Made by a program: the position numbers and the translations under genes. From positions 1-41,972 of IMG/VR virus record IMGVR_UViG_3300011113_000741: a stretch of 41,972 nucleotides of DNA. One strand, written 5' to 3'. The notes under the pieces are model-generated. The model was not told the origin of the DNA. It did no database searches and saw only the letters and a program-made list of their open reading frames with translations. This document shows, one piece after another, positions 1-41,972 of this stretch; position 1 is the first letter of the stretch; the number at the start of each line of letters is the position of its first letter. The stretch is from a virus.

Positions 1-933
1 GAAAGCAAGCTTGATGAGCTAAAGGCAGCCATAGCTTCAGAGATGAAACCTTCAGAGAAAAAACACGGAGCTAAGGCAATGAAGAAACATGAAAGGAAGT
101 ACGAAGAGGATGAAACTGACCTCTACGAACTCGACGAGATGATGGGCGATGAAGATGAGCCTGATCTTGATGAGGCGATTCTCAAGCTTATCGGTACAGC
201 TGACGAAAAGGAGGCCTTTGAAAGGCTTGGTCTTTCCGGCATTGAGTTTGAAGAGGAGGCCGGCGAGGAAGGCGAGGTTGAAGTCGGAGAGGAGGCTCCC
301 GAAGAGGAGGCTTCTGCCGAGGCTGCCCCAGATGAGGGCGGAGACTCAATGAACGAGAGGGTCTATGAGATCGACGAGAACATGCTTCGTCGCGAGCTCG
401 CCCGACTTCGTGAAGCAAAATCCAAGAAGTCAAAGGTTTCCTCTAGCACATCACACAAGGTTGCTGCCAAGTCATTTGGCGGAGGAACACTTGAGGGTGA
501 TGTTCTAGACACAGAAGTTAACGAACTTGACCTAGTCAAGAAGAAGATGGTAAAAGAGGCACGGGAAAATCGTGCTCTCAAGCAGCAGCTCAATGATTAC
601 AGAGGCGCAGTTGAAACGCTTCGTGAGCAACTTTCCGATCTTAACTTGTTTAACGCAAAGCTTCTTTACGTCAACAAGATCCTCCAGAACAAGGACGTTG
701 CACCTAATCAACGTCGTGCAATCATCGAGGCACTTGACGGCGCATCTAATCTTCGCGAAGCCAAGTTGCTATATGAGAGCCTCTCTACTTCGATTTCGAC
801 GAAGAATGAGTCTCTCAATGAGTCAGTCAAGCACACAGCCGGCTTGGCATCACGTCCAGTCACCTCGTCGTCTGCCCGAATTGGCGGTGCAGGAGAGGTT
901 GATCGCTGGGCAGTCCTAGCAGGCCTCAAGTAA
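1..933 (+). CDS. Prohead core / scaffold-like protein (5' end outside window)
   Basis: The reading frame is open from base 1, so the gene starts upstream; the first in-window ATG is at 43 but codons before it are in frame without a stop. The product is strongly charged: an acidic Glu/Asp-rich stretch over roughly the first third, then Lys/Arg/Glu-rich segments with coiled-coil character (for example LARLREAKSKK and LKQQLNDYRGAVETLREQL). It ends 23 bases before the major capsid gene. High charge, coiled coil and position directly before a gp23-like capsid gene are what is expected of a T4 gp22-type internal scaffold, which nucleates prohead assembly and is later degraded. No family signature proves this, so the call rests on composition and synteny. 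Confidence 0.65.
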   Translation, partial: ESKLDELKAAIASEMKPSEKKHGAKAMKKHERKYEEDETDLYELDEMMGDEDEPDLDEAILKLIGTADEKEAFERLGLSGIEFEEEAGEEGEVEVGEEAPEEEASAEAAPDEGGDSMNERVYEIDENMLRRELARLREAKSKKSKVSSSTSHKVAAKSFGGGTLEGDVLDTEVNELDLVKKKMVKEARENRALKQQLNDYRGAVETLREQLSDLNLFNAKLLYVNKILQNKDVAPNQRRAIIEALDGASNLREAKLLYESLSTSISTKNESLNESVKHTAGLASRPVTSSSARIGGAGEVDRWAVLAGLK

Positions 934-956
934 TCATCAAAGCTTAGGAGAAATAA

Positions 957-2849
957 ATGTCAAAGTCTTTTTCACTTAATATGCTCACTGAGGGAATCAG
1001 TGAGCGCAACAACACTGAGGAAGGCCGTCGCCTCATCGAGAAGTGGACCCGCACAGGTCTTCTTCGTGGTCTCGACGGTGTCAAGCGTGACAACATGGCT
1101 CGCCTCATGGAGAACCAGGCTGCACAGCTCCTCCGTGAGGTTAACTCACTCGGAACTGGCGGCGCCGCTGGCACTTCATCCGGAGACATCCGCGGCTTCA
1201 CCAACATCGCGTTCCCGATAGTCCGCAGGGTCTTCGGCGGCCTCGTTGCTAACGAGCTCGTCTCCATCCAGCCAATGAGCCTGCCATCTGGTCTGCTCTT
1301 CTACCTGGATTACACCTACGGAACAGACGTTGGCGGTGACTCTTCCCTCACCACTGGCACCTCAACCGACGGTGCAACCTACAAGGCAGGTCAGTCCATC
1401 TACAACAATCCAACTGGTAAGGGTGTCCGTTCCGGATCACTTGCAACCGGTGGGCAGTACGATCTCGTCGGAACTGGATTCTCCAAGGTTCACACCTCTT
1501 CGGCAGGCGTAACAGTCTCTGATCGTGGTGCCTTCCAGGCTGGAACCTCTCTAACTGCTGGTGCAAAGTGCTTTGCCACCGGAACAGACGGAAGATTCCT
1601 CCAGTTTGACCCACAGGTCACAACTTTGATTGAGTCTGATCCTAACCTCACGGGAACCGGCCAGTTCCAGTTTGTATTCCTCAATTGCTCGACATTCCCA
1701 GCCAACGTTGATTTCCAGCAGGTTAAGGAGATCGCTCTCCACTCTAACACTGTTTCGAATACCGGCCTAGCTGTTCCTGGCGAGACATTCCAGGGAGGAA
1801 ACAACATCCTCAACATCCGTCGTCTCAACCAGCTTGGAACACTTTCTGCTGGAATCTTCACACCAAATCCTCTGCTCGCCTCAGGATCTGCCAACGCTGT
1901 GGTTCTCACAGTCGTCTCAGGCGCCCTTACACCGAGCGGTGCACCGTGGTACTTGACTGCCTCTTACGCAGTTGCCGATACTCTCAATGTTGATGGCTCT
2001 GACGCTTCGACCCTCACGATTCCTTCGTTCGAGTCGAACTTCGGATCAACTCCATCACCAATCATCCCAGAGATCGACATCAAGATCGAGAGCATTCCTG
2101 TTACCGCAACGACCCGTAAGCTCCGCGCTCGCTGGTCGCCGGAACTCGCTCAGGACCTCAACGCCTATCACTCGATGGACGCCGAGGTTGAGCTCACCCA
2201 GATCCTCTCCGAGCAGATCGCTCTCGAGATCGACCGTGAGATCCTGAACGACCTTCTGGTCGAAGCCAAGGGCGCTAACTACTACTGGTCACGCGCTCCG
2301 GGCCGCTTCGTCAACAAGACAAACGGCACTGAGGTTTCTCGCGGTTCTTCTCTCACGCCCGGTCCGGCCTTCACCGGTACGGTCCGCGAGTGGTACGAGA
2401 CCCTCATCGAGACCATTATCGATGTTGCCAACGAGATCCACAGGAAGACCCTCCGCGGTTCGGCTAACTTCATCGTGGTTTCACCCGATGTTGCAACCGT
2501 CCTCGAGGCTTCTGTCATGTACAAGCCCAACTACTCGATCGATGGCCAGGGCCAGGTCGGTGGCTCGATGTCGATCGGCGCCACCCCGATTGGAACCCTG
2601 AGCAACCGCTTCACAGTCTACAAGGACCCCTACTTCCCCAGGAACAAGGTCCTCGTCGGCTACAAGGGCGGTAGCTACCTCGAGACCGGGTACGTCTACG
2701 CTCCGTACGTTCCGCTCATCGTCACCCCGACGATCTTCGCTCCTGAGGACTTCACTCCTCGCAAGGGCGTGATGACCAGGTACGGTAAGAAGATGGTTCG
2801 TGCCGACTTCTACGGAACAGTCACCTGCCTCGATATGAACATCATCTGA
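957..2849 (+). CDS. gp23: Major capsid protein, T4 gp23-like
   Basis: Product of 630 aa that forms the capsid shell. The N-terminal half carries the gp23-family block GFTNIAFPIVRRVFGGLVAN followed by LVSIQPMSLPSGLLFYLDYTYG, and the C-terminal half carries RARWSPELAQDLNAYHSMDA and the EIDREIL segment typical of T4-like capsid proteins. T4 gp23 is 521 aa; the extra length lies mostly between about residues 125 and 370, a Gly/Thr/Ser-rich region corresponding to the surface insertion domain. A good Shine-Dalgarno (AGGAG) precedes the ATG. The gene follows the scaffold and ends at a strong terminator. The 3' half (from about 2040) is richer in C-ending codons than most neighbours, consistent with very high expression. 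Confidence 0.95.
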   Translation: MSKSFSLNMLTEGISERNNTEEGRRLIEKWTRTGLLRGLDGVKRDNMARLMENQAAQLLREVNSLGTGGAAGTSSGDIRGFTNIAFPIVRRVFGGLVANELVSIQPMSLPSGLLFYLDYTYGTDVGGDSSLTTGTSTDGATYKAGQSIYNNPTGKGVRSGSLATGGQYDLVGTGFSKVHTSSAGVTVSDRGAFQAGTSLTAGAKCFATGTDGRFLQFDPQVTTLIESDPNLTGTGQFQFVFLNCSTFPANVDFQQVKEIALHSNTVSNTGLAVPGETFQGGNNILNIRRLNQLGTLSAGIFTPNPLLASGSANAVVLTVVSGALTPSGAPWYLTASYAVADTLNVDGSDASTLTIPSFESNFGSTPSPIIPEIDIKIESIPVTATTRKLRARWSPELAQDLNAYHSMDAEVELTQILSEQIALEIDREILNDLLVEAKGANYYWSRAPGRFVNKTNGTEVSRGSSLTPGPAFTGTVREWYETLIETIIDVANEIHRKTLRGSANFIVVSPDVATVLEASVMYKPNYSIDGQGQVGGSMSIGATPIGTLSNRFTVYKDPYFPRNKVLVGYKGGSYLETGYVYAPYVPLIVTPTIFAPEDFTPRKGVMTRYGKKMVRADFYGTVTCLDMNII

Positions 2850-2873
2850 TGTTCTAGCCGGTAGGGCACAAGG

Positions 2874-2905
2874 CGGCCACCCTTCGGGGTGGCCGTTCTT
2901 GTTTT
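2874..2905 (+). terminator. Intrinsic terminator after the capsid gene
   Basis: A perfect 9-bp stem (2874-2882 with 2887-2895) closes a TTCG tetraloop and is followed by TTCTTGTTTT. GC-rich stem, extra-stable UUCG loop and T-rich tail make this a textbook rho-independent terminator 25 bases after the capsid stop codon. Confidence 0.9.
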
Positions 2906-3044
2906 AATGTCTGAATATTTTTTTAAATCATCTGAGAATGTTTTCTAAAATTACACTAGGCGTAATACATAGCATTAAGCCCAATCCAAGTGAACACCTG
3001 ACACCGACGGGGGATTGGAAGCATTCGGAGCATAGGAGGTTCAC
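2906..3044 (+). promoter_or_regulatory. Leader of the 148-aa structural gene with hairpin and strong RBS
   Basis: This 139-base gap follows a terminator, so the next gene needs its own promoter. AT-rich sequence at 2906-2970 could hold it, but I see no convincing -35/-10 pair. Downstream is a 7-bp inverted repeat (2981-2987 with 3012-3018) and then a full AGGAGGT Shine-Dalgarno at 3034-3040, five bases from the ATG at 3045. The hairpin may protect the mRNA 5' end; that is inference. Confidence 0.45.
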
Positions 3045-3491
3045 ATGCCAAAAGTAACTTATGATTCTAAGAAGGGACTTGTTCAGGAGAAGGGAACAGG
3101 CGTTGTCTTTAATGCCGATTCAATAAGCTTTAGCTCACTTCCTGCAACAACAGTGCAGTCAATAACCACAACGGGAACAACAATCTCCTCACCGGGAGTC
3201 TACACAGTATCAGGGTCTTCCGCACTTGTTACGAAAGTTCCAGATCCTAGCTCAATTCCGGGCGGTATGCTCATTGTAAGAGCAATATCAGCAAAGGCTC
3301 ACGCTTTGACAGGATCTGCTAGCGTTGCAGGTACTAATATCTTTGCAGGAGCTCTAGCTGGACCAAGATCCGAGGGTCAGAAGCTTGTTTTTGCAGGAGC
3401 AGTTGATGGTGAGTCGGTTGCACTTATCAGCGATGGACGTGCATATCTCCTTGCAGCTACATCTGGATCTTGCACAATTACAATTCCATAA
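3045..3491 (+). CDS. Small virion protein, possible capsid decoration protein
   Basis: Product of 148 aa, rich in Ser, Thr, Ala, Gly and Val with no membrane segment; most of it looks like alternating beta strands. I recognise no family. It directly follows the major capsid gene, has the strongest ribosome-binding site in the window and lies alone between two intrinsic terminators, so it appears to be made in large amounts from its own transcript. Position and likely abundance suggest a head decoration or other high-copy capsid protein; a tail or fibre component is the main alternative. Confidence 0.6.
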   Translation: MPKVTYDSKKGLVQEKGTGVVFNADSISFSSLPATTVQSITTTGTTISSPGVYTVSGSSALVTKVPDPSSIPGGMLIVRAISAKAHALTGSASVAGTNIFAGALAGPRSEGQKLVFAGAVDGESVALISDGRAYLLAATSGSCTITIP

Positions 3492-3545
3492 TGTGTAATT
3501 GATACTCAATTCTGCATAAATTTCTTAAAATTTAGATTTTTATCA

Positions 3546-3579
3546 AATCAGGCGGCCACAATGACCGCCTGATTCTTTT
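3546..3579 (+). terminator. Intrinsic terminator after the 148-aa gene
   Basis: A perfect 10-bp stem (3546-3555 with 3565-3574) with a 9-base loop is followed by CTTTT. It separates the small structural gene from the neck gene operon. A TATAAT at 3596-3601 follows, but it is only 15 bases from the next start codon. Confidence 0.85.
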
Positions 3580-3615
3580 GTGCCATATTTAATCTTATAA
3601 TTCGTGGAAGATGCT

Positions 3616-4791
3616 ATGTCGACATTTAGCACAACCCTAAACCCAACTCCCTTTGGCGCATTTGATTTGAATGTTGATTTCCAGTCAGAAGCAGACAAAA
3701 TGGTGACATTCGTCAAAAGGAAGCTAGGAGATGATGTTCTCTCTGTTGAGATGACCAAAAAAATGATCTGGGGAAATCTAGAAGAAGCAACCCTAGAGTA
3801 TGGATCAATTCTAAATCAATACCAGGCAAAATCTCAGCTTCTAACCTATCTCGGTTTTGCAACGGGATCAGGAGATGAAGGCTCCGGGAAGATGCCAAGA
3901 GAAAGCCTTGAGTATCTTTCAAGATTTGCAGAACCGTATGCTACAGAAGCTGGACTTGGGGGCTCATACAATCAATATTCTGGATCAATAGATCTCAAGC
4001 CTGGGCAGCAAGATTACGACCTTTATCAAGAGCTAAAAGGCGGAGATGGAATCGCCCTTTTCAGCGGAAGCTTTAATTCTTCACCAAGATCAAAGATGCG
4101 AATAATGGAAGTCTTCCATTTCAGCCCACAGGCAGCATACAGGTTTTTTGATACAACGTCCGCAATCAATTATCTCAACAATGCTTTTTCATTTGAATCT
4201 TTTACACCTGAGACAATATTCTACGTTCTACCAGTCTTTGAAGATGTGCTTCGTGCAGGAATGCTAGATATTTCAAATAGGGTCAGAAGATCCAACTATT
4301 CTTACAGAGTAGTTGGAACAAGCCTTAGAATATTTCCGACTCCTTCACTAAACGAGACACCAAACAAGCTATGGGTAAGAGTTAGATTTTTCTCAAATCC
4401 TCTAAATCCTGCATATCAAGACCAGACGATAAACGGAGTATCAAATCTCTCTAACATCCCGTTTGGAAATGTCAACTACACACACGTGAATAGCATGGGA
4501 AGACAGTGGATAAGACAGTATACACTGGCACTATGCATGGAACAGCTAGGAATGATCAGAAATAAGTTTGGTGCCATCCCTATCCCGGGCGGAAATGTGA
4601 CCCTGAATGGATCTGACCTTATAGCAAAGGGAAGAGAAGATAAGAACAATTTAACAACAAAGCTTAGAGAGATGCTAGAGACTCTAACATATGATAAGCT
4701 CATTGAGACAGCTGCGACTCGCGCAGAGAATCTCACAAAACAGCTATCAAAAGTTCCTGTTCCCAATGGCAAAGCTATCTTTATGGGGTAA
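3616..4791 (+). CDS. Neck / head completion protein, gp13-like
   Basis: Product of 391 aa from ATG 3616; GGAAG at 3606-3610 is correctly placed for this start, so the longer GTG reading from 3604 is less likely. The N-terminus (NPTPFGAFDLNVDFQSEADK) and helical segment MIWGNLEEATLEYGSIL lead into a Pro/Gly-rich PGQQDYDLYQEL region and a long mixed alpha/beta body. It begins a run in the T4 order neck-neck-sheath terminator-sheath-tube, which places it as the T4 gp13 counterpart that joins the filled head to the tail. T4 gp13 is shorter (309 aa). The assignment is mainly from gene order plus the feel of the N-terminal segment. Confidence 0.6.
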   Translation: MSTFSTTLNPTPFGAFDLNVDFQSEADKMVTFVKRKLGDDVLSVEMTKKMIWGNLEEATLEYGSILNQYQAKSQLLTYLGFATGSGDEGSGKMPRESLEYLSRFAEPYATEAGLGGSYNQYSGSIDLKPGQQDYDLYQELKGGDGIALFSGSFNSSPRSKMRIMEVFHFSPQAAYRFFDTTSAINYLNNAFSFESFTPETIFYVLPVFEDVLRAGMLDISNRVRRSNYSYRVVGTSLRIFPTPSLNETPNKLWVRVRFFSNPLNPAYQDQTINGVSNLSNIPFGNVNYTHVNSMGRQWIRQYTLALCMEQLGMIRNKFGAIPIPGGNVTLNGSDLIAKGREDKNNLTTKLREMLETLTYDKLIETAATRAENLTKQLSKVPVPNGKAIFMG

Positions 4792-4794
4792 AAA

Positions 4795-5460
4795 ATGTCA
4801 AGACTTTTCATCACACCTAGAGAAATTAACTTTATAAACGATATTGCCAAGGAGCTGGTAAAAGACGTCATAGGTCAAAAGATTTATTACTTCTCAATCA
4901 ACGAAATCAAGACAAGGGTGCATGACGTATACGAGGAATCACCAGATAAGATTTTTGAAACTCCGATTGAGCTAGAATGTATTGCAAAATATTCACCGCA
5001 AGAAATTATTACCAATAAGTTCGGATCAGAGGAGTATTACACGATTGAGTGTTATGTGCAGGTTAGGGATCTCATTGATAAGAATATTGATTTTATGGAA
5101 GGAGACTTCTTCTCTTACGGAGACGTATTCTTTGAGATAGTCAAGGCACCTAGAACTGACACAATTTTTGGACAAATTGAACACAAGAGCTTTATTACGA
5201 TCACCGGAAAACAATCAAGAAAAGGACAGTTCTTGTCAAAGATATTTGGTCCAACTTCAGAATGGTACTCAGATCCAGATGCTGTACAGGATACGTTCGT
5301 TCAGCAGCGCGGGTTTGCCCAGAACAAGCAAGGAAAGACGGGAGACGTTAGAGCACTTCAACAAAATGGCGTGCTTGATGCGCCGATCACGGGACCAGCT
5401 GAAGTTTCTCCGCTTGGAGATCCAGATTCAGTCGGTTCATCATTTTATGATGAGACTTAA
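4795..5460 (+). CDS. Neck protein, gp14-like
   Basis: Product of 221 aa starting three bases after the preceding gene. A central segment, EGDFFSYGDVFFEIVKA, resembles the GDLIYFPMDNSLFEI strand pair of T4 gp14, and the size (T4 gp14, 256 aa) and position between gp13-like and gp15-like genes fit. The family forms the neck ring with gp13 at the portal vertex. The C-terminal 50 residues are Gly/Pro/Asp-rich and probably flexible. Confidence 0.6.
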   Translation: MSRLFITPREINFINDIAKELVKDVIGQKIYYFSINEIKTRVHDVYEESPDKIFETPIELECIAKYSPQEIITNKFGSEEYYTIECYVQVRDLIDKNIDFMEGDFFSYGDVFFEIVKAPRTDTIFGQIEHKSFITITGKQSRKGQFLSKIFGPTSEWYSDPDAVQDTFVQQRGFAQNKQGKTGDVRALQQNGVLDAPITGPAEVSPLGDPDSVGSSFYDET

Positions 5461-5462
5461 TC

Positions 5463-6650
5463 ATGTCAAACAGAGAGCAGATAAAAAAAGGATATGAAGG
5501 ATTCAATGTACCTGATAATTTCTCTTTTCCATCTTGCGGAATTGAGGATGTAGATAGAGCCCTGTTTGATCTCTTTGATAAGCGTCTTGCTTTTGAAATA
5601 AAGGTCAATGAGCAAACCACAAAAGTACCTGTGGTTTTTGCCGCAGGAGAAAGATTTGCACTAACGAGAAGACAAAAGCCTATTAGGGATAAAAATAATG
5701 CATTAATACTTCCGCTTATTGCAATAAAGAGAGGACAGATTGGATTTAAAAACGAGGTAGAGGCGGGAGGAACAGCAATATCATTTAGACAGAACACAGA
5801 CTATATTGTTAGAAAACGGCTAGACACAAGAGATAGAGACTACCAGAACATAATCAACAAGCTGTCCATAAAAAACCAAGACAACGTTACGTCTCGTGGT
5901 CATTTTATAGATAACAGCGTATCTCCCGGATATGGCACATTGCCTGGAACAGCTACATCAAGAAGACCGGGATCGGGATTATCATTTGGAGGCGGCAAAC
6001 TCGGTTTTGCTTTAGAAAATAATGTATCTAACAATATCATGGAAGTTATCACAATCCCATATCCAGTGTTTATCCAGCTGAATTATGAGGTCACGTTCTG
6101 GACGCAATACATGACACAAATGAATCAGCTGCTAGAGACGCTGCTGGTTAAGACAGATGGACAAGGGAGAGAATTCTTTTTGACATCTAACAAGGGATTT
6201 CAATTTACTGCCTTTTTGATGGGCCCCTTTGGATCATCAGACAATTTTGAAAACTTTTCAGGAACTGAGAGAGTAATTAAGTACACATTCAGCATTCGGA
6301 TTCCTGCATACATTCTTGCACCTAGCCACCCGGGTGTGAGCACGCCCTATAGAGTCTTTCACACAGCACCCGATATCGTTTTTGATGACTATGAGATCAG
6401 CCAGCAAGTTGCTGTTCCTCCTCCTAAGATACATTCTGCAGATAAGATAAATTCTTTTATTTTGTCTGACACAGAAGTTCTCAACGAAGATGGATCAAAG
6501 AAAACTGATCGAGATGCCTTGCAAGTTCAAACAGTTGTTGATGAATCTGGACGTAGAGTATACGAGAAGATTATTACAAGAGAGATACGCTCTGGTGAAA
6601 AAATTAATACATCAAGAGTCATTAGACAGATAGAGGAGACCAAGGATTAG
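5463..6650 (+). CDS. gp15: Tail completion and sheath stabilizer, gp15-like
   Basis: Product of 395 aa. Two blocks match the T4 gp15 family: VPVVFAAGERFALTRR near residues 53-68, like VPITYASKEHFMMKL in T4, and IPYPVFIQLNYEVTFWTQYM near residue 200 followed by TQMNQLLETLL, like the IKMIYELSIFTRYEDDMFQIVEQIL region. The family caps the tail tube and sheath end and connects to the neck. It is about 120 residues longer than T4 gp15, with a poorly conserved charged tail. The start ATG lies two bases after the preceding stop; no strong Shine-Dalgarno, so translation is probably coupled. Confidence 0.8.
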   Translation: MSNREQIKKGYEGFNVPDNFSFPSCGIEDVDRALFDLFDKRLAFEIKVNEQTTKVPVVFAAGERFALTRRQKPIRDKNNALILPLIAIKRGQIGFKNEVEAGGTAISFRQNTDYIVRKRLDTRDRDYQNIINKLSIKNQDNVTSRGHFIDNSVSPGYGTLPGTATSRRPGSGLSFGGGKLGFALENNVSNNIMEVITIPYPVFIQLNYEVTFWTQYMTQMNQLLETLLVKTDGQGREFFLTSNKGFQFTAFLMGPFGSSDNFENFSGTERVIKYTFSIRIPAYILAPSHPGVSTPYRVFHTAPDIVFDDYEISQQVAVPPPKIHSADKINSFILSDTEVLNEDGSKKTDRDALQVQTVVDESGRRVYEKIITREIRSGEKINTSRVIRQIEETKD

Positions 6651-6704
6651 TCATTTCATGGATAGTCGGGATATGTATTTGTTAAATACGCACTCGGAGA
6701 GAAA

Positions 6705-9700
6705 ATGGCAGAAGTAACCTACCGGTCGCCGGGGTTTTTTGAAACTGAAATAGACCTGAGCGGTCCTACGCCAGGTGTCATAGGCACACCTGCCGGTCTG
6801 ATTGGTACATCACCCATGGGACCAGCATTTGTCCCAACAACAGTCACATCGTTCAGCGAATTTGTCTCTCTATTTGGAGATGCTGGAATTAATAGATCGC
6901 CAGCTTATTACGCAGCTCAAGAATATTTCAAGAATGGTAATGCTTTGACATTCGTGAGAGTCTTGGGTGCAGGTGGAAATGCATCAACAGGCGACATACT
7001 CAACACCCAGAACAAGGGGTTTACTGTTGGATCAGGATTTGTGATTTCCGGAACTGTCGCTCATTCAAATGATCTTAGGGGAAAGGGTTTTGTTCAGTTC
7101 ATCGTTGGAAATCATACACTAGCATCTGGAGATATTGATGCTTCTTACCCGATCTTTACTCTAAATAAAACGTTCACAACTGCAGGATCTGCAAATCTTG
7201 TGAGAGGCGTACTGCTCTTGGCGTCCGGCACGCGTGCACAGATCCTCTCAGACAACCAGGTGTATACAAATGCAAATGCTGCTGATGACATAGCAACTCC
7301 AGGATCAACAGGTAATTTTAAGCTTGTAATCTCAAGTTCATCACCCGGTTTTGGTACAACCGAAGGTTTTACCGGAATAAGAATTTTCACTGCTTCTCTT
7401 GATCCCGATAGCAGTAATTACATTTCAAAGGTTCTTAACACGTCTCCTGCACTCTTCCAGGAGAATGAGCATCTTCTATACCTCCACTATCCCGTTGATT
7501 CAACGGTTGCAACTCTGTCAACAACGGCAGGTGCTGTTGGACTGGCTAGCGGATCTGCTGGAACATCATCGACATCTGGGGATACCTCAGTACCTTTCTC
7601 CCGCCTCTTTGGACGTTTTGATGCAAGGTACCAGCCAGCTAGAACAACTTCTTTCATAAGCCAGCCGTTTGTTGACAAGGAGTATGATCTATTCCACTTT
7701 GAAACAATTGGAATAGGAATAGACACCAGCACAAGATTTAAGATCTCTATATCGAATCTCAAGAGGTCAGACGATCCTGCAAATCCATACGGAACCTTTA
7801 CTGTCCTAGTCAGAGACTTCTATGACTCAGACTATGATATGAAGATTCTAGAGCAATTTCCGCTCTGTGATCTAAATCCTGCTAGTGATAGATACGTTGC
7901 AAAAGTTATCGGAGATAAAAAGATATTCTTTAATTTTGATGCAGTTAACGAGAGCGAGAGAAGATTCTCATCCTCGGGCAAGTTCCCAAATGCTTCTAAG
8001 TATGTTAGAGTCGTTATGAACTCGCTTGTTGACTCAGGAAATGTTCCGTCTGCTGCTCTGCCATTTGGATTTAGAGGGCTGCCAGTCCTTAAGACAAACG
8101 ATACTTTCACAGACGTAGGAGAGAAAAGAGAATCGAGGCGACTTGGAATGGTTGCCGCTGCAACAACGCTTACAGCGTCTGTCCTTCCTCCTGTCCCCAT
8201 GAGATTCAAGGTGACAACTGGGCAGACTGAAGCTGCTCCAACATTCAAGGGCCAGAGCGGATATCAAGAAAGAACCGACGCTAGGTTGTACTGGGGCATA
8301 ATGCCAGAGCGTGTAACAGATGATCTTGACCCAAATAGCGGCACCAAGAGAAATGAATACATTGACAACCTTGTGAAGTTCTCCGGAATCCAGAAGCTTG
8401 ATGCCTTTGTAACAGGATCGGGTGCAGATCTATTCGGATCGAACAAGTTCACGCTTGCAAATGTTGCATTCTACAACGGATCCATGGCAGATCTGACAGG
8501 AACTGTTGATCAGCATATGATTAATGCCTACTACGGCAGAAGTCTTGTTCCAGAGGCACCCGACTACACGATTACTTTCACATCAGAGAATCCGCGTATA
8601 ACGTTTGCTACACTTGCTTCGACAGGTTCAACCTATCAGTTTAACAGATTTAGTGAATTTGCGAAGTTTACCAATCTCATGTACGGCGGGTGGGATGGTA
8701 CTAACATCCTTGACGTTGATATGGCAAACTTGAACGATAGGGCATCCTCTAGCGAATCCGGTGGAAAGGCTATTGCTTCTCCAAATATCGGACTAAGTGT
8801 TAGCGCGACTTCGAACGTATTTGGATCAGGAGTAACAAATTCAGTTGTGAACTCATATAGAGGCGCAATTAAGATTATTACTGATACAGTTTCTTCCAAC
8901 GTCAACACAGTAACAATACCGGGTATTAGAGATTCTAACATCACAAATTACGCACTAAGAAGTGTTGAGAATTTCTCCAGGGCATTCTATCTCATGGACA
9001 TTCCAACATACGACGATAACGGAGATAGAATCTTTGATGCAATAAACCAGCCAGACGTTGATCAGACTGTGCAGCAGTTTGCCGGAAGGGGAATCGATAA
9101 CAGATACGCTGCTACATACTTCCCAGACGTTAATCTTACAGATGCATCATCTGGCAGAAGAGTTAGAGTTCCGGCTTCGGTTGCTGCACTTGGCGCACTT
9201 GCTCAAAATGATAAACTTTCATTTCCGTGGTACGCACCTGCAGGATTTAACAGAGCATCTTTGGCAGATGTCACAGGACTTGCAACTCGATTGACAAGTG
9301 CAGACAGAGACAATCTGTATGATGCAAGGATTAACCCTATCACGTCTTTCCCGGGTGCAGGGTTTGTTATATTTGGTCAAAAGACGCTTCAAATTGCTCG
9401 ATCTGCACTGGACCGAGTCAATGTCGTAAGAATGCTAATCGAGCTTGCAAGGCGAGTCACATCGGTTGGATTGCTTTATGTCTTTGAACAGAACAATGCA
9501 TCGACTAGAGCTAGATTCGTAAATCAGCTAACAACTGAGCTAACCCTGATCCAGAGCCAGAGCGGCATAGATACATTTAGGGTTGTTATGGATGACACAA
9601 ACAACACTCAGACTGACGTTGAACAGAACAGGCTCAATGGTAGAATTTTGATTGTTCCGACAAGGGCAGTTGAATACATTGCTATTGATTTCATCATAAC

Positions 9701-9725
9701 AAATGCTGGCGTAGAGTTCGTTTGA
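6705..9725 (+). CDS. gp18: Tail sheath protein, paralog 1 (gp18-like)
   Basis: Product of 1006 aa, the contractile sheath subunit. The N-terminus YRSPGFFETEIDLSG with GTPAGLIGTSPMGPAFVP is the standard sheath opening, and the C-terminal block from INPITSFPGAGFVIFGQKTL through RVNVVRMLIELARRV to the final strands is the conserved sheath domain that makes inter-subunit contacts. T4 gp18 is 659 aa, so about 350 residues of additional domain sit between, likely on the outer surface. A GGAGAG ribosome site precedes the ATG. The next gene is a divergent paralog. Confidence 0.93.
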   Translation: MAEVTYRSPGFFETEIDLSGPTPGVIGTPAGLIGTSPMGPAFVPTTVTSFSEFVSLFGDAGINRSPAYYAAQEYFKNGNALTFVRVLGAGGNASTGDILNTQNKGFTVGSGFVISGTVAHSNDLRGKGFVQFIVGNHTLASGDIDASYPIFTLNKTFTTAGSANLVRGVLLLASGTRAQILSDNQVYTNANAADDIATPGSTGNFKLVISSSSPGFGTTEGFTGIRIFTASLDPDSSNYISKVLNTSPALFQENEHLLYLHYPVDSTVATLSTTAGAVGLASGSAGTSSTSGDTSVPFSRLFGRFDARYQPARTTSFISQPFVDKEYDLFHFETIGIGIDTSTRFKISISNLKRSDDPANPYGTFTVLVRDFYDSDYDMKILEQFPLCDLNPASDRYVAKVIGDKKIFFNFDAVNESERRFSSSGKFPNASKYVRVVMNSLVDSGNVPSAALPFGFRGLPVLKTNDTFTDVGEKRESRRLGMVAAATTLTASVLPPVPMRFKVTTGQTEAAPTFKGQSGYQERTDARLYWGIMPERVTDDLDPNSGTKRNEYIDNLVKFSGIQKLDAFVTGSGADLFGSNKFTLANVAFYNGSMADLTGTVDQHMINAYYGRSLVPEAPDYTITFTSENPRITFATLASTGSTYQFNRFSEFAKFTNLMYGGWDGTNILDVDMANLNDRASSSESGGKAIASPNIGLSVSATSNVFGSGVTNSVVNSYRGAIKIITDTVSSNVNTVTIPGIRDSNITNYALRSVENFSRAFYLMDIPTYDDNGDRIFDAINQPDVDQTVQQFAGRGIDNRYAATYFPDVNLTDASSGRRVRVPASVAALGALAQNDKLSFPWYAPAGFNRASLADVTGLATRLTSADRDNLYDARINPITSFPGAGFVIFGQKTLQIARSALDRVNVVRMLIELARRVTSVGLLYVFEQNNASTRARFVNQLTTELTLIQSQSGIDTFRVVMDDTNNTQTDVEQNRLNGRILIVPTRAVEYIAIDFIITNAGVEFV

Positions 9726-9749
9726 GATACTTAGGACTAGGAGCAAATA

Positions 9750-12635
9750 ATGGCCGGTAGCGCAAAAGTAACGACTAGAATAATTGATCAATCGCAGCCA
9801 GTCGCTGCAGTTCCATCTGGGACTCCTGCTGGAATAATAGGGACTGCCGAGACTGGTCCGGCCTTTGTTCCCGTGACTTTTACAACCTTTAGCTCTTGGA
9901 AGAGACTGTTTGGTGAAAGCGGAGAAAGATTTGGGCCCCTAGCTGTTAGCCAGTGGTTGACAAATGCGTCGCAGGCAACATATTTAAGAGTCCTCGGCAT
10001 TGGAGATGGAAAGAAGCGCAGTGCATCGACAGGGCAAGTTACCAATGCAGGCTTTGTGGTCGGGTCGCAGCAGGTTCACAATAGCGGAATTGTTTCCTCT
10101 AACCCGTATGCAAACCTGGGTGGAACGCTAGGAAGAACGCACTTTCTCGGTGCATTCATGTCAGAGTCTGCCGGATCAACAGTTTTCAGTGAAGCTGGAT
10201 ATCAAGTAAGCACTGGATCCATGCCAATAATAAGGGGAGTCATTATGACTCCTTCCGGAGTTTCTCTAACTCTATCAGGAAATTACAACACTAGCAATGC
10301 GCCTTCAACGTTCTCTTCTTCTCCTGGCGGAGGAATAACTGGATCAATCTCTGTGTCGGGATCGATGTTTGTTATGCTTCTCAATGGTCACGTCGATACG
10401 CCAGCTTACAGAAATGTTATTACAGCTTCATTTGAGATTGGGGATAATCACATATCCAAAAAGCTCAACACAGATCCAATGCTGCTTGAGCAAGCTGGAC
10501 ACTGTCTGTATGCTTACTACGACATTCCTGCATCTTTGGCAGTCTTGACTGGGACAGGTGTCTTTACTAACCCATTCACCGTTGCTAGCACAGAGCTTCA
10601 CGATGTTGTGTTCATCACAACTAGCTCCATCGCCAGGGACACGTCAACATCTACTATTCCTAATTTTGAAAATTTTAGAGAAAGATATGCAACTCCTCAC
10701 ACTCCGAGCATCATCTCTCAGGATTTCGGAGGTACCAAGTACCCACTATTCAAGGTCCACACGCTTTCGGATGGTGAAAACGCCAACACAAAGTATAGAA
10801 TACTGATTGAAAACATTCAGCCTTCTGCAGACCCTGCATATCTTTTTGGAAAATTTGATCTATCTGTCCATGATTACGAAACAAAGAATCAGATTACAAG
10901 ATTCAACGGCTTGTCTCTTGATCCTACATCTACTTCTTACATTGCAAGAGTAATCGGAGATCAGCATGTCTTCTTTGATTTCGATAGAACAGCGAGCTCA
11001 CAAAAGATTGCAATCACTGGAGATTACCCAGTTCTAAACAACTTCATCCGAGTTGAGATGTCGGATGATATAATTCAGGGAAATGTTCCACCTAATGCAC
11101 TTCCATTTGGTCACAGAGGATATGGCTATCTAAATACGTCCGGAAGCATTCTTGCGAGCCTGTCAGACCTAAACAGCATGAATCCGAATCGATTGAATGA
11201 CATTGTTCGTGCAAAAATTGCTCCCATCCCATACAGAAAGAACATATCTGTAGGAGGAAATCCGAGGGCGTTTCTGGCATGGGGAGTTCAGTCAGAGCTA
11301 CAGAGCCTAGCTAATTACAATTACACTAGCGTTTTTAATTCATCAGTCGCTAGTTACTCAAAATTCTTCCCGTCTTTTGCACCCACTGATGCGAAGTTCT
11401 TTGTCGAGGATTCATCAGAAGCTGACTCTTTCTCTAACGGATTGTTCACTATTGAGAACATAAGGGTTGTGACCGGGTCAAACACGTATGCAGATCCTGC
11501 TCAATGGGGTTCTGCAACATACATCAGAGAAGGAAACATTCCCGTTACTCCGTCTTCAAAGACCCGCGGGCTCACAATAGGCGATCTTGCAAATACAACG
11601 TCTCAGACTTCAAAGTACGTCTCGTTTGAAGTCATAACGCAGGGAGGATTTGACGGAGTCAACATATTTGATGCCCAGAAGTCGAATTTAACAAATCTTG
11701 CTGTCAAGAGAGAGATAGATGACGCCGGCAACCAGGGAGGCGCTACAAGCGGCCCAACGATCGTAGCCTATAAAAAGGCAGTTGACATTATGGGAAGTAA
11801 GTCAGACGCTGACATCCAGGTTCTTGCCATACCGGGTATTAGGCATTCATCGGTTACTAACTACGCAATATCTGCTGTTGAGAACAGATTTGATGCTATG
11901 TACATAATGGATATTGAAGAAAGAGACGCTTTCAACACAGTCATAACAGGATCTGGTATAGAACCTGACGTCTCTTACACGGTTGACGCATTTACCGGTA
12001 GAAATCTCAACTCCTCATTCGCTGCAGCATATTTCCCAGACGTTACCATCACAGATCCCGATACAGGTGATCTTGTGGCAGTTCCTCCCACTGTTGTGGC
12101 ACTTGGCGCTTTGTCACAGAATGATAAAATTGGATCTTACTGGAATGCTCCTGCAGGATTCAATCGAGGAGGACTTCCAAGCGTTGAGTCTTCTCCAATT
12201 ATACTCACACAAGACGATCTCGACATCCTCTACGATGCAGCCATCAATCCGATTACAAGCTTTGCAGGAACAGGATTCGTCGTCTGGGGGCAGAAGACCC
12301 TCCTTAAGGCATCTTCTTCACTTGATAGAATAAATGTGAGAAGACTCCTAATTTTCCTGCGTAGACAGGTGAGACAGGTTGCAAACAGCCTCTTGTTCGA
12401 GCCTAACACGCAGGCAACACTTGACAAATTTAATGCACTTGTCAACCCGATTCTACAGCGCATTCAGTCGGGCGGCGGTGTGGAAAGATACAAGGTCATT
12501 ATTGACACAACAACGACTACACAGGCAGACATCGAGAATAACACAATCAGGGGCAAGATTTTCTTGCAGCCAACTAGAACTGCTGAGTTCATTTCAATTG
12601 ACTTTGAGGTCAGAGGACGCAGTGTTTCTGTATGA
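9750..12635 (+). CDS. Tail sheath protein, paralog 2 (gp18-like)
   Basis: Product of 961 aa, clearly homologous to the preceding protein: SGTPAGIIGTAETGPAFVPV near the N-terminus, VLAIPGIRHSSVTNYAISAVENR in the middle (paralog 1 has VTIPGIRDSNITNYALRSVENF) and NPITSFAGTGFVVWGQKTLL plus RINVRRLLIFLRRQVRQ near the C-terminus. Both ends that form the conserved sheath core are intact, so this is not a remnant. It has its own AGGAG ribosome site 8 bases from the ATG. Whether both are built into one sheath, or one serves another position or stage, cannot be told from sequence. Confidence 0.92.
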   Translation: MAGSAKVTTRIIDQSQPVAAVPSGTPAGIIGTAETGPAFVPVTFTTFSSWKRLFGESGERFGPLAVSQWLTNASQATYLRVLGIGDGKKRSASTGQVTNAGFVVGSQQVHNSGIVSSNPYANLGGTLGRTHFLGAFMSESAGSTVFSEAGYQVSTGSMPIIRGVIMTPSGVSLTLSGNYNTSNAPSTFSSSPGGGITGSISVSGSMFVMLLNGHVDTPAYRNVITASFEIGDNHISKKLNTDPMLLEQAGHCLYAYYDIPASLAVLTGTGVFTNPFTVASTELHDVVFITTSSIARDTSTSTIPNFENFRERYATPHTPSIISQDFGGTKYPLFKVHTLSDGENANTKYRILIENIQPSADPAYLFGKFDLSVHDYETKNQITRFNGLSLDPTSTSYIARVIGDQHVFFDFDRTASSQKIAITGDYPVLNNFIRVEMSDDIIQGNVPPNALPFGHRGYGYLNTSGSILASLSDLNSMNPNRLNDIVRAKIAPIPYRKNISVGGNPRAFLAWGVQSELQSLANYNYTSVFNSSVASYSKFFPSFAPTDAKFFVEDSSEADSFSNGLFTIENIRVVTGSNTYADPAQWGSATYIREGNIPVTPSSKTRGLTIGDLANTTSQTSKYVSFEVITQGGFDGVNIFDAQKSNLTNLAVKREIDDAGNQGGATSGPTIVAYKKAVDIMGSKSDADIQVLAIPGIRHSSVTNYAISAVENRFDAMYIMDIEERDAFNTVITGSGIEPDVSYTVDAFTGRNLNSSFAAAYFPDVTITDPDTGDLVAVPPTVVALGALSQNDKIGSYWNAPAGFNRGGLPSVESSPIILTQDDLDILYDAAINPITSFAGTGFVVWGQKTLLKASSSLDRINVRRLLIFLRRQVRQVANSLLFEPNTQATLDKFNALVNPILQRIQSGGGVERYKVIIDTTTTTQADIENNTIRGKIFLQPTRTAEFISIDFEVRGRSVSV

Positions 12636-12663
12636 TTGAATCAAAAATCTTCAACACTATGAT
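12636..12663 (+). promoter_or_regulatory. Possible sigma70-type promoter for the tail tube gene
   Basis: TTGAAT (12636-12641), a 16-base spacer and TATGAT (12658-12663) lie 26 bases before the tube start codon, with an AGGAG ribosome site in between. The tube protein is needed in high copy. Two near-consensus boxes at proper spacing are suggestive only. Confidence 0.4.
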
Positions 12664-12688
12664 AAGTAGAAAATAGCAGGAGCAACAA

Positions 12689-13186
12689 ATGGCAACATCG
12701 GCAGAGACACTTTCTGTCACGGATATGCTTCCTAATAAGTTTGAACCGAAGAGGAAGCATCGCTGGATTTTTGCAATTGAAGGAATAGACGCCTTTATTA
12801 TCAAGACGGCAGCACGGCCTAATTTCCAGATGGCGAGCATAAAGATTCCCTGGATCAATACGCAGCGCTACATCTCAAAGCGTCTTGAATTTCAGACACT
12901 TTCCGTCAATTTGCACGATCCAATTGCGCCGTCTGGTGCGCAGCAAGTCATGGAGTGGATTCGTACTCATCACGAATCAGTGTCAGGCCGCTCAGGATAC
13001 GCTGATTTCTATAAGCGAGACATCCAGCTCAAAATGCTAGATCCGATCGGAACTGTTGTTGAGCTGTGGGACATCAAGGGCGCTTTCCTTGAGTCTGTCA
13101 ATTTCCAGAGCTTGGACTACGGATCAGATGAGCCCATCGACATTCAGATGACAATCAGATTTGATCAGTGCGTACTTCAGTTCTAA
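12689..13186 (+). CDS. gp19: Tail tube protein, gp19-like
   Basis: Product of 165 aa, the size of T4 gp19 (163 aa). It forms the hexameric rings of the inner tail tube through which DNA passes. The sequence has the family's pattern: LPNKFEPKRKHRWIFAIEGI near the start, the central SVNLHDPIAPSGAQQVMEWI and YKRDIQLKMLDPIGTVVELW, and a final beta-rich segment. It follows the sheath genes as in T4 and is followed by a long hairpin. Confidence 0.92.
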   Translation: MATSAETLSVTDMLPNKFEPKRKHRWIFAIEGIDAFIIKTAARPNFQMASIKIPWINTQRYISKRLEFQTLSVNLHDPIAPSGAQQVMEWIRTHHESVSGRSGYADFYKRDIQLKMLDPIGTVVELWDIKGAFLESVNFQSLDYGSDEPIDIQMTIRFDQCVLQF

Positions 13187-13199
13187 AATAAGACCTGTT

Positions 13200-13248
13200 T
13201 ACTGAATCGACCACACATCCATAATGAGAATGTGTGGTCGATTCAGTA
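13200..13248 (+). terminator. Long perfect hairpin after the tube gene
   Basis: Bases 13200-13218 pair perfectly with 13230-13248 (19 bp) around an 11-base loop. It lies 13 bases after the tube stop. It is followed by TTTGGCC, not a proper T-run, so it may be an inefficient terminator, an RNA-processing or a 3'-end-stabilising structure. Confidence 0.6.
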
Positions 13249-13267
13249 TTTGGCCACATGAGAAAAA

Positions 13268-14113
13268 ATGCCAAAGAGATCAGAAATTCAATCAATTCCT
13301 GCACAAGATCCGATTAGCCAGATCCCAAGGGGTTCTGCGTTACAAGATGTTTTTGGATGGACAATACCTGTTGAACAGGTCCCATTACCATCAGGCGGTG
13401 CAATCTACCCGGATGGAAATCCACTACACGGGAAAGAGACACTACAAATTAAGGCCATGACTGCACTTGAAGAGGACATACTTCTTTCGAGCGCGCTGAT
13501 AAAGGAAGGAACTGTTACACAGCACCTTATCAGAAGTTGCCTCATTGACAAAAGTATAGATCCGCGAGATCTTCTGTCTGGAGACAGGAATGCACTTGTT
13601 GTTTCAATCAGAATTACTGGGTATGGATCTGATTATAGGGCAATTGCTTCTTGCACGTCATGCGGAAAATCAGACAACTACTCATTTGATCTGTCTCAGC
13701 TCGGAATAAAGCGCTTAGGTGCAGCACCTGTCAGGCCCGGATCTAACGAGTTTTCATTCACACTTCCTGTTTCCAAGAAGCAAGTGATCTTTAAGCTCAC
13801 CACTGTAAGAGACGAAGACGAAGACAGGGTGACAAAAGAAAAGATGAAGAAGCTGTTTCCAGATGCAAAACAGGATGGCGCTGTAACAAAGCTTCTAGAG
13901 AATCAAACCATCAGCATCGATGGAAAGACTGATCGAGTGGCAATTAGCGCATTTATAAAAGCAATGCCTGCAGCTGATAGCCGAGCCTATAGGAGCTATA
14001 TTAGCAAAATCGAGCCAGGGCTTGACATGAACCTTGAGATTAAATGCAGATCTTGCGGCGCTGAGTCGAAGGTGGCAGTGCCCTTGGGTGCATCATTTTT
14101 TTGGCCTGAATAG
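13268..14113 (+). CDS. Baseplate hub/assembly protein, T4 gp26-like, with zinc-ribbon cysteines
   Basis: Product of 281 aa resembling the T4 baseplate gp26 family (Pfam T4_baseplate): VPLPSGGAIYPDGNPLHGKE, then the signature ALEEDILLSSALIKEGTV, LIRSCLIDKSIDPRDLLSGDRNALVVSIRITGYG. Two CxxC pairs, CTSC near residue 134 and CRSC near residue 264, could bind one zinc. In T4, gp26 assists hub assembly and is not a major part of the finished baseplate. Its last codons overlap the next small ORF, and a run of seven T at 14096-14102 lies in the overlap, raising the possibility of a frameshifted longer product. Confidence 0.8.
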   Translation: MPKRSEIQSIPAQDPISQIPRGSALQDVFGWTIPVEQVPLPSGGAIYPDGNPLHGKETLQIKAMTALEEDILLSSALIKEGTVTQHLIRSCLIDKSIDPRDLLSGDRNALVVSIRITGYGSDYRAIASCTSCGKSDNYSFDLSQLGIKRLGAAPVRPGSNEFSFTLPVSKKQVIFKLTTVRDEDEDRVTKEKMKKLFPDAKQDGAVTKLLENQTISIDGKTDRVAISAFIKAMPAADSRAYRSYISKIEPGLDMNLEIKCRSCGAESKVAVPLGASFFWPE

Positions 14114-14312
14114 CCAAAGCAGGACATCAATACTTGAAGAGATGTTTTTCTTGATGAGAAATATGAACATAGACTATGTCTCATTGAGATCGATGCCCAT
14201 AACCTATAGGACCTGGTTTATAAACAAGTTCTCCGAGATTGCAAGAAATAACCAGCCAAAGGATCAATATGGTCTGGATGATGACACGCCAATCTCATCT
14301 CCGAATAATTAG
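14088..14312 (+). CDS. Small overlapping protein before the tape measure (own start or frameshift extension)
   Basis: This frame encodes FFGLNSQSRTSILEEMFFLM followed by MPITYRTWFINKF, which looks like genuine helical protein. The start is unsure: GTG 14088 gives 74 aa, ATG 14142 gives only 56 aa, and neither has a convincing ribosome site. The frame is +1 relative to the gp26-like gene it overlaps, and the T-run 14096-14102 would allow a P-site TTT to re-pair in this frame. Many tailed phages make the tail assembly chaperone extension by frameshifting at this genome position. I list it as a separate CDS and flag the alternative. Confidence 0.55.
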   Translation: MHHFFGLNSQSRTSILEEMFFLMRNMNIDYVSLRSMPITYRTWFINKFSEIARNNQPKDQYGLDDDTPISSPNN

Positions 14313-14317
14313 ATTCT

Positions 14318-16426
14318 ATGGCAACAACACCAACAGGCACAGGCACTACTCCGCCCGGGACACCCGGGGGTGGAGCTTCAACGCCAGATCAGCAAGACGT
14401 CTTTAGCAACTCTGTAATTCAGGACGCATATAAGGAAATAGAACAGCTAGGAAAATCTGCAGGATTCTTGTCACAGATATTCACAGGAACAGGTCAGGTA
14501 GTAGCTGAATCAATAAAACAGCTAGCATCTTCGACATTTCAGGCGCTTGTTGAGCAGGGTGCAATTAAAGCAATTGCTGTTCCTGCGGATGCAATTAGAA
14601 ATCTTGTTCAAAGGATTGACAGCGTTGGAGGTGCAACTGCAGCAGTTGCAGATGAAATTCAGAGGGTCACAGGAATGTCTGTGCTCTCGATACAGGAGAT
14701 GTCTAAGAATGCAGCCTCAGCCCAGGCTGGTGTAGCGCAGGGTGCGCAAAACATATCTTCAAATTTTAGTAAGACATCTTTTGAAGTGATACAACAGCTG
14801 GGAACTGCAGAGATCACCTTCGCGAACAATCAGTCAGCAAAGCTGATGGCTCTCGCTGATGCGCCAACAATTCTTAAGACTTTTACAGACTCTCTTATTG
14901 ATGACGTTCGATTGTACAAGTTTGCATCCGAGGGCATGACTACTGAGCTTGTAAAAAATGTCTACCTTGCTAAAGAGAATCTAGGTTTGGCAGCTGAAGA
15001 TATAAACTTTATATTTCAAAATGAGCTGTCAGAGACTGGAAAAATTACGGGAGATGCATTAAAGAATTTTGAGAAAGCTGCTTTAGCAACTGTCGAGGCT
15101 ACGGGCATGTCAATGGACAAGGTCAAGTCTGACATGCTTGTTATCATGAAGGATTTTCAAACATTTGGAGATATTTCAGAGACTAGAGCTGCGCAGCTGT
15201 CAGTGACTCTTACCAATCTCGGCCTGGCAGTCTCTGATGTCACATCCCTGGCTGGAAAGTTCCAGAATTTTGATTCTGCAACACAGGCGATGAGCAATCT
15301 TGCTGCTACGACAGGCGCAACGCTTGATACGCTTGAGCTGTTCAGGCTAGCAAACGAAGATCCCGAGATGTTCGTTGTTAGCCTGAAGGAGCAACTAGAA
15401 GCGCAGGGCATTGAGTTTGATCAGCTTAATCGAATCCAGCAGAATCAAATTGCATCAGGATTTGGCATTGATCCCAGGGTCCTTCAGAGATTGATGAATG
15501 ATAACATTGATGCAATCACTGGCGCCCAATATCAGCTAGATGCAAGAGCACGTGAAATGACAGATGAGGAGGCGCAGAAAAAGCTTGCCTCCATAAAATC
15601 ACTTGAGGCTGCTGCAAAGACAAGCACAGAGGAGCTGGCCAAGCGGGTTACTGAAACTGCTGTTGCTGTTGAGAGTCTCGCAATATCTGTCGAGAAAGGA
15701 AACAGAAGCGCAGTTGCAATGACCTCAGAGACTGTGAAACAACTAGGAGAAATTAGAGACAAGTCTGTAGAAAGGGCTGGGGAGGATAGGCAGACGCTTG
15801 ACAAGGTCATCGCTCAAAACAACAAAATAATTGAGCAGCTTGAAGAACAGCGAAGAATCGAGAAGCGGCTTCGTGAAGAGCGCAGCGGAGCTAATCCGCC
15901 TGGCACGCCATCGACGCCTGAGCCTGCAGCCCCTGGCGTACCGGGTGTAAGCCAAGATACACCCGGTGTCATGAAAATGGATCAAACGGGATTTATCGGA
16001 TTAACCGGTGGTGACTATTATGCTGCTGCTTTAAACCCAAGAGATCTTGTGATGCAAATTATGAATGCATTTCCAGCTGAGACTAGCCGTGCAATAACGG
16101 AAGGACTCTCAACCATGCTGCCAGCCGCGCTAAAGGTTGAACATGCGCATGCTGTCACTATGGATCCAAAGAATATCATACAAGATTATCTAATATCTGG
16201 TCTTGCAGAGAAGCCACGTGCTCAAGCACCGGGTGCGGCTCCGTCTGCTGAATCTGCGCAGCGTGTTGAGCATGTCATAAAATTCCAGGTCGTTGGTGAC
16301 GGATCTGACATTGGTGATGCAATAGCTCGCGCCGTCGGTACAAGGCTTGCAACAGTTGGTATCTCAATAGACGGAATTGATACCAAGTTTAATACTAACA
16401 ATCCAGTAGTTTCTGAGCAGGTGTAA
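14318..16426 (+). CDS. Tail tape measure / tail length determinator
   Basis: Product of 702 aa, nearly all predicted helix. A Gly/Thr/Pro-rich N-terminus (residues 1-25) is followed by long Ala-, Gln- and Ser-rich helices, an Ala/Glu/Arg coiled coil around residues 400-525, then a Pro-rich linker (PGTPSTPEPAAPGVPGV) and a C-terminal domain. Position after the tube and chaperone-like genes and before baseplate genes is that of a tape measure (T4 gp29, 590 aa). At about 1.5 angstrom per residue this would set a tail of the order of 100 nm. Low sequence conservation in this class means the call rests on composition and position. Confidence 0.75.
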   Translation: MATTPTGTGTTPPGTPGGGASTPDQQDVFSNSVIQDAYKEIEQLGKSAGFLSQIFTGTGQVVAESIKQLASSTFQALVEQGAIKAIAVPADAIRNLVQRIDSVGGATAAVADEIQRVTGMSVLSIQEMSKNAASAQAGVAQGAQNISSNFSKTSFEVIQQLGTAEITFANNQSAKLMALADAPTILKTFTDSLIDDVRLYKFASEGMTTELVKNVYLAKENLGLAAEDINFIFQNELSETGKITGDALKNFEKAALATVEATGMSMDKVKSDMLVIMKDFQTFGDISETRAAQLSVTLTNLGLAVSDVTSLAGKFQNFDSATQAMSNLAATTGATLDTLELFRLANEDPEMFVVSLKEQLEAQGIEFDQLNRIQQNQIASGFGIDPRVLQRLMNDNIDAITGAQYQLDARAREMTDEEAQKKLASIKSLEAAAKTSTEELAKRVTETAVAVESLAISVEKGNRSAVAMTSETVKQLGEIRDKSVERAGEDRQTLDKVIAQNNKIIEQLEEQRRIEKRLREERSGANPPGTPSTPEPAAPGVPGVSQDTPGVMKMDQTGFIGLTGGDYYAAALNPRDLVMQIMNAFPAETSRAITEGLSTMLPAALKVEHAHAVTMDPKNIIQDYLISGLAEKPRAQAPGAAPSAESAQRVEHVIKFQVVGDGSDIGDAIARAVGTRLATVGISIDGIDTKFNTNNPVVSEQV

Positions 16427-16427
16427 A

Positions 16428-16610
16428 ATGCAAGATGACTTTGGAAAAGAGATTGAAGCACTAATAAAGGGGACAATTTCTGCCCTGGATTCTGCTTTTA
16501 TGTCTGATGATTTTCTGGAGTCAGCAGACAAATCTTTTGGTGAGATACCTAATTTTATGAGCAAGATGTCTCTTGCGGAGGAACATGTCGACTCGTCAGA
16601 CACTACGTGA
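16428..16610 (+). CDS. Small acidic protein of unknown function
   Basis: Product of 60 aa, acidic (many Asp and Glu), starting one base after the tape measure stop and overlapping the next gene by 26 bases. GGTGTAA just before the ATG may help initiation. I recognise no family. Its tight coupling between tape measure and tube-initiator genes argues that it is real and tail-related. The alternative is that this is merely a spacer carrying the next ribosome site. Confidence 0.5.
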   Translation: MQDDFGKEIEALIKGTISALDSAFMSDDFLESADKSFGEIPNFMSKMSLAEEHVDSSDTT

Positions 16611-19600
16611 CTTTCTCACAAGCATTGGGTCGACATCGACTGGTATCTCCTATGTTGTCGACAGGGGCGCCAACGATGTTGTCGACGAAGGTGACGATCT
16701 AGGCGTAGATCCGGGAACTAGTAAGCGACTGCTTGAATTTGATGCGAGCAGCACGCTGCTTGGCGATTATGTTTCTCACATCACAGCAAGAAATCAATTT
16801 CCAATTTCTCCAGGCACACATCAGGCACCCAATTCGACACGAGGATCCGCATTACAGCCCGCAGAGTCGTCAGGTGCAACATCGGTGTTTGCTGAGGTGA
16901 CAACGGGAGAATTTGCCGAGCCTCTCAACCGATCGAACAGCACGATCTTCGATTCAGCGGGATATCCGCTTGATAGTCTGGTAGATAAGACAGGTGACGG
17001 AAGCGCCAAGAGCGGGAATACGCTTCTCACAGAAATTGTTTCTGCTGACGGAAATTCTGATACAGAGATTGACCAGGCACCAGTTGTTCTCGGGTCATTC
17101 TCGGCACTTAAGAAGTACAATAGATTTTCGCCCACCTCAGATCCAAGCAGTTTTTCCAACGATGACGCAGGCTACCCGCAGACATCTGTTGCTTACGCAG
17201 AAGACAATGTAATGCGCGTGCAGGTCGGAGATGGTGTATATGAGCCGCAGACAGCTGAGGTTTCTGCTGACATATCGCAAGAAGATCTAAGAAATGCAGC
17301 AAGGAGCATGATTCTTAAGGCTGCAGGATGGGATACAACTACATTTCCAAACCAGGCATCTGACCCCGGTACAGCATTTGATGATGTTGCGTCTCTTAGC
17401 CTGTCAAAATTTCCAAGTATCGCCAATAGAGAGCAAGGAACAGTCGATCACTATCGCGCACAGGATTCGTTTGGAATGCCTGTTGCATCAAACGGCGAGG
17501 ACAGCATACTTGCAGGTCGTGGTGATGCTGTTCAGAAGTCAATCAGTGAATCAAAATACATGCTGACGAGAGGATCGACGCATACAGCAGATCAGAGATT
17601 TACCGACGATCAGAGCAAGTCGCCTCCTTCAAATGAGAGAGTTCAGGCACTGCAGGCAGGAATAGCAATGCTTGGTCTTGCCAATATAATCGATAATCGC
17701 GTTACTCTCATGAATACTGATCTTGAGAGTCTGCAAGTAAGCAAGGACAAGGTCCTAAGGGGCCCATATTCACTCGGCACTAGTATAAAATCCAATGTGA
17801 GTGCAAAAATGAGAGCGCTCATACATTCTTTCATGTTTCAAACAGGAATATACAGCTACACAGCATGCGTGTCAGAAGGACTGTATGCCTGTTTTGGACT
17901 AAGCAGCGAATTTTCAGCACTCACGACTGGAATTTCATATGAGACTCCAAATATTGCACAGAATTACGAGTCTGAAATATTAAAAATATCGAACAATCTT
18001 GATTATGACAGCTCTGCATATTTTGATTCTCCAATGTATCTGTCTCACGGATTTTGGCGTGCTGTCTCTGAGAGTGCAATTAGATCGATAAAGAATGTGC
18101 AAGAATCTGCGGAAAGTCTCAGCGGAGCAGATTTTGTAGGAAGCATTCTACAGACCAAGGACTCTCTCGCCGTCAGAATAATGAACGTCTTTTGCTCCAT
18201 CGGATACCAGCGACTTGTTATGCAGGGTATTACATCCGAAGCAGCAGCTGCTGGTGATCCTATCAAAAATCCGTATGATTTGGATTCTTATCCGATTGCA
18301 CCAGGCACTAGACAGATGAAATCTAGAGATGGTACTCTAATTAGCAATGCATCGCTTGCATGGAGGAACAGCTCTCTCCCGAGCATGTTTATTCTTCCTG
18401 TCGAGGCGATGGCTGCTACGCTGGACATGGATTACATGTTTGATCCAGACAAAGGAGCAAATCCAATCAAGGGTATGCTCGGATCGACCATGTATGACAA
18501 GACATATGTCAAGGGAATTAGAAATTCAAACGCAATTCCGCCAATTGCAGCCAAGCTGCTGGAAGACAGACTTGGTGCCGAATACATGCCCTTCAACTTT
18601 AGAGATCTCAGAACTAATGAAATTGTTGCATTTCACGCGTTCTTGGAGACATTGACCGACGGATATACAGCAAACTTTACAGAGACAAAAGGCTTTGGTC
18701 GTGCTGACCCAATTCAAAACTACAGCAATACAAACAGATCCATAGGTTTATCATTTTGGGTAGTTGCTACCTCGAAAGAAGATTTTGATGAGATGTGGTT
18801 CAAAATTAATAAGCTAACAACGCTGGTCTATCCTCAATACACAAGAGGCAGATCTGTTAGCCAAAAAGATGAGAGTGCCTCCATTGGAAGCATAATTGGT
18901 CAGACAGTTAATTTTGAGCAACCCTTTAGCCAGATTGCCGGAGGAACTCCTGTTATCAGAATGAGAGTGGGTGATCTCATTAAGACAAACTATAGTAGAT
19001 CAAACTTTGCCAAGCTTTTTGGTGTAGGAAACGACAGCTTCTTCGTTACTACAGCCGGCGTGGGAGACGCTGTGGCTGCCGGTTTAACCTCTGGGCTCGC
19101 AGGCGGGACGGGCGCAGGATCATTTGGTCAAGACTCATCGCAGCAGAATGGATTTGAAAAAGCAACTCAAAATATCGATCTTAGGCTTGCTCCGTTTCTT
19201 GTGTACGCTGCATCACCGATGGAACTTACACAATTTACATCTCTGGCACAAGGACAAATCGCTAGCGGAATTGCGCAGGCAGCGACTGATGTCGCTGCAG
19301 AGTTCTTGGCGTACTATCTAAAGAACGGCTTTGTAAATCCCCTCCTTTATGGTGACAGATATAAATTTTTTGGAAATGATCCAGGATCACCAAGTTCAAG
19401 AGCAGACAATGCAGGTGCTGACACATCGACATCAGAACTTGAATTTTTTGGATTAAAAAGTTCTTTGATATTGAAGGCAAGATCGACTCCTTACATAGCG
19501 TCTACCAAAGACGAAAATACAGGATTCTATAGAAAGATAAAAATCCTGCGACCCGTGTTGGTCAAGTACAAGAATACAGTCACTACTAACAACCAGAACG

Positions 19601-20250
19601 ATACTGGCCCTGCGTATACTGTAACAATAAACGATCCGACCGTTGGAAGCGAATTGAATAATTCTGATATTGTTGTATCTGCAGCTGATCTATATGTTGA
19701 TGCTGGCCAAATAGTTAACATTGCCTCTACGCCTGGTGTTCTCTTGAGTTTAGGCGCAATTGCCGGCCTGTCGGGGCTTGCAGTATCTGCTATATCAAAT
19801 GCAATAGCCGCAGGGACAGAGGGTGCTGGAGTTCCGCTTGACGTTCCTCTTGGAGACTTCTTCGGGTCTACAGCACGTACATTCACCTCTCCTTACAATA
19901 ATCCGCTAACTAAAGCGTTTGAGGATAAAATGGGAGAAGGCCTGGCAGGCGTTGTTAAGAACTTGTCTTTCACGTGGATGGATGTTCCGTGGGAAGTCGA
20001 TTGGAATTCACGTGCACCCATGGCATGCAAGGTGAACATCACATTTGCTCCGATCCATGATATTGCTCCTGGTCTCGATTCTAACGGATTTAACAGAGCC
20101 CCAATTTACAATGTCGGACAGATTATGCACGACTCTTTCGGCAGCCCGAGGGCAGATGGTGGCAATGCTAGCAGATATTTCTACAGAAAGGGCGGAACTG
20201 TGGCTGAGCAGGCTGCAAATCCTGAGAATTTTCAGCCTTACAAGATATAG
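16585..20250 (+). CDS. Very large baseplate/tube-initiator-like virion protein (gp48/gp54-type C-terminal half)
   Basis: Product of 1221 aa from ATG 16585, preceded by GGAGG at 16577-16581; a TTG four codons upstream is less likely. The C-terminal half holds features of tail-tube initiator proteins: YMPFNFRDLRTNEIVAFHAF, then GFGRADPIQNYSNTNRSIGL, then a helix with FDEMWFKINKLTTLVYPQYT, and near the end NLSFTWMDVPWEVD and INITFAPIHDI-like strands. The first 600 or so residues are unrelated to anything I recognise. T4 gp48 and gp54 are each under 370 aa, so this protein may combine a tube-cap fold with a large baseplate domain. It sits between tape measure and gp53-like genes, as expected for a baseplate-tube junction. 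Confidence 0.65.
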   Translation: MSTRQTLRDFLTSIGSTSTGISYVVDRGANDVVDEGDDLGVDPGTSKRLLEFDASSTLLGDYVSHITARNQFPISPGTHQAPNSTRGSALQPAESSGATSVFAEVTTGEFAEPLNRSNSTIFDSAGYPLDSLVDKTGDGSAKSGNTLLTEIVSADGNSDTEIDQAPVVLGSFSALKKYNRFSPTSDPSSFSNDDAGYPQTSVAYAEDNVMRVQVGDGVYEPQTAEVSADISQEDLRNAARSMILKAAGWDTTTFPNQASDPGTAFDDVASLSLSKFPSIANREQGTVDHYRAQDSFGMPVASNGEDSILAGRGDAVQKSISESKYMLTRGSTHTADQRFTDDQSKSPPSNERVQALQAGIAMLGLANIIDNRVTLMNTDLESLQVSKDKVLRGPYSLGTSIKSNVSAKMRALIHSFMFQTGIYSYTACVSEGLYACFGLSSEFSALTTGISYETPNIAQNYESEILKISNNLDYDSSAYFDSPMYLSHGFWRAVSESAIRSIKNVQESAESLSGADFVGSILQTKDSLAVRIMNVFCSIGYQRLVMQGITSEAAAAGDPIKNPYDLDSYPIAPGTRQMKSRDGTLISNASLAWRNSSLPSMFILPVEAMAATLDMDYMFDPDKGANPIKGMLGSTMYDKTYVKGIRNSNAIPPIAAKLLEDRLGAEYMPFNFRDLRTNEIVAFHAFLETLTDGYTANFTETKGFGRADPIQNYSNTNRSIGLSFWVVATSKEDFDEMWFKINKLTTLVYPQYTRGRSVSQKDESASIGSIIGQTVNFEQPFSQIAGGTPVIRMRVGDLIKTNYSRSNFAKLFGVGNDSFFVTTAGVGDAVAAGLTSGLAGGTGAGSFGQDSSQQNGFEKATQNIDLRLAPFLVYAASPMELTQFTSLAQGQIASGIAQAATDVAAEFLAYYLKNGFVNPLLYGDRYKFFGNDPGSPSSRADNAGADTSTSELEFFGLKSSLILKARSTPYIASTKDENTGFYRKIKILRPVLVKYKNTVTTNNQNDTGPAYTVTINDPTVGSELNNSDIVVSAADLYVDAGQIVNIASTPGVLLSLGAIAGLSGLAVSAISNAIAAGTEGAGVPLDVPLGDFFGSTARTFTSPYNNPLTKAFEDKMGEGLAGVVKNLSFTWMDVPWEVDWNSRAPMACKVNITFAPIHDIAPGLDSNGFNRAPIYNVGQIMHDSFGSPRADGGNASRYFYRKGGTVAEQAANPENFQPYKI

Positions 20251-20267
20251 AGATGTGAGGTGATTAA

Positions 20268-20561
20268 ATGGCAACAAGTAGATACGCATTCGTGAACAGA
20301 ATTAACGGCGAGAAGATTTCAACAACTGATATAAGCTCCAAAATATACTTTGCAGTAAATCAAAACAGAATTAGATACAACACGATTAGACTTACTGAGA
20401 ATCGAAGGCTTGACCACATCGCAGGGCAGGCGTATGGAGATTCATCACTTTGGTGGGTCATTGCTTCCGCATCTGGAATAGGATGGAATCTGCAGTGTCC
20501 GTCTGATACAATTCTAAATGTCCCAGCAGATTTAAACCAAGTCTTCAGCTTGCTAAGGTAG
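20268..20561 (+). CDS. gp53: Baseplate wedge protein gp53-like with LysM-type fold
   Basis: Product of 97 aa. After an N-terminal strand region, residues about 44-90 read RRLDHIAGQAYGDSSLWWVI then IGWNLQCPSDTILNVPADL, the degenerate LysM-like pattern seen in phage tail and baseplate LysM proteins, including T4 gp53 (196 aa). In baseplates such LysM folds bridge wedge and hub and do not bind peptidoglycan. A GAGGTGA ribosome site precedes the ATG, and the next gene starts three bases after the stop. Confidence 0.75.
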   Translation: MATSRYAFVNRINGEKISTTDISSKIYFAVNQNRIRYNTIRLTENRRLDHIAGQAYGDSSLWWVIASASGIGWNLQCPSDTILNVPADLNQVFSLLR

Positions 20562-20564
20562 AAA

Positions 20565-23393
20565 ATGGCAGACTCTTATACAACACCTGCAACCAACGTT
20601 GAGGCATACACTGCCCTAAGGGAAGCAGCTGACGGATTGCTAAAATATGTTGCGTTTGGTGACCTCAGCGAGCAAAACAATGCAAAGGTGTCTGTCCAAA
20701 ACCTTGCCAACCCAAGAGCTTCTGCGGAATCAAGCTTTTGTGAGCAATTATTGGGCAGCTCCGAGGCTGTTCCCGACAACAACCTGTTGAGTGCGCAGCT
20801 ACAGCCTGCTAGCAAGGGTGGCAGGCTATCAGAAGAGGAAGCAAAGGATCCTGGCATCATCCTGCACACTCCGACGCTGATGGACTCAAAAATTGATCCA
20901 ACCAGAAACATCTCTCTTGTCTATCACAAGGCTCGCACCAAGGTTGATTTTGCGTCATCTCTTTCTGATATTTCTGCACTTTTTTGCAATCTAATGCCAA
21001 CCACGGAGCTTTCTCTCTGCGTTCCGTACTTCGATGTCAGGATATTCTACCCAAAAGAGCCGACAGGCCTTGGAAAGCTTAGCCCATTTAGGTTTGTTGG
21101 AATCGGAAAAAAGCAGTCTGAGAGCTTTGACGAAACAAACACAGAAGATCAGAACCTGATTGGAACAGACGTGGCAGGCATGGAAATATTTTGCATGCCA
21201 CAGACGCTTGTTGGTCAAAATTCGCAAATAAACAGCCCGGAGATGATAGAGGCAAGAGGTTTGCAAGCCATTGATCCGTCAGTGCCTCTCATGACGCTAG
21301 AAAGCGCAAACGTGCAGCAAGTCGGAGTCGGGGGATCTCTCTATGCGCAGACCAAGGTAGATCTAAAACTTGTATTGCATGATAGGTCTCGGCTCTCTGA
21401 TATAGAGCCGCTCATATCTGTTGAGGTCTTCCCGACAGTAACTTTTAGAATAGAATACGGGTGGTCACACCCAGACACCAACGACATGATGGGTGGTGCT
21501 TACGCAAAACTTCTGAATAGAATGAGAGTAAAACAAGATTTCGCTTTGTACTCTGTCTCAGTTGGCACAAGAGATGCAAACTCTCTAAACATTAGCATAA
21601 GCCTTGTATCTAAGGGAGACTACATTGCCAAAAGCGCAGGGATCATATCAGCGGGAGGAGACTACATACCTTACACAGCAGTTCTGTCTCTTCTGAGACA
21701 ATTCGTTAATGTTCAATCTTCCAAGACAACGGACGATAAAACTTCTTTAAATCCAGTGAACTACGTTTCAAAGGCTGGATCCACGGTTATAGCGAGCACA
21801 TCTGATGGTGTAACAAGCAATAAGTTTGTGTCAATTGCTGCATTTTATAAGTTCTATAAGTCAATAAAAAAGATTACTGATGGTGAAAAAGCTGACAGTG
21901 CTCAATTGTCGGAAATTATAAAAGAGCTAACTGCGCTTGATGTAAGTGGTGCTAGCACGACTCTAGAGGATTACACATCGAATCTTTTTGAGCTAAAGGT
22001 TGCGGGTTCGACCAAGCCAACAATTTATGGATCAGAAATCACACCTTTCCCAATCACAAATCCTGATGGTACTTCAAGATACTTTAATTACTCAGCATCT
22101 TTGGGCAATATTACCAAGATAGAGAGCGAGACTGGAACGTCGGTCAGCACAGATCAGGAGATATCTGGTGCTCCTGTTGTGCCGCTGGCTTCTCTCGTTG
22201 CTAAGCTTGTCGCAAAGCCAATCATGCTTTCGGATCCCACGATATCAGAGGCCAGGATACATTGCTTCTCTTTTAATTCTACTTGCGGGGCTATGGCGCA
22301 GGAAAACATTGGTAATTTTCCAATAGTCGTGAATGATCTGCTTGAGCGGCAAGAAGGAGACAAAAAGATTTCTGGTCTCAATTCAAGATCTTCTGCAGCC
22401 TCAGCATTTAGCAAGATCCTGGCACAAGTCAACAATCCGGCATCAAAATACTACGGATTTTCACTAGAACAGAACAATCTAGACCAAGAAGTCAAAAAGA
22501 TTCAAGAGGGCTACACGCCTTCTGAAGATTCTGAAGCTGATGATGCTGCGAGAAAGGAAGCACAAGCCAAGATTGACGCAAAAGTAAAAGCTGCTAACGC
22601 TGAAATAGAGCAAAAGAACAAAGATTTTCTGAAGGCGAAGAATATCACAGGAAATGAGATTGCATTCGTTCCTCCTCGGATAAAATACCAGATGGAGGTG
22701 GTGCCCGCATATTCCAGCACAGCGCTAATTGACAAGCCTAACAAGTCGATTCTTCGGATCATCATCTACGATGATCGTGCAGGAAACTTTAACAATCTTG
22801 GAAATCTACTTTTTTCAATGATCAACAACAGCGGTGTTGCAACAGTAGATGGATCGCTTACTGATTCTGATTACCTTGTCAAGCTTGACCCGCCAAATGA
22901 GGACGGCACAACAAACTATGCTGTGAAAAGCATACGTGCACTTCGAGAAATTGTCTCAAAGATGTATCCAACAATAACAATTGGAATAGAGGGAACTGTC
23001 GTTGAATCTGCAACTTTCAACTCGCAGCCATCTGGAGAGATTGCATCCTCCTATCTGTTGACAGCTACGGGCGGGACAGGAACTTCATCCGTCTATGGAA
23101 GTAGCGCAAATGCTGACATGGCAGATGATGTGCTTGTTATTCCTTCTACAGTTAGCATCAACATGCTAGGAAATGTGTGTCTTTCAAGGGGACAGACATA
23201 CTACATTGATTTTGGCACAGGAACCACGATTGATAACACCTACACTGTGCAGTCTGTTAGTCACAGCTTCAGACCCGGACAGTTCAAGACGAGTGCCACA
23301 TTCCTGCCTGTCAGTTCTGCTACAATGAGAACTGTCACCAGGCAGCTAAATGATCTCAGAAAGCTTGCTATACGAGCAGCGCCTGCAGTTTAG
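20565..23393 (+). CDS. Large baseplate hub-like virion protein
   Basis: Product of 942 aa. A segment around residue 300 (FPTVTFRIEYGWSHPDTND) and the C-terminal block INMLGNVCLSRGQTYYIDFG followed by YTVQSVSHSFRPGQFKTSAT resemble hub proteins of the T4 gp27 / phage gpD kind, in which a final beta domain closes the hub ring. Between them are a Lys/Ala/Glu-rich coiled coil (around residues 650-700) and mixed alpha/beta regions. It is much larger than T4 gp27 (391 aa). It is the last gene of the tail block before replication genes. Hub function is inferred from the C-terminal pattern and neighbours. Confidence 0.6.
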   Translation: MADSYTTPATNVEAYTALREAADGLLKYVAFGDLSEQNNAKVSVQNLANPRASAESSFCEQLLGSSEAVPDNNLLSAQLQPASKGGRLSEEEAKDPGIILHTPTLMDSKIDPTRNISLVYHKARTKVDFASSLSDISALFCNLMPTTELSLCVPYFDVRIFYPKEPTGLGKLSPFRFVGIGKKQSESFDETNTEDQNLIGTDVAGMEIFCMPQTLVGQNSQINSPEMIEARGLQAIDPSVPLMTLESANVQQVGVGGSLYAQTKVDLKLVLHDRSRLSDIEPLISVEVFPTVTFRIEYGWSHPDTNDMMGGAYAKLLNRMRVKQDFALYSVSVGTRDANSLNISISLVSKGDYIAKSAGIISAGGDYIPYTAVLSLLRQFVNVQSSKTTDDKTSLNPVNYVSKAGSTVIASTSDGVTSNKFVSIAAFYKFYKSIKKITDGEKADSAQLSEIIKELTALDVSGASTTLEDYTSNLFELKVAGSTKPTIYGSEITPFPITNPDGTSRYFNYSASLGNITKIESETGTSVSTDQEISGAPVVPLASLVAKLVAKPIMLSDPTISEARIHCFSFNSTCGAMAQENIGNFPIVVNDLLERQEGDKKISGLNSRSSAASAFSKILAQVNNPASKYYGFSLEQNNLDQEVKKIQEGYTPSEDSEADDAARKEAQAKIDAKVKAANAEIEQKNKDFLKAKNITGNEIAFVPPRIKYQMEVVPAYSSTALIDKPNKSILRIIIYDDRAGNFNNLGNLLFSMINNSGVATVDGSLTDSDYLVKLDPPNEDGTTNYAVKSIRALREIVSKMYPTITIGIEGTVVESATFNSQPSGEIASSYLLTATGGTGTSSVYGSSANADMADDVLVIPSTVSINMLGNVCLSRGQTYYIDFGTGTTIDNTYTVQSVSHSFRPGQFKTSATFLPVSSATMRTVTRQLNDLRKLAIRAAPAV

Positions 23394-23426
23394 TGTAAAG
23401 ACATGTTTGAATAGAAATAATATTGT

Positions 23427-24557
23427 GTGAGAATTTTATTTGATTCAAATTTAACAGGTGCAAGCAAGGATTTCATCTGGGAAGATGGAAGTCTCCACTT
23501 TTCAGATCTAAGCAATCCAGATTGGCATTTTGACACTAGAAAAAAGAGGGCAGGATGTGTTAGAGCTGCATCAGAAGCTGCAGGATTAAATCTTGTCTTG
23601 GAGCCTGGTTCACCACAGGTAAAGTTCTGGAAGAAGCACACGCAGTTTCCTGCGTGGCACAGAATACTGACTCGTGATAAGTTTGAGGACCACATCAGGA
23701 ATCAAATTAGAGTCGTTACCGACTTCCTTTCTGATGAGAACAACAAATATTTTCTAACCACCTTTCAAGTTCAGCAGTCTTTAATCGATGCATTACAACC
23801 CGCGCGTGTCAGTGACAAAAGCCTCCAAGAGTTTGGATTTTTGCCAGATAGAGACGGATTTGTATCGATTCCTGAATATGACAATGTCAGCTCTTCAACC
23901 GGAAGGATGTCGATTAAGTCCGGACCTAAAATCTTGACCATGCAGAGAGATCTTAGAAAGAACATTGTCTCGCGGTGGAGCGATGGCGTCCTTGTCGAGG
24001 TTGATTTCAGAGCGCTCGAAGCAAGAGTTTTGTGCTGGATTTGTGGAAACAAGCCGGATACAGACGACGTCTACGAGTGGATATCGAAAAAAATGGAGAC
24101 AGGCAACGTCCCAAGGGAAGTGGTAAAAGAGGCGACCCTTGCTGCAATCTACGGGATGTCAAGAAGAAACTTCGTGCTAAGATACCAGGACATGCCAGAT
24201 TCCCCAGAGATATACGATTCCATTCGAAAACTGATGAGGGTCAAAGACCTAGAGGACAAGCTCACAAAATTAGATAGATTTGAAAATGCATTTGGTAGAC
24301 CGCTACGCGATGCAAACGCGAGAGTGAGTCATCACGTTCAATCGTCTGCTGTTGACATTGCGTGCCACGGGTTTCATGACCTCTTGAAGCACATCGATGG
24401 AGATCATGCAGTTCCAATCTTTTTAATTCATGATGCTATTGTGCTAGATGTTAGAAAAAGCTATGTGCCTGAAGTTGAGAAAATCTGTAAAGAAGGGCTA
24501 ATGATCGATATCATTGGTCATCGTTTTCCTGTTAAAGCTGGGAGATTCATTAAATGA
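23427..24557 (+). CDS. Minimal family A (Pol I-type) DNA polymerase domain
   Basis: Product of 376 aa from a GTG start with no clear ribosome site. It contains the polymerase core: SSSTGRMSIKSGPKILTMQR (residues 155-174, like the TGRLSSxxPNLQ motif), motif A VDFRALEAR with D193, motif B R230-x3-K234-x7-Y242-G243, a GRP..N..VQSSAVDIA segment (290-312) and motif C LIHDAIVLDV with H335 and D336. The position of Pol I F762 is Leu, and the Glu after the motif C HD is Ala. No 3'-5' exonuclease or 5' nuclease domain is present; typical phage family A enzymes exceed 550 aa. It adds nucleotides to DNA if active. It overlaps the next gene by 4 bases. It might be an accessory or repair polymerase; T4 itself uses family B. 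Confidence 0.85.
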   Translation: MRILFDSNLTGASKDFIWEDGSLHFSDLSNPDWHFDTRKKRAGCVRAASEAAGLNLVLEPGSPQVKFWKKHTQFPAWHRILTRDKFEDHIRNQIRVVTDFLSDENNKYFLTTFQVQQSLIDALQPARVSDKSLQEFGFLPDRDGFVSIPEYDNVSSSTGRMSIKSGPKILTMQRDLRKNIVSRWSDGVLVEVDFRALEARVLCWICGNKPDTDDVYEWISKKMETGNVPREVVKEATLAAIYGMSRRNFVLRYQDMPDSPEIYDSIRKLMRVKDLEDKLTKLDRFENAFGRPLRDANARVSHHVQSSAVDIACHGFHDLLKHIDGDHAVPIFLIHDAIVLDVRKSYVPEVEKICKEGLMIDIIGHRFPVKAGRFIK

Positions 24558-25150
24558 GTGAGAGTGAGATTGTTCAAAATTTTGAAAAGTTTCGTAAGCT
24601 TCTACTGCGTGTAGAAAGTAGAAAGCAATTTCTTGAACCCTTCCTAGAAAAATACGGAGATAGAATTGCAACATCTCCTGGGCACGATAGAGGCAATAAG
24701 CAGGCCGCAGCACCGGGCGGTTTGGTAAAGAGGAGCCTGATTACCTTCTCAAATGCTCGAGATCTTTGCAAGCTTCCAGCTTTCGCAGAGAGAGAGATTG
24801 ACATTGAGTCAGTCATAATTGTAAGTCTATTATATGACATCGGCAGGATTGGAGACGAGAAGGGCGATTTCTATCTTCCACAGACCTCTTCGTGGCACAT
24901 CGAGAGAGGAAATCTTTACACCCACAATCCAGAAATTAGGCGGATGACACATCCGCACAGGGGCCTGTGCCTAATGCAATCAGAGGGCATTAGGCTTACT
25001 CAGGACGAGTGGATGACAATAATTTCACAACCAAACGCGTATGAAGAATCAAAATTTTATTCCGGGAGCGACATTCCGCTTATGTCTCTTTTTCATGCAG
25101 CGCTAAAGATTACCGGAATGGTAGACTCTTGCGGACCTGAGAATATTTAG
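24554..25150 (+). CDS. HD-domain-like protein with lost metal ligands (pseudo-hydrolase)
   Basis: Product of 198 aa, ATGA-coupled to the polymerase. The layout follows phage HD-domain phosphohydrolases: PGGLVKRSL (usual GGLLxHSL), VIIVSLLYDIGRIGD (usual LLHDIxK), MTHPHRGLCLMQ (usual LGHGEKS), WMTIISQPN (usual IRWHMG) and LMSLFHAALKI (usual LLHxAD). Thus R60, Y94, Q159 and L184 replace expected ligands, while D95 and one later His remain. The fold looks kept while catalysis looks lost, suggesting a structural, binding or regulatory partner, perhaps of the polymerase. The alignment was made by eye from memory of the family. Confidence 0.65.
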   Translation: MSESEIVQNFEKFRKLLLRVESRKQFLEPFLEKYGDRIATSPGHDRGNKQAAAPGGLVKRSLITFSNARDLCKLPAFAEREIDIESVIIVSLLYDIGRIGDEKGDFYLPQTSSWHIERGNLYTHNPEIRRMTHPHRGLCLMQSEGIRLTQDEWMTIISQPNAYEESKFYSGSDIPLMSLFHAALKITGMVDSCGPENI

Positions 25151-25155
25151 ATAAT

Positions 25156-26430
25156 GTGAGCAGAAAACCAGACGGAACACAGAGATCGGGTAGATTCACT
25201 GCGCCTCCTGCAGCGGGCGCTTTTGGTGGATCTGATACAGCATTGTCTCGACTAGCACGCCCATTTGTTCCCCAGCCCTTTAGGTCTACGGGAGGCATGA
25301 GCACATCAGCCGACACCATGATGTCAATCGGAATGGGCAGGCACAATACGGACGAGGAGATGCCAGACGACCAGATCAATATCAACGCGATTGTGAGTAG
25401 AAAAGTTTCTGATCGAAGATATTTACCTAGAAAGATAGGCAACATGAAGAATCTTCTACACACAGTTCCGATTTCAGAATCTCTTGCAATGTCTAGCGAC
25501 GATATCCACAAAAATTTTATGCTCTATGAGTTTTCTTTTTCAGATATCGGAAGCGGATTATCCAACCTAATCCCGGGCATGGGAAAGCAAGATACCAAAG
25601 CATCAGGAAATTCTGATTCGACTGGCGGGTTCCTCGATTCTGCGCTGCAGATTGGTGCATCATTCATTCCTTTCGCGGGAGACATCTACAAGGGCGTCAG
25701 AGCATACAGGACTTACGGAGACATAGAGGAAGAAGTAAAAGATCTTTTGGGTAGATTGGCTTCTGAGGTTGGTCTAATTGATCTCTATGCCTCTCCTCAA
25801 AACTCTGTAAACAGACAGAGAATTGAAAGAATTGCACTTAGGTCACAGACTGACAAGGATGAAATACTTGTCGCAACTACAAAGATCGCAACACTTGCAG
25901 TTGAATTTTTAATTGATGCTCTTTCATCGATTCCTTTTGAAGTTATCCCAAATCCGATTGCTGCCAAGGTTGACTCTATAATAGACGCAACGATCGCTTC
26001 GGCATTGCAGGTTGCTCCTTCGATCGACCCAACCGGAGAGAAGACAGCTTTAAACTTCTACAAGGTGGGAACAGAGATGGCTGACTCCATAAGGAGCCTA
26101 GCAGATAGCTTACCCGATCTTATGGTGCCAGATCAGCTTATATCAATGTGCAATTTGATATCTAATCTTGGCATAATTCATGGTGTTGTTAGCGGTTCTG
26201 ACAAAATTGCAGATCAAGAACCCAACGCAGATGCAGACGTTCCGCTTGCTGAGCGGAAGAATAGAAAGAAGCGTCGTGCAGACGAGATGAGCACAACCGG
26301 GAATGTAGCTGGCTACGTCGGGAAAGTTGCAGGTCCCGCCAACCCCAGGCAATTTTACTCTACCATGGCAAGAGCAGCAGGAAGCGAGTATCTTACTGAT
26401 CCTCTTAAAACTGCTAAACCAAAGCCTTGA
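25156..26430 (+). CDS. Unknown 424-aa protein with hydrophobic central helices
   Basis: Starts at GTG 25156, five bases after the preceding stop. I recognise no family. Residues 1-60 are Gly/Pro/Arg-rich and probably disordered. Around residues 155-185 a hydrophobic stretch with Gly and Pro (QIGASFIPFAGDIYKGVRAY) recalls helix-hairpin segments found in phage structural proteins and in toxin pre-domains. Further Ala/Ile-rich helices follow (residues 230-350), then a basic cluster RKNRKKRRADEM. No clear signal peptide. It lies between replication-type genes but could be a virion protein injected or packaged with DNA. Function unknown. Confidence 0.6.
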   Translation: MSRKPDGTQRSGRFTAPPAAGAFGGSDTALSRLARPFVPQPFRSTGGMSTSADTMMSIGMGRHNTDEEMPDDQININAIVSRKVSDRRYLPRKIGNMKNLLHTVPISESLAMSSDDIHKNFMLYEFSFSDIGSGLSNLIPGMGKQDTKASGNSDSTGGFLDSALQIGASFIPFAGDIYKGVRAYRTYGDIEEEVKDLLGRLASEVGLIDLYASPQNSVNRQRIERIALRSQTDKDEILVATTKIATLAVEFLIDALSSIPFEVIPNPIAAKVDSIIDATIASALQVAPSIDPTGEKTALNFYKVGTEMADSIRSLADSLPDLMVPDQLISMCNLISNLGIIHGVVSGSDKIADQEPNADADVPLAERKNRKKRRADEMSTTGNVAGYVGKVAGPANPRQFYSTMARAAGSEYLTDPLKTAKPKP

Positions 26431-26544
26431 AAACTCTCGCTCCCCAGTTTATGATTGGGGTGTGAGCTTACAACGCAAGCCACAAGAATTCTCTTGAGAC
26501 TTAAGAATTGTAAGTTGCACATTAAACATTAAAGGAAAGAAAAA
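26431..26544 (+). promoter_or_regulatory. Structured leader of the ssDNA-binding protein gene
   Basis: This 114-base leader can fold. CTTACAA (26467-26473) pairs with TTGTAAG (26508-26514); inside that loop GCAA (26475-26478) can pair with TTGC (26515-26518), which gives pseudoknot topology, and CAAGA/TCTTG (26483-26496) makes a small inner hairpin. CCCCA/TGGGG (26442-26460) is another possible stem. The ribosome site AAAGGAAAG follows. T4 gene 32 is translationally autoregulated through a leader pseudoknot, so a similar control is plausible here but unproven. Confidence 0.4.
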
Positions 26545-27501
26545 ATGGCAATTAACTTCGACGCTATTCGCAAGCGTCTCGACAACCTGTCTGGAAACAC
26601 TAAGAAGTCCTCTACCTCCTGGAAGCCGAAGGAAGGAGAGGAGTACACAGTTCGTCTTCTTGCATTTCCCACCCTTCACGAAGTAAAGAAGGGCGACACG
26701 ACATCTTCTATCTGCAAGAAGTACGATCTTAGTCTCGCAAAGCTCCAGGCCATGAACCCAGACGTTGATTTTGATTCGACTCTCAAGGAGGGCGTCAAGC
26801 TGACAATTCGTGATGATGGACAGCCTTTCAAGGAGCTTTGGTTCTATTACAACATCGGGAACAACCCGGGTCTTCTCACTCCGAATCAGTTTGGAAAGCC
26901 TGATCCTATCCAGGAGCTGATCACAAAGCTTCGTACTGAGGGTACCAAAGAGTCCTACGAGCTCGCAAAGAAGCTCTATCCGAAAATGCGTTGCTATGCA
27001 GCAGTCGTAGTTCGTGGTGAGGAGGAAAAGGGAGTCCAGATTTGGGGATTCGGTAAGCAGGTCTACCAGGCACTCCTTGGGATTATGCTTGATGAGGACT
27101 ACGGCGACATCACCGATCCTGAGGGTGGTCGTGACGTGAAGGTCAAGTGCTACAAGCCGCAGGGTAAGAAGTTCGCTGAGACCGAGGTTATGCCCCGCGG
27201 TAAGGCTAGTGCGCTCTCTCCGAATTCTGCTACCGCAAAGCAGTGGCTCGACAACATTCCAGACGTCAACAAGATGTTTGAGCTCAAGTCCTACGAGGAG
27301 CTTTCGAAGATCGTGAATGACTGGGTTGAAGGTGGAATGCCGACTGAGTCCGATGGTACTTCTCGCGGTGGAGATAACAAGGTTGCTGCTGTTGCTGATG
27401 AGGATGATGATTCTCCTCCGCCATCCAAGCCTGCTGCAAATACACCCAAGAAGACGTTCAAGTCTCTTGATGATGCTTTCAACGATCTAATCGACTCTTA
27501 G
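26545..27501 (+). CDS. Single-stranded DNA-binding protein, gp32-like, with inserted LysM domain
   Basis: Product of 318 aa that should coat ssDNA during replication and recombination. N-terminal MAINFDAIRKRLDNLSGNTK and EEYTVRLLAFP, then PFKELWFYYNIGNNPGLL, the central KMRCYAAVVVRGEEEKGVQI and YGDITDPEGGRDVKVKCY, and the acidic C-terminal tail (DEDDDSPPP ... DDAFNDLIDS) are typical of gp32-type proteins of large T4-like phages; the acidic tail recruits partners in T4. Residues 46-88, between LLAFP and DGQPFKEL, are a near-canonical LysM domain: EVKKGDTTSSICKKYDLS, LQAMNPD and LKEGVKLTI. The CxxC-type zinc site of T4 gp32 is not evident. The gene has a structured leader and ends before a GC-rich hairpin. 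Confidence 0.88.
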   Translation: MAINFDAIRKRLDNLSGNTKKSSTSWKPKEGEEYTVRLLAFPTLHEVKKGDTTSSICKKYDLSLAKLQAMNPDVDFDSTLKEGVKLTIRDDGQPFKELWFYYNIGNNPGLLTPNQFGKPDPIQELITKLRTEGTKESYELAKKLYPKMRCYAAVVVRGEEEKGVQIWGFGKQVYQALLGIMLDEDYGDITDPEGGRDVKVKCYKPQGKKFAETEVMPRGKASALSPNSATAKQWLDNIPDVNKMFELKSYEELSKIVNDWVEGGMPTESDGTSRGGDNKVAAVADEDDDSPPPSKPAANTPKKTFKSLDDAFNDLIDS

Positions 27502-27509
27502 TAGTCTTT

Positions 27510-27542
27510 CGGGCCCGGAGTATAAATTGTGCTCCGGGCCCG
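27510..27542 (+). terminator. GC-rich hairpin between ssb and uvsX, with TATAAAT in its loop
   Basis: A perfect 11-bp stem (27510-27520 with 27532-27542) closes an 11-base loop that contains TATAAAT (27521-27527). TACTGTTT follows, a weak T-tract. It may end the ssDNA-binding protein transcript. The AT-rich loop resembles a T4 late promoter core (TATAAATA), so the site could be both terminator and promoter. Confidence 0.6.
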
Positions 27543-27564
27543 TACTGTTTCACAAGGAGAAAAA

Positions 27565-28725
27565 ATGGCAAGAATTGCAAAGGATAAATCTAGGGGAGAT
27601 GATTCATCGTCAGATTTTACCGCTGATCTAATCTCTTCTCTCAACAAAGAGCACGGTTCTAGGATTGCTTACAACCTGTCTGAGGATGAATCTCCAACTC
27701 ACGTGAAGCGATGGATCTCTACTGGATCTACATTGCTTGATTACATCGTGGCTAATCGCGCAAAGGGAGGCCTTCCCGAGGGTCGTATCATAGAGATCTT
27801 TGGTCCGCCCTCGATTGGTAAGAGTCACATCGCTACGCAGATTGCAAGATCCACACAGCAGATGGGAGGCATCTGTGTCTACGTAGACACTGAGAATGCA
27901 ACATCTGTTGAGAATCTTGGTGCGCTCGGCGTTGATGTTAGCAAGCGATTTGTCTACGTTGATACACACTGCACTGAAGAAGTCTTTGATGTGGCAGAGA
28001 AGACTATCGTTAAGGCAAAGGCGATGCAGAAAGATGTCCCAATCACCATCATTTGGGACTCTGTCGCTGCCTCATCTCCAAAAGCAGAGCTCTTAGGTGA
28101 CTACGACAAGGACAGTATCGGATTGCAGGCACGAGCCATCTCAAAGGGAATGAGGAAGATCACCGGAGTCATCGGCGACCAATCAGTCCTAATGGTCTGT
28201 CTAAATCAGACTCGCACAAAGATCGGTGTGCTTCACGGCGATCCGACAACTGTGCCAGGAGGAATGGCAATTCCATTCCACGCATCAGTTCGTATCAAGC
28301 TGGGTGCAGGTCAGCAGATCCAGAACAAGAACGGCGACATCATTGGAATTAACGTCTCTGCGAAGACTGTCAAAAACAAGGTTGCACCACCCTTTAGGAT
28401 GGCTAACTTTCGAATTATCTTCGGTAAGGGAATCGAGGAGCACGAAGAGATCTTTGACGTTCTACGAGATGCCGGAGAGCGAATCATTGGAAACAAGGCA
28501 ATCTGCGTCTCTGGTACAACTGCCTGGAAGGTATTTTCAGTGACTGATCTTGATGCTGGAAAACCTCTGATCGAGAAGAAGTTCTACAAGGCAGAGTTTG
28601 GTGAGCTTCTTGCCAATCCTGATTACAAGCCCTATCTTGATGCTTTGATTGAGAATGTTCTTGTCAGAACAGGAGACGAGGCTCCTGATGAAGCGCAGGA
28701 TGTAGAGGGAGAAGTAGAAGAATGA
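27565..28725 (+). CDS. uvsX: RecA/UvsX-like recombinase
   Basis: Product of 386 aa from ATG 27565, which follows AAGGAGAAAAA; an upstream GTG at 27529 lies inside the hairpin and is rejected. The RecA core is complete: Walker A GPPSIGKS, strand IIWDSVAASSP as Walker B, a SIGLQARAISKGMRKITG helix and a VCLNQTRTKIGVLHG segment with the conserved Gln-Thr. It forms filaments on ssDNA and drives strand exchange, working with the ssDNA-binding protein encoded just upstream. The C-terminal tail is acidic (DEAPDEAQDVEGEVEE). It overlaps the next gene by ATGA. Confidence 0.93.
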   Translation: MARIAKDKSRGDDSSSDFTADLISSLNKEHGSRIAYNLSEDESPTHVKRWISTGSTLLDYIVANRAKGGLPEGRIIEIFGPPSIGKSHIATQIARSTQQMGGICVYVDTENATSVENLGALGVDVSKRFVYVDTHCTEEVFDVAEKTIVKAKAMQKDVPITIIWDSVAASSPKAELLGDYDKDSIGLQARAISKGMRKITGVIGDQSVLMVCLNQTRTKIGVLHGDPTTVPGGMAIPFHASVRIKLGAGQQIQNKNGDIIGINVSAKTVKNKVAPPFRMANFRIIFGKGIEEHEEIFDVLRDAGERIIGNKAICVSGTTAWKVFSVTDLDAGKPLIEKKFYKAEFGELLANPDYKPYLDALIENVLVRTGDEAPDEAQDVEGEVEE

Positions 28726-29678
28726 AAGGTGAGGCATCGATCTTGATGGTCGATGCTCTCAACCTCTTCACCCGTCACTTTGTCGCACACCCAGCAATGG
28801 GTGTGAATGGCAATCATCTGGGCGGTGTTGTTGGGTTTATGGGAGAGCTTCGATCTCTTTGTACCCGGTTTAGGCCCAAGAGAGTCTATGTTGTCTGGGA
28901 AAGTGGGGGCTCTGCCAAGAGAAGGTCTCTGTATTCGGATTACAAAATGCATAGACGCCCAGAGAAGCTAAACAGATATTACGAAGAAGACATCCCACAG
29001 ACAGTTTCAGATAGGAACAGCCAGATCGTAGCTATAGTGAAGCTTCTAAATTACCTGCCAATCGTACAGATGTACGGACAAGATTGTGAGGCTGATGATG
29101 TCATAGCCTACATCTGCAGGTACATGCATCCTGAGTGTTTGCATATCATCTTATCAGCTGATAAAGACTACTATCAGTTGATTCGAGACAACTCAATCAT
29201 TTACTCGCCAACCTGGAAAAAGCTTGTCGACACAGATGAGGTGTTGAGCAAGTTTTCCGTCCACCCAAATAACTTTGCGCTTGCAAAAGCTGTGTGTGGA
29301 GATGACTCAGATAACATACCCGGCGTGCAAGGTGTCGGATTTAAGACGCTTGCTAAGAGATTTCCCGAGCTGTCAAATTCGGAAGATGTTATGCTTGAAG
29401 ATTTCATCGGACTCGCAGAGTCTAGAAAGACAGGCAAGGTGAAGATCTTTGACTCCATCTGCGAATCGACTGATCTGATTCGTAGAAATTGGAAACTTGT
29501 TTATCTTGACTCATCTTCAATACCTCCGCAACAGATCGAAAAGATTAGGTTTACGAATGAAAAATGGACCCCGAAGCGTGATAAGATAGGATTCATGCGG
29601 GAAGCACAATCAATTGGAATTAGAAATTTTGATATTGACAGCATGTTCTACTCAGTAAATCACATCGGTGCCGAATGA
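28722..29678 (+). CDS. 5'-3' exonuclease / RNase H, FEN family
   Basis: Product of 318 aa. FEN-type nuclease features in order: LMVDALNLFTRHF (first metal Asp), VYVVWESGGSAKRRSLYSDYK with the basic arch residues, CEADDVIAYIC (acidic cluster), ILSADKDYYQLI (second acidic site) and CGDDSDNIPGVQGVGFKTLA (third site and helix-two-turn-helix/H3TH DNA-binding element). It removes RNA primers and 5' flaps, as does T4 RNase H (305 aa). It is translationally coupled to the recombinase (ATGA overlap) and to the helicase that follows. Confidence 0.92.
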   Translation: MKGEASILMVDALNLFTRHFVAHPAMGVNGNHLGGVVGFMGELRSLCTRFRPKRVYVVWESGGSAKRRSLYSDYKMHRRPEKLNRYYEEDIPQTVSDRNSQIVAIVKLLNYLPIVQMYGQDCEADDVIAYICRYMHPECLHIILSADKDYYQLIRDNSIIYSPTWKKLVDTDEVLSKFSVHPNNFALAKAVCGDDSDNIPGVQGVGFKTLAKRFPELSNSEDVMLEDFIGLAESRKTGKVKIFDSICESTDLIRRNWKLVYLDSSSIPPQQIEKIRFTNEKWTPKRDKIGFMREAQSIGIRNFDIDSMFYSVNHIGAE

Positions 29679-31042
29679 GCGAAGCGTTTTTTAGCCAATA
29701 TGGTAAACAGTTCCAGGAAAAGATCTTTCAAGCATTCCTGACCGATCGAGGTTGGGCAATGCAGATGATTGAGATCATGACTCCCGAGTACTTTGATCTC
29801 AAGTATCTGCAGTATCTCTGTAAGTCATATTTCTCATATCACCAGAAGTATAAAGATTTTCCAACGCTTCCTCTTCTTGTGACCATAATCAAGGATGATT
29901 TGCGCGAGGGGAAGGACACTATTCTTCGCGATCAAATCATTGACTTCTTGCAACGCATCAGGACTAATCCAAACATTGGAGATCTTGATTACGTCAAAGA
30001 CAAATCACTGGACTTCTGCAAGAAGCAAGCGATGAAAGAGGCGCTTGAGAAGGCTGTCGAGATGATTGCGACGGACAATCTTGATTCAGTTGTTGGACTA
30101 ATGAAGGACGCGCTGGCTGCCGGAACTCCCGCATCTGTTGGTCACGACTTTTTTGAGGATATTGAGGCACGCTTTGTAAGGACTCGTCGGCAGGTGTGCC
30201 CGACAGGATTACCGCAGATTGATGCTCCTGATATCTTGAATGGTGGCCTTGGTCGCGGCGAGCTTGGCGTCGTAATCGCGCCAACTGGTGTTGGAAAATC
30301 TCACTTCCTTGTGCAGATGGGTGCAGAAGCACTTCGAGTCGGAAAGAATGTTGTTCACTATACGTTCGAGCTTACTGAATCAGCAGTTGGCTTGAGATAT
30401 GACTCCAATCTTTGCAACATTCCAAGCAACGAGGTAATCGATCGTAAGGAAGAGGTGCTGGACTTCTATAAGAATGCGCAACTTGGGAGGCTAATCATCA
30501 AGGAGTATCCAACGGGTACACCATCTGTCCAGACACTGCGTAATCACATCGAAAAGCTATTGCTAAAGGGTTTTGTTCCGAGCGTTGTCATTATTGACTA
30601 CGCCGACATTATGAAGTCTTCCAGAAAATTTGACTCACTACGTCATGAATTGAAGCTAGTCTATGAAGAGCTTCGAAACATGGCAATGGAGATGAGCATT
30701 CCAATCTGGACTGCGTCTCAGGCAAACCGGGACGCATCAAACTCAGATATTGTTGGACTTGAAAACATGTCTGAGGCTTATGGAAAGGCAATGGTTGCCG
30801 ACGTTGTTTTGTCAATTTCAAGAAAGCCAAATGAAAAATCAACTGGTGCTGGTCGAATCTTTGTTGCCAAGAATCGAGCCGGCCGAGACGGCATGTTGTT
30901 TCCCATGCAGATAGATACTTCCATGTCAAAGTTCGCACTGCTCAACACGGACGAGATGTCACTCAACGACGTGGTTAAGGCAGATGGAACATCAATGAAA
31001 ACACTTCTCAAAGAGAAGTGGAAAGAGATTAACGGTAAATAG
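29675..31042 (+). CDS. Replicative DNA helicase, DnaB / T4 gp41 type
   Basis: Product of 455 aa. An N-terminal helical domain (residues 1-150) leads into a RecA-type motor: GGLGRGELGVVIAPTGVGKS (Walker A), YTFELTESAVGLRYDS, VVIIDYADIMKS (Walker B), WTASQANRD (sensor Gln) and VADVVLSISRKPNEK. This is the hexameric ring helicase that unwinds the fork 5' to 3'. The length matches T4 gp41 (475 aa). Its primase and loader partners are not in the window. ATGA overlap with the nuclease gene. Confidence 0.93.
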   Translation: MSEAFFSQYGKQFQEKIFQAFLTDRGWAMQMIEIMTPEYFDLKYLQYLCKSYFSYHQKYKDFPTLPLLVTIIKDDLREGKDTILRDQIIDFLQRIRTNPNIGDLDYVKDKSLDFCKKQAMKEALEKAVEMIATDNLDSVVGLMKDALAAGTPASVGHDFFEDIEARFVRTRRQVCPTGLPQIDAPDILNGGLGRGELGVVIAPTGVGKSHFLVQMGAEALRVGKNVVHYTFELTESAVGLRYDSNLCNIPSNEVIDRKEEVLDFYKNAQLGRLIIKEYPTGTPSVQTLRNHIEKLLLKGFVPSVVIIDYADIMKSSRKFDSLRHELKLVYEELRNMAMEMSIPIWTASQANRDASNSDIVGLENMSEAYGKAMVADVVLSISRKPNEKSTGAGRIFVAKNRAGRDGMLFPMQIDTSMSKFALLNTDEMSLNDVVKADGTSMKTLLKEKWKEINGK

Positions 31043-31048
31043 TTCGGG

Positions 31049-31067
31049 TATAATGATCCCCAAGGAG
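31049..31067 (+). promoter_or_regulatory. TATAAT element and ribosome site before nrdJ
   Basis: TATAAT at 31049-31054 lies in the short gap between helicase and nrdJ, followed by AAGGAG at 31062-31067. No -35 box is visible at normal spacing, so if it is a promoter it would be of a phage-specific type, or the match is chance. Confidence 0.35.
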
Positions 31068-31073
31068 CTGTGA

Positions 31074-33569
31074 ATGTCTGAGTCTGTCAAAGCTAGAGCC
31101 CTTCGTGAGACATCGGAGTATTTTGGAGGAGATGAACTAGCACCTGACGTGTTTATGAAGTATGCTCTTCGCAACGGTGATGATCTACTGGAGACAAATC
31201 CAGACCAGATGCATCGTCGACTTGCAAAGGAATTTGCGCGTATTGAGTCAAAGTATCCAAATCCGCTAGATGAGCAGACAATCTACGAATATCTCGAGGA
31301 CTTCAAATATATTGTGCCGCAGGGCTCTCCCATGTCGGGCATCGGCAATCCTCACCAGCTACAGTCTCTCTCGAATTGCTTTGTCGTGGATCAGCCCCAT
31401 GACAGTTATTCTGGTATTCTCTTCACGGACCAGGAACAGGTCCAGATTATGAAGCGTCGCGGGGGTGTTGGGTTTGACATCTCGACCATACGTCCGAAGG
31501 GGCAGCCTACGTCCAATGCTGCTCGGACAACCGATGGTATTGGTGTTTTCATGGAGAGATTCTCCAATTCCACGCGCGAGGTGGCGCAGGGTGGTCGTCG
31601 CGGCGCCCTCATGCTCACCATCGACTGTCGCCATCCCGAGATTGAGACCTTCATCGACATCAAGCGCGACCTGAAGAAGGTAACGGGTGCTAACATCTCG
31701 ATCCGGTTCACCGATGAGTTCATGCAGGCTGTAGAGAACAATGTGGGCTTCTGTCTACGCTGGCCAGTCGAGGCTCATCCAGAAGACGCGGAGATCGTGA
31801 AGATGGTCGATGCAAAACAGATCTGGGACAAGTTTGTCGATGCGGCTTGGGCTTCGGCGGAGCCTGGAGCTCTTTTCTGGGACACTGTTGTCAATCACGG
31901 CATTGTCGACTGTTATCGTGACGTTGGCTATAAGACGATCTCAACCAACCCGTGCGGTGAGATTCCACTTAGCCCCTATGACTCGTGTCGCCTGATGGTT
32001 GTCAACCTCACTTCATTCGTGAAGGAGCCATTCACGGGAAATGCCCAGTTCGACTTTGAGGAGTTTGGAAAGGCAGTCTACGTGGCACAGCGTCTCATGG
32101 ACGATCTTGTAGATCTCGAAGTCGAGTGTGTTGATCGAGTACTTGCCAAGATCGATAGAGATCCCCAGCCAGATCATGTGAAGAAGATTGAACGAGACCT
32201 CTGGACCAAGATTCGTGCTGCTGGACTTAACGGTCGGAGGACTGGTCTCGGTGTAACTGGTCTCGGCGATGCCCTTGCTGCTCTTGACCTCAAATATGGA
32301 TCTGATGGTTCTATCCAAATGACAGAGTTTATCTACCGTCACTTGGCAAGGTGGGCGCATTATTCATCTCTTGTAATGGCAAAAGAGCGAGGATCCTTCC
32401 CGGTATGGGACTACGAGAAGGAGAAAGATCACAAGTATCTAAACAGCGTCATGGATACCATCGTGCCGCTCGATAAAGATGCCCGTGACATGTGGAAGAC
32501 CACCGGACGACGCAACATCGCACTCACCACCACCGCCCCGGTCGGATCAGTCTCAATTCTTACACAGACAACTTCTGGCATCGAGCCAGCCTTCCTCCTG
32601 TCATACAAGCGCCGCCGCAAGATCACACAGGGAGACATCACATCTAGGGTCGACTATGTGGATCCGATGGGTGACAAATGGCAGGAGTACACGGTCTACC
32701 ACCACTGGTTCAAGAAGTGGATGGAAATCACCGGAAAGTCTGATCCGCAGGAGAGCCCATACTGGGGAGGGACTGCCAACGACATTGACTGGACGAAGTC
32801 GGTCGAAATTCAGGCAGCAGCTCAAAAGTGGATTGACCACTCGATCTCAAAGACTTGCAATCTTCCAAACTCTGCGACTCGTGAGACCGTCAACGACGTC
32901 TATATGAAAGCCTGGAAGTCCGGTTGCAAGGGATTCACAGTCTACCGAGACGGATGCAGGACTGGCGTTCTTGTTCAAAATGATGAGCCCAAGAAAGAAA
33001 AGAAGGCTGATGATGGCAGAAGCATCCCAAAGCGTCCAAAGTCTCTGCCTTGTGACATTCACCGTGCAAATGTTCGAAATGGAGAAAATTCAGAATCCTG
33101 GCTTGTTCTTGTGGGTCTCAATGAAGGAAAGCCGTATGAGGTCTTCTGTGGTATTCCAGAGAACATTGAGATTCCAAAGAAATACAAGTCCGGAATTCTC
33201 ATCAAGAATGGAAAGCGTGATGGTGTAACGACATACAACCTACAGGTTCCTGTTGGTGACGATGAAAACCTTGTATTCAAGGACATTATCAATCTATTTG
33301 ATAATCCTACGCAAGGCGCGTTTTCAAGAACAGTTTCACTTGCCCTTCGCCACGAGGTGCCTCTTCACTACGTAGTTGAGCAGCTTCAGAAAGACAAGAG
33401 TAGTGACATGTTCTCTTTTGCGAGGGTTATTGCTCGAGTCTTAAAGGGCTATATTAAGGATGGGACTGCTTCTTCTGAGAAAGGGTGTCCGCAGTGCGGG
33501 AACACAGAGCTTGTCTACCAGGAAGGATGCCTTTCTTGCAAGAATTGCTCTTACTCTAAGTGCGGCTAG
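31074..33569 (+). CDS. nrdJ: Class II (adenosylcobalamin-dependent) ribonucleotide reductase
   Basis: Product of 831 aa that reduces ribonucleotides to deoxyribonucleotides for DNA synthesis. Visible residues: SLSNCFV with the first redox Cys (C102), NPCGEIPL with the thiyl-radical Cys C294 and Glu296, the second redox Cys in DSCRLMVVNL (C305), and a C-terminal Cys-rich tail (CPQCGN ... CLSCKNCSYSKCG) that recycles the active site and is typical of NrdJ. No NrdB or NrdD-type glycyl-radical signature is present. It needs coenzyme B12 from the host. There is no intein or intron interruption. The ribosome site AAGGAG fixes the ATG at 31074. It opens the nucleotide-metabolism block. Confidence 0.93.
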   Translation: MSESVKARALRETSEYFGGDELAPDVFMKYALRNGDDLLETNPDQMHRRLAKEFARIESKYPNPLDEQTIYEYLEDFKYIVPQGSPMSGIGNPHQLQSLSNCFVVDQPHDSYSGILFTDQEQVQIMKRRGGVGFDISTIRPKGQPTSNAARTTDGIGVFMERFSNSTREVAQGGRRGALMLTIDCRHPEIETFIDIKRDLKKVTGANISIRFTDEFMQAVENNVGFCLRWPVEAHPEDAEIVKMVDAKQIWDKFVDAAWASAEPGALFWDTVVNHGIVDCYRDVGYKTISTNPCGEIPLSPYDSCRLMVVNLTSFVKEPFTGNAQFDFEEFGKAVYVAQRLMDDLVDLEVECVDRVLAKIDRDPQPDHVKKIERDLWTKIRAAGLNGRRTGLGVTGLGDALAALDLKYGSDGSIQMTEFIYRHLARWAHYSSLVMAKERGSFPVWDYEKEKDHKYLNSVMDTIVPLDKDARDMWKTTGRRNIALTTTAPVGSVSILTQTTSGIEPAFLLSYKRRRKITQGDITSRVDYVDPMGDKWQEYTVYHHWFKKWMEITGKSDPQESPYWGGTANDIDWTKSVEIQAAAQKWIDHSISKTCNLPNSATRETVNDVYMKAWKSGCKGFTVYRDGCRTGVLVQNDEPKKEKKADDGRSIPKRPKSLPCDIHRANVRNGENSESWLVLVGLNEGKPYEVFCGIPENIEIPKKYKSGILIKNGKRDGVTTYNLQVPVGDDENLVFKDIINLFDNPTQGAFSRTVSLALRHEVPLHYVVEQLQKDKSSDMFSFARVIARVLKGYIKDGTASSEKGCPQCGNTELVYQEGCLSCKNCSYSKCG

Positions 33570-33604
33570 AATAAAAGCGACACACATGTGGTATCTTTCT
33601 TACT

Positions 33605-34207
33605 ATGAACATCATCACGTGTGTATCGCCTCTAGTCAAGGAAGTAGAACTTCGATCTAGTCCTGTAATCATCAGGGTTAATAAGTTTGAAGAAGACTCC
33701 GCAAAAGAATTTGCGCAGCAGATGTCCCTTGCACAATCAACAGGTCAGCCTGTTATTCCTATCATCATTGATTCGTATGGTGGACAGGTCTACTCGCTCA
33801 TGTCAATGATTGGCAATATCAAGTCTTCCCGGACTCCTGTTGCTACTATTGTCGAGGGAAAGGCCATGAGCTGTGGTGCAATTCTATTTTCTTTCGGACA
33901 TCAAGGATACAGATTCATGGATCCAGATTCTACGATTATGATCCATGACGTCTCATCGGGCGCAATCGGCAAGATTGAAGACATCAAGGCAGACTCCAAA
34001 GAGGCAGAACGTCTCAATCAGAAAGTCTATCGTATGATGGCTGCAAATTGCGGCAAGGAACCTGAGTACTTCCTTAACATCATTCACGAGAAGAGCCATG
34101 CTGATTGGTATCTTGATGCAAATGAAGCGCTACGTCACGGTCTCGCAAATCACACTAGGCTTCCCGATATGAAGATCAGCGTGGATGTAAAATACAAGTT
34201 TGAATAG
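33605..34207 (+). CDS. ClpP-like serine protease
   Basis: Product of 200 aa with a ClpP/crotonase-type fold. DSYGGQVYSLMSMIGNI matches the oxyanion-hole strand and helix, GKAMSCGAILFSFG carries the nucleophile Ser89, STIMIHDVS carries His114, and HADWYLDANEALRHGLAN places Asp167 as the third triad residue. All three catalytic residues appear conserved. Host ClpP works with ClpX or ClpA; this one could exchange into host rings, redirect proteolysis or process phage proteins. It is far from the capsid genes, which argues against the main prohead protease. No Shine-Dalgarno is seen in front of the ATG. Confidence 0.87.
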   Translation: MNIITCVSPLVKEVELRSSPVIIRVNKFEEDSAKEFAQQMSLAQSTGQPVIPIIIDSYGGQVYSLMSMIGNIKSSRTPVATIVEGKAMSCGAILFSFGHQGYRFMDPDSTIMIHDVSSGAIGKIEDIKADSKEAERLNQKVYRMMAANCGKEPEYFLNIIHEKSHADWYLDANEALRHGLANHTRLPDMKISVDVKYKFE

Positions 34208-34214
34208 GTGAAAA

Positions 34215-35228
34215 ATGGTAAATGTAATTGCTGAGTATATTTGGGTTGATGGCTCGACGCCCACGTCGAAACTAAGAAGCAAGACCAAAATCTTTCAGTT
34301 TGAGAAAGAGCGTCTTGCAATTTCTGATATTCCGACATGGACATTTGACGGATCTTCGACAGGGCAGGCACCAGGAGACAAGAGCGATTGTGTTCTTGTG
34401 CCTGTTGCAATGTGCAAAGATCCAATTCGATCAGGAGCAAATGCAATTCTTGTCCTGTGTGAGGTGTATAACGCAGATGGGACGCCTCACACGACAAATA
34501 CAAGAAATCCGCTTGTCAAGCTTATGCAGAAGAAGTCGTATAAAGATCCTCTTTGCGGGATCGAACAAGAGTATACACTTTTTCGAGGCGGGACCCCGCT
34601 AGGCTGGCCAACTGGGGGCTATCCTCCTCAACAAGGACCTTACTATTGCGGCGTAGGAGCAGATGAGGTTTGTGGAAGAGATCTCGTAGAAGAGCACATG
34701 CGTGCGTGTCTTGATGCGGGAATTCTTATCTGCGGAGTTAACGCTGAAGTGATGCCGGGTCAGTGGGAGTTCCAAATTGGAACCTCTGATCCAGTAACAG
34801 TATCAGATCATCTTTGGTTTGCACGGTGGTTGCTCTATAGGATCGGTGAGAAGCACGGAATAAATGCAAAGCTTGATCCGAAGCCTGTTAGGGAGCTTAA
34901 TGGAGCAGGAGCACATACGAACTGGTCAACTAATGCGACAAGAGACCCAGAGTCTGGAATGGTTGAGATCGACAGGATCCTCCACGTACTTAGAATGAGA
35001 CACGATGATCACATCGTTAGATACGGTCACGGCATTGAGCAGAGACTAACCGGGCAACACGAAACTTGTTCTTATAAGGAATTTAGATGCGGAGTCTCAG
35101 ATCGGGGAGCATCAGTTAGAATTCCACTCCATGTGTCTCAGGCAGGGTGCGGATACTTTGAAGATCGCAGACCGTGTGCAAATGTTGATCCATACACTGT
35201 AACTAGACTGCTGCTAGAGGCATCTTGA
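34215..35228 (+). CDS. Glutamine synthetase, type II (eukaryotic-like GSII)
   Basis: Product of 337 aa that would make glutamine from glutamate, ammonia and ATP. It is the short GSII form (about 330-370 aa), not the 470-aa bacterial GlnA. N-terminal grasp domain: AEYIWVDGSTPTSKLRSKTK and WTFDGSSTGQAPGDKSD. Catalytic domain: CGIEQEYTLFRGGTPLGWPT with Glu117 and Glu119, QQGPYYCGVGAD, GVNAEVMPGQWEFQIGT with Glu178 and Glu185, LNGAGAHTNWST with His234, RLTGQHET and YFEDRRPCANVDPY. Every motif is present, so it looks active. It starts 7 bases after the clpP-like gene and overlaps the following membrane gene. Its presence in phage DNA is unusual. Confidence 0.93.
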   Translation: MVNVIAEYIWVDGSTPTSKLRSKTKIFQFEKERLAISDIPTWTFDGSSTGQAPGDKSDCVLVPVAMCKDPIRSGANAILVLCEVYNADGTPHTTNTRNPLVKLMQKKSYKDPLCGIEQEYTLFRGGTPLGWPTGGYPPQQGPYYCGVGADEVCGRDLVEEHMRACLDAGILICGVNAEVMPGQWEFQIGTSDPVTVSDHLWFARWLLYRIGEKHGINAKLDPKPVRELNGAGAHTNWSTNATRDPESGMVEIDRILHVLRMRHDDHIVRYGHGIEQRLTGQHETCSYKEFRCGVSDRGASVRIPLHVSQAGCGYFEDRRPCANVDPYTVTRLLLEAS

Positions 35229-35449
35229 TGAGCACAGACAGCACTGAGCTACTCATCAAGACCGTGATCTGGAGAGTATTTTCAATGCTGTTTGGAATGT
35301 GGGTGACCTACCTTTTCACCGGCGATATCATCAGATCATCAATGATGGTATTGGTGTCTGGTTCGTCACTCACTTTCTTGCAATGGGTATTTGAGATTAT
35401 CTGGGACAGATACTGTAGAGAGAGGATTAGAAATGCCATTTCAGAATAA
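35228..35449 (+). CDS. Small membrane protein, DUF2061-like
   Basis: Product of 73 aa from ATG 35228, which overlaps the last base of the glutamine synthetase stop (TGATG). It has two hydrophobic segments, about residues 14-32 (VFSMLFGMWVTYLFTG) and 36-55, and ends with an aromatic/charged FEIIWDRYCRERIRN. The pattern IKTVIWRVF ... TGDI ... IWDRY resembles the DUF2061 family of predicted membrane proteins of unknown function. Its 3' end overlaps the thyX start. Being coupled to glutamine synthetase suggests, without proof, a link to transport or membrane location. Confidence 0.65.
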   Translation: MSTDSTELLIKTVIWRVFSMLFGMWVTYLFTGDIIRSSMMVLVSGSSLTFLQWVFEIIWDRYCRERIRNAISE

Positions 35450-36065
35450 TACTGTTGAGCTGGTCGGCTGGTACGGCGGCGACGATGTTCACGCTTTGTC
35501 CGCATGGACAAGTACAAGTAGAGATCTGAACGCTGAAAAGCACAACAGAATTCCAGCTTTATTAAAGATGCTTGCAGAAAATGGTCATGAGACTCCCTTT
35601 GAAAAGAGCTCTCTACACTTTCTGGTTACTGTTGATTGCGCTACACACATTCAGCTTCTCAAGCATCGGATTGGAGTCTCAATCAACGCTGAGTCTGCTC
35701 GCTATAAAGAGCTAAAGGACGATAAGTACTACCTTCCAAAAGACTGGCCTGTCGAAGAACAGAGTCGGTATATCGCCTTCATGGAAGACGCCCTAATGCG
35801 ATACCATGAGACGCTGGATCGACTCGTTGCATCAGGAATGAGTCGAAAACGTGCTAAGGAGTCAGCCAGATTCTACTTGCCATATGGCAATCAGATTACG
35901 ATGGACATTATGTTCAACTGGCGTAGCTTCAATCACTTTCTCGGGCTCCGGATGAAGCAAGATGCACAGCGTGAGATTTGCTGGGTCGCTGAGGAGATGC
36001 TTAAGCAGGTAAGTGAGATACCCGGAAATCCATTCAGAGATACAATTCAAGCATTTGGATATTGA
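35433..36065 (+). CDS. thyX: Flavin-dependent thymidylate synthase
   Basis: Product of 210 aa from ATG 35433, preceded by GAGAGGATTAGAA; a reading frame 14 codons longer lies inside the membrane gene and is not needed. ThyX makes dTMP from dUMP with FAD and methylenetetrahydrofolate. The signature RHRxxSxNxxSxRY appears as KHRIGVSINAESARY (residues 77-91), with the first Arg replaced by Lys. Later, SARFYLPYGNQITMDIMFNW and FLGLRMKQDAQREI match the second substrate-binding region, including RLxxxAQ-like residues. The length is normal for phage ThyX. Confidence 0.88.
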   Translation: MPFQNNTVELVGWYGGDDVHALSAWTSTSRDLNAEKHNRIPALLKMLAENGHETPFEKSSLHFLVTVDCATHIQLLKHRIGVSINAESARYKELKDDKYYLPKDWPVEEQSRYIAFMEDALMRYHETLDRLVASGMSRKRAKESARFYLPYGNQITMDIMFNWRSFNHFLGLRMKQDAQREICWVAEEMLKQVSEIPGNPFRDTIQAFGY

Positions 36066-36070
36066 ATATT

Positions 36071-36102
36071 TTGCCTACTTAGCCGGTACTATTATATGGA
36101 GG
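36071..36102 (+). promoter_or_regulatory. Possible promoter and RBS for the exported mini-protein
   Basis: TTGCCT (36071-36076) and TATATG (36093-36098) are 16 bases apart, with GGAGG (36098-36102) just before the ATG at 36107. The boxes are imperfect. With the -10 box touching the ribosome site, the transcript would start at or inside it, so this may not be a promoter. Confidence 0.25.
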
Positions 36103-36106
36103 CAAA

Positions 36107-36358
36107 ATGTTCTTAGCTGGAATTCTCTTTAGTTGCATGGCTTACGCTCACCCTGTTAGGCATGTTCCAGAATCATATGTTCGTGTTGTTGTTCAGACCG
36201 CACCTGCCTCGCGCTGGATACCTGGACACTTCGATCGATTTGGATATTGGGTTCCTGGTCACTGGATTCAGACAGAAGTAGTGCATGTGTCACCACCTAC
36301 ACCTTCTCCTGAGTGTCACAGGCACGCAGATGGACATGTCCACTGTGGTCGACACTAA
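36107..36358 (+). CDS. Small exported His-rich protein with W-x-PGHW repeats
   Basis: Product of 83 aa. The first 14 residues (MFLAGILFSCMAYA) form a short signal-peptide-like segment ending in an AxA-type site before HPVRH. The mature part has a repeat of WIPGHFDRFGYWVPGHW, which recalls the YxWxPGxW repeats of some exported bacterial proteins, and ends in the metal-ligand-like CHRHADGHVHCGRH. It could bind Zn, Cu or Ni in the periplasm; no enzyme domain is visible. It has a good GGAGG ribosome site. Confidence 0.65.
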   Translation: MFLAGILFSCMAYAHPVRHVPESYVRVVVQTAPASRWIPGHFDRFGYWVPGHWIQTEVVHVSPPTPSPECHRHADGHVHCGRH

Positions 36359-36370
36359 TACGTAGAGAGC

Positions 36371-36643
36371 ATGCCATCAAAATATGCGCCAAAACCTGAT
36401 AAGGTTTCGAGTAGAGTTATAAGATTCTTCAGATCTATGCTTGAAAAATCAGATAGGGATGAGGATGATATTGAAAAAGAGCATCGTCGTTTCAAATCAA
36501 TTTATAGCTCTATCGTTCATCATGCGATGAAAGAAAAGAATCAAGATAGACATCAGGCACATAAGTATGCACTCAAGGTGTATGTTTCACAGGCCCCAAA
36601 ATGGGCAGGAACACTTTTGAAGAAGTGCTCGAAGACTGTGTAG
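36371..36643 (+). CDS. Small basic protein of unknown function
   Basis: Product of 90 aa, basic and probably all helical (SSRVIRFFRSMLEKSDRDED; IVHHAMKEKNQDRHQAHKYA). No family is recognised. It has a weak GAGAG ribosome site near the ATG. It lies between the exported mini-protein and the glycosylase gene; nucleic-acid binding is possible from charge alone, but nothing supports it further. Confidence 0.6.
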   Translation: MPSKYAPKPDKVSSRVIRFFRSMLEKSDRDEDDIEKEHRRFKSIYSSIVHHAMKEKNQDRHQAHKYALKVYVSQAPKWAGTLLKKCSKTV

Positions 36644-36654
36644 CACAGATCAAC

Positions 36655-36683
36655 TTGTAAAAGACTTATTTTTATTTTATTGT
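36655..36683 (+). promoter_or_regulatory. Possible promoter before the glycosylase pair
   Basis: TTGTAA (36655-36660), a 17-base AT-rich spacer and TATTGT (36678-36683) lie just before the ATG at 36689, which has no visible Shine-Dalgarno. If used, the message would be nearly leaderless. Weak evidence. Confidence 0.25.
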
Positions 36684-36688
36684 ATGGC

Positions 36689-37108
36689 ATGTATGCACCA
36701 CACTCGCCGTACAATCTAATCCAAGAACACGTCCAGGATGATCCTTGGCGTGTTTTTGTTGTTTGCATATTCTGCAATCTGACAAAGCGTGTTGAAGCTG
36801 AACCACTAATGTGGCAATTCTTTAGTCGATGGCCGACTGCAAAGGACGCTGCGCAGGCAAACGCTGAAGAGATTAGACAGCTAATCAAAGATCTTGGTCT
36901 TGGTGACAGACGAAGCAAAACTCTTGTTAGAATGTCACAAGACTATCTGACATGGGACAGGGCAGATCCGAAAGAACTGCACGGTATCGGAGAATACGCT
37001 GCTGCAGCATATAAGATCTTCTGTGAGCACGCCTGGGCAAAGATTCCTGAACCGAAAGACGGTGCTCTTAAGAATTATTGGCGATGGGTAAACAGTCAAC
37101 AAAATTAG
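36689..37108 (+). CDS. HhH-GPD DNA glycosylase, MBD4-like
   Basis: Product of 139 aa from ATG 36689; a TTG three codons earlier is the other option. It matches the glycosylase domain of eukaryotic MBD4 along its length: DDPWRVFVVCIFCNLTKRVE, then EPLMWQFFSRWPTAKDAAQA, IRQLIKDLGLGDRRSKTLVR, the helix-hairpin-helix LHGIGEYAAAAYKIFC (97-112) and IPEPKDGALKNYWRWV with Asp124 in the catalytic position. MBD4 removes thymine or uracil mispaired with guanine; Asp with no Lys in the HhH implies a monofunctional enzyme. No iron-sulphur Cys cluster follows, unlike EndoIII or MutY. It lies 9 bases before a second glycosylase gene. Confidence 0.82.
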   Translation: MYAPHSPYNLIQEHVQDDPWRVFVVCIFCNLTKRVEAEPLMWQFFSRWPTAKDAAQANAEEIRQLIKDLGLGDRRSKTLVRMSQDYLTWDRADPKELHGIGEYAAAAYKIFCEHAWAKIPEPKDGALKNYWRWVNSQQN

Positions 37109-37117
37109 GAGATTACA

Positions 37118-37921
37118 ATGCCAGAGGGGCCTGAGGTTAAAGTCGTATCTGATGGGATTCGTGAAAAAATTCTGAATAAAAAGATTTCTAGCGCAAAGAT
37201 TCTTTCTGGTCGATATTCCAAGAAGAATCCTGAAGGATGGGAAAATCTTAACAGTTTTCTAAATACAAATATTTCTGAGGTTGGATGCAAGGGAAAATTC
37301 ATCTACATCAGTCTTGACAGTGGGATGCACATTTTCAATACACTTGGAATGACTGGGAGTTGGTCTGCTGCTGAGAGAAAGCATAGCAGAATTCAATTTG
37401 ACTTGGACGACGGAGGAAGGATCTACTTCAATGATATGAGAAACTTCGGCACGTTAAAACTAGTTGACAAAAAAGATGCGCTGAATGAGAAACTAAAATC
37501 TTTAGGACCAGATATGCTTGCTGAGGATGTATCTGATCTTATGTTTATTAGATCTATTAAGAAGAAGAATAGAACCATAGTAGAAGCCCTAATGGATCAG
37601 TCTATCATCTGTGGTGTAGGAAATTATCTAAAGTCAGAATGTCTATACTTCAGCAAGATTAGTCCTCACCGTATGACACAAAGTTTAACTGATTTTGAAT
37701 TGCAAACTCTCAATTCTGTGATTAAGAATGTGATTAGGAAATCGTATGAGACAGGTGGTGCCACAATCTATACTTTTTCGGGATTTGATGGACAAAAGGG
37801 AGATTACAGTCGCCGCTTTGCAGTCTACAATCAGGAGAAGGATCCAGAAGGCAGAGCGGTCAAGAGAGAGACGACAAAGGATGGACGCACCACCTTCTGG
37901 ATCCCAGAGCTTCAACACTAA
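37118..37921 (+). CDS. Fpg/Nei DNA glycosylase with zincless finger (NEIL1-like)
   Basis: Product of 267 aa that would excise oxidised bases and nick the strand. The N-terminal MPEGPEV supplies the catalytic Pro2 and Glu3; GCKGKFIYI supplies Lys60. The H2TH region is IVEALMDQSIICGVGNYLKS with Asn169; GVGNYLKSE is closer to NEIL1 and mimivirus Nei than to the bacterial GIGNIYADE. The C-terminal finger VYNQEKDPEGRAVKRE ... DGRTTFWIPELQ keeps the finger Arg257 but has none of the four zinc Cys residues, the mark of a zincless finger. The AGGAG ribosome site overlaps the upstream stop. It probably works alongside the neighbouring MBD4-like enzyme. Confidence 0.9.
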   Translation: MPEGPEVKVVSDGIREKILNKKISSAKILSGRYSKKNPEGWENLNSFLNTNISEVGCKGKFIYISLDSGMHIFNTLGMTGSWSAAERKHSRIQFDLDDGGRIYFNDMRNFGTLKLVDKKDALNEKLKSLGPDMLAEDVSDLMFIRSIKKKNRTIVEALMDQSIICGVGNYLKSECLYFSKISPHRMTQSLTDFELQTLNSVIKNVIRKSYETGGATIYTFSGFDGQKGDYSRRFAVYNQEKDPEGRAVKRETTKDGRTTFWIPELQH

Positions 37922-37933
37922 AAGGAAAAACAA

Positions 37934-38173
37934 ATGGCAGATACAACTTACGGATTTTCAGATGACACTATCTCTCAGATTGCAAGGCTTCTGCAGATTG
38001 CAATTCTATCAGGAACTGACATTGTTGACAACCTTAGGACGCTTAAGCTGGTTGTCGATGAGCGAGGACAGCTTTCTCCTGATCCCACCTATCTCAGCAA
38101 TTTTGATGAGAACCTTAATCGGATGATCGCTGCAATTGCAGCGATGTCTCCTCCTGAGTCTCTCGAGGAATAA
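37934..38173 (+). CDS. Small conserved-looking protein of unknown function
   Basis: Product of 79 aa with a good ribosome site (AAAGGAAAAACAA). An N-terminal GFSDDTISQIARLLQIAILS helix and a mostly helical body ending LNRMIAAIAAMSPPESLEE. No membrane segment or catalytic motif. It gives the impression of a small phage protein found near nucleotide-metabolism genes, but I cannot assign a function. The next gene starts immediately after its stop. Confidence 0.65.
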   Translation: MADTTYGFSDDTISQIARLLQIAILSGTDIVDNLRTLKLVVDERGQLSPDPTYLSNFDENLNRMIAAIAAMSPPESLEE

Positions 38174-38174
38174 A

Positions 38175-38546
38175 TTGGATAAGCTCGACCAGATGTTTGA
38201 GCTTCGCAAGGCGTTTATGGCTGCCTTGCAGAAGCAAGTTCCAGATGTCTACCCAGAGATGCCTGTCGATCTAACAAACAAGTCTACGCAGCAACATCTC
38301 AGAGATCTTGCGCTCCGCGGAGTAGAAGAGGTTTTTGAGGCTGTGCAAGAGTTGAAGAATGCGAAGTCTCATAGACAGACTGAGATTCGTGACTTCAATC
38401 GTTCTGCTTTCAAGGAGGAGATGGTTGATTCATTCAATTACTTCCTCTCGCTTCTCATTATCATGGGCGTCACTCCGGACGAGCTTTTTGAGGCGTACGT
38501 TAATAAAGACAAGATCATTCACGATAGGATTAAGAGCAAATACTAG
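38175..38546 (+). CDS. All-alpha NTP pyrophosphatase (MazG / dimeric dUTPase-like)
   Basis: Product of 123 aa from TTG 38175, six bases after GAGG at 38165-38168; ATG 38193 would remove six residues. The metal-binding motifs of the all-alpha NTP pyrophosphatase superfamily are seen: GVEEVFEAVQEL (Glu51, Glu52, Glu55) and KEEMVDSFNYFLSLL (Glu81, Glu82, Asp85), then a Lys at 112 in VNKDKIIHDRI. Such enzymes hydrolyse (d)NTPs to monophosphates and PPi; the dimeric dUTPases have this arrangement. The substrate cannot be told. It is followed by a gene whose N-terminus carries the same domain. Confidence 0.78.
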   Translation: MDKLDQMFELRKAFMAALQKQVPDVYPEMPVDLTNKSTQQHLRDLALRGVEEVFEAVQELKNAKSHRQTEIRDFNRSAFKEEMVDSFNYFLSLLIIMGVTPDELFEAYVNKDKIIHDRIKSKY

Positions 38547-38555
38547 AGGGATACA

Positions 38556-39473
38556 GTGACCTTTAAAGAGATGCTGCAGTGTCAGCGTGCATTCTCTAAT
38601 CTTTTCTTCGATAGCAAGTCTTTCACAGACGCGGAGAAAGAGCAGATGACAAAATCGTTTGCTCTTGAATTGCATTCTGAAGTATCAGACCTTGTCTCTT
38701 CGATTAACTTCAAGGATCATCGAATGGATCGCAAGATGCCAGATCGGACGAAGATCCTATATGAGAGCGTCGACGTGATCAGGTATCTGATGGCGATCAT
38801 GAATGTCTGGGATATCAATGAAAAAGAGTTTGTCGATGCCTTCGAAGACAAGGACGCCTACCTTCATTTTAGGAATAATCTATCGAAGAAATCTTGGGAT
38901 GGTCGTCCAGTTGCGATCATTGACATGGACGACGTCTTGGCTGAATTCAGGAGAGCTTTCTTTGAATGGCTTGCTGAGACGAAGGGTGCTGTGATCTCTT
39001 ATGACTGTCCAGAATACTACGCAGCTTCGGCTGCGCAGGATCTTGGTCACAATACAGAACGCCTCTTCAAGGACTTCATAGCAGAACGAAAGCTAAGGGA
39101 TATTCCTGCTGTGAGTGATGCTGTTGAGTTTACACATGAGCTCAAAAATCTCGGATATTGGGTTCAGATACTCACGGCACGCCCTGCAGACAATCCGCTT
39201 TGTCTTTTCGACACAGCACGCTGGTTGCACAATTCTGGACTCTACTTTGACGACGTTGCTTTCAGCGGAGAGAAGTTTCTCTGGATCATTCAGTCAAAGT
39301 TTGCCGGACACGTTGCGTTCTGCGTGGATGACTCACCAAAGCATGCAGCAGAGTTTGCATCTCACGGACTACGCACCTTCAGTCCAATTCAACCCTACAA
39401 TAAGTCTCTTCAGCGTCAAGAAGGCGTAATTCTTGTTGAAAACCTGACCAAAATCATCGATAATCTTCGATAG
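38556..39473 (+). CDS. Fusion of all-alpha NTP pyrophosphatase and HAD deoxynucleotidase
   Basis: Product of 305 aa from GTG 38556, with GAGGG five bases before it. Residues 1-110 are a MazG/dUTPase-like domain: FALELHSEVSDLV (Glu38, Glu42) and ILYESVDVIRYLMAI (Glu70, Asp73), then KDAYLHFR. Residues 117-300 are a HAD phosphatase of the 5'(3')-deoxyribonucleotidase kind: VAIIDMDDVLAEF (nucleophile Asp123 and acid/base Asp125), VQILTARPADN (Thr207) and AFCVDDSPKHAAEF (Asp258, Asp259). In principle it can take a dNTP to dNMP and then to the nucleoside. Acting after the stand-alone enzyme upstream and before the ThyX-like gene, it suggests active trimming of the dNTP pool. Confidence 0.82.
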   Translation: MTFKEMLQCQRAFSNLFFDSKSFTDAEKEQMTKSFALELHSEVSDLVSSINFKDHRMDRKMPDRTKILYESVDVIRYLMAIMNVWDINEKEFVDAFEDKDAYLHFRNNLSKKSWDGRPVAIIDMDDVLAEFRRAFFEWLAETKGAVISYDCPEYYAASAAQDLGHNTERLFKDFIAERKLRDIPAVSDAVEFTHELKNLGYWVQILTARPADNPLCLFDTARWLHNSGLYFDDVAFSGEKFLWIIQSKFAGHVAFCVDDSPKHAAEFASHGLRTFSPIQPYNKSLQRQEGVILVENLTKIIDNLR

Positions 39474-39481
39474 GAGAAACA

Positions 39482-40432
39482 ATGCCTCAAAATCTAGATC
39501 TTCAACCCATTACTCTGCCAATGGCGATTCGCTTCGGCGAAGACCCGTCAACCGATTTTGTCAACAGCCTTGATGCAATCAAGCTTGAGCTAGTTGACAG
39601 CCCGGATCCCAAGACTATTCGACAGGCAGTCTACTGCTTTGTAAAGTCCACCTGGGCAGACCAGCATGTACCATATGGTCAGGCGTCTGATGCAGATCTT
39701 TCTAAGACCATGGAGGATGTCTTTGCAGGTCGTGCTCTTCCGGCTGCGATGGAGCTCATCGGTCTCACGTTCCTCGTAGGCGGCATCGACACGCAGACTG
39801 TAACTCACCTTATCCGTCATCGTGCTGGATCTTTCGCAGCACAGTGCACCGGTGATCGCTGGCTCTCTCATGAGCGTAGCCTTGTTCCAGGCTCTATCCA
39901 GAACAGTCCTGAGTTCTACGAGCGCTGGCAGGACCATGTCAAGGAGGCGAAGCAGCTTTACGTTGATATGGTCGATTCTAAGAAGATTAGCCTGATGGAT
40001 GCTCGACACATCCTTCCGAAGTGCCTTGAGACATTCTACTACATGCGCATGAACATCCGTGATGCTTTCATGTTCATCAAGCAGCGCCAGGACAAGCAGA
40101 TCCAGCCTGAGGAGGACAATATCCTTGCTGCGCTTATGGCTCGTGAGATCTTGCGTGTCTTCCCTGAGGCACATGTTGCGATCAACCTTCGCGAGCCTGC
40201 CTGGCACTACATCAAGACGTTCCGCAATGGCACGGGCACAAATCTCTATTGGCCCGACGAGGACAGCGAGAAGCATCTCACCTATCATCCGAACGACACG
40301 ATCTATCAGGCTACACGTGACGATATGAATGGAACTGAAGGTGGCGAGCCCCGCTTCCGGACGCTTTGGCGTGAGATTCTTGGGGAGATTGACGAGATTG
40401 TGAGTAATTACAAGGCGCGTCGAGATTTTTAA
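39482..40432 (+). CDS. Divergent ThyX-like flavin-dependent enzyme (second copy)
   Basis: Product of 316 aa with AGGAG before its ATG. It belongs with ThyX: VTHLIRHRAGSFAAQCTGDRW keeps RHRxxS, but the second part (NxxSxRY) becomes AAQCTGDRW, two residues longer with Ser replaced by Cys/Thr. ARHILPKCLETFYYMRMNIR and FIKQRQDKQIQPEEDNILAA match the C-terminal ThyX region. It is about 100 residues longer than the other ThyX of this genome. It may be a true thymidylate synthase or act on a modified or different pyrimidine nucleotide. Codon usage is GC-rich in the third position, pointing to strong expression. Confidence 0.75.
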   Translation: MPQNLDLQPITLPMAIRFGEDPSTDFVNSLDAIKLELVDSPDPKTIRQAVYCFVKSTWADQHVPYGQASDADLSKTMEDVFAGRALPAAMELIGLTFLVGGIDTQTVTHLIRHRAGSFAAQCTGDRWLSHERSLVPGSIQNSPEFYERWQDHVKEAKQLYVDMVDSKKISLMDARHILPKCLETFYYMRMNIRDAFMFIKQRQDKQIQPEEDNILAALMAREILRVFPEAHVAINLREPAWHYIKTFRNGTGTNLYWPDEDSEKHLTYHPNDTIYQATRDDMNGTEGGEPRFRTLWREILGEIDEIVSNYKARRDF

Positions 40433-40439
40433 GAATTCT

Positions 40440-40480
40440 GCGGGCGCTTTATTATTCTAGCTGGAATGAAAGATGCCCGC
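40440..40480 (+). promoter_or_regulatory. Hairpin around the start codon of the 362-aa gene, with TATTAT in the loop
   Basis: GCGGGC (40440-40445) can pair with GCCCGC (40475-40480), the latter including the last base of the ATG at 40473. TATTAT (40450-40455) lies in the loop. The RNA structure would begin upstream of a promoter in the loop, so the two functions would exclude each other. Speculative. Confidence 0.25.
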
Positions 40481-41561
40481 TGTTAGAGTCGTAGACGAAC
40501 ACCTTCTTGCGCCAGTTCTTGTATATTCAGGAACTGGTGGTACATTTAAGAATGAGTTACAGCTTGACACGCAGGGCGGAATTATTCGCCAGCAGATTGG
40601 TGAGTTGCTTGTAGTAAAGAATGATTTCAGCGTAGTTGCTTCTGTCACAGGATCTGTTTTCACAGGTCCTGTGACATTTTTGTCTGGAGCAACGGGATCG
40701 ATCCAGACGTTGGTAGACGGATCTCCCTTTATACGATCTGGAAATGGGATAGACATTGTATCGGGAACAGATGGTAGCATTACCATATCAACTTCAGGTA
40801 CACTTCTTACACTTGAAAGTCTTTCATCAGCGTCATCTGTGTTTTTTGGAGGTGACGTCTATGTTGAAGGAAAAATTTACGGCGGATCTCCCGTTGAGAT
40901 TGGAAACAGCCTTATAGTTTCTGGTTCTGTCGTTGCCAAGGATGGAATAAGCGGATCACTTACAACTCTTTCTGATGGTTCTTCTTATCTGGTTGCCGGA
41001 CCGGGAATATCGATATCGACAGGATCTAGCGGTCAAGTAACGATATCGTCTACTGTAGACGCGTCCTCTCTTGGCAAAGGCGGCGGCGGTCTAATTACAG
41101 ATCTTGTCTTGAATGAAGCTCCATCTGGATTGATGGACGGAATAAATAAGACATTTTCTCTGGCATTTGAACCTGCAAGTCCGCAAAGCATTATGCTGTG
41201 GCTCAATGGACAGCTTCTAACACAGGGTCCAGGCCAAGACTATTCTGCGTCGGGAAAGACAATTCTGTTTGGGCAGATGTCGCTTGAGCCAGAAGACAAA
41301 CTTATTGCGATGTACCCTAGGCAGGTGTCAGTAAAGAAATTTTCTCTAAACGAGGTTGCTTCTACAGTGATGTTTTCAGGATCTATTGCGCTTCAAATTG
41401 AGAAATCGCCAGATCCCCCGCAATCTTTGATGGTCTTTAGAAATGGTCAACTTTTGACCTTTAACACTGATTACACTGAATCTAATAGAATTGTTCGGCT
41501 GGTCGGCGGAACCGTGGAAGAAGATGATATTTTTTTGGCCACCTACTCTTACATGGACTAG
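40473..41561 (+). CDS. Repetitive virion / fibre-type structural protein
   Basis: Product of 362 aa, Gly/Ser/Thr-rich and beta-type. Two kinds of repeat are visible. Unit A (residues about 75-106 and 161-192) has the form GSxxTLxDGSxxxxxGxGIxI followed by a GxxxITIS-type end. Unit B (about 213-281 and 292-359) starts NEAPSG or NEVAST and contains PQSIMLWLNGQLLT or PQSLMVFRNGQLLT, ending in LIAMYPR or FLATYSY. Such repeats are common in tail fibre and baseplate-attached adhesin-like proteins. It marks a return to structural genes after the metabolic block. Receptor binding is possible but not shown. Confidence 0.7.
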   Translation: MPAVRVVDEHLLAPVLVYSGTGGTFKNELQLDTQGGIIRQQIGELLVVKNDFSVVASVTGSVFTGPVTFLSGATGSIQTLVDGSPFIRSGNGIDIVSGTDGSITISTSGTLLTLESLSSASSVFFGGDVYVEGKIYGGSPVEIGNSLIVSGSVVAKDGISGSLTTLSDGSSYLVAGPGISISTGSSGQVTISSTVDASSLGKGGGGLITDLVLNEAPSGLMDGINKTFSLAFEPASPQSIMLWLNGQLLTQGPGQDYSASGKTILFGQMSLEPEDKLIAMYPRQVSVKKFSLNEVASTVMFSGSIALQIEKSPDPPQSLMVFRNGQLLTFNTDYTESNRIVRLVGGTVEEDDIFLATYSYMD

Positions 41562-41598
41562 TGTCATTTTGATCGATATTTAATGACAAGAGAAATAA

Positions 41599-41817
41599 AT
41601 GACATACATGACATCGGAGCTTCCTGTTGCTGCCTATCTTAGAATGAAGGGAGTTCGCCTAGTTGGTGCAAAAACAGAGGCGAATGGAAAATTTGTCTTC
41701 ACGTTTGATGACCCAAGATCCGAGTGTCAGTCGCTTGCATTTGAGTTTTTTAGCAGTGATTTTTGCACATTTGATACGCACCTAAAATCTCTCAAGAAGA
41801 TAATTTACACAAGATAA
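41599..41817 (+). CDS. Small phage protein, DUF5659-like
   Basis: Product of 72 aa with an AAGAGAAATAA ribosome region. The pattern ELPVAAYLRMKGVRLVGAKT then GKFVFTFDDP and a final FDTHLKSLKKIIYTR resembles the small DUF5659-type phage proteins, which often occur next to tail or fibre genes; function unknown. A short inverted repeat (41562-41568 with 41582-41588) lies just upstream. The fibre-like gene follows 10 bases later. Confidence 0.6.
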   Translation: MTYMTSELPVAAYLRMKGVRLVGAKTEANGKFVFTFDDPRSECQSLAFEFFSSDFCTFDTHLKSLKKIIYTR

Positions 41818-41827
41818 GGGAGAAAAC

Positions 41828-41972
41828 ATGCCACCTACTCAAATTAGAGGCGAGCAAATACTTGATGATTCACTGACAGCCTCGGATGTCGTCTATTCTC
41901 TTGACGATGCGTATGATAACGGCGGCGCCGGATTGGGCAGAAACATCACAGCAGATTCCGGACCAGGTATCA
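41828..41972 (+). CDS. N-terminus of a fibre/structural protein (cut by window end)
   Basis: The ATG at 41828 follows GGGAGAAAAC. The 48 visible residues begin MPPTQIRGEQILDDSLTASD and end in ITADSGPGI. An N-terminus of the form QIRGEQILDDSLTxxD is common in phage tail fibre and structural proteins, and the last residues recall unit A of the 362-aa protein (AGPGISIS). The remainder is outside the window. Confidence 0.6.
   Translation, partial: MPPTQIRGEQILDDSLTASDVVYSLDDAYDNGGAGLGRNITADSGPGI

Follow-up and report, generated by a model that had tools for sequence, protein, structure and literature searches.

Several known phages encode gp32-like single-stranded DNA-binding proteins (SSBs). 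Those of Microcystis phage Mel-JY01 (WWT39337.1) and Flavobacterium phage immuto 3-5A (QQO91922.1) share with the protein considered here the same profile, an alignable core, the end of the acidic tail, and an adjacent RecA/UvsX-like gene. The gp32 proteins of T4 and RB69 have the same core fold. T4 gp32 lacks a LysM domain. It holds zinc through His64, Cys77, Cys87 and Cys90 (PMC10732053, excerpt). LysM domains (PF01476 / CBM50) are, in their turn, parts of lysins, autolysins and chitinases, and mosaicism of phage LysM domains is reported for endolysins (PMC10684548, excerpt).

Gp32-like SSBs and LysM domains are each well known. Their combination was not found to be reported; a search of open-access papers gave no report of a LysM-SSB fusion or of a LysM inserted in phage proteins. 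Here, the combination is found in a single metagenomic virus record (IMGVR_UViG_3300011113_000741), whose 41,972 nucleotides are called the window below. Where the SSBs of Mel-JY01 and immuto 3-5A have a short loop, the window protein has a LysM insert of 46 codons (Table 1). The original prediction, made from the letters alone, had placed a LysM domain at residues 46-88 (26680-26808) of a gp32-type SSB, and translation puts those residues at exactly those positions.

Table 1. Features of the SSB locus in the window
Feature	Position	Strand	Extent	Basis and remarks
gp32-like ssDNA-binding protein gene	26545..27501	+	318 aa, stop included	ORF, PF08804, phrog_1192, fold match to RB69/T4 gp32 cores
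N-terminal gp32 part, upstream of insert	26545..26670	+	residues 1-42	holds first predicted core strand; alignments, strands of insert-free homologue
Net insert	26674..26811	+	46 codons / 138 bp, residues 44-89	alignment to insert-free relatives; edges uncertain by ~1 codon
LysM domain by profile	26677..26808	+	residues 45-88	PF01476; predicted model
Remaining gp32 core and acidic C-terminal tail (end = SLDDAFNDLIDS)	26815..27498	+		alignments; PF08804 residues 111-248
Adjacent UvsX/RecA-like recombinase gene, conserved SSB neighbour	27565..28725	+		phrog_97 1e-68

That the protein carrying the insert is a gp32-type SSB, as had been proposed, is borne out by profile as well as by fold. Pfam PF08804 matches it with 37.5 bits, against a cut-off of 26.8, and the PHROGs SSB family phrog_1192 matches at 1.9e-17. 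In an SSB alignment (A1), 68 of 68 members match PF08804 (E up to 0.01), while a LysM match is found in one of the 68. The acidic C-terminal tail is present, with the conserved end seen in the alignments. T4 gp32 differs by its zinc-binding cysteines; cysteine is absent from the window SSB at the positions aligned to all three. Since these are not conserved in the branch, the protein is filed as gp32-like rather than as T4-type.

The order of the SSB and UvsX/RecA-like genes is the same in the nearest relatives (L001-L005), in other loci and in Mel-JY01. Among the UvsX loci of a new set, five of 68 are without an SSB, and a close relative (L224) is one of these. Across window positions 18566-34871, genes upstream of the SSB have about 66-75% DNA identity to two relatives (L094, L089), and the replication genes downstream mostly about 80%; these two halves seem to have different evolutionary rates or different histories.

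The LysM profile matches far beyond chance expectation. Applied to the whole protein, PF01476 gives 34.8 bits over residues 45-88 (cut-off 20.9, E 1.6e-8); applied to the excised stretch alone, it gives 40.2 bits (E 3.4e-10). The PHROGs family phrog_1274, a "lysM motif protein," matches residues 43-86 at 3e-8, and four LysM-containing NCBIfam models match weakly, all far below their own cut-offs. Structure prediction points the same way. An AF2 model of the 318-aa protein, of moderate confidence (68 sequences, mean pLDDT only 67.3, pTM 0.53), places a strand at 42-46, helices at 53-59 and 64-70, and a strand at 85-89, which is the strand-helix-helix-strand order of LysM, in blocks whose pLDDT is 75-85. 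This part superposes on a solved LysM (5ylg_C) with Z 8.1 and an rmsd of 1.2 Å over 46 residues; a second solved LysM (7r1l_A) matches the model at Z 7.5. The same profile and fold are those of the LysM domains of lysins, autolysins and chitinases; in the window, the domain sits inside an OB-fold DNA-binding protein.

The model also matches gp32 cores (2a1k_B, Z 12.4; 1gpc, Z 12.3), and Foldseek agrees on both the LysM and the gp32 matches. Against T4 and RB69 gp32, the insert-free homologue scores higher (Z 15.5-15.9, compared with 12.3-12.4 with the insert). It is structure comparison that reaches gp32; a profile search of solved-structure sequences with A1 did not. The alternative in which residues 46-88 are simply a piece of the OB fold was rejected, the stretch being predicted as a separate LysM fold and its site being a loop in the insert-free homologue.

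That homologue (L001, 93% identical to the window protein outside the insert, modelled from 61 sequences at a mean pLDDT of 79.9, Z 15.9 against RB69 gp32) has strands at 33-39 and 50-55 flanking the site, which is to say that the insert falls in a loop between two strands. After the gp32 chains, its model (mdf3e4f2f8c67) also matches HIN-200 OB domains such as IFI16 at Z of about 5, a likeness at the level of the shared OB fold only. In alignments, T43 of the window protein lies opposite N43 of the insert-free relatives and D90 opposite N44. Where the window protein reads RLLAFP-LysM-DDGQPFKELW, its closest relatives have RLLSFPNNDGQPFKELW; the domain lies intact between segments that adjoin each other in relatives, just as the original prediction had it. 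The DNA agrees. Matches end at 26660-26671 and resume at 26813-26815 in 11 of the 11 loci compared (9 contigs), and the insert adds a net 138 bp cleanly and in frame. In T4 gp32 numbering, the alignment puts the site between residues 52 and 53.

How often might such an insert occur? It was in none of the other records examined. The first scans gave 220 loci with an SSB. The loop is covered in 211, and none of these has the LysM insert; 204 loops are short, four are one residue longer, and another three, which escaped the length rule, can be seen to be short. This count leaves aside the loci that belong to the window (L081, L151), three LysM loci from bacteria and the locus of T4, as well as 10 partial ORFs, two of which (L043, L191) show a short loop. 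The locus sets share contigs, and the 211 include 134 distinct C-terminal sequences. A further 160 loci, obtained with Mel-JY01-like and L154-like queries, gave no private insert of at least 15 aa by an alignment test. The length rule missed 40 of these and flagged two; 30 of those 42 rows were read, and the complete loops are short, one locus (L341) starting within the loop. All of these counts come from scans that took the best 80 of at least 563, of 158, of 106, of at least 599, and of 197 relatives.

Other routes gave no second example among the records examined. PF01476, which was found in 10 of 14 control genomes, is present in one of 53 whole records, many of them fragments, and that one is the window's own. 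Annotated phages provide 20 records with a relative of the SSB; the one that covers at least 80% of the query, Mel-JY01, has a short loop. A gapped pattern (GD, then GQPFKE) found 11 contigs, eight with a short-loop SSB and three unrelated. One candidate for a long loop (L231) was rejected as an ordinary SSB read together with its upstream stretch.

An insert seen in one record raises two other explanations. The first is that the LysM piece is absent from the virus, having been joined to the SSB gene during assembly or amplification. The single record suits this, as does the failure of a degenerate pattern for the left junction to match any other viral contig. Such a chimera would, however, require breaks at two places some 138 bp from each other, each of them in frame and at a domain edge. 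Further, the relatives that the contig tracks to the left of the insert are those it tracks to the right (DNA identity to L004 is 84.6% as far as 26660, then 80.8% from 26815 on), and gene order is continuous across it, which argues against a chimera. The codon use of the insert is also that of the gene; as had been said of it beforehand, the two are alike, with mean log scores of -1.06 for the insert and -1.04 for the rest of the gene, and GC3 values of 0.58 and 0.57. Records nearly identical to the window may be missing from the searched sets, so the absence of a twin says little. A chimera is quite unlikely.

It is very probable that the window's gp32-type OB-fold SSB has truly gained a complete LysM domain in a surface loop. 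Sequence and models together support the predicted LysM fold, a preserved gp32 fold, a clean in-frame insert, and its absence from the relatives examined.

The second explanation accepts this anatomy and denies it a use. Here, a LysM-coding piece would have entered a tolerant loop by illegitimate recombination, and the domain would fold and be carried along as a neutral passenger. This is the main rival, and a possible one, if on the doubtful side. It draws on the single record and on the site, a surface loop in the insert-free model; insertion at a domain edge can, by itself, account for a protein that stays functional. It is less comfortable with composition. The codon use and GC3 of the insert fit the SSB gene and not the window median (GC3 0.44, for 48-codon stretches of ten other window genes), which would fit a domain that has spent time in the gene as well as a donor of similar composition. 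Nor need the insertion be very recent, since 29-65% of fourfold sites differ between the window and its nearest relatives (L001-L005), even though the three nearest in A1 have 93-94% protein identity outside the insert. If the insert is old on that branch, there may have been time for an unused domain to decay.

Ten other window genes, compared with four relatives, show no gap larger than 13 aa where alignment pieces cover them. In one relative (L089, 12312-15728), the ribonucleotide reductase frame runs on without a stop through some 310 aa that are missing from the window gene; judged by eye, this stretch looks like an intein, beginning with CITGDSL and ending before NC.

A donor for the LysM was not found in searches of viral sequences, bacterial genomes and phage records. 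Among viral sequences, 34 stretches matched the search pattern, none of them coding for a relative. In bacterial genomes, three of 140 pattern matches are relatives, at 44-52% over about 30 residues (Psychrobacillus, Bacillus and a Bacteroidales MAG). Seventeen phage records have weak LysM matches, and the donor was not among them. Plasmids gave no match to the whole 318-aa protein.

If the domain does have a use, its position might suggest one directly. Two early strands of the OB fold are joined by the loop that holds the insert, and in OB folds loops of this kind often flank the binding groove. The insert might thus affect DNA binding or cooperativity: a LysM on the rim of the ssDNA trough, or at the contact between monomers, might alter affinity, cooperativity or the spacing of the filament. 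That gp32 acts as cooperative filaments (PMC12893549, excerpt) is in keeping with this. The insert has, however, no clear excess of positive charge (8 K/R and 8 D/E in residues 43-90, counted by eye), and a modifier of DNA binding is unlikely.

The original prediction looked instead to what LysM domains do elsewhere, and suggested that the domain could anchor the replication complex to the cell wall or to a LysM-like baseplate protein encoded 6 kb upstream. A version of this would have the LysM bind peptidoglycan, lipid-linked precursors or the baseplate. The domain is a LysM by profile and fold, of course, and its class is known to bind GlcNAc-containing glycans (PMC4004799, excerpt). But SSB works in the cytoplasm and peptidoglycan lies outside it, which makes a wall tether less likely; lipid-linked precursors at the inner face are conceivable partners. 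No result links the protein to the cell wall, and that part of the proposal is unsupported. The baseplate part fares no better. The upstream gene (20268-20561) encodes a protein that is gp53/wedge-like, with no Pfam LysM match and no meaningful similarity to the insert. Tethering of any of these kinds is very unlikely. What stood of the original interpretation is the anatomy, a LysM between two otherwise adjacent segments; what did not are the two tethers.

For the same lack of meaningful similarity, derivation of the insert from the gp53-like protein was rejected. That small baseplate protein is itself assigned by a PHROG wedge match (1.2e-6), Pfam gp53 giving 16.2 bits, below its cut-off of 21. 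Elsewhere, the window encodes a glutamine synthetase (34215-35225; PF00120 8.5e-14, PF03951 7.3e-13), two different ThyX-type thymidylate synthases (35391-36062 and 39482-40429; PF02511, 7.6e-36 and 1.5e-19), and, at 33605-34204, 36680-37105 and 37118-37918, a ClpP-like protease and two base-excision repair genes (HhH-GPD, formamidopyrimidine-DNA glycosylase).

The reading preferred here is that a LysM was inserted in one lineage, leaves the gp32 fold intact, and may offer a new surface, either for contact with a protein or as a shield against defences that sense SSB. Taken as a whole, role included, and resting for that role on analogy, this statement is given a probability of roughly 45%. 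Its mechanics would be simple. The two ends of the LysM are expected to sit in neighbouring strands of one sheet, which should fit a strand-loop-strand turn; the coating of ssDNA should then persist, as it should also from the prediction that the gp32 fold is intact. Every SSB monomer would display one LysM. Less certainly, the added surface would act in the cytoplasm, where it would contact a protein or else cover or change the face by which SSB-sensing host defences detect the SSB, and the LysM would not be a peptidoglycan anchor. The idea of a protein-protein clamp, raised at the outset beside the tethers, is close to the preferred reading.

The analogy comes from work on bacterial immunity. 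Phage SSBs trigger AbpAB and, as cited in the same source, several other defences (PMC10732053, excerpt). The nuclease Hna is directly activated by phage SSB, and phages that escape it carry altered SSBs; there the change is a missense mutation in a T7-like SSB rather than a domain inserted into a gp32 (PMC13381803, excerpt). In a further paper, escape from 15 defences is said to map often to replication proteins, SSB among them (PMC10684548, excerpt). By this analogy, a bulky domain on an SSB could hide or change the surface that is sensed, or could bind a partner. The more specific proposal, that the LysM is a working module that alters the way the SSB filament appears to host defences or to replication partners, so that an essential SSB would have been re-equipped for counter-defence or localisation, is improbable as matters stand.

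Why does this matter? The phage SSBs compared here are strongly conserved. Several bacterial defences have phage SSBs as their common trigger (PMC10732053, excerpt). Tolerance of a whole domain in a loop of the OB fold would mean that a protein of this kind can be given new parts, and a LysM-bearing SSB is a direct test of whether a change in the SSB surface escapes those defences. A domain that usually reads the sugars of cell walls is now placed in a protein that coats DNA. Even if it is carried there as a passenger, the loop of the gp32-like protein would still be marked as a site that accepts a whole domain.

Follow-up and report, generated by a model that had tools for sequence, protein, structure and literature searches.

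The 41,972-base virus record analysed here (hereafter the window, meaning this whole stretch of DNA) carries the gene of a type II (GlnII-class) glutamine synthetase (GS) amid phage genes for replication and nucleotide metabolism. It is likely that this gene is an auxiliary metabolic gene (AMG) for a catalytically competent GlnII of bacterial descent, which would make glutamine for phage nucleotide synthesis. GS is an accessory, swappable metabolic gene and not a core gene in its phage group. Related phages possess or lack the entire gene at a single junction, and this scarless pattern of presence and absence is the new part of the present analysis.

A type II glutamine synthetase in a phage gene block

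The left part of the window encodes a T4-like major head protein, two tail sheath proteins and further tail proteins. The right part encodes DNA polymerase, UvsX, an exonuclease, DnaB, a class II ribonucleotide reductase (RNR), a ClpP-like protease, GS, a DUF2061 protein, ThyX, and DNA-repair and nucleotide enzymes; dUTPase/MazG-type genes also lie near GS. The window is a contig of a T4-like myovirus with NrdJ and ThyX. Among the best matches, the closest relatives of its DnaB and head protein belong to Microcystis phage Mel-JY01, Flavobacterium phage immuto and uncultured huge phages, all at less than 50% identity. The GS gene occupies a block with the order DnaB–class II RNR–ClpP–GS–DUF2061–ThyX, and its neighbours RNR and ThyX bear out the preliminary description, which had placed it within a phage nucleotide-metabolism block. 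The features of the block are as follows.

29675..31042, + strand: DnaB-like replicative helicase, first gene of the conserved block
31074..33569, + strand: NrdJ-type (class II, B12-dependent) ribonucleotide reductase
33605..34207, + strand: ClpP-like serine protease whose S, H and D positions are present (triad read off the translation by eye); borders the GS presence/absence site on the left
34206..34210, + strand: Shine–Dalgarno-like AGGTG of the GS gene, read from the sequence, 4 nt before the ATG and overlapping the ClpP stop codon
34215..35228, + strand: type II (GlnII-class) GS gene, 337 aa, identified by structure-profile match, active-site residues and fold model
35228..35449, + strand: DUF2061, a small membrane protein whose start codon overlaps the GS stop; borders the GS site on the right
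35433..36065, + strand: ThyX, FAD-dependent thymidylate synthase, with a start overlapping the DUF2061 end

Several other features of the window were recorded. Two ThyX-family genes (35433–36065 and 39482–40432) occur in this one phage, and the signature of the second is altered (RHRAGSFAAQC, with a cysteine near the position of the serine expected in the family); it may be a specialised paralogue. The two tail sheath proteins (6705–9725 and 9750–12635) are encoded in adjacent tandem and are very large (1006 and 961 aa). The open reading frame at 26545–27501 combines a single-strand DNA-binding protein match (residues 115–257) with a LysM-like match (residues 43–86). The G+C content of positions 1–3000 is 0.52–0.56, compared with about 0.41–0.45 in the structural region that follows.

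The GS reading frame opens with ATG and closes with TGA, and its coordinates agree with those of the preliminary description. The best solved relative of its product is Streptomyces coelicolor GlnII (4bax; E 1.1e-122, residues 6–335, 59% identity), followed by plant, yeast and animal GSII structures. The alignment to 4bax runs end to end, as for members of the GSII class (about 330–370 aa). Correspondingly, an AlphaFold model built with 30 sequences (mean pLDDT 89.4, pTM 0.91) retrieved 4bax as the top Foldseek match (TM 0.93), ahead of human and maize GSII. The NCBIfam model NF041605 (gln_syn_GlnII) matches over its full length at 467.6 bits, compared with about 42–51 bits for the GSI, GSIII and gamma-glutamylputrescine synthetase models. 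As this score falls slightly short of the curated equivalog cut-off of 500 bits, GS is assigned to the GSII class only and not to the NF041605 equivalog. The identity of the open reading frame as a GSII is far above chance.

The residues of the metal, ATP, glutamate and ammonium sites are all intact. Fourteen catalytic positions (Asp45, Glu117, Glu119, Glu178, Glu185, Asn229, His234, Arg277, Glu283, Arg297, Arg302, Glu316, Arg318 and Arg319) are the same in all of 83 phage and 80 bacterial homologues except one truncated phage copy, and Ser47 and Tyr144 on the ammonium side are likewise intact and invariant. Residues, length and structure match thus uphold the earlier reading of the gene as a full-length, phage-encoded GSII with all active-site motifs. 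Between the window and its relatives L001–L003, synonymous sites are saturated (pS 0.76–0.83, pN 0.11–0.16). Less diverged pairs give a dN/dS of about 0.06 (dN 0.044 and dS 0.754 for L008–L012; dN 0.059 and dS 1.06 for L008–L019). GS is under strong purifying selection and is kept for its protein.

The GS stop codon TGA (35226–35228) overlaps the ATG of DUF2061 (35228); inspection of the sequences showed a corresponding overlap, with ATG, GTG or TTG as the possible DUF2061 start, in those loci of the window group that were examined. The overlap on which the preliminary description based a tie between GS and a small membrane protein therefore exists, but it is unspecific: DUF2061 keeps its place in loci lacking GS. 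Furthermore, DUF2061 was found near none of 80 bacterial GSII genes, and a functional GS–DUF2061 pair is ruled out on these two grounds. The overlap reflects dense packing and is no evidence for a GS partner, although it perhaps permits translational coupling. The case cautions against inferring that genes work together solely because they overlap in a tightly packed phage operon.

Descent and distribution of the phage enzyme

In trees built from phage, bacterial and eukaryotic GSII sequences only, the window GS belongs to a phage clade (support 100/99) nested with GlnII of Myxococcota, Pseudomonadota and other bacteria, and eukaryotic sequences stand apart. Its identity to the best bacterial sequence is 63%, compared with 52% to eukaryotic sequences. 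A eukaryotic origin is disfavoured by identity and tree; the AU test of a clade joining the window and eukaryotic sequences gave p = 0.06, short of formal rejection. The label 'eukaryotic-type' thus holds for the GSII fold class and not for descent, which appears from identity and tree to be bacterial.

Compared with bacterial GlnII (S. coelicolor 4bax and enzymes of Myxococcota, Actinomycetota and Chloroflexota), the window GS shares class, length, catalytic residues and fold at 59–63% identity; it differs in being phage-borne, in lying in a replication/nucleotide operon, in forming its own phage clade and in a score a little short of the NCBIfam equivalog threshold. Eukaryotic GSII (human, maize, Drosophila) is of the same class and has the same fold (TM about 0.90) and catalytic residues, but is only 52% identical and branches separately. 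GSII was gained several times by phages: a single origin for all phage GSII is rejected (AU p = 1e-46), as is a union of the window clade with a large clade of 25 phage rows (AU p = 2e-6), which groups with Chloroflexota.

A full-length GSII in a phage nucleotide-metabolism block had been considered rare, and rarity holds for catalogued genomes: only 4 of 50,697 phage records carry it, all of them uncultured huge phages whose enzymes are 44–47% identical to the window GS, and other weak matches in that set are about 25–30% identical. In IMG/VR, by contrast, relatives occur on at least 109 contigs. The order RNR–ClpP–GS–DUF2061–ThyX is kept in most relatives with 69–85% GS identity, and the full block beginning with DnaB is present in a dozen related contigs. 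Of 50 GS-carrying records, 11 encode a T4-like head protein, among them the records of L002, L008 and L019. Phage neighbours in related contigs, the check proposed against misassembly, were looked for; the block recurs in many contigs and the phage placement stands. Since this syntenic block is found in independent phage contigs, assembly contamination or a host fragment is ruled out. GS is a metabolic gene of cellular type situated between phage genes on phage contigs.

GS genes of phages are already known. They are reported as AMGs in 9 of 25 moraphages (PMC12619734) and in other jumbo phages (PMC13037316), in passages that give neither the class of the enzyme nor its genomic context nor a pattern of presence and absence. 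As described there, those genes resemble the present one in lying on genomes of environmental tailed phages and in being read as AMGs of nitrogen metabolism; the phage of the window is a member of a T4-like myovirus group that encodes NrdJ and ThyX. A search of open-access papers, which misses many subscription journals, found none that names a type II glutamine synthetase in phages. The window GS adds to the known genes a well-characterised case with an unusually clear presence/absence pattern.

Presence and absence at the ClpP/DUF2061 junction

The GS-minus state was sought in relatives retrieved by their RNR and ClpP. The loci found through RNR comprise 11 with GS and 26 that encode RNR and ThyX but no GS, with ClpP identified in 24 of these 26. 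In most GS-minus loci hardly any spacer separates the ClpP stop from the DUF2061 start; in L174, for example, ...ctggactaa is followed by GTGAAGCCTGCAAAG. In GS-plus loci, the entire GS gene lies between ClpP and DUF2061. A search of 28 GS-minus contigs, many of them fragments and the largest spanning 123–176 kb, detected no GlnII- or GSI-like match. The absence of GS from this position in 26 relatives marks it as a non-core gene. In L168 (5874–6816), GS is split into two overlapping frames by a break that represents either decay or a sequencing error.

Mapping onto the RNR tree gives 10 switches between presence and absence of GS, at least 9 of them forced by well-supported branches. Because the GS genes at the ClpP/DUF2061 site form one clade, loss of GS together with exchange by flank recombination is the simplest reading of this patchy pattern. 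The window RNR is nearest to that of L013 (whose RNR is partial) and the window GS is nearest to that of L001, which fits mixing by recombination.

ClpP also neighbours GS outside the window clade. A ClpP-like gene directly precedes GS in six loci of the 25-row clade (L031, L040, L063, L066, L079 and L080). In L264 (6611–7624) and L295 (6675–7676), GSII directly follows a ClpP that is 66–67% identical to that of the window; these GSII proteins are only 42–46% identical to the window GS and branch elsewhere. Such loci suggest repeated arrival of GSII at one spot after ClpP. It may be speculated that this is a preferred site for GS, reached by at least two, perhaps three, separate GSII lineages of which one toggles scarlessly, and that ClpP and GS act as a nitrogen-recycling pair, although this is unlikely. 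If true, ClpP proteolysis and ammonium assimilation by GS would jointly supply nitrogen for nucleotide synthesis.

Proposed role and significance

It is proposed that GS is probably co-translated with RNR, ClpP, DUF2061 and ThyX, and that in the infected cell it would convert glutamate, ammonium and ATP into glutamine. This glutamine would provide amide nitrogen for new purines and CTP, beside the phage RNR and ThyX. Class I or II glutamine amidotransferases are encoded on only 6 of 39 GS-carrying records, and the glutamine users would therefore mostly be host enzymes. Amino sugars made by GlmS could be a second glutamine sink in some relatives: GlmS-like proteins, which use glutamine, are encoded on the contig of relative L008 (605 aa) and in three records of another GSII clade. 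GlmS-like (glutamine-fructose-6-phosphate aminotransferase) genes on GS-carrying phage contigs were located at L165 863–2680 (contig of L008) and L166 988–2808 (contig of L071).

GS would serve the phage when host glutamine synthesis is limiting or is shut off by adenylylation. The adenylylation loop is a feature of GSI, and the 337-aa GS has no room for it. As a GSII, the phage enzyme may thus stay active while host GlnA is off; both escape from adenylylation and relief of a nitrogen limit are plausible. Repeated toggling of GS at one site is expected for a conditionally useful gene. Pelagiphage infection raises host glnA, gltBD and amt transcripts (PMC12753301), and phage infection can therefore draw on this pathway. 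Against the proposed role count the dispensability of GS, which 26 near relatives lack, the scarcity of amidotransferase genes and the failure to find a PII gene in the 39 GS-carrying records, and the NF041605 score below the cut-off.

The main value of GS might instead lie in signalling, with the raised glutamine damping the host nitrogen-starvation response (PII/NtrC) to the advantage of phage growth rather than feeding nucleotide synthesis. Glutamine is the signal for PII uridylylation in many proteobacteria, and an enzyme outside host adenylylation control would suit such a function. The location of GS among RNR, ThyX and dUTPase/MazG-type genes nevertheless fits nucleotide supply, no PII gene was found in 39 GS-carrying records, and neither a glnA riboswitch nor any other Rfam element reached the gathering score in the window, all of which renders a signalling role improbable. 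It is also quite improbable that the protein is a GS-like ligase joining glutamate to another amine, such as a polyamine or a cell-wall or DNA-modification substrate, in place of ammonium. GS-fold enzymes with other amine substrates exist, the gamma-glutamylputrescine synthetase model NF045547 gives a weak match (E 3.7e-11), and the window showed no recognisable gene dedicated to using glutamine; such ligases are, however, of the GSI class and score far below GlnII (42 versus 468 bits), and the ammonium-site residues Asp45, Ser47, Tyr144 and Glu283 are intact and invariant. Least probable is that GS is a cell gene acquired by recombination that drifts in and out as passive cargo without benefit, for although the 10 changes on the RNR tree and the frame break in L168 would agree with drift, the invariant catalytic residues of 83 phage copies, the strong purifying selection and the fact that phages acquired this enzyme class independently several times speak against it.

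The preferred reading remains that of a glutamine-producing AMG serving phage nucleotide synthesis. Metagenomic studies usually list viral glnA or GS genes while saying nothing about their class, their context or whether they are used. In the present case the class is established as GSII, selection on the protein is demonstrated, and naturally matched genomes that have GS or lack it at one junction are at hand. These matched GS-plus and GS-minus genomes make the benefit of such a gene to the phage directly testable.
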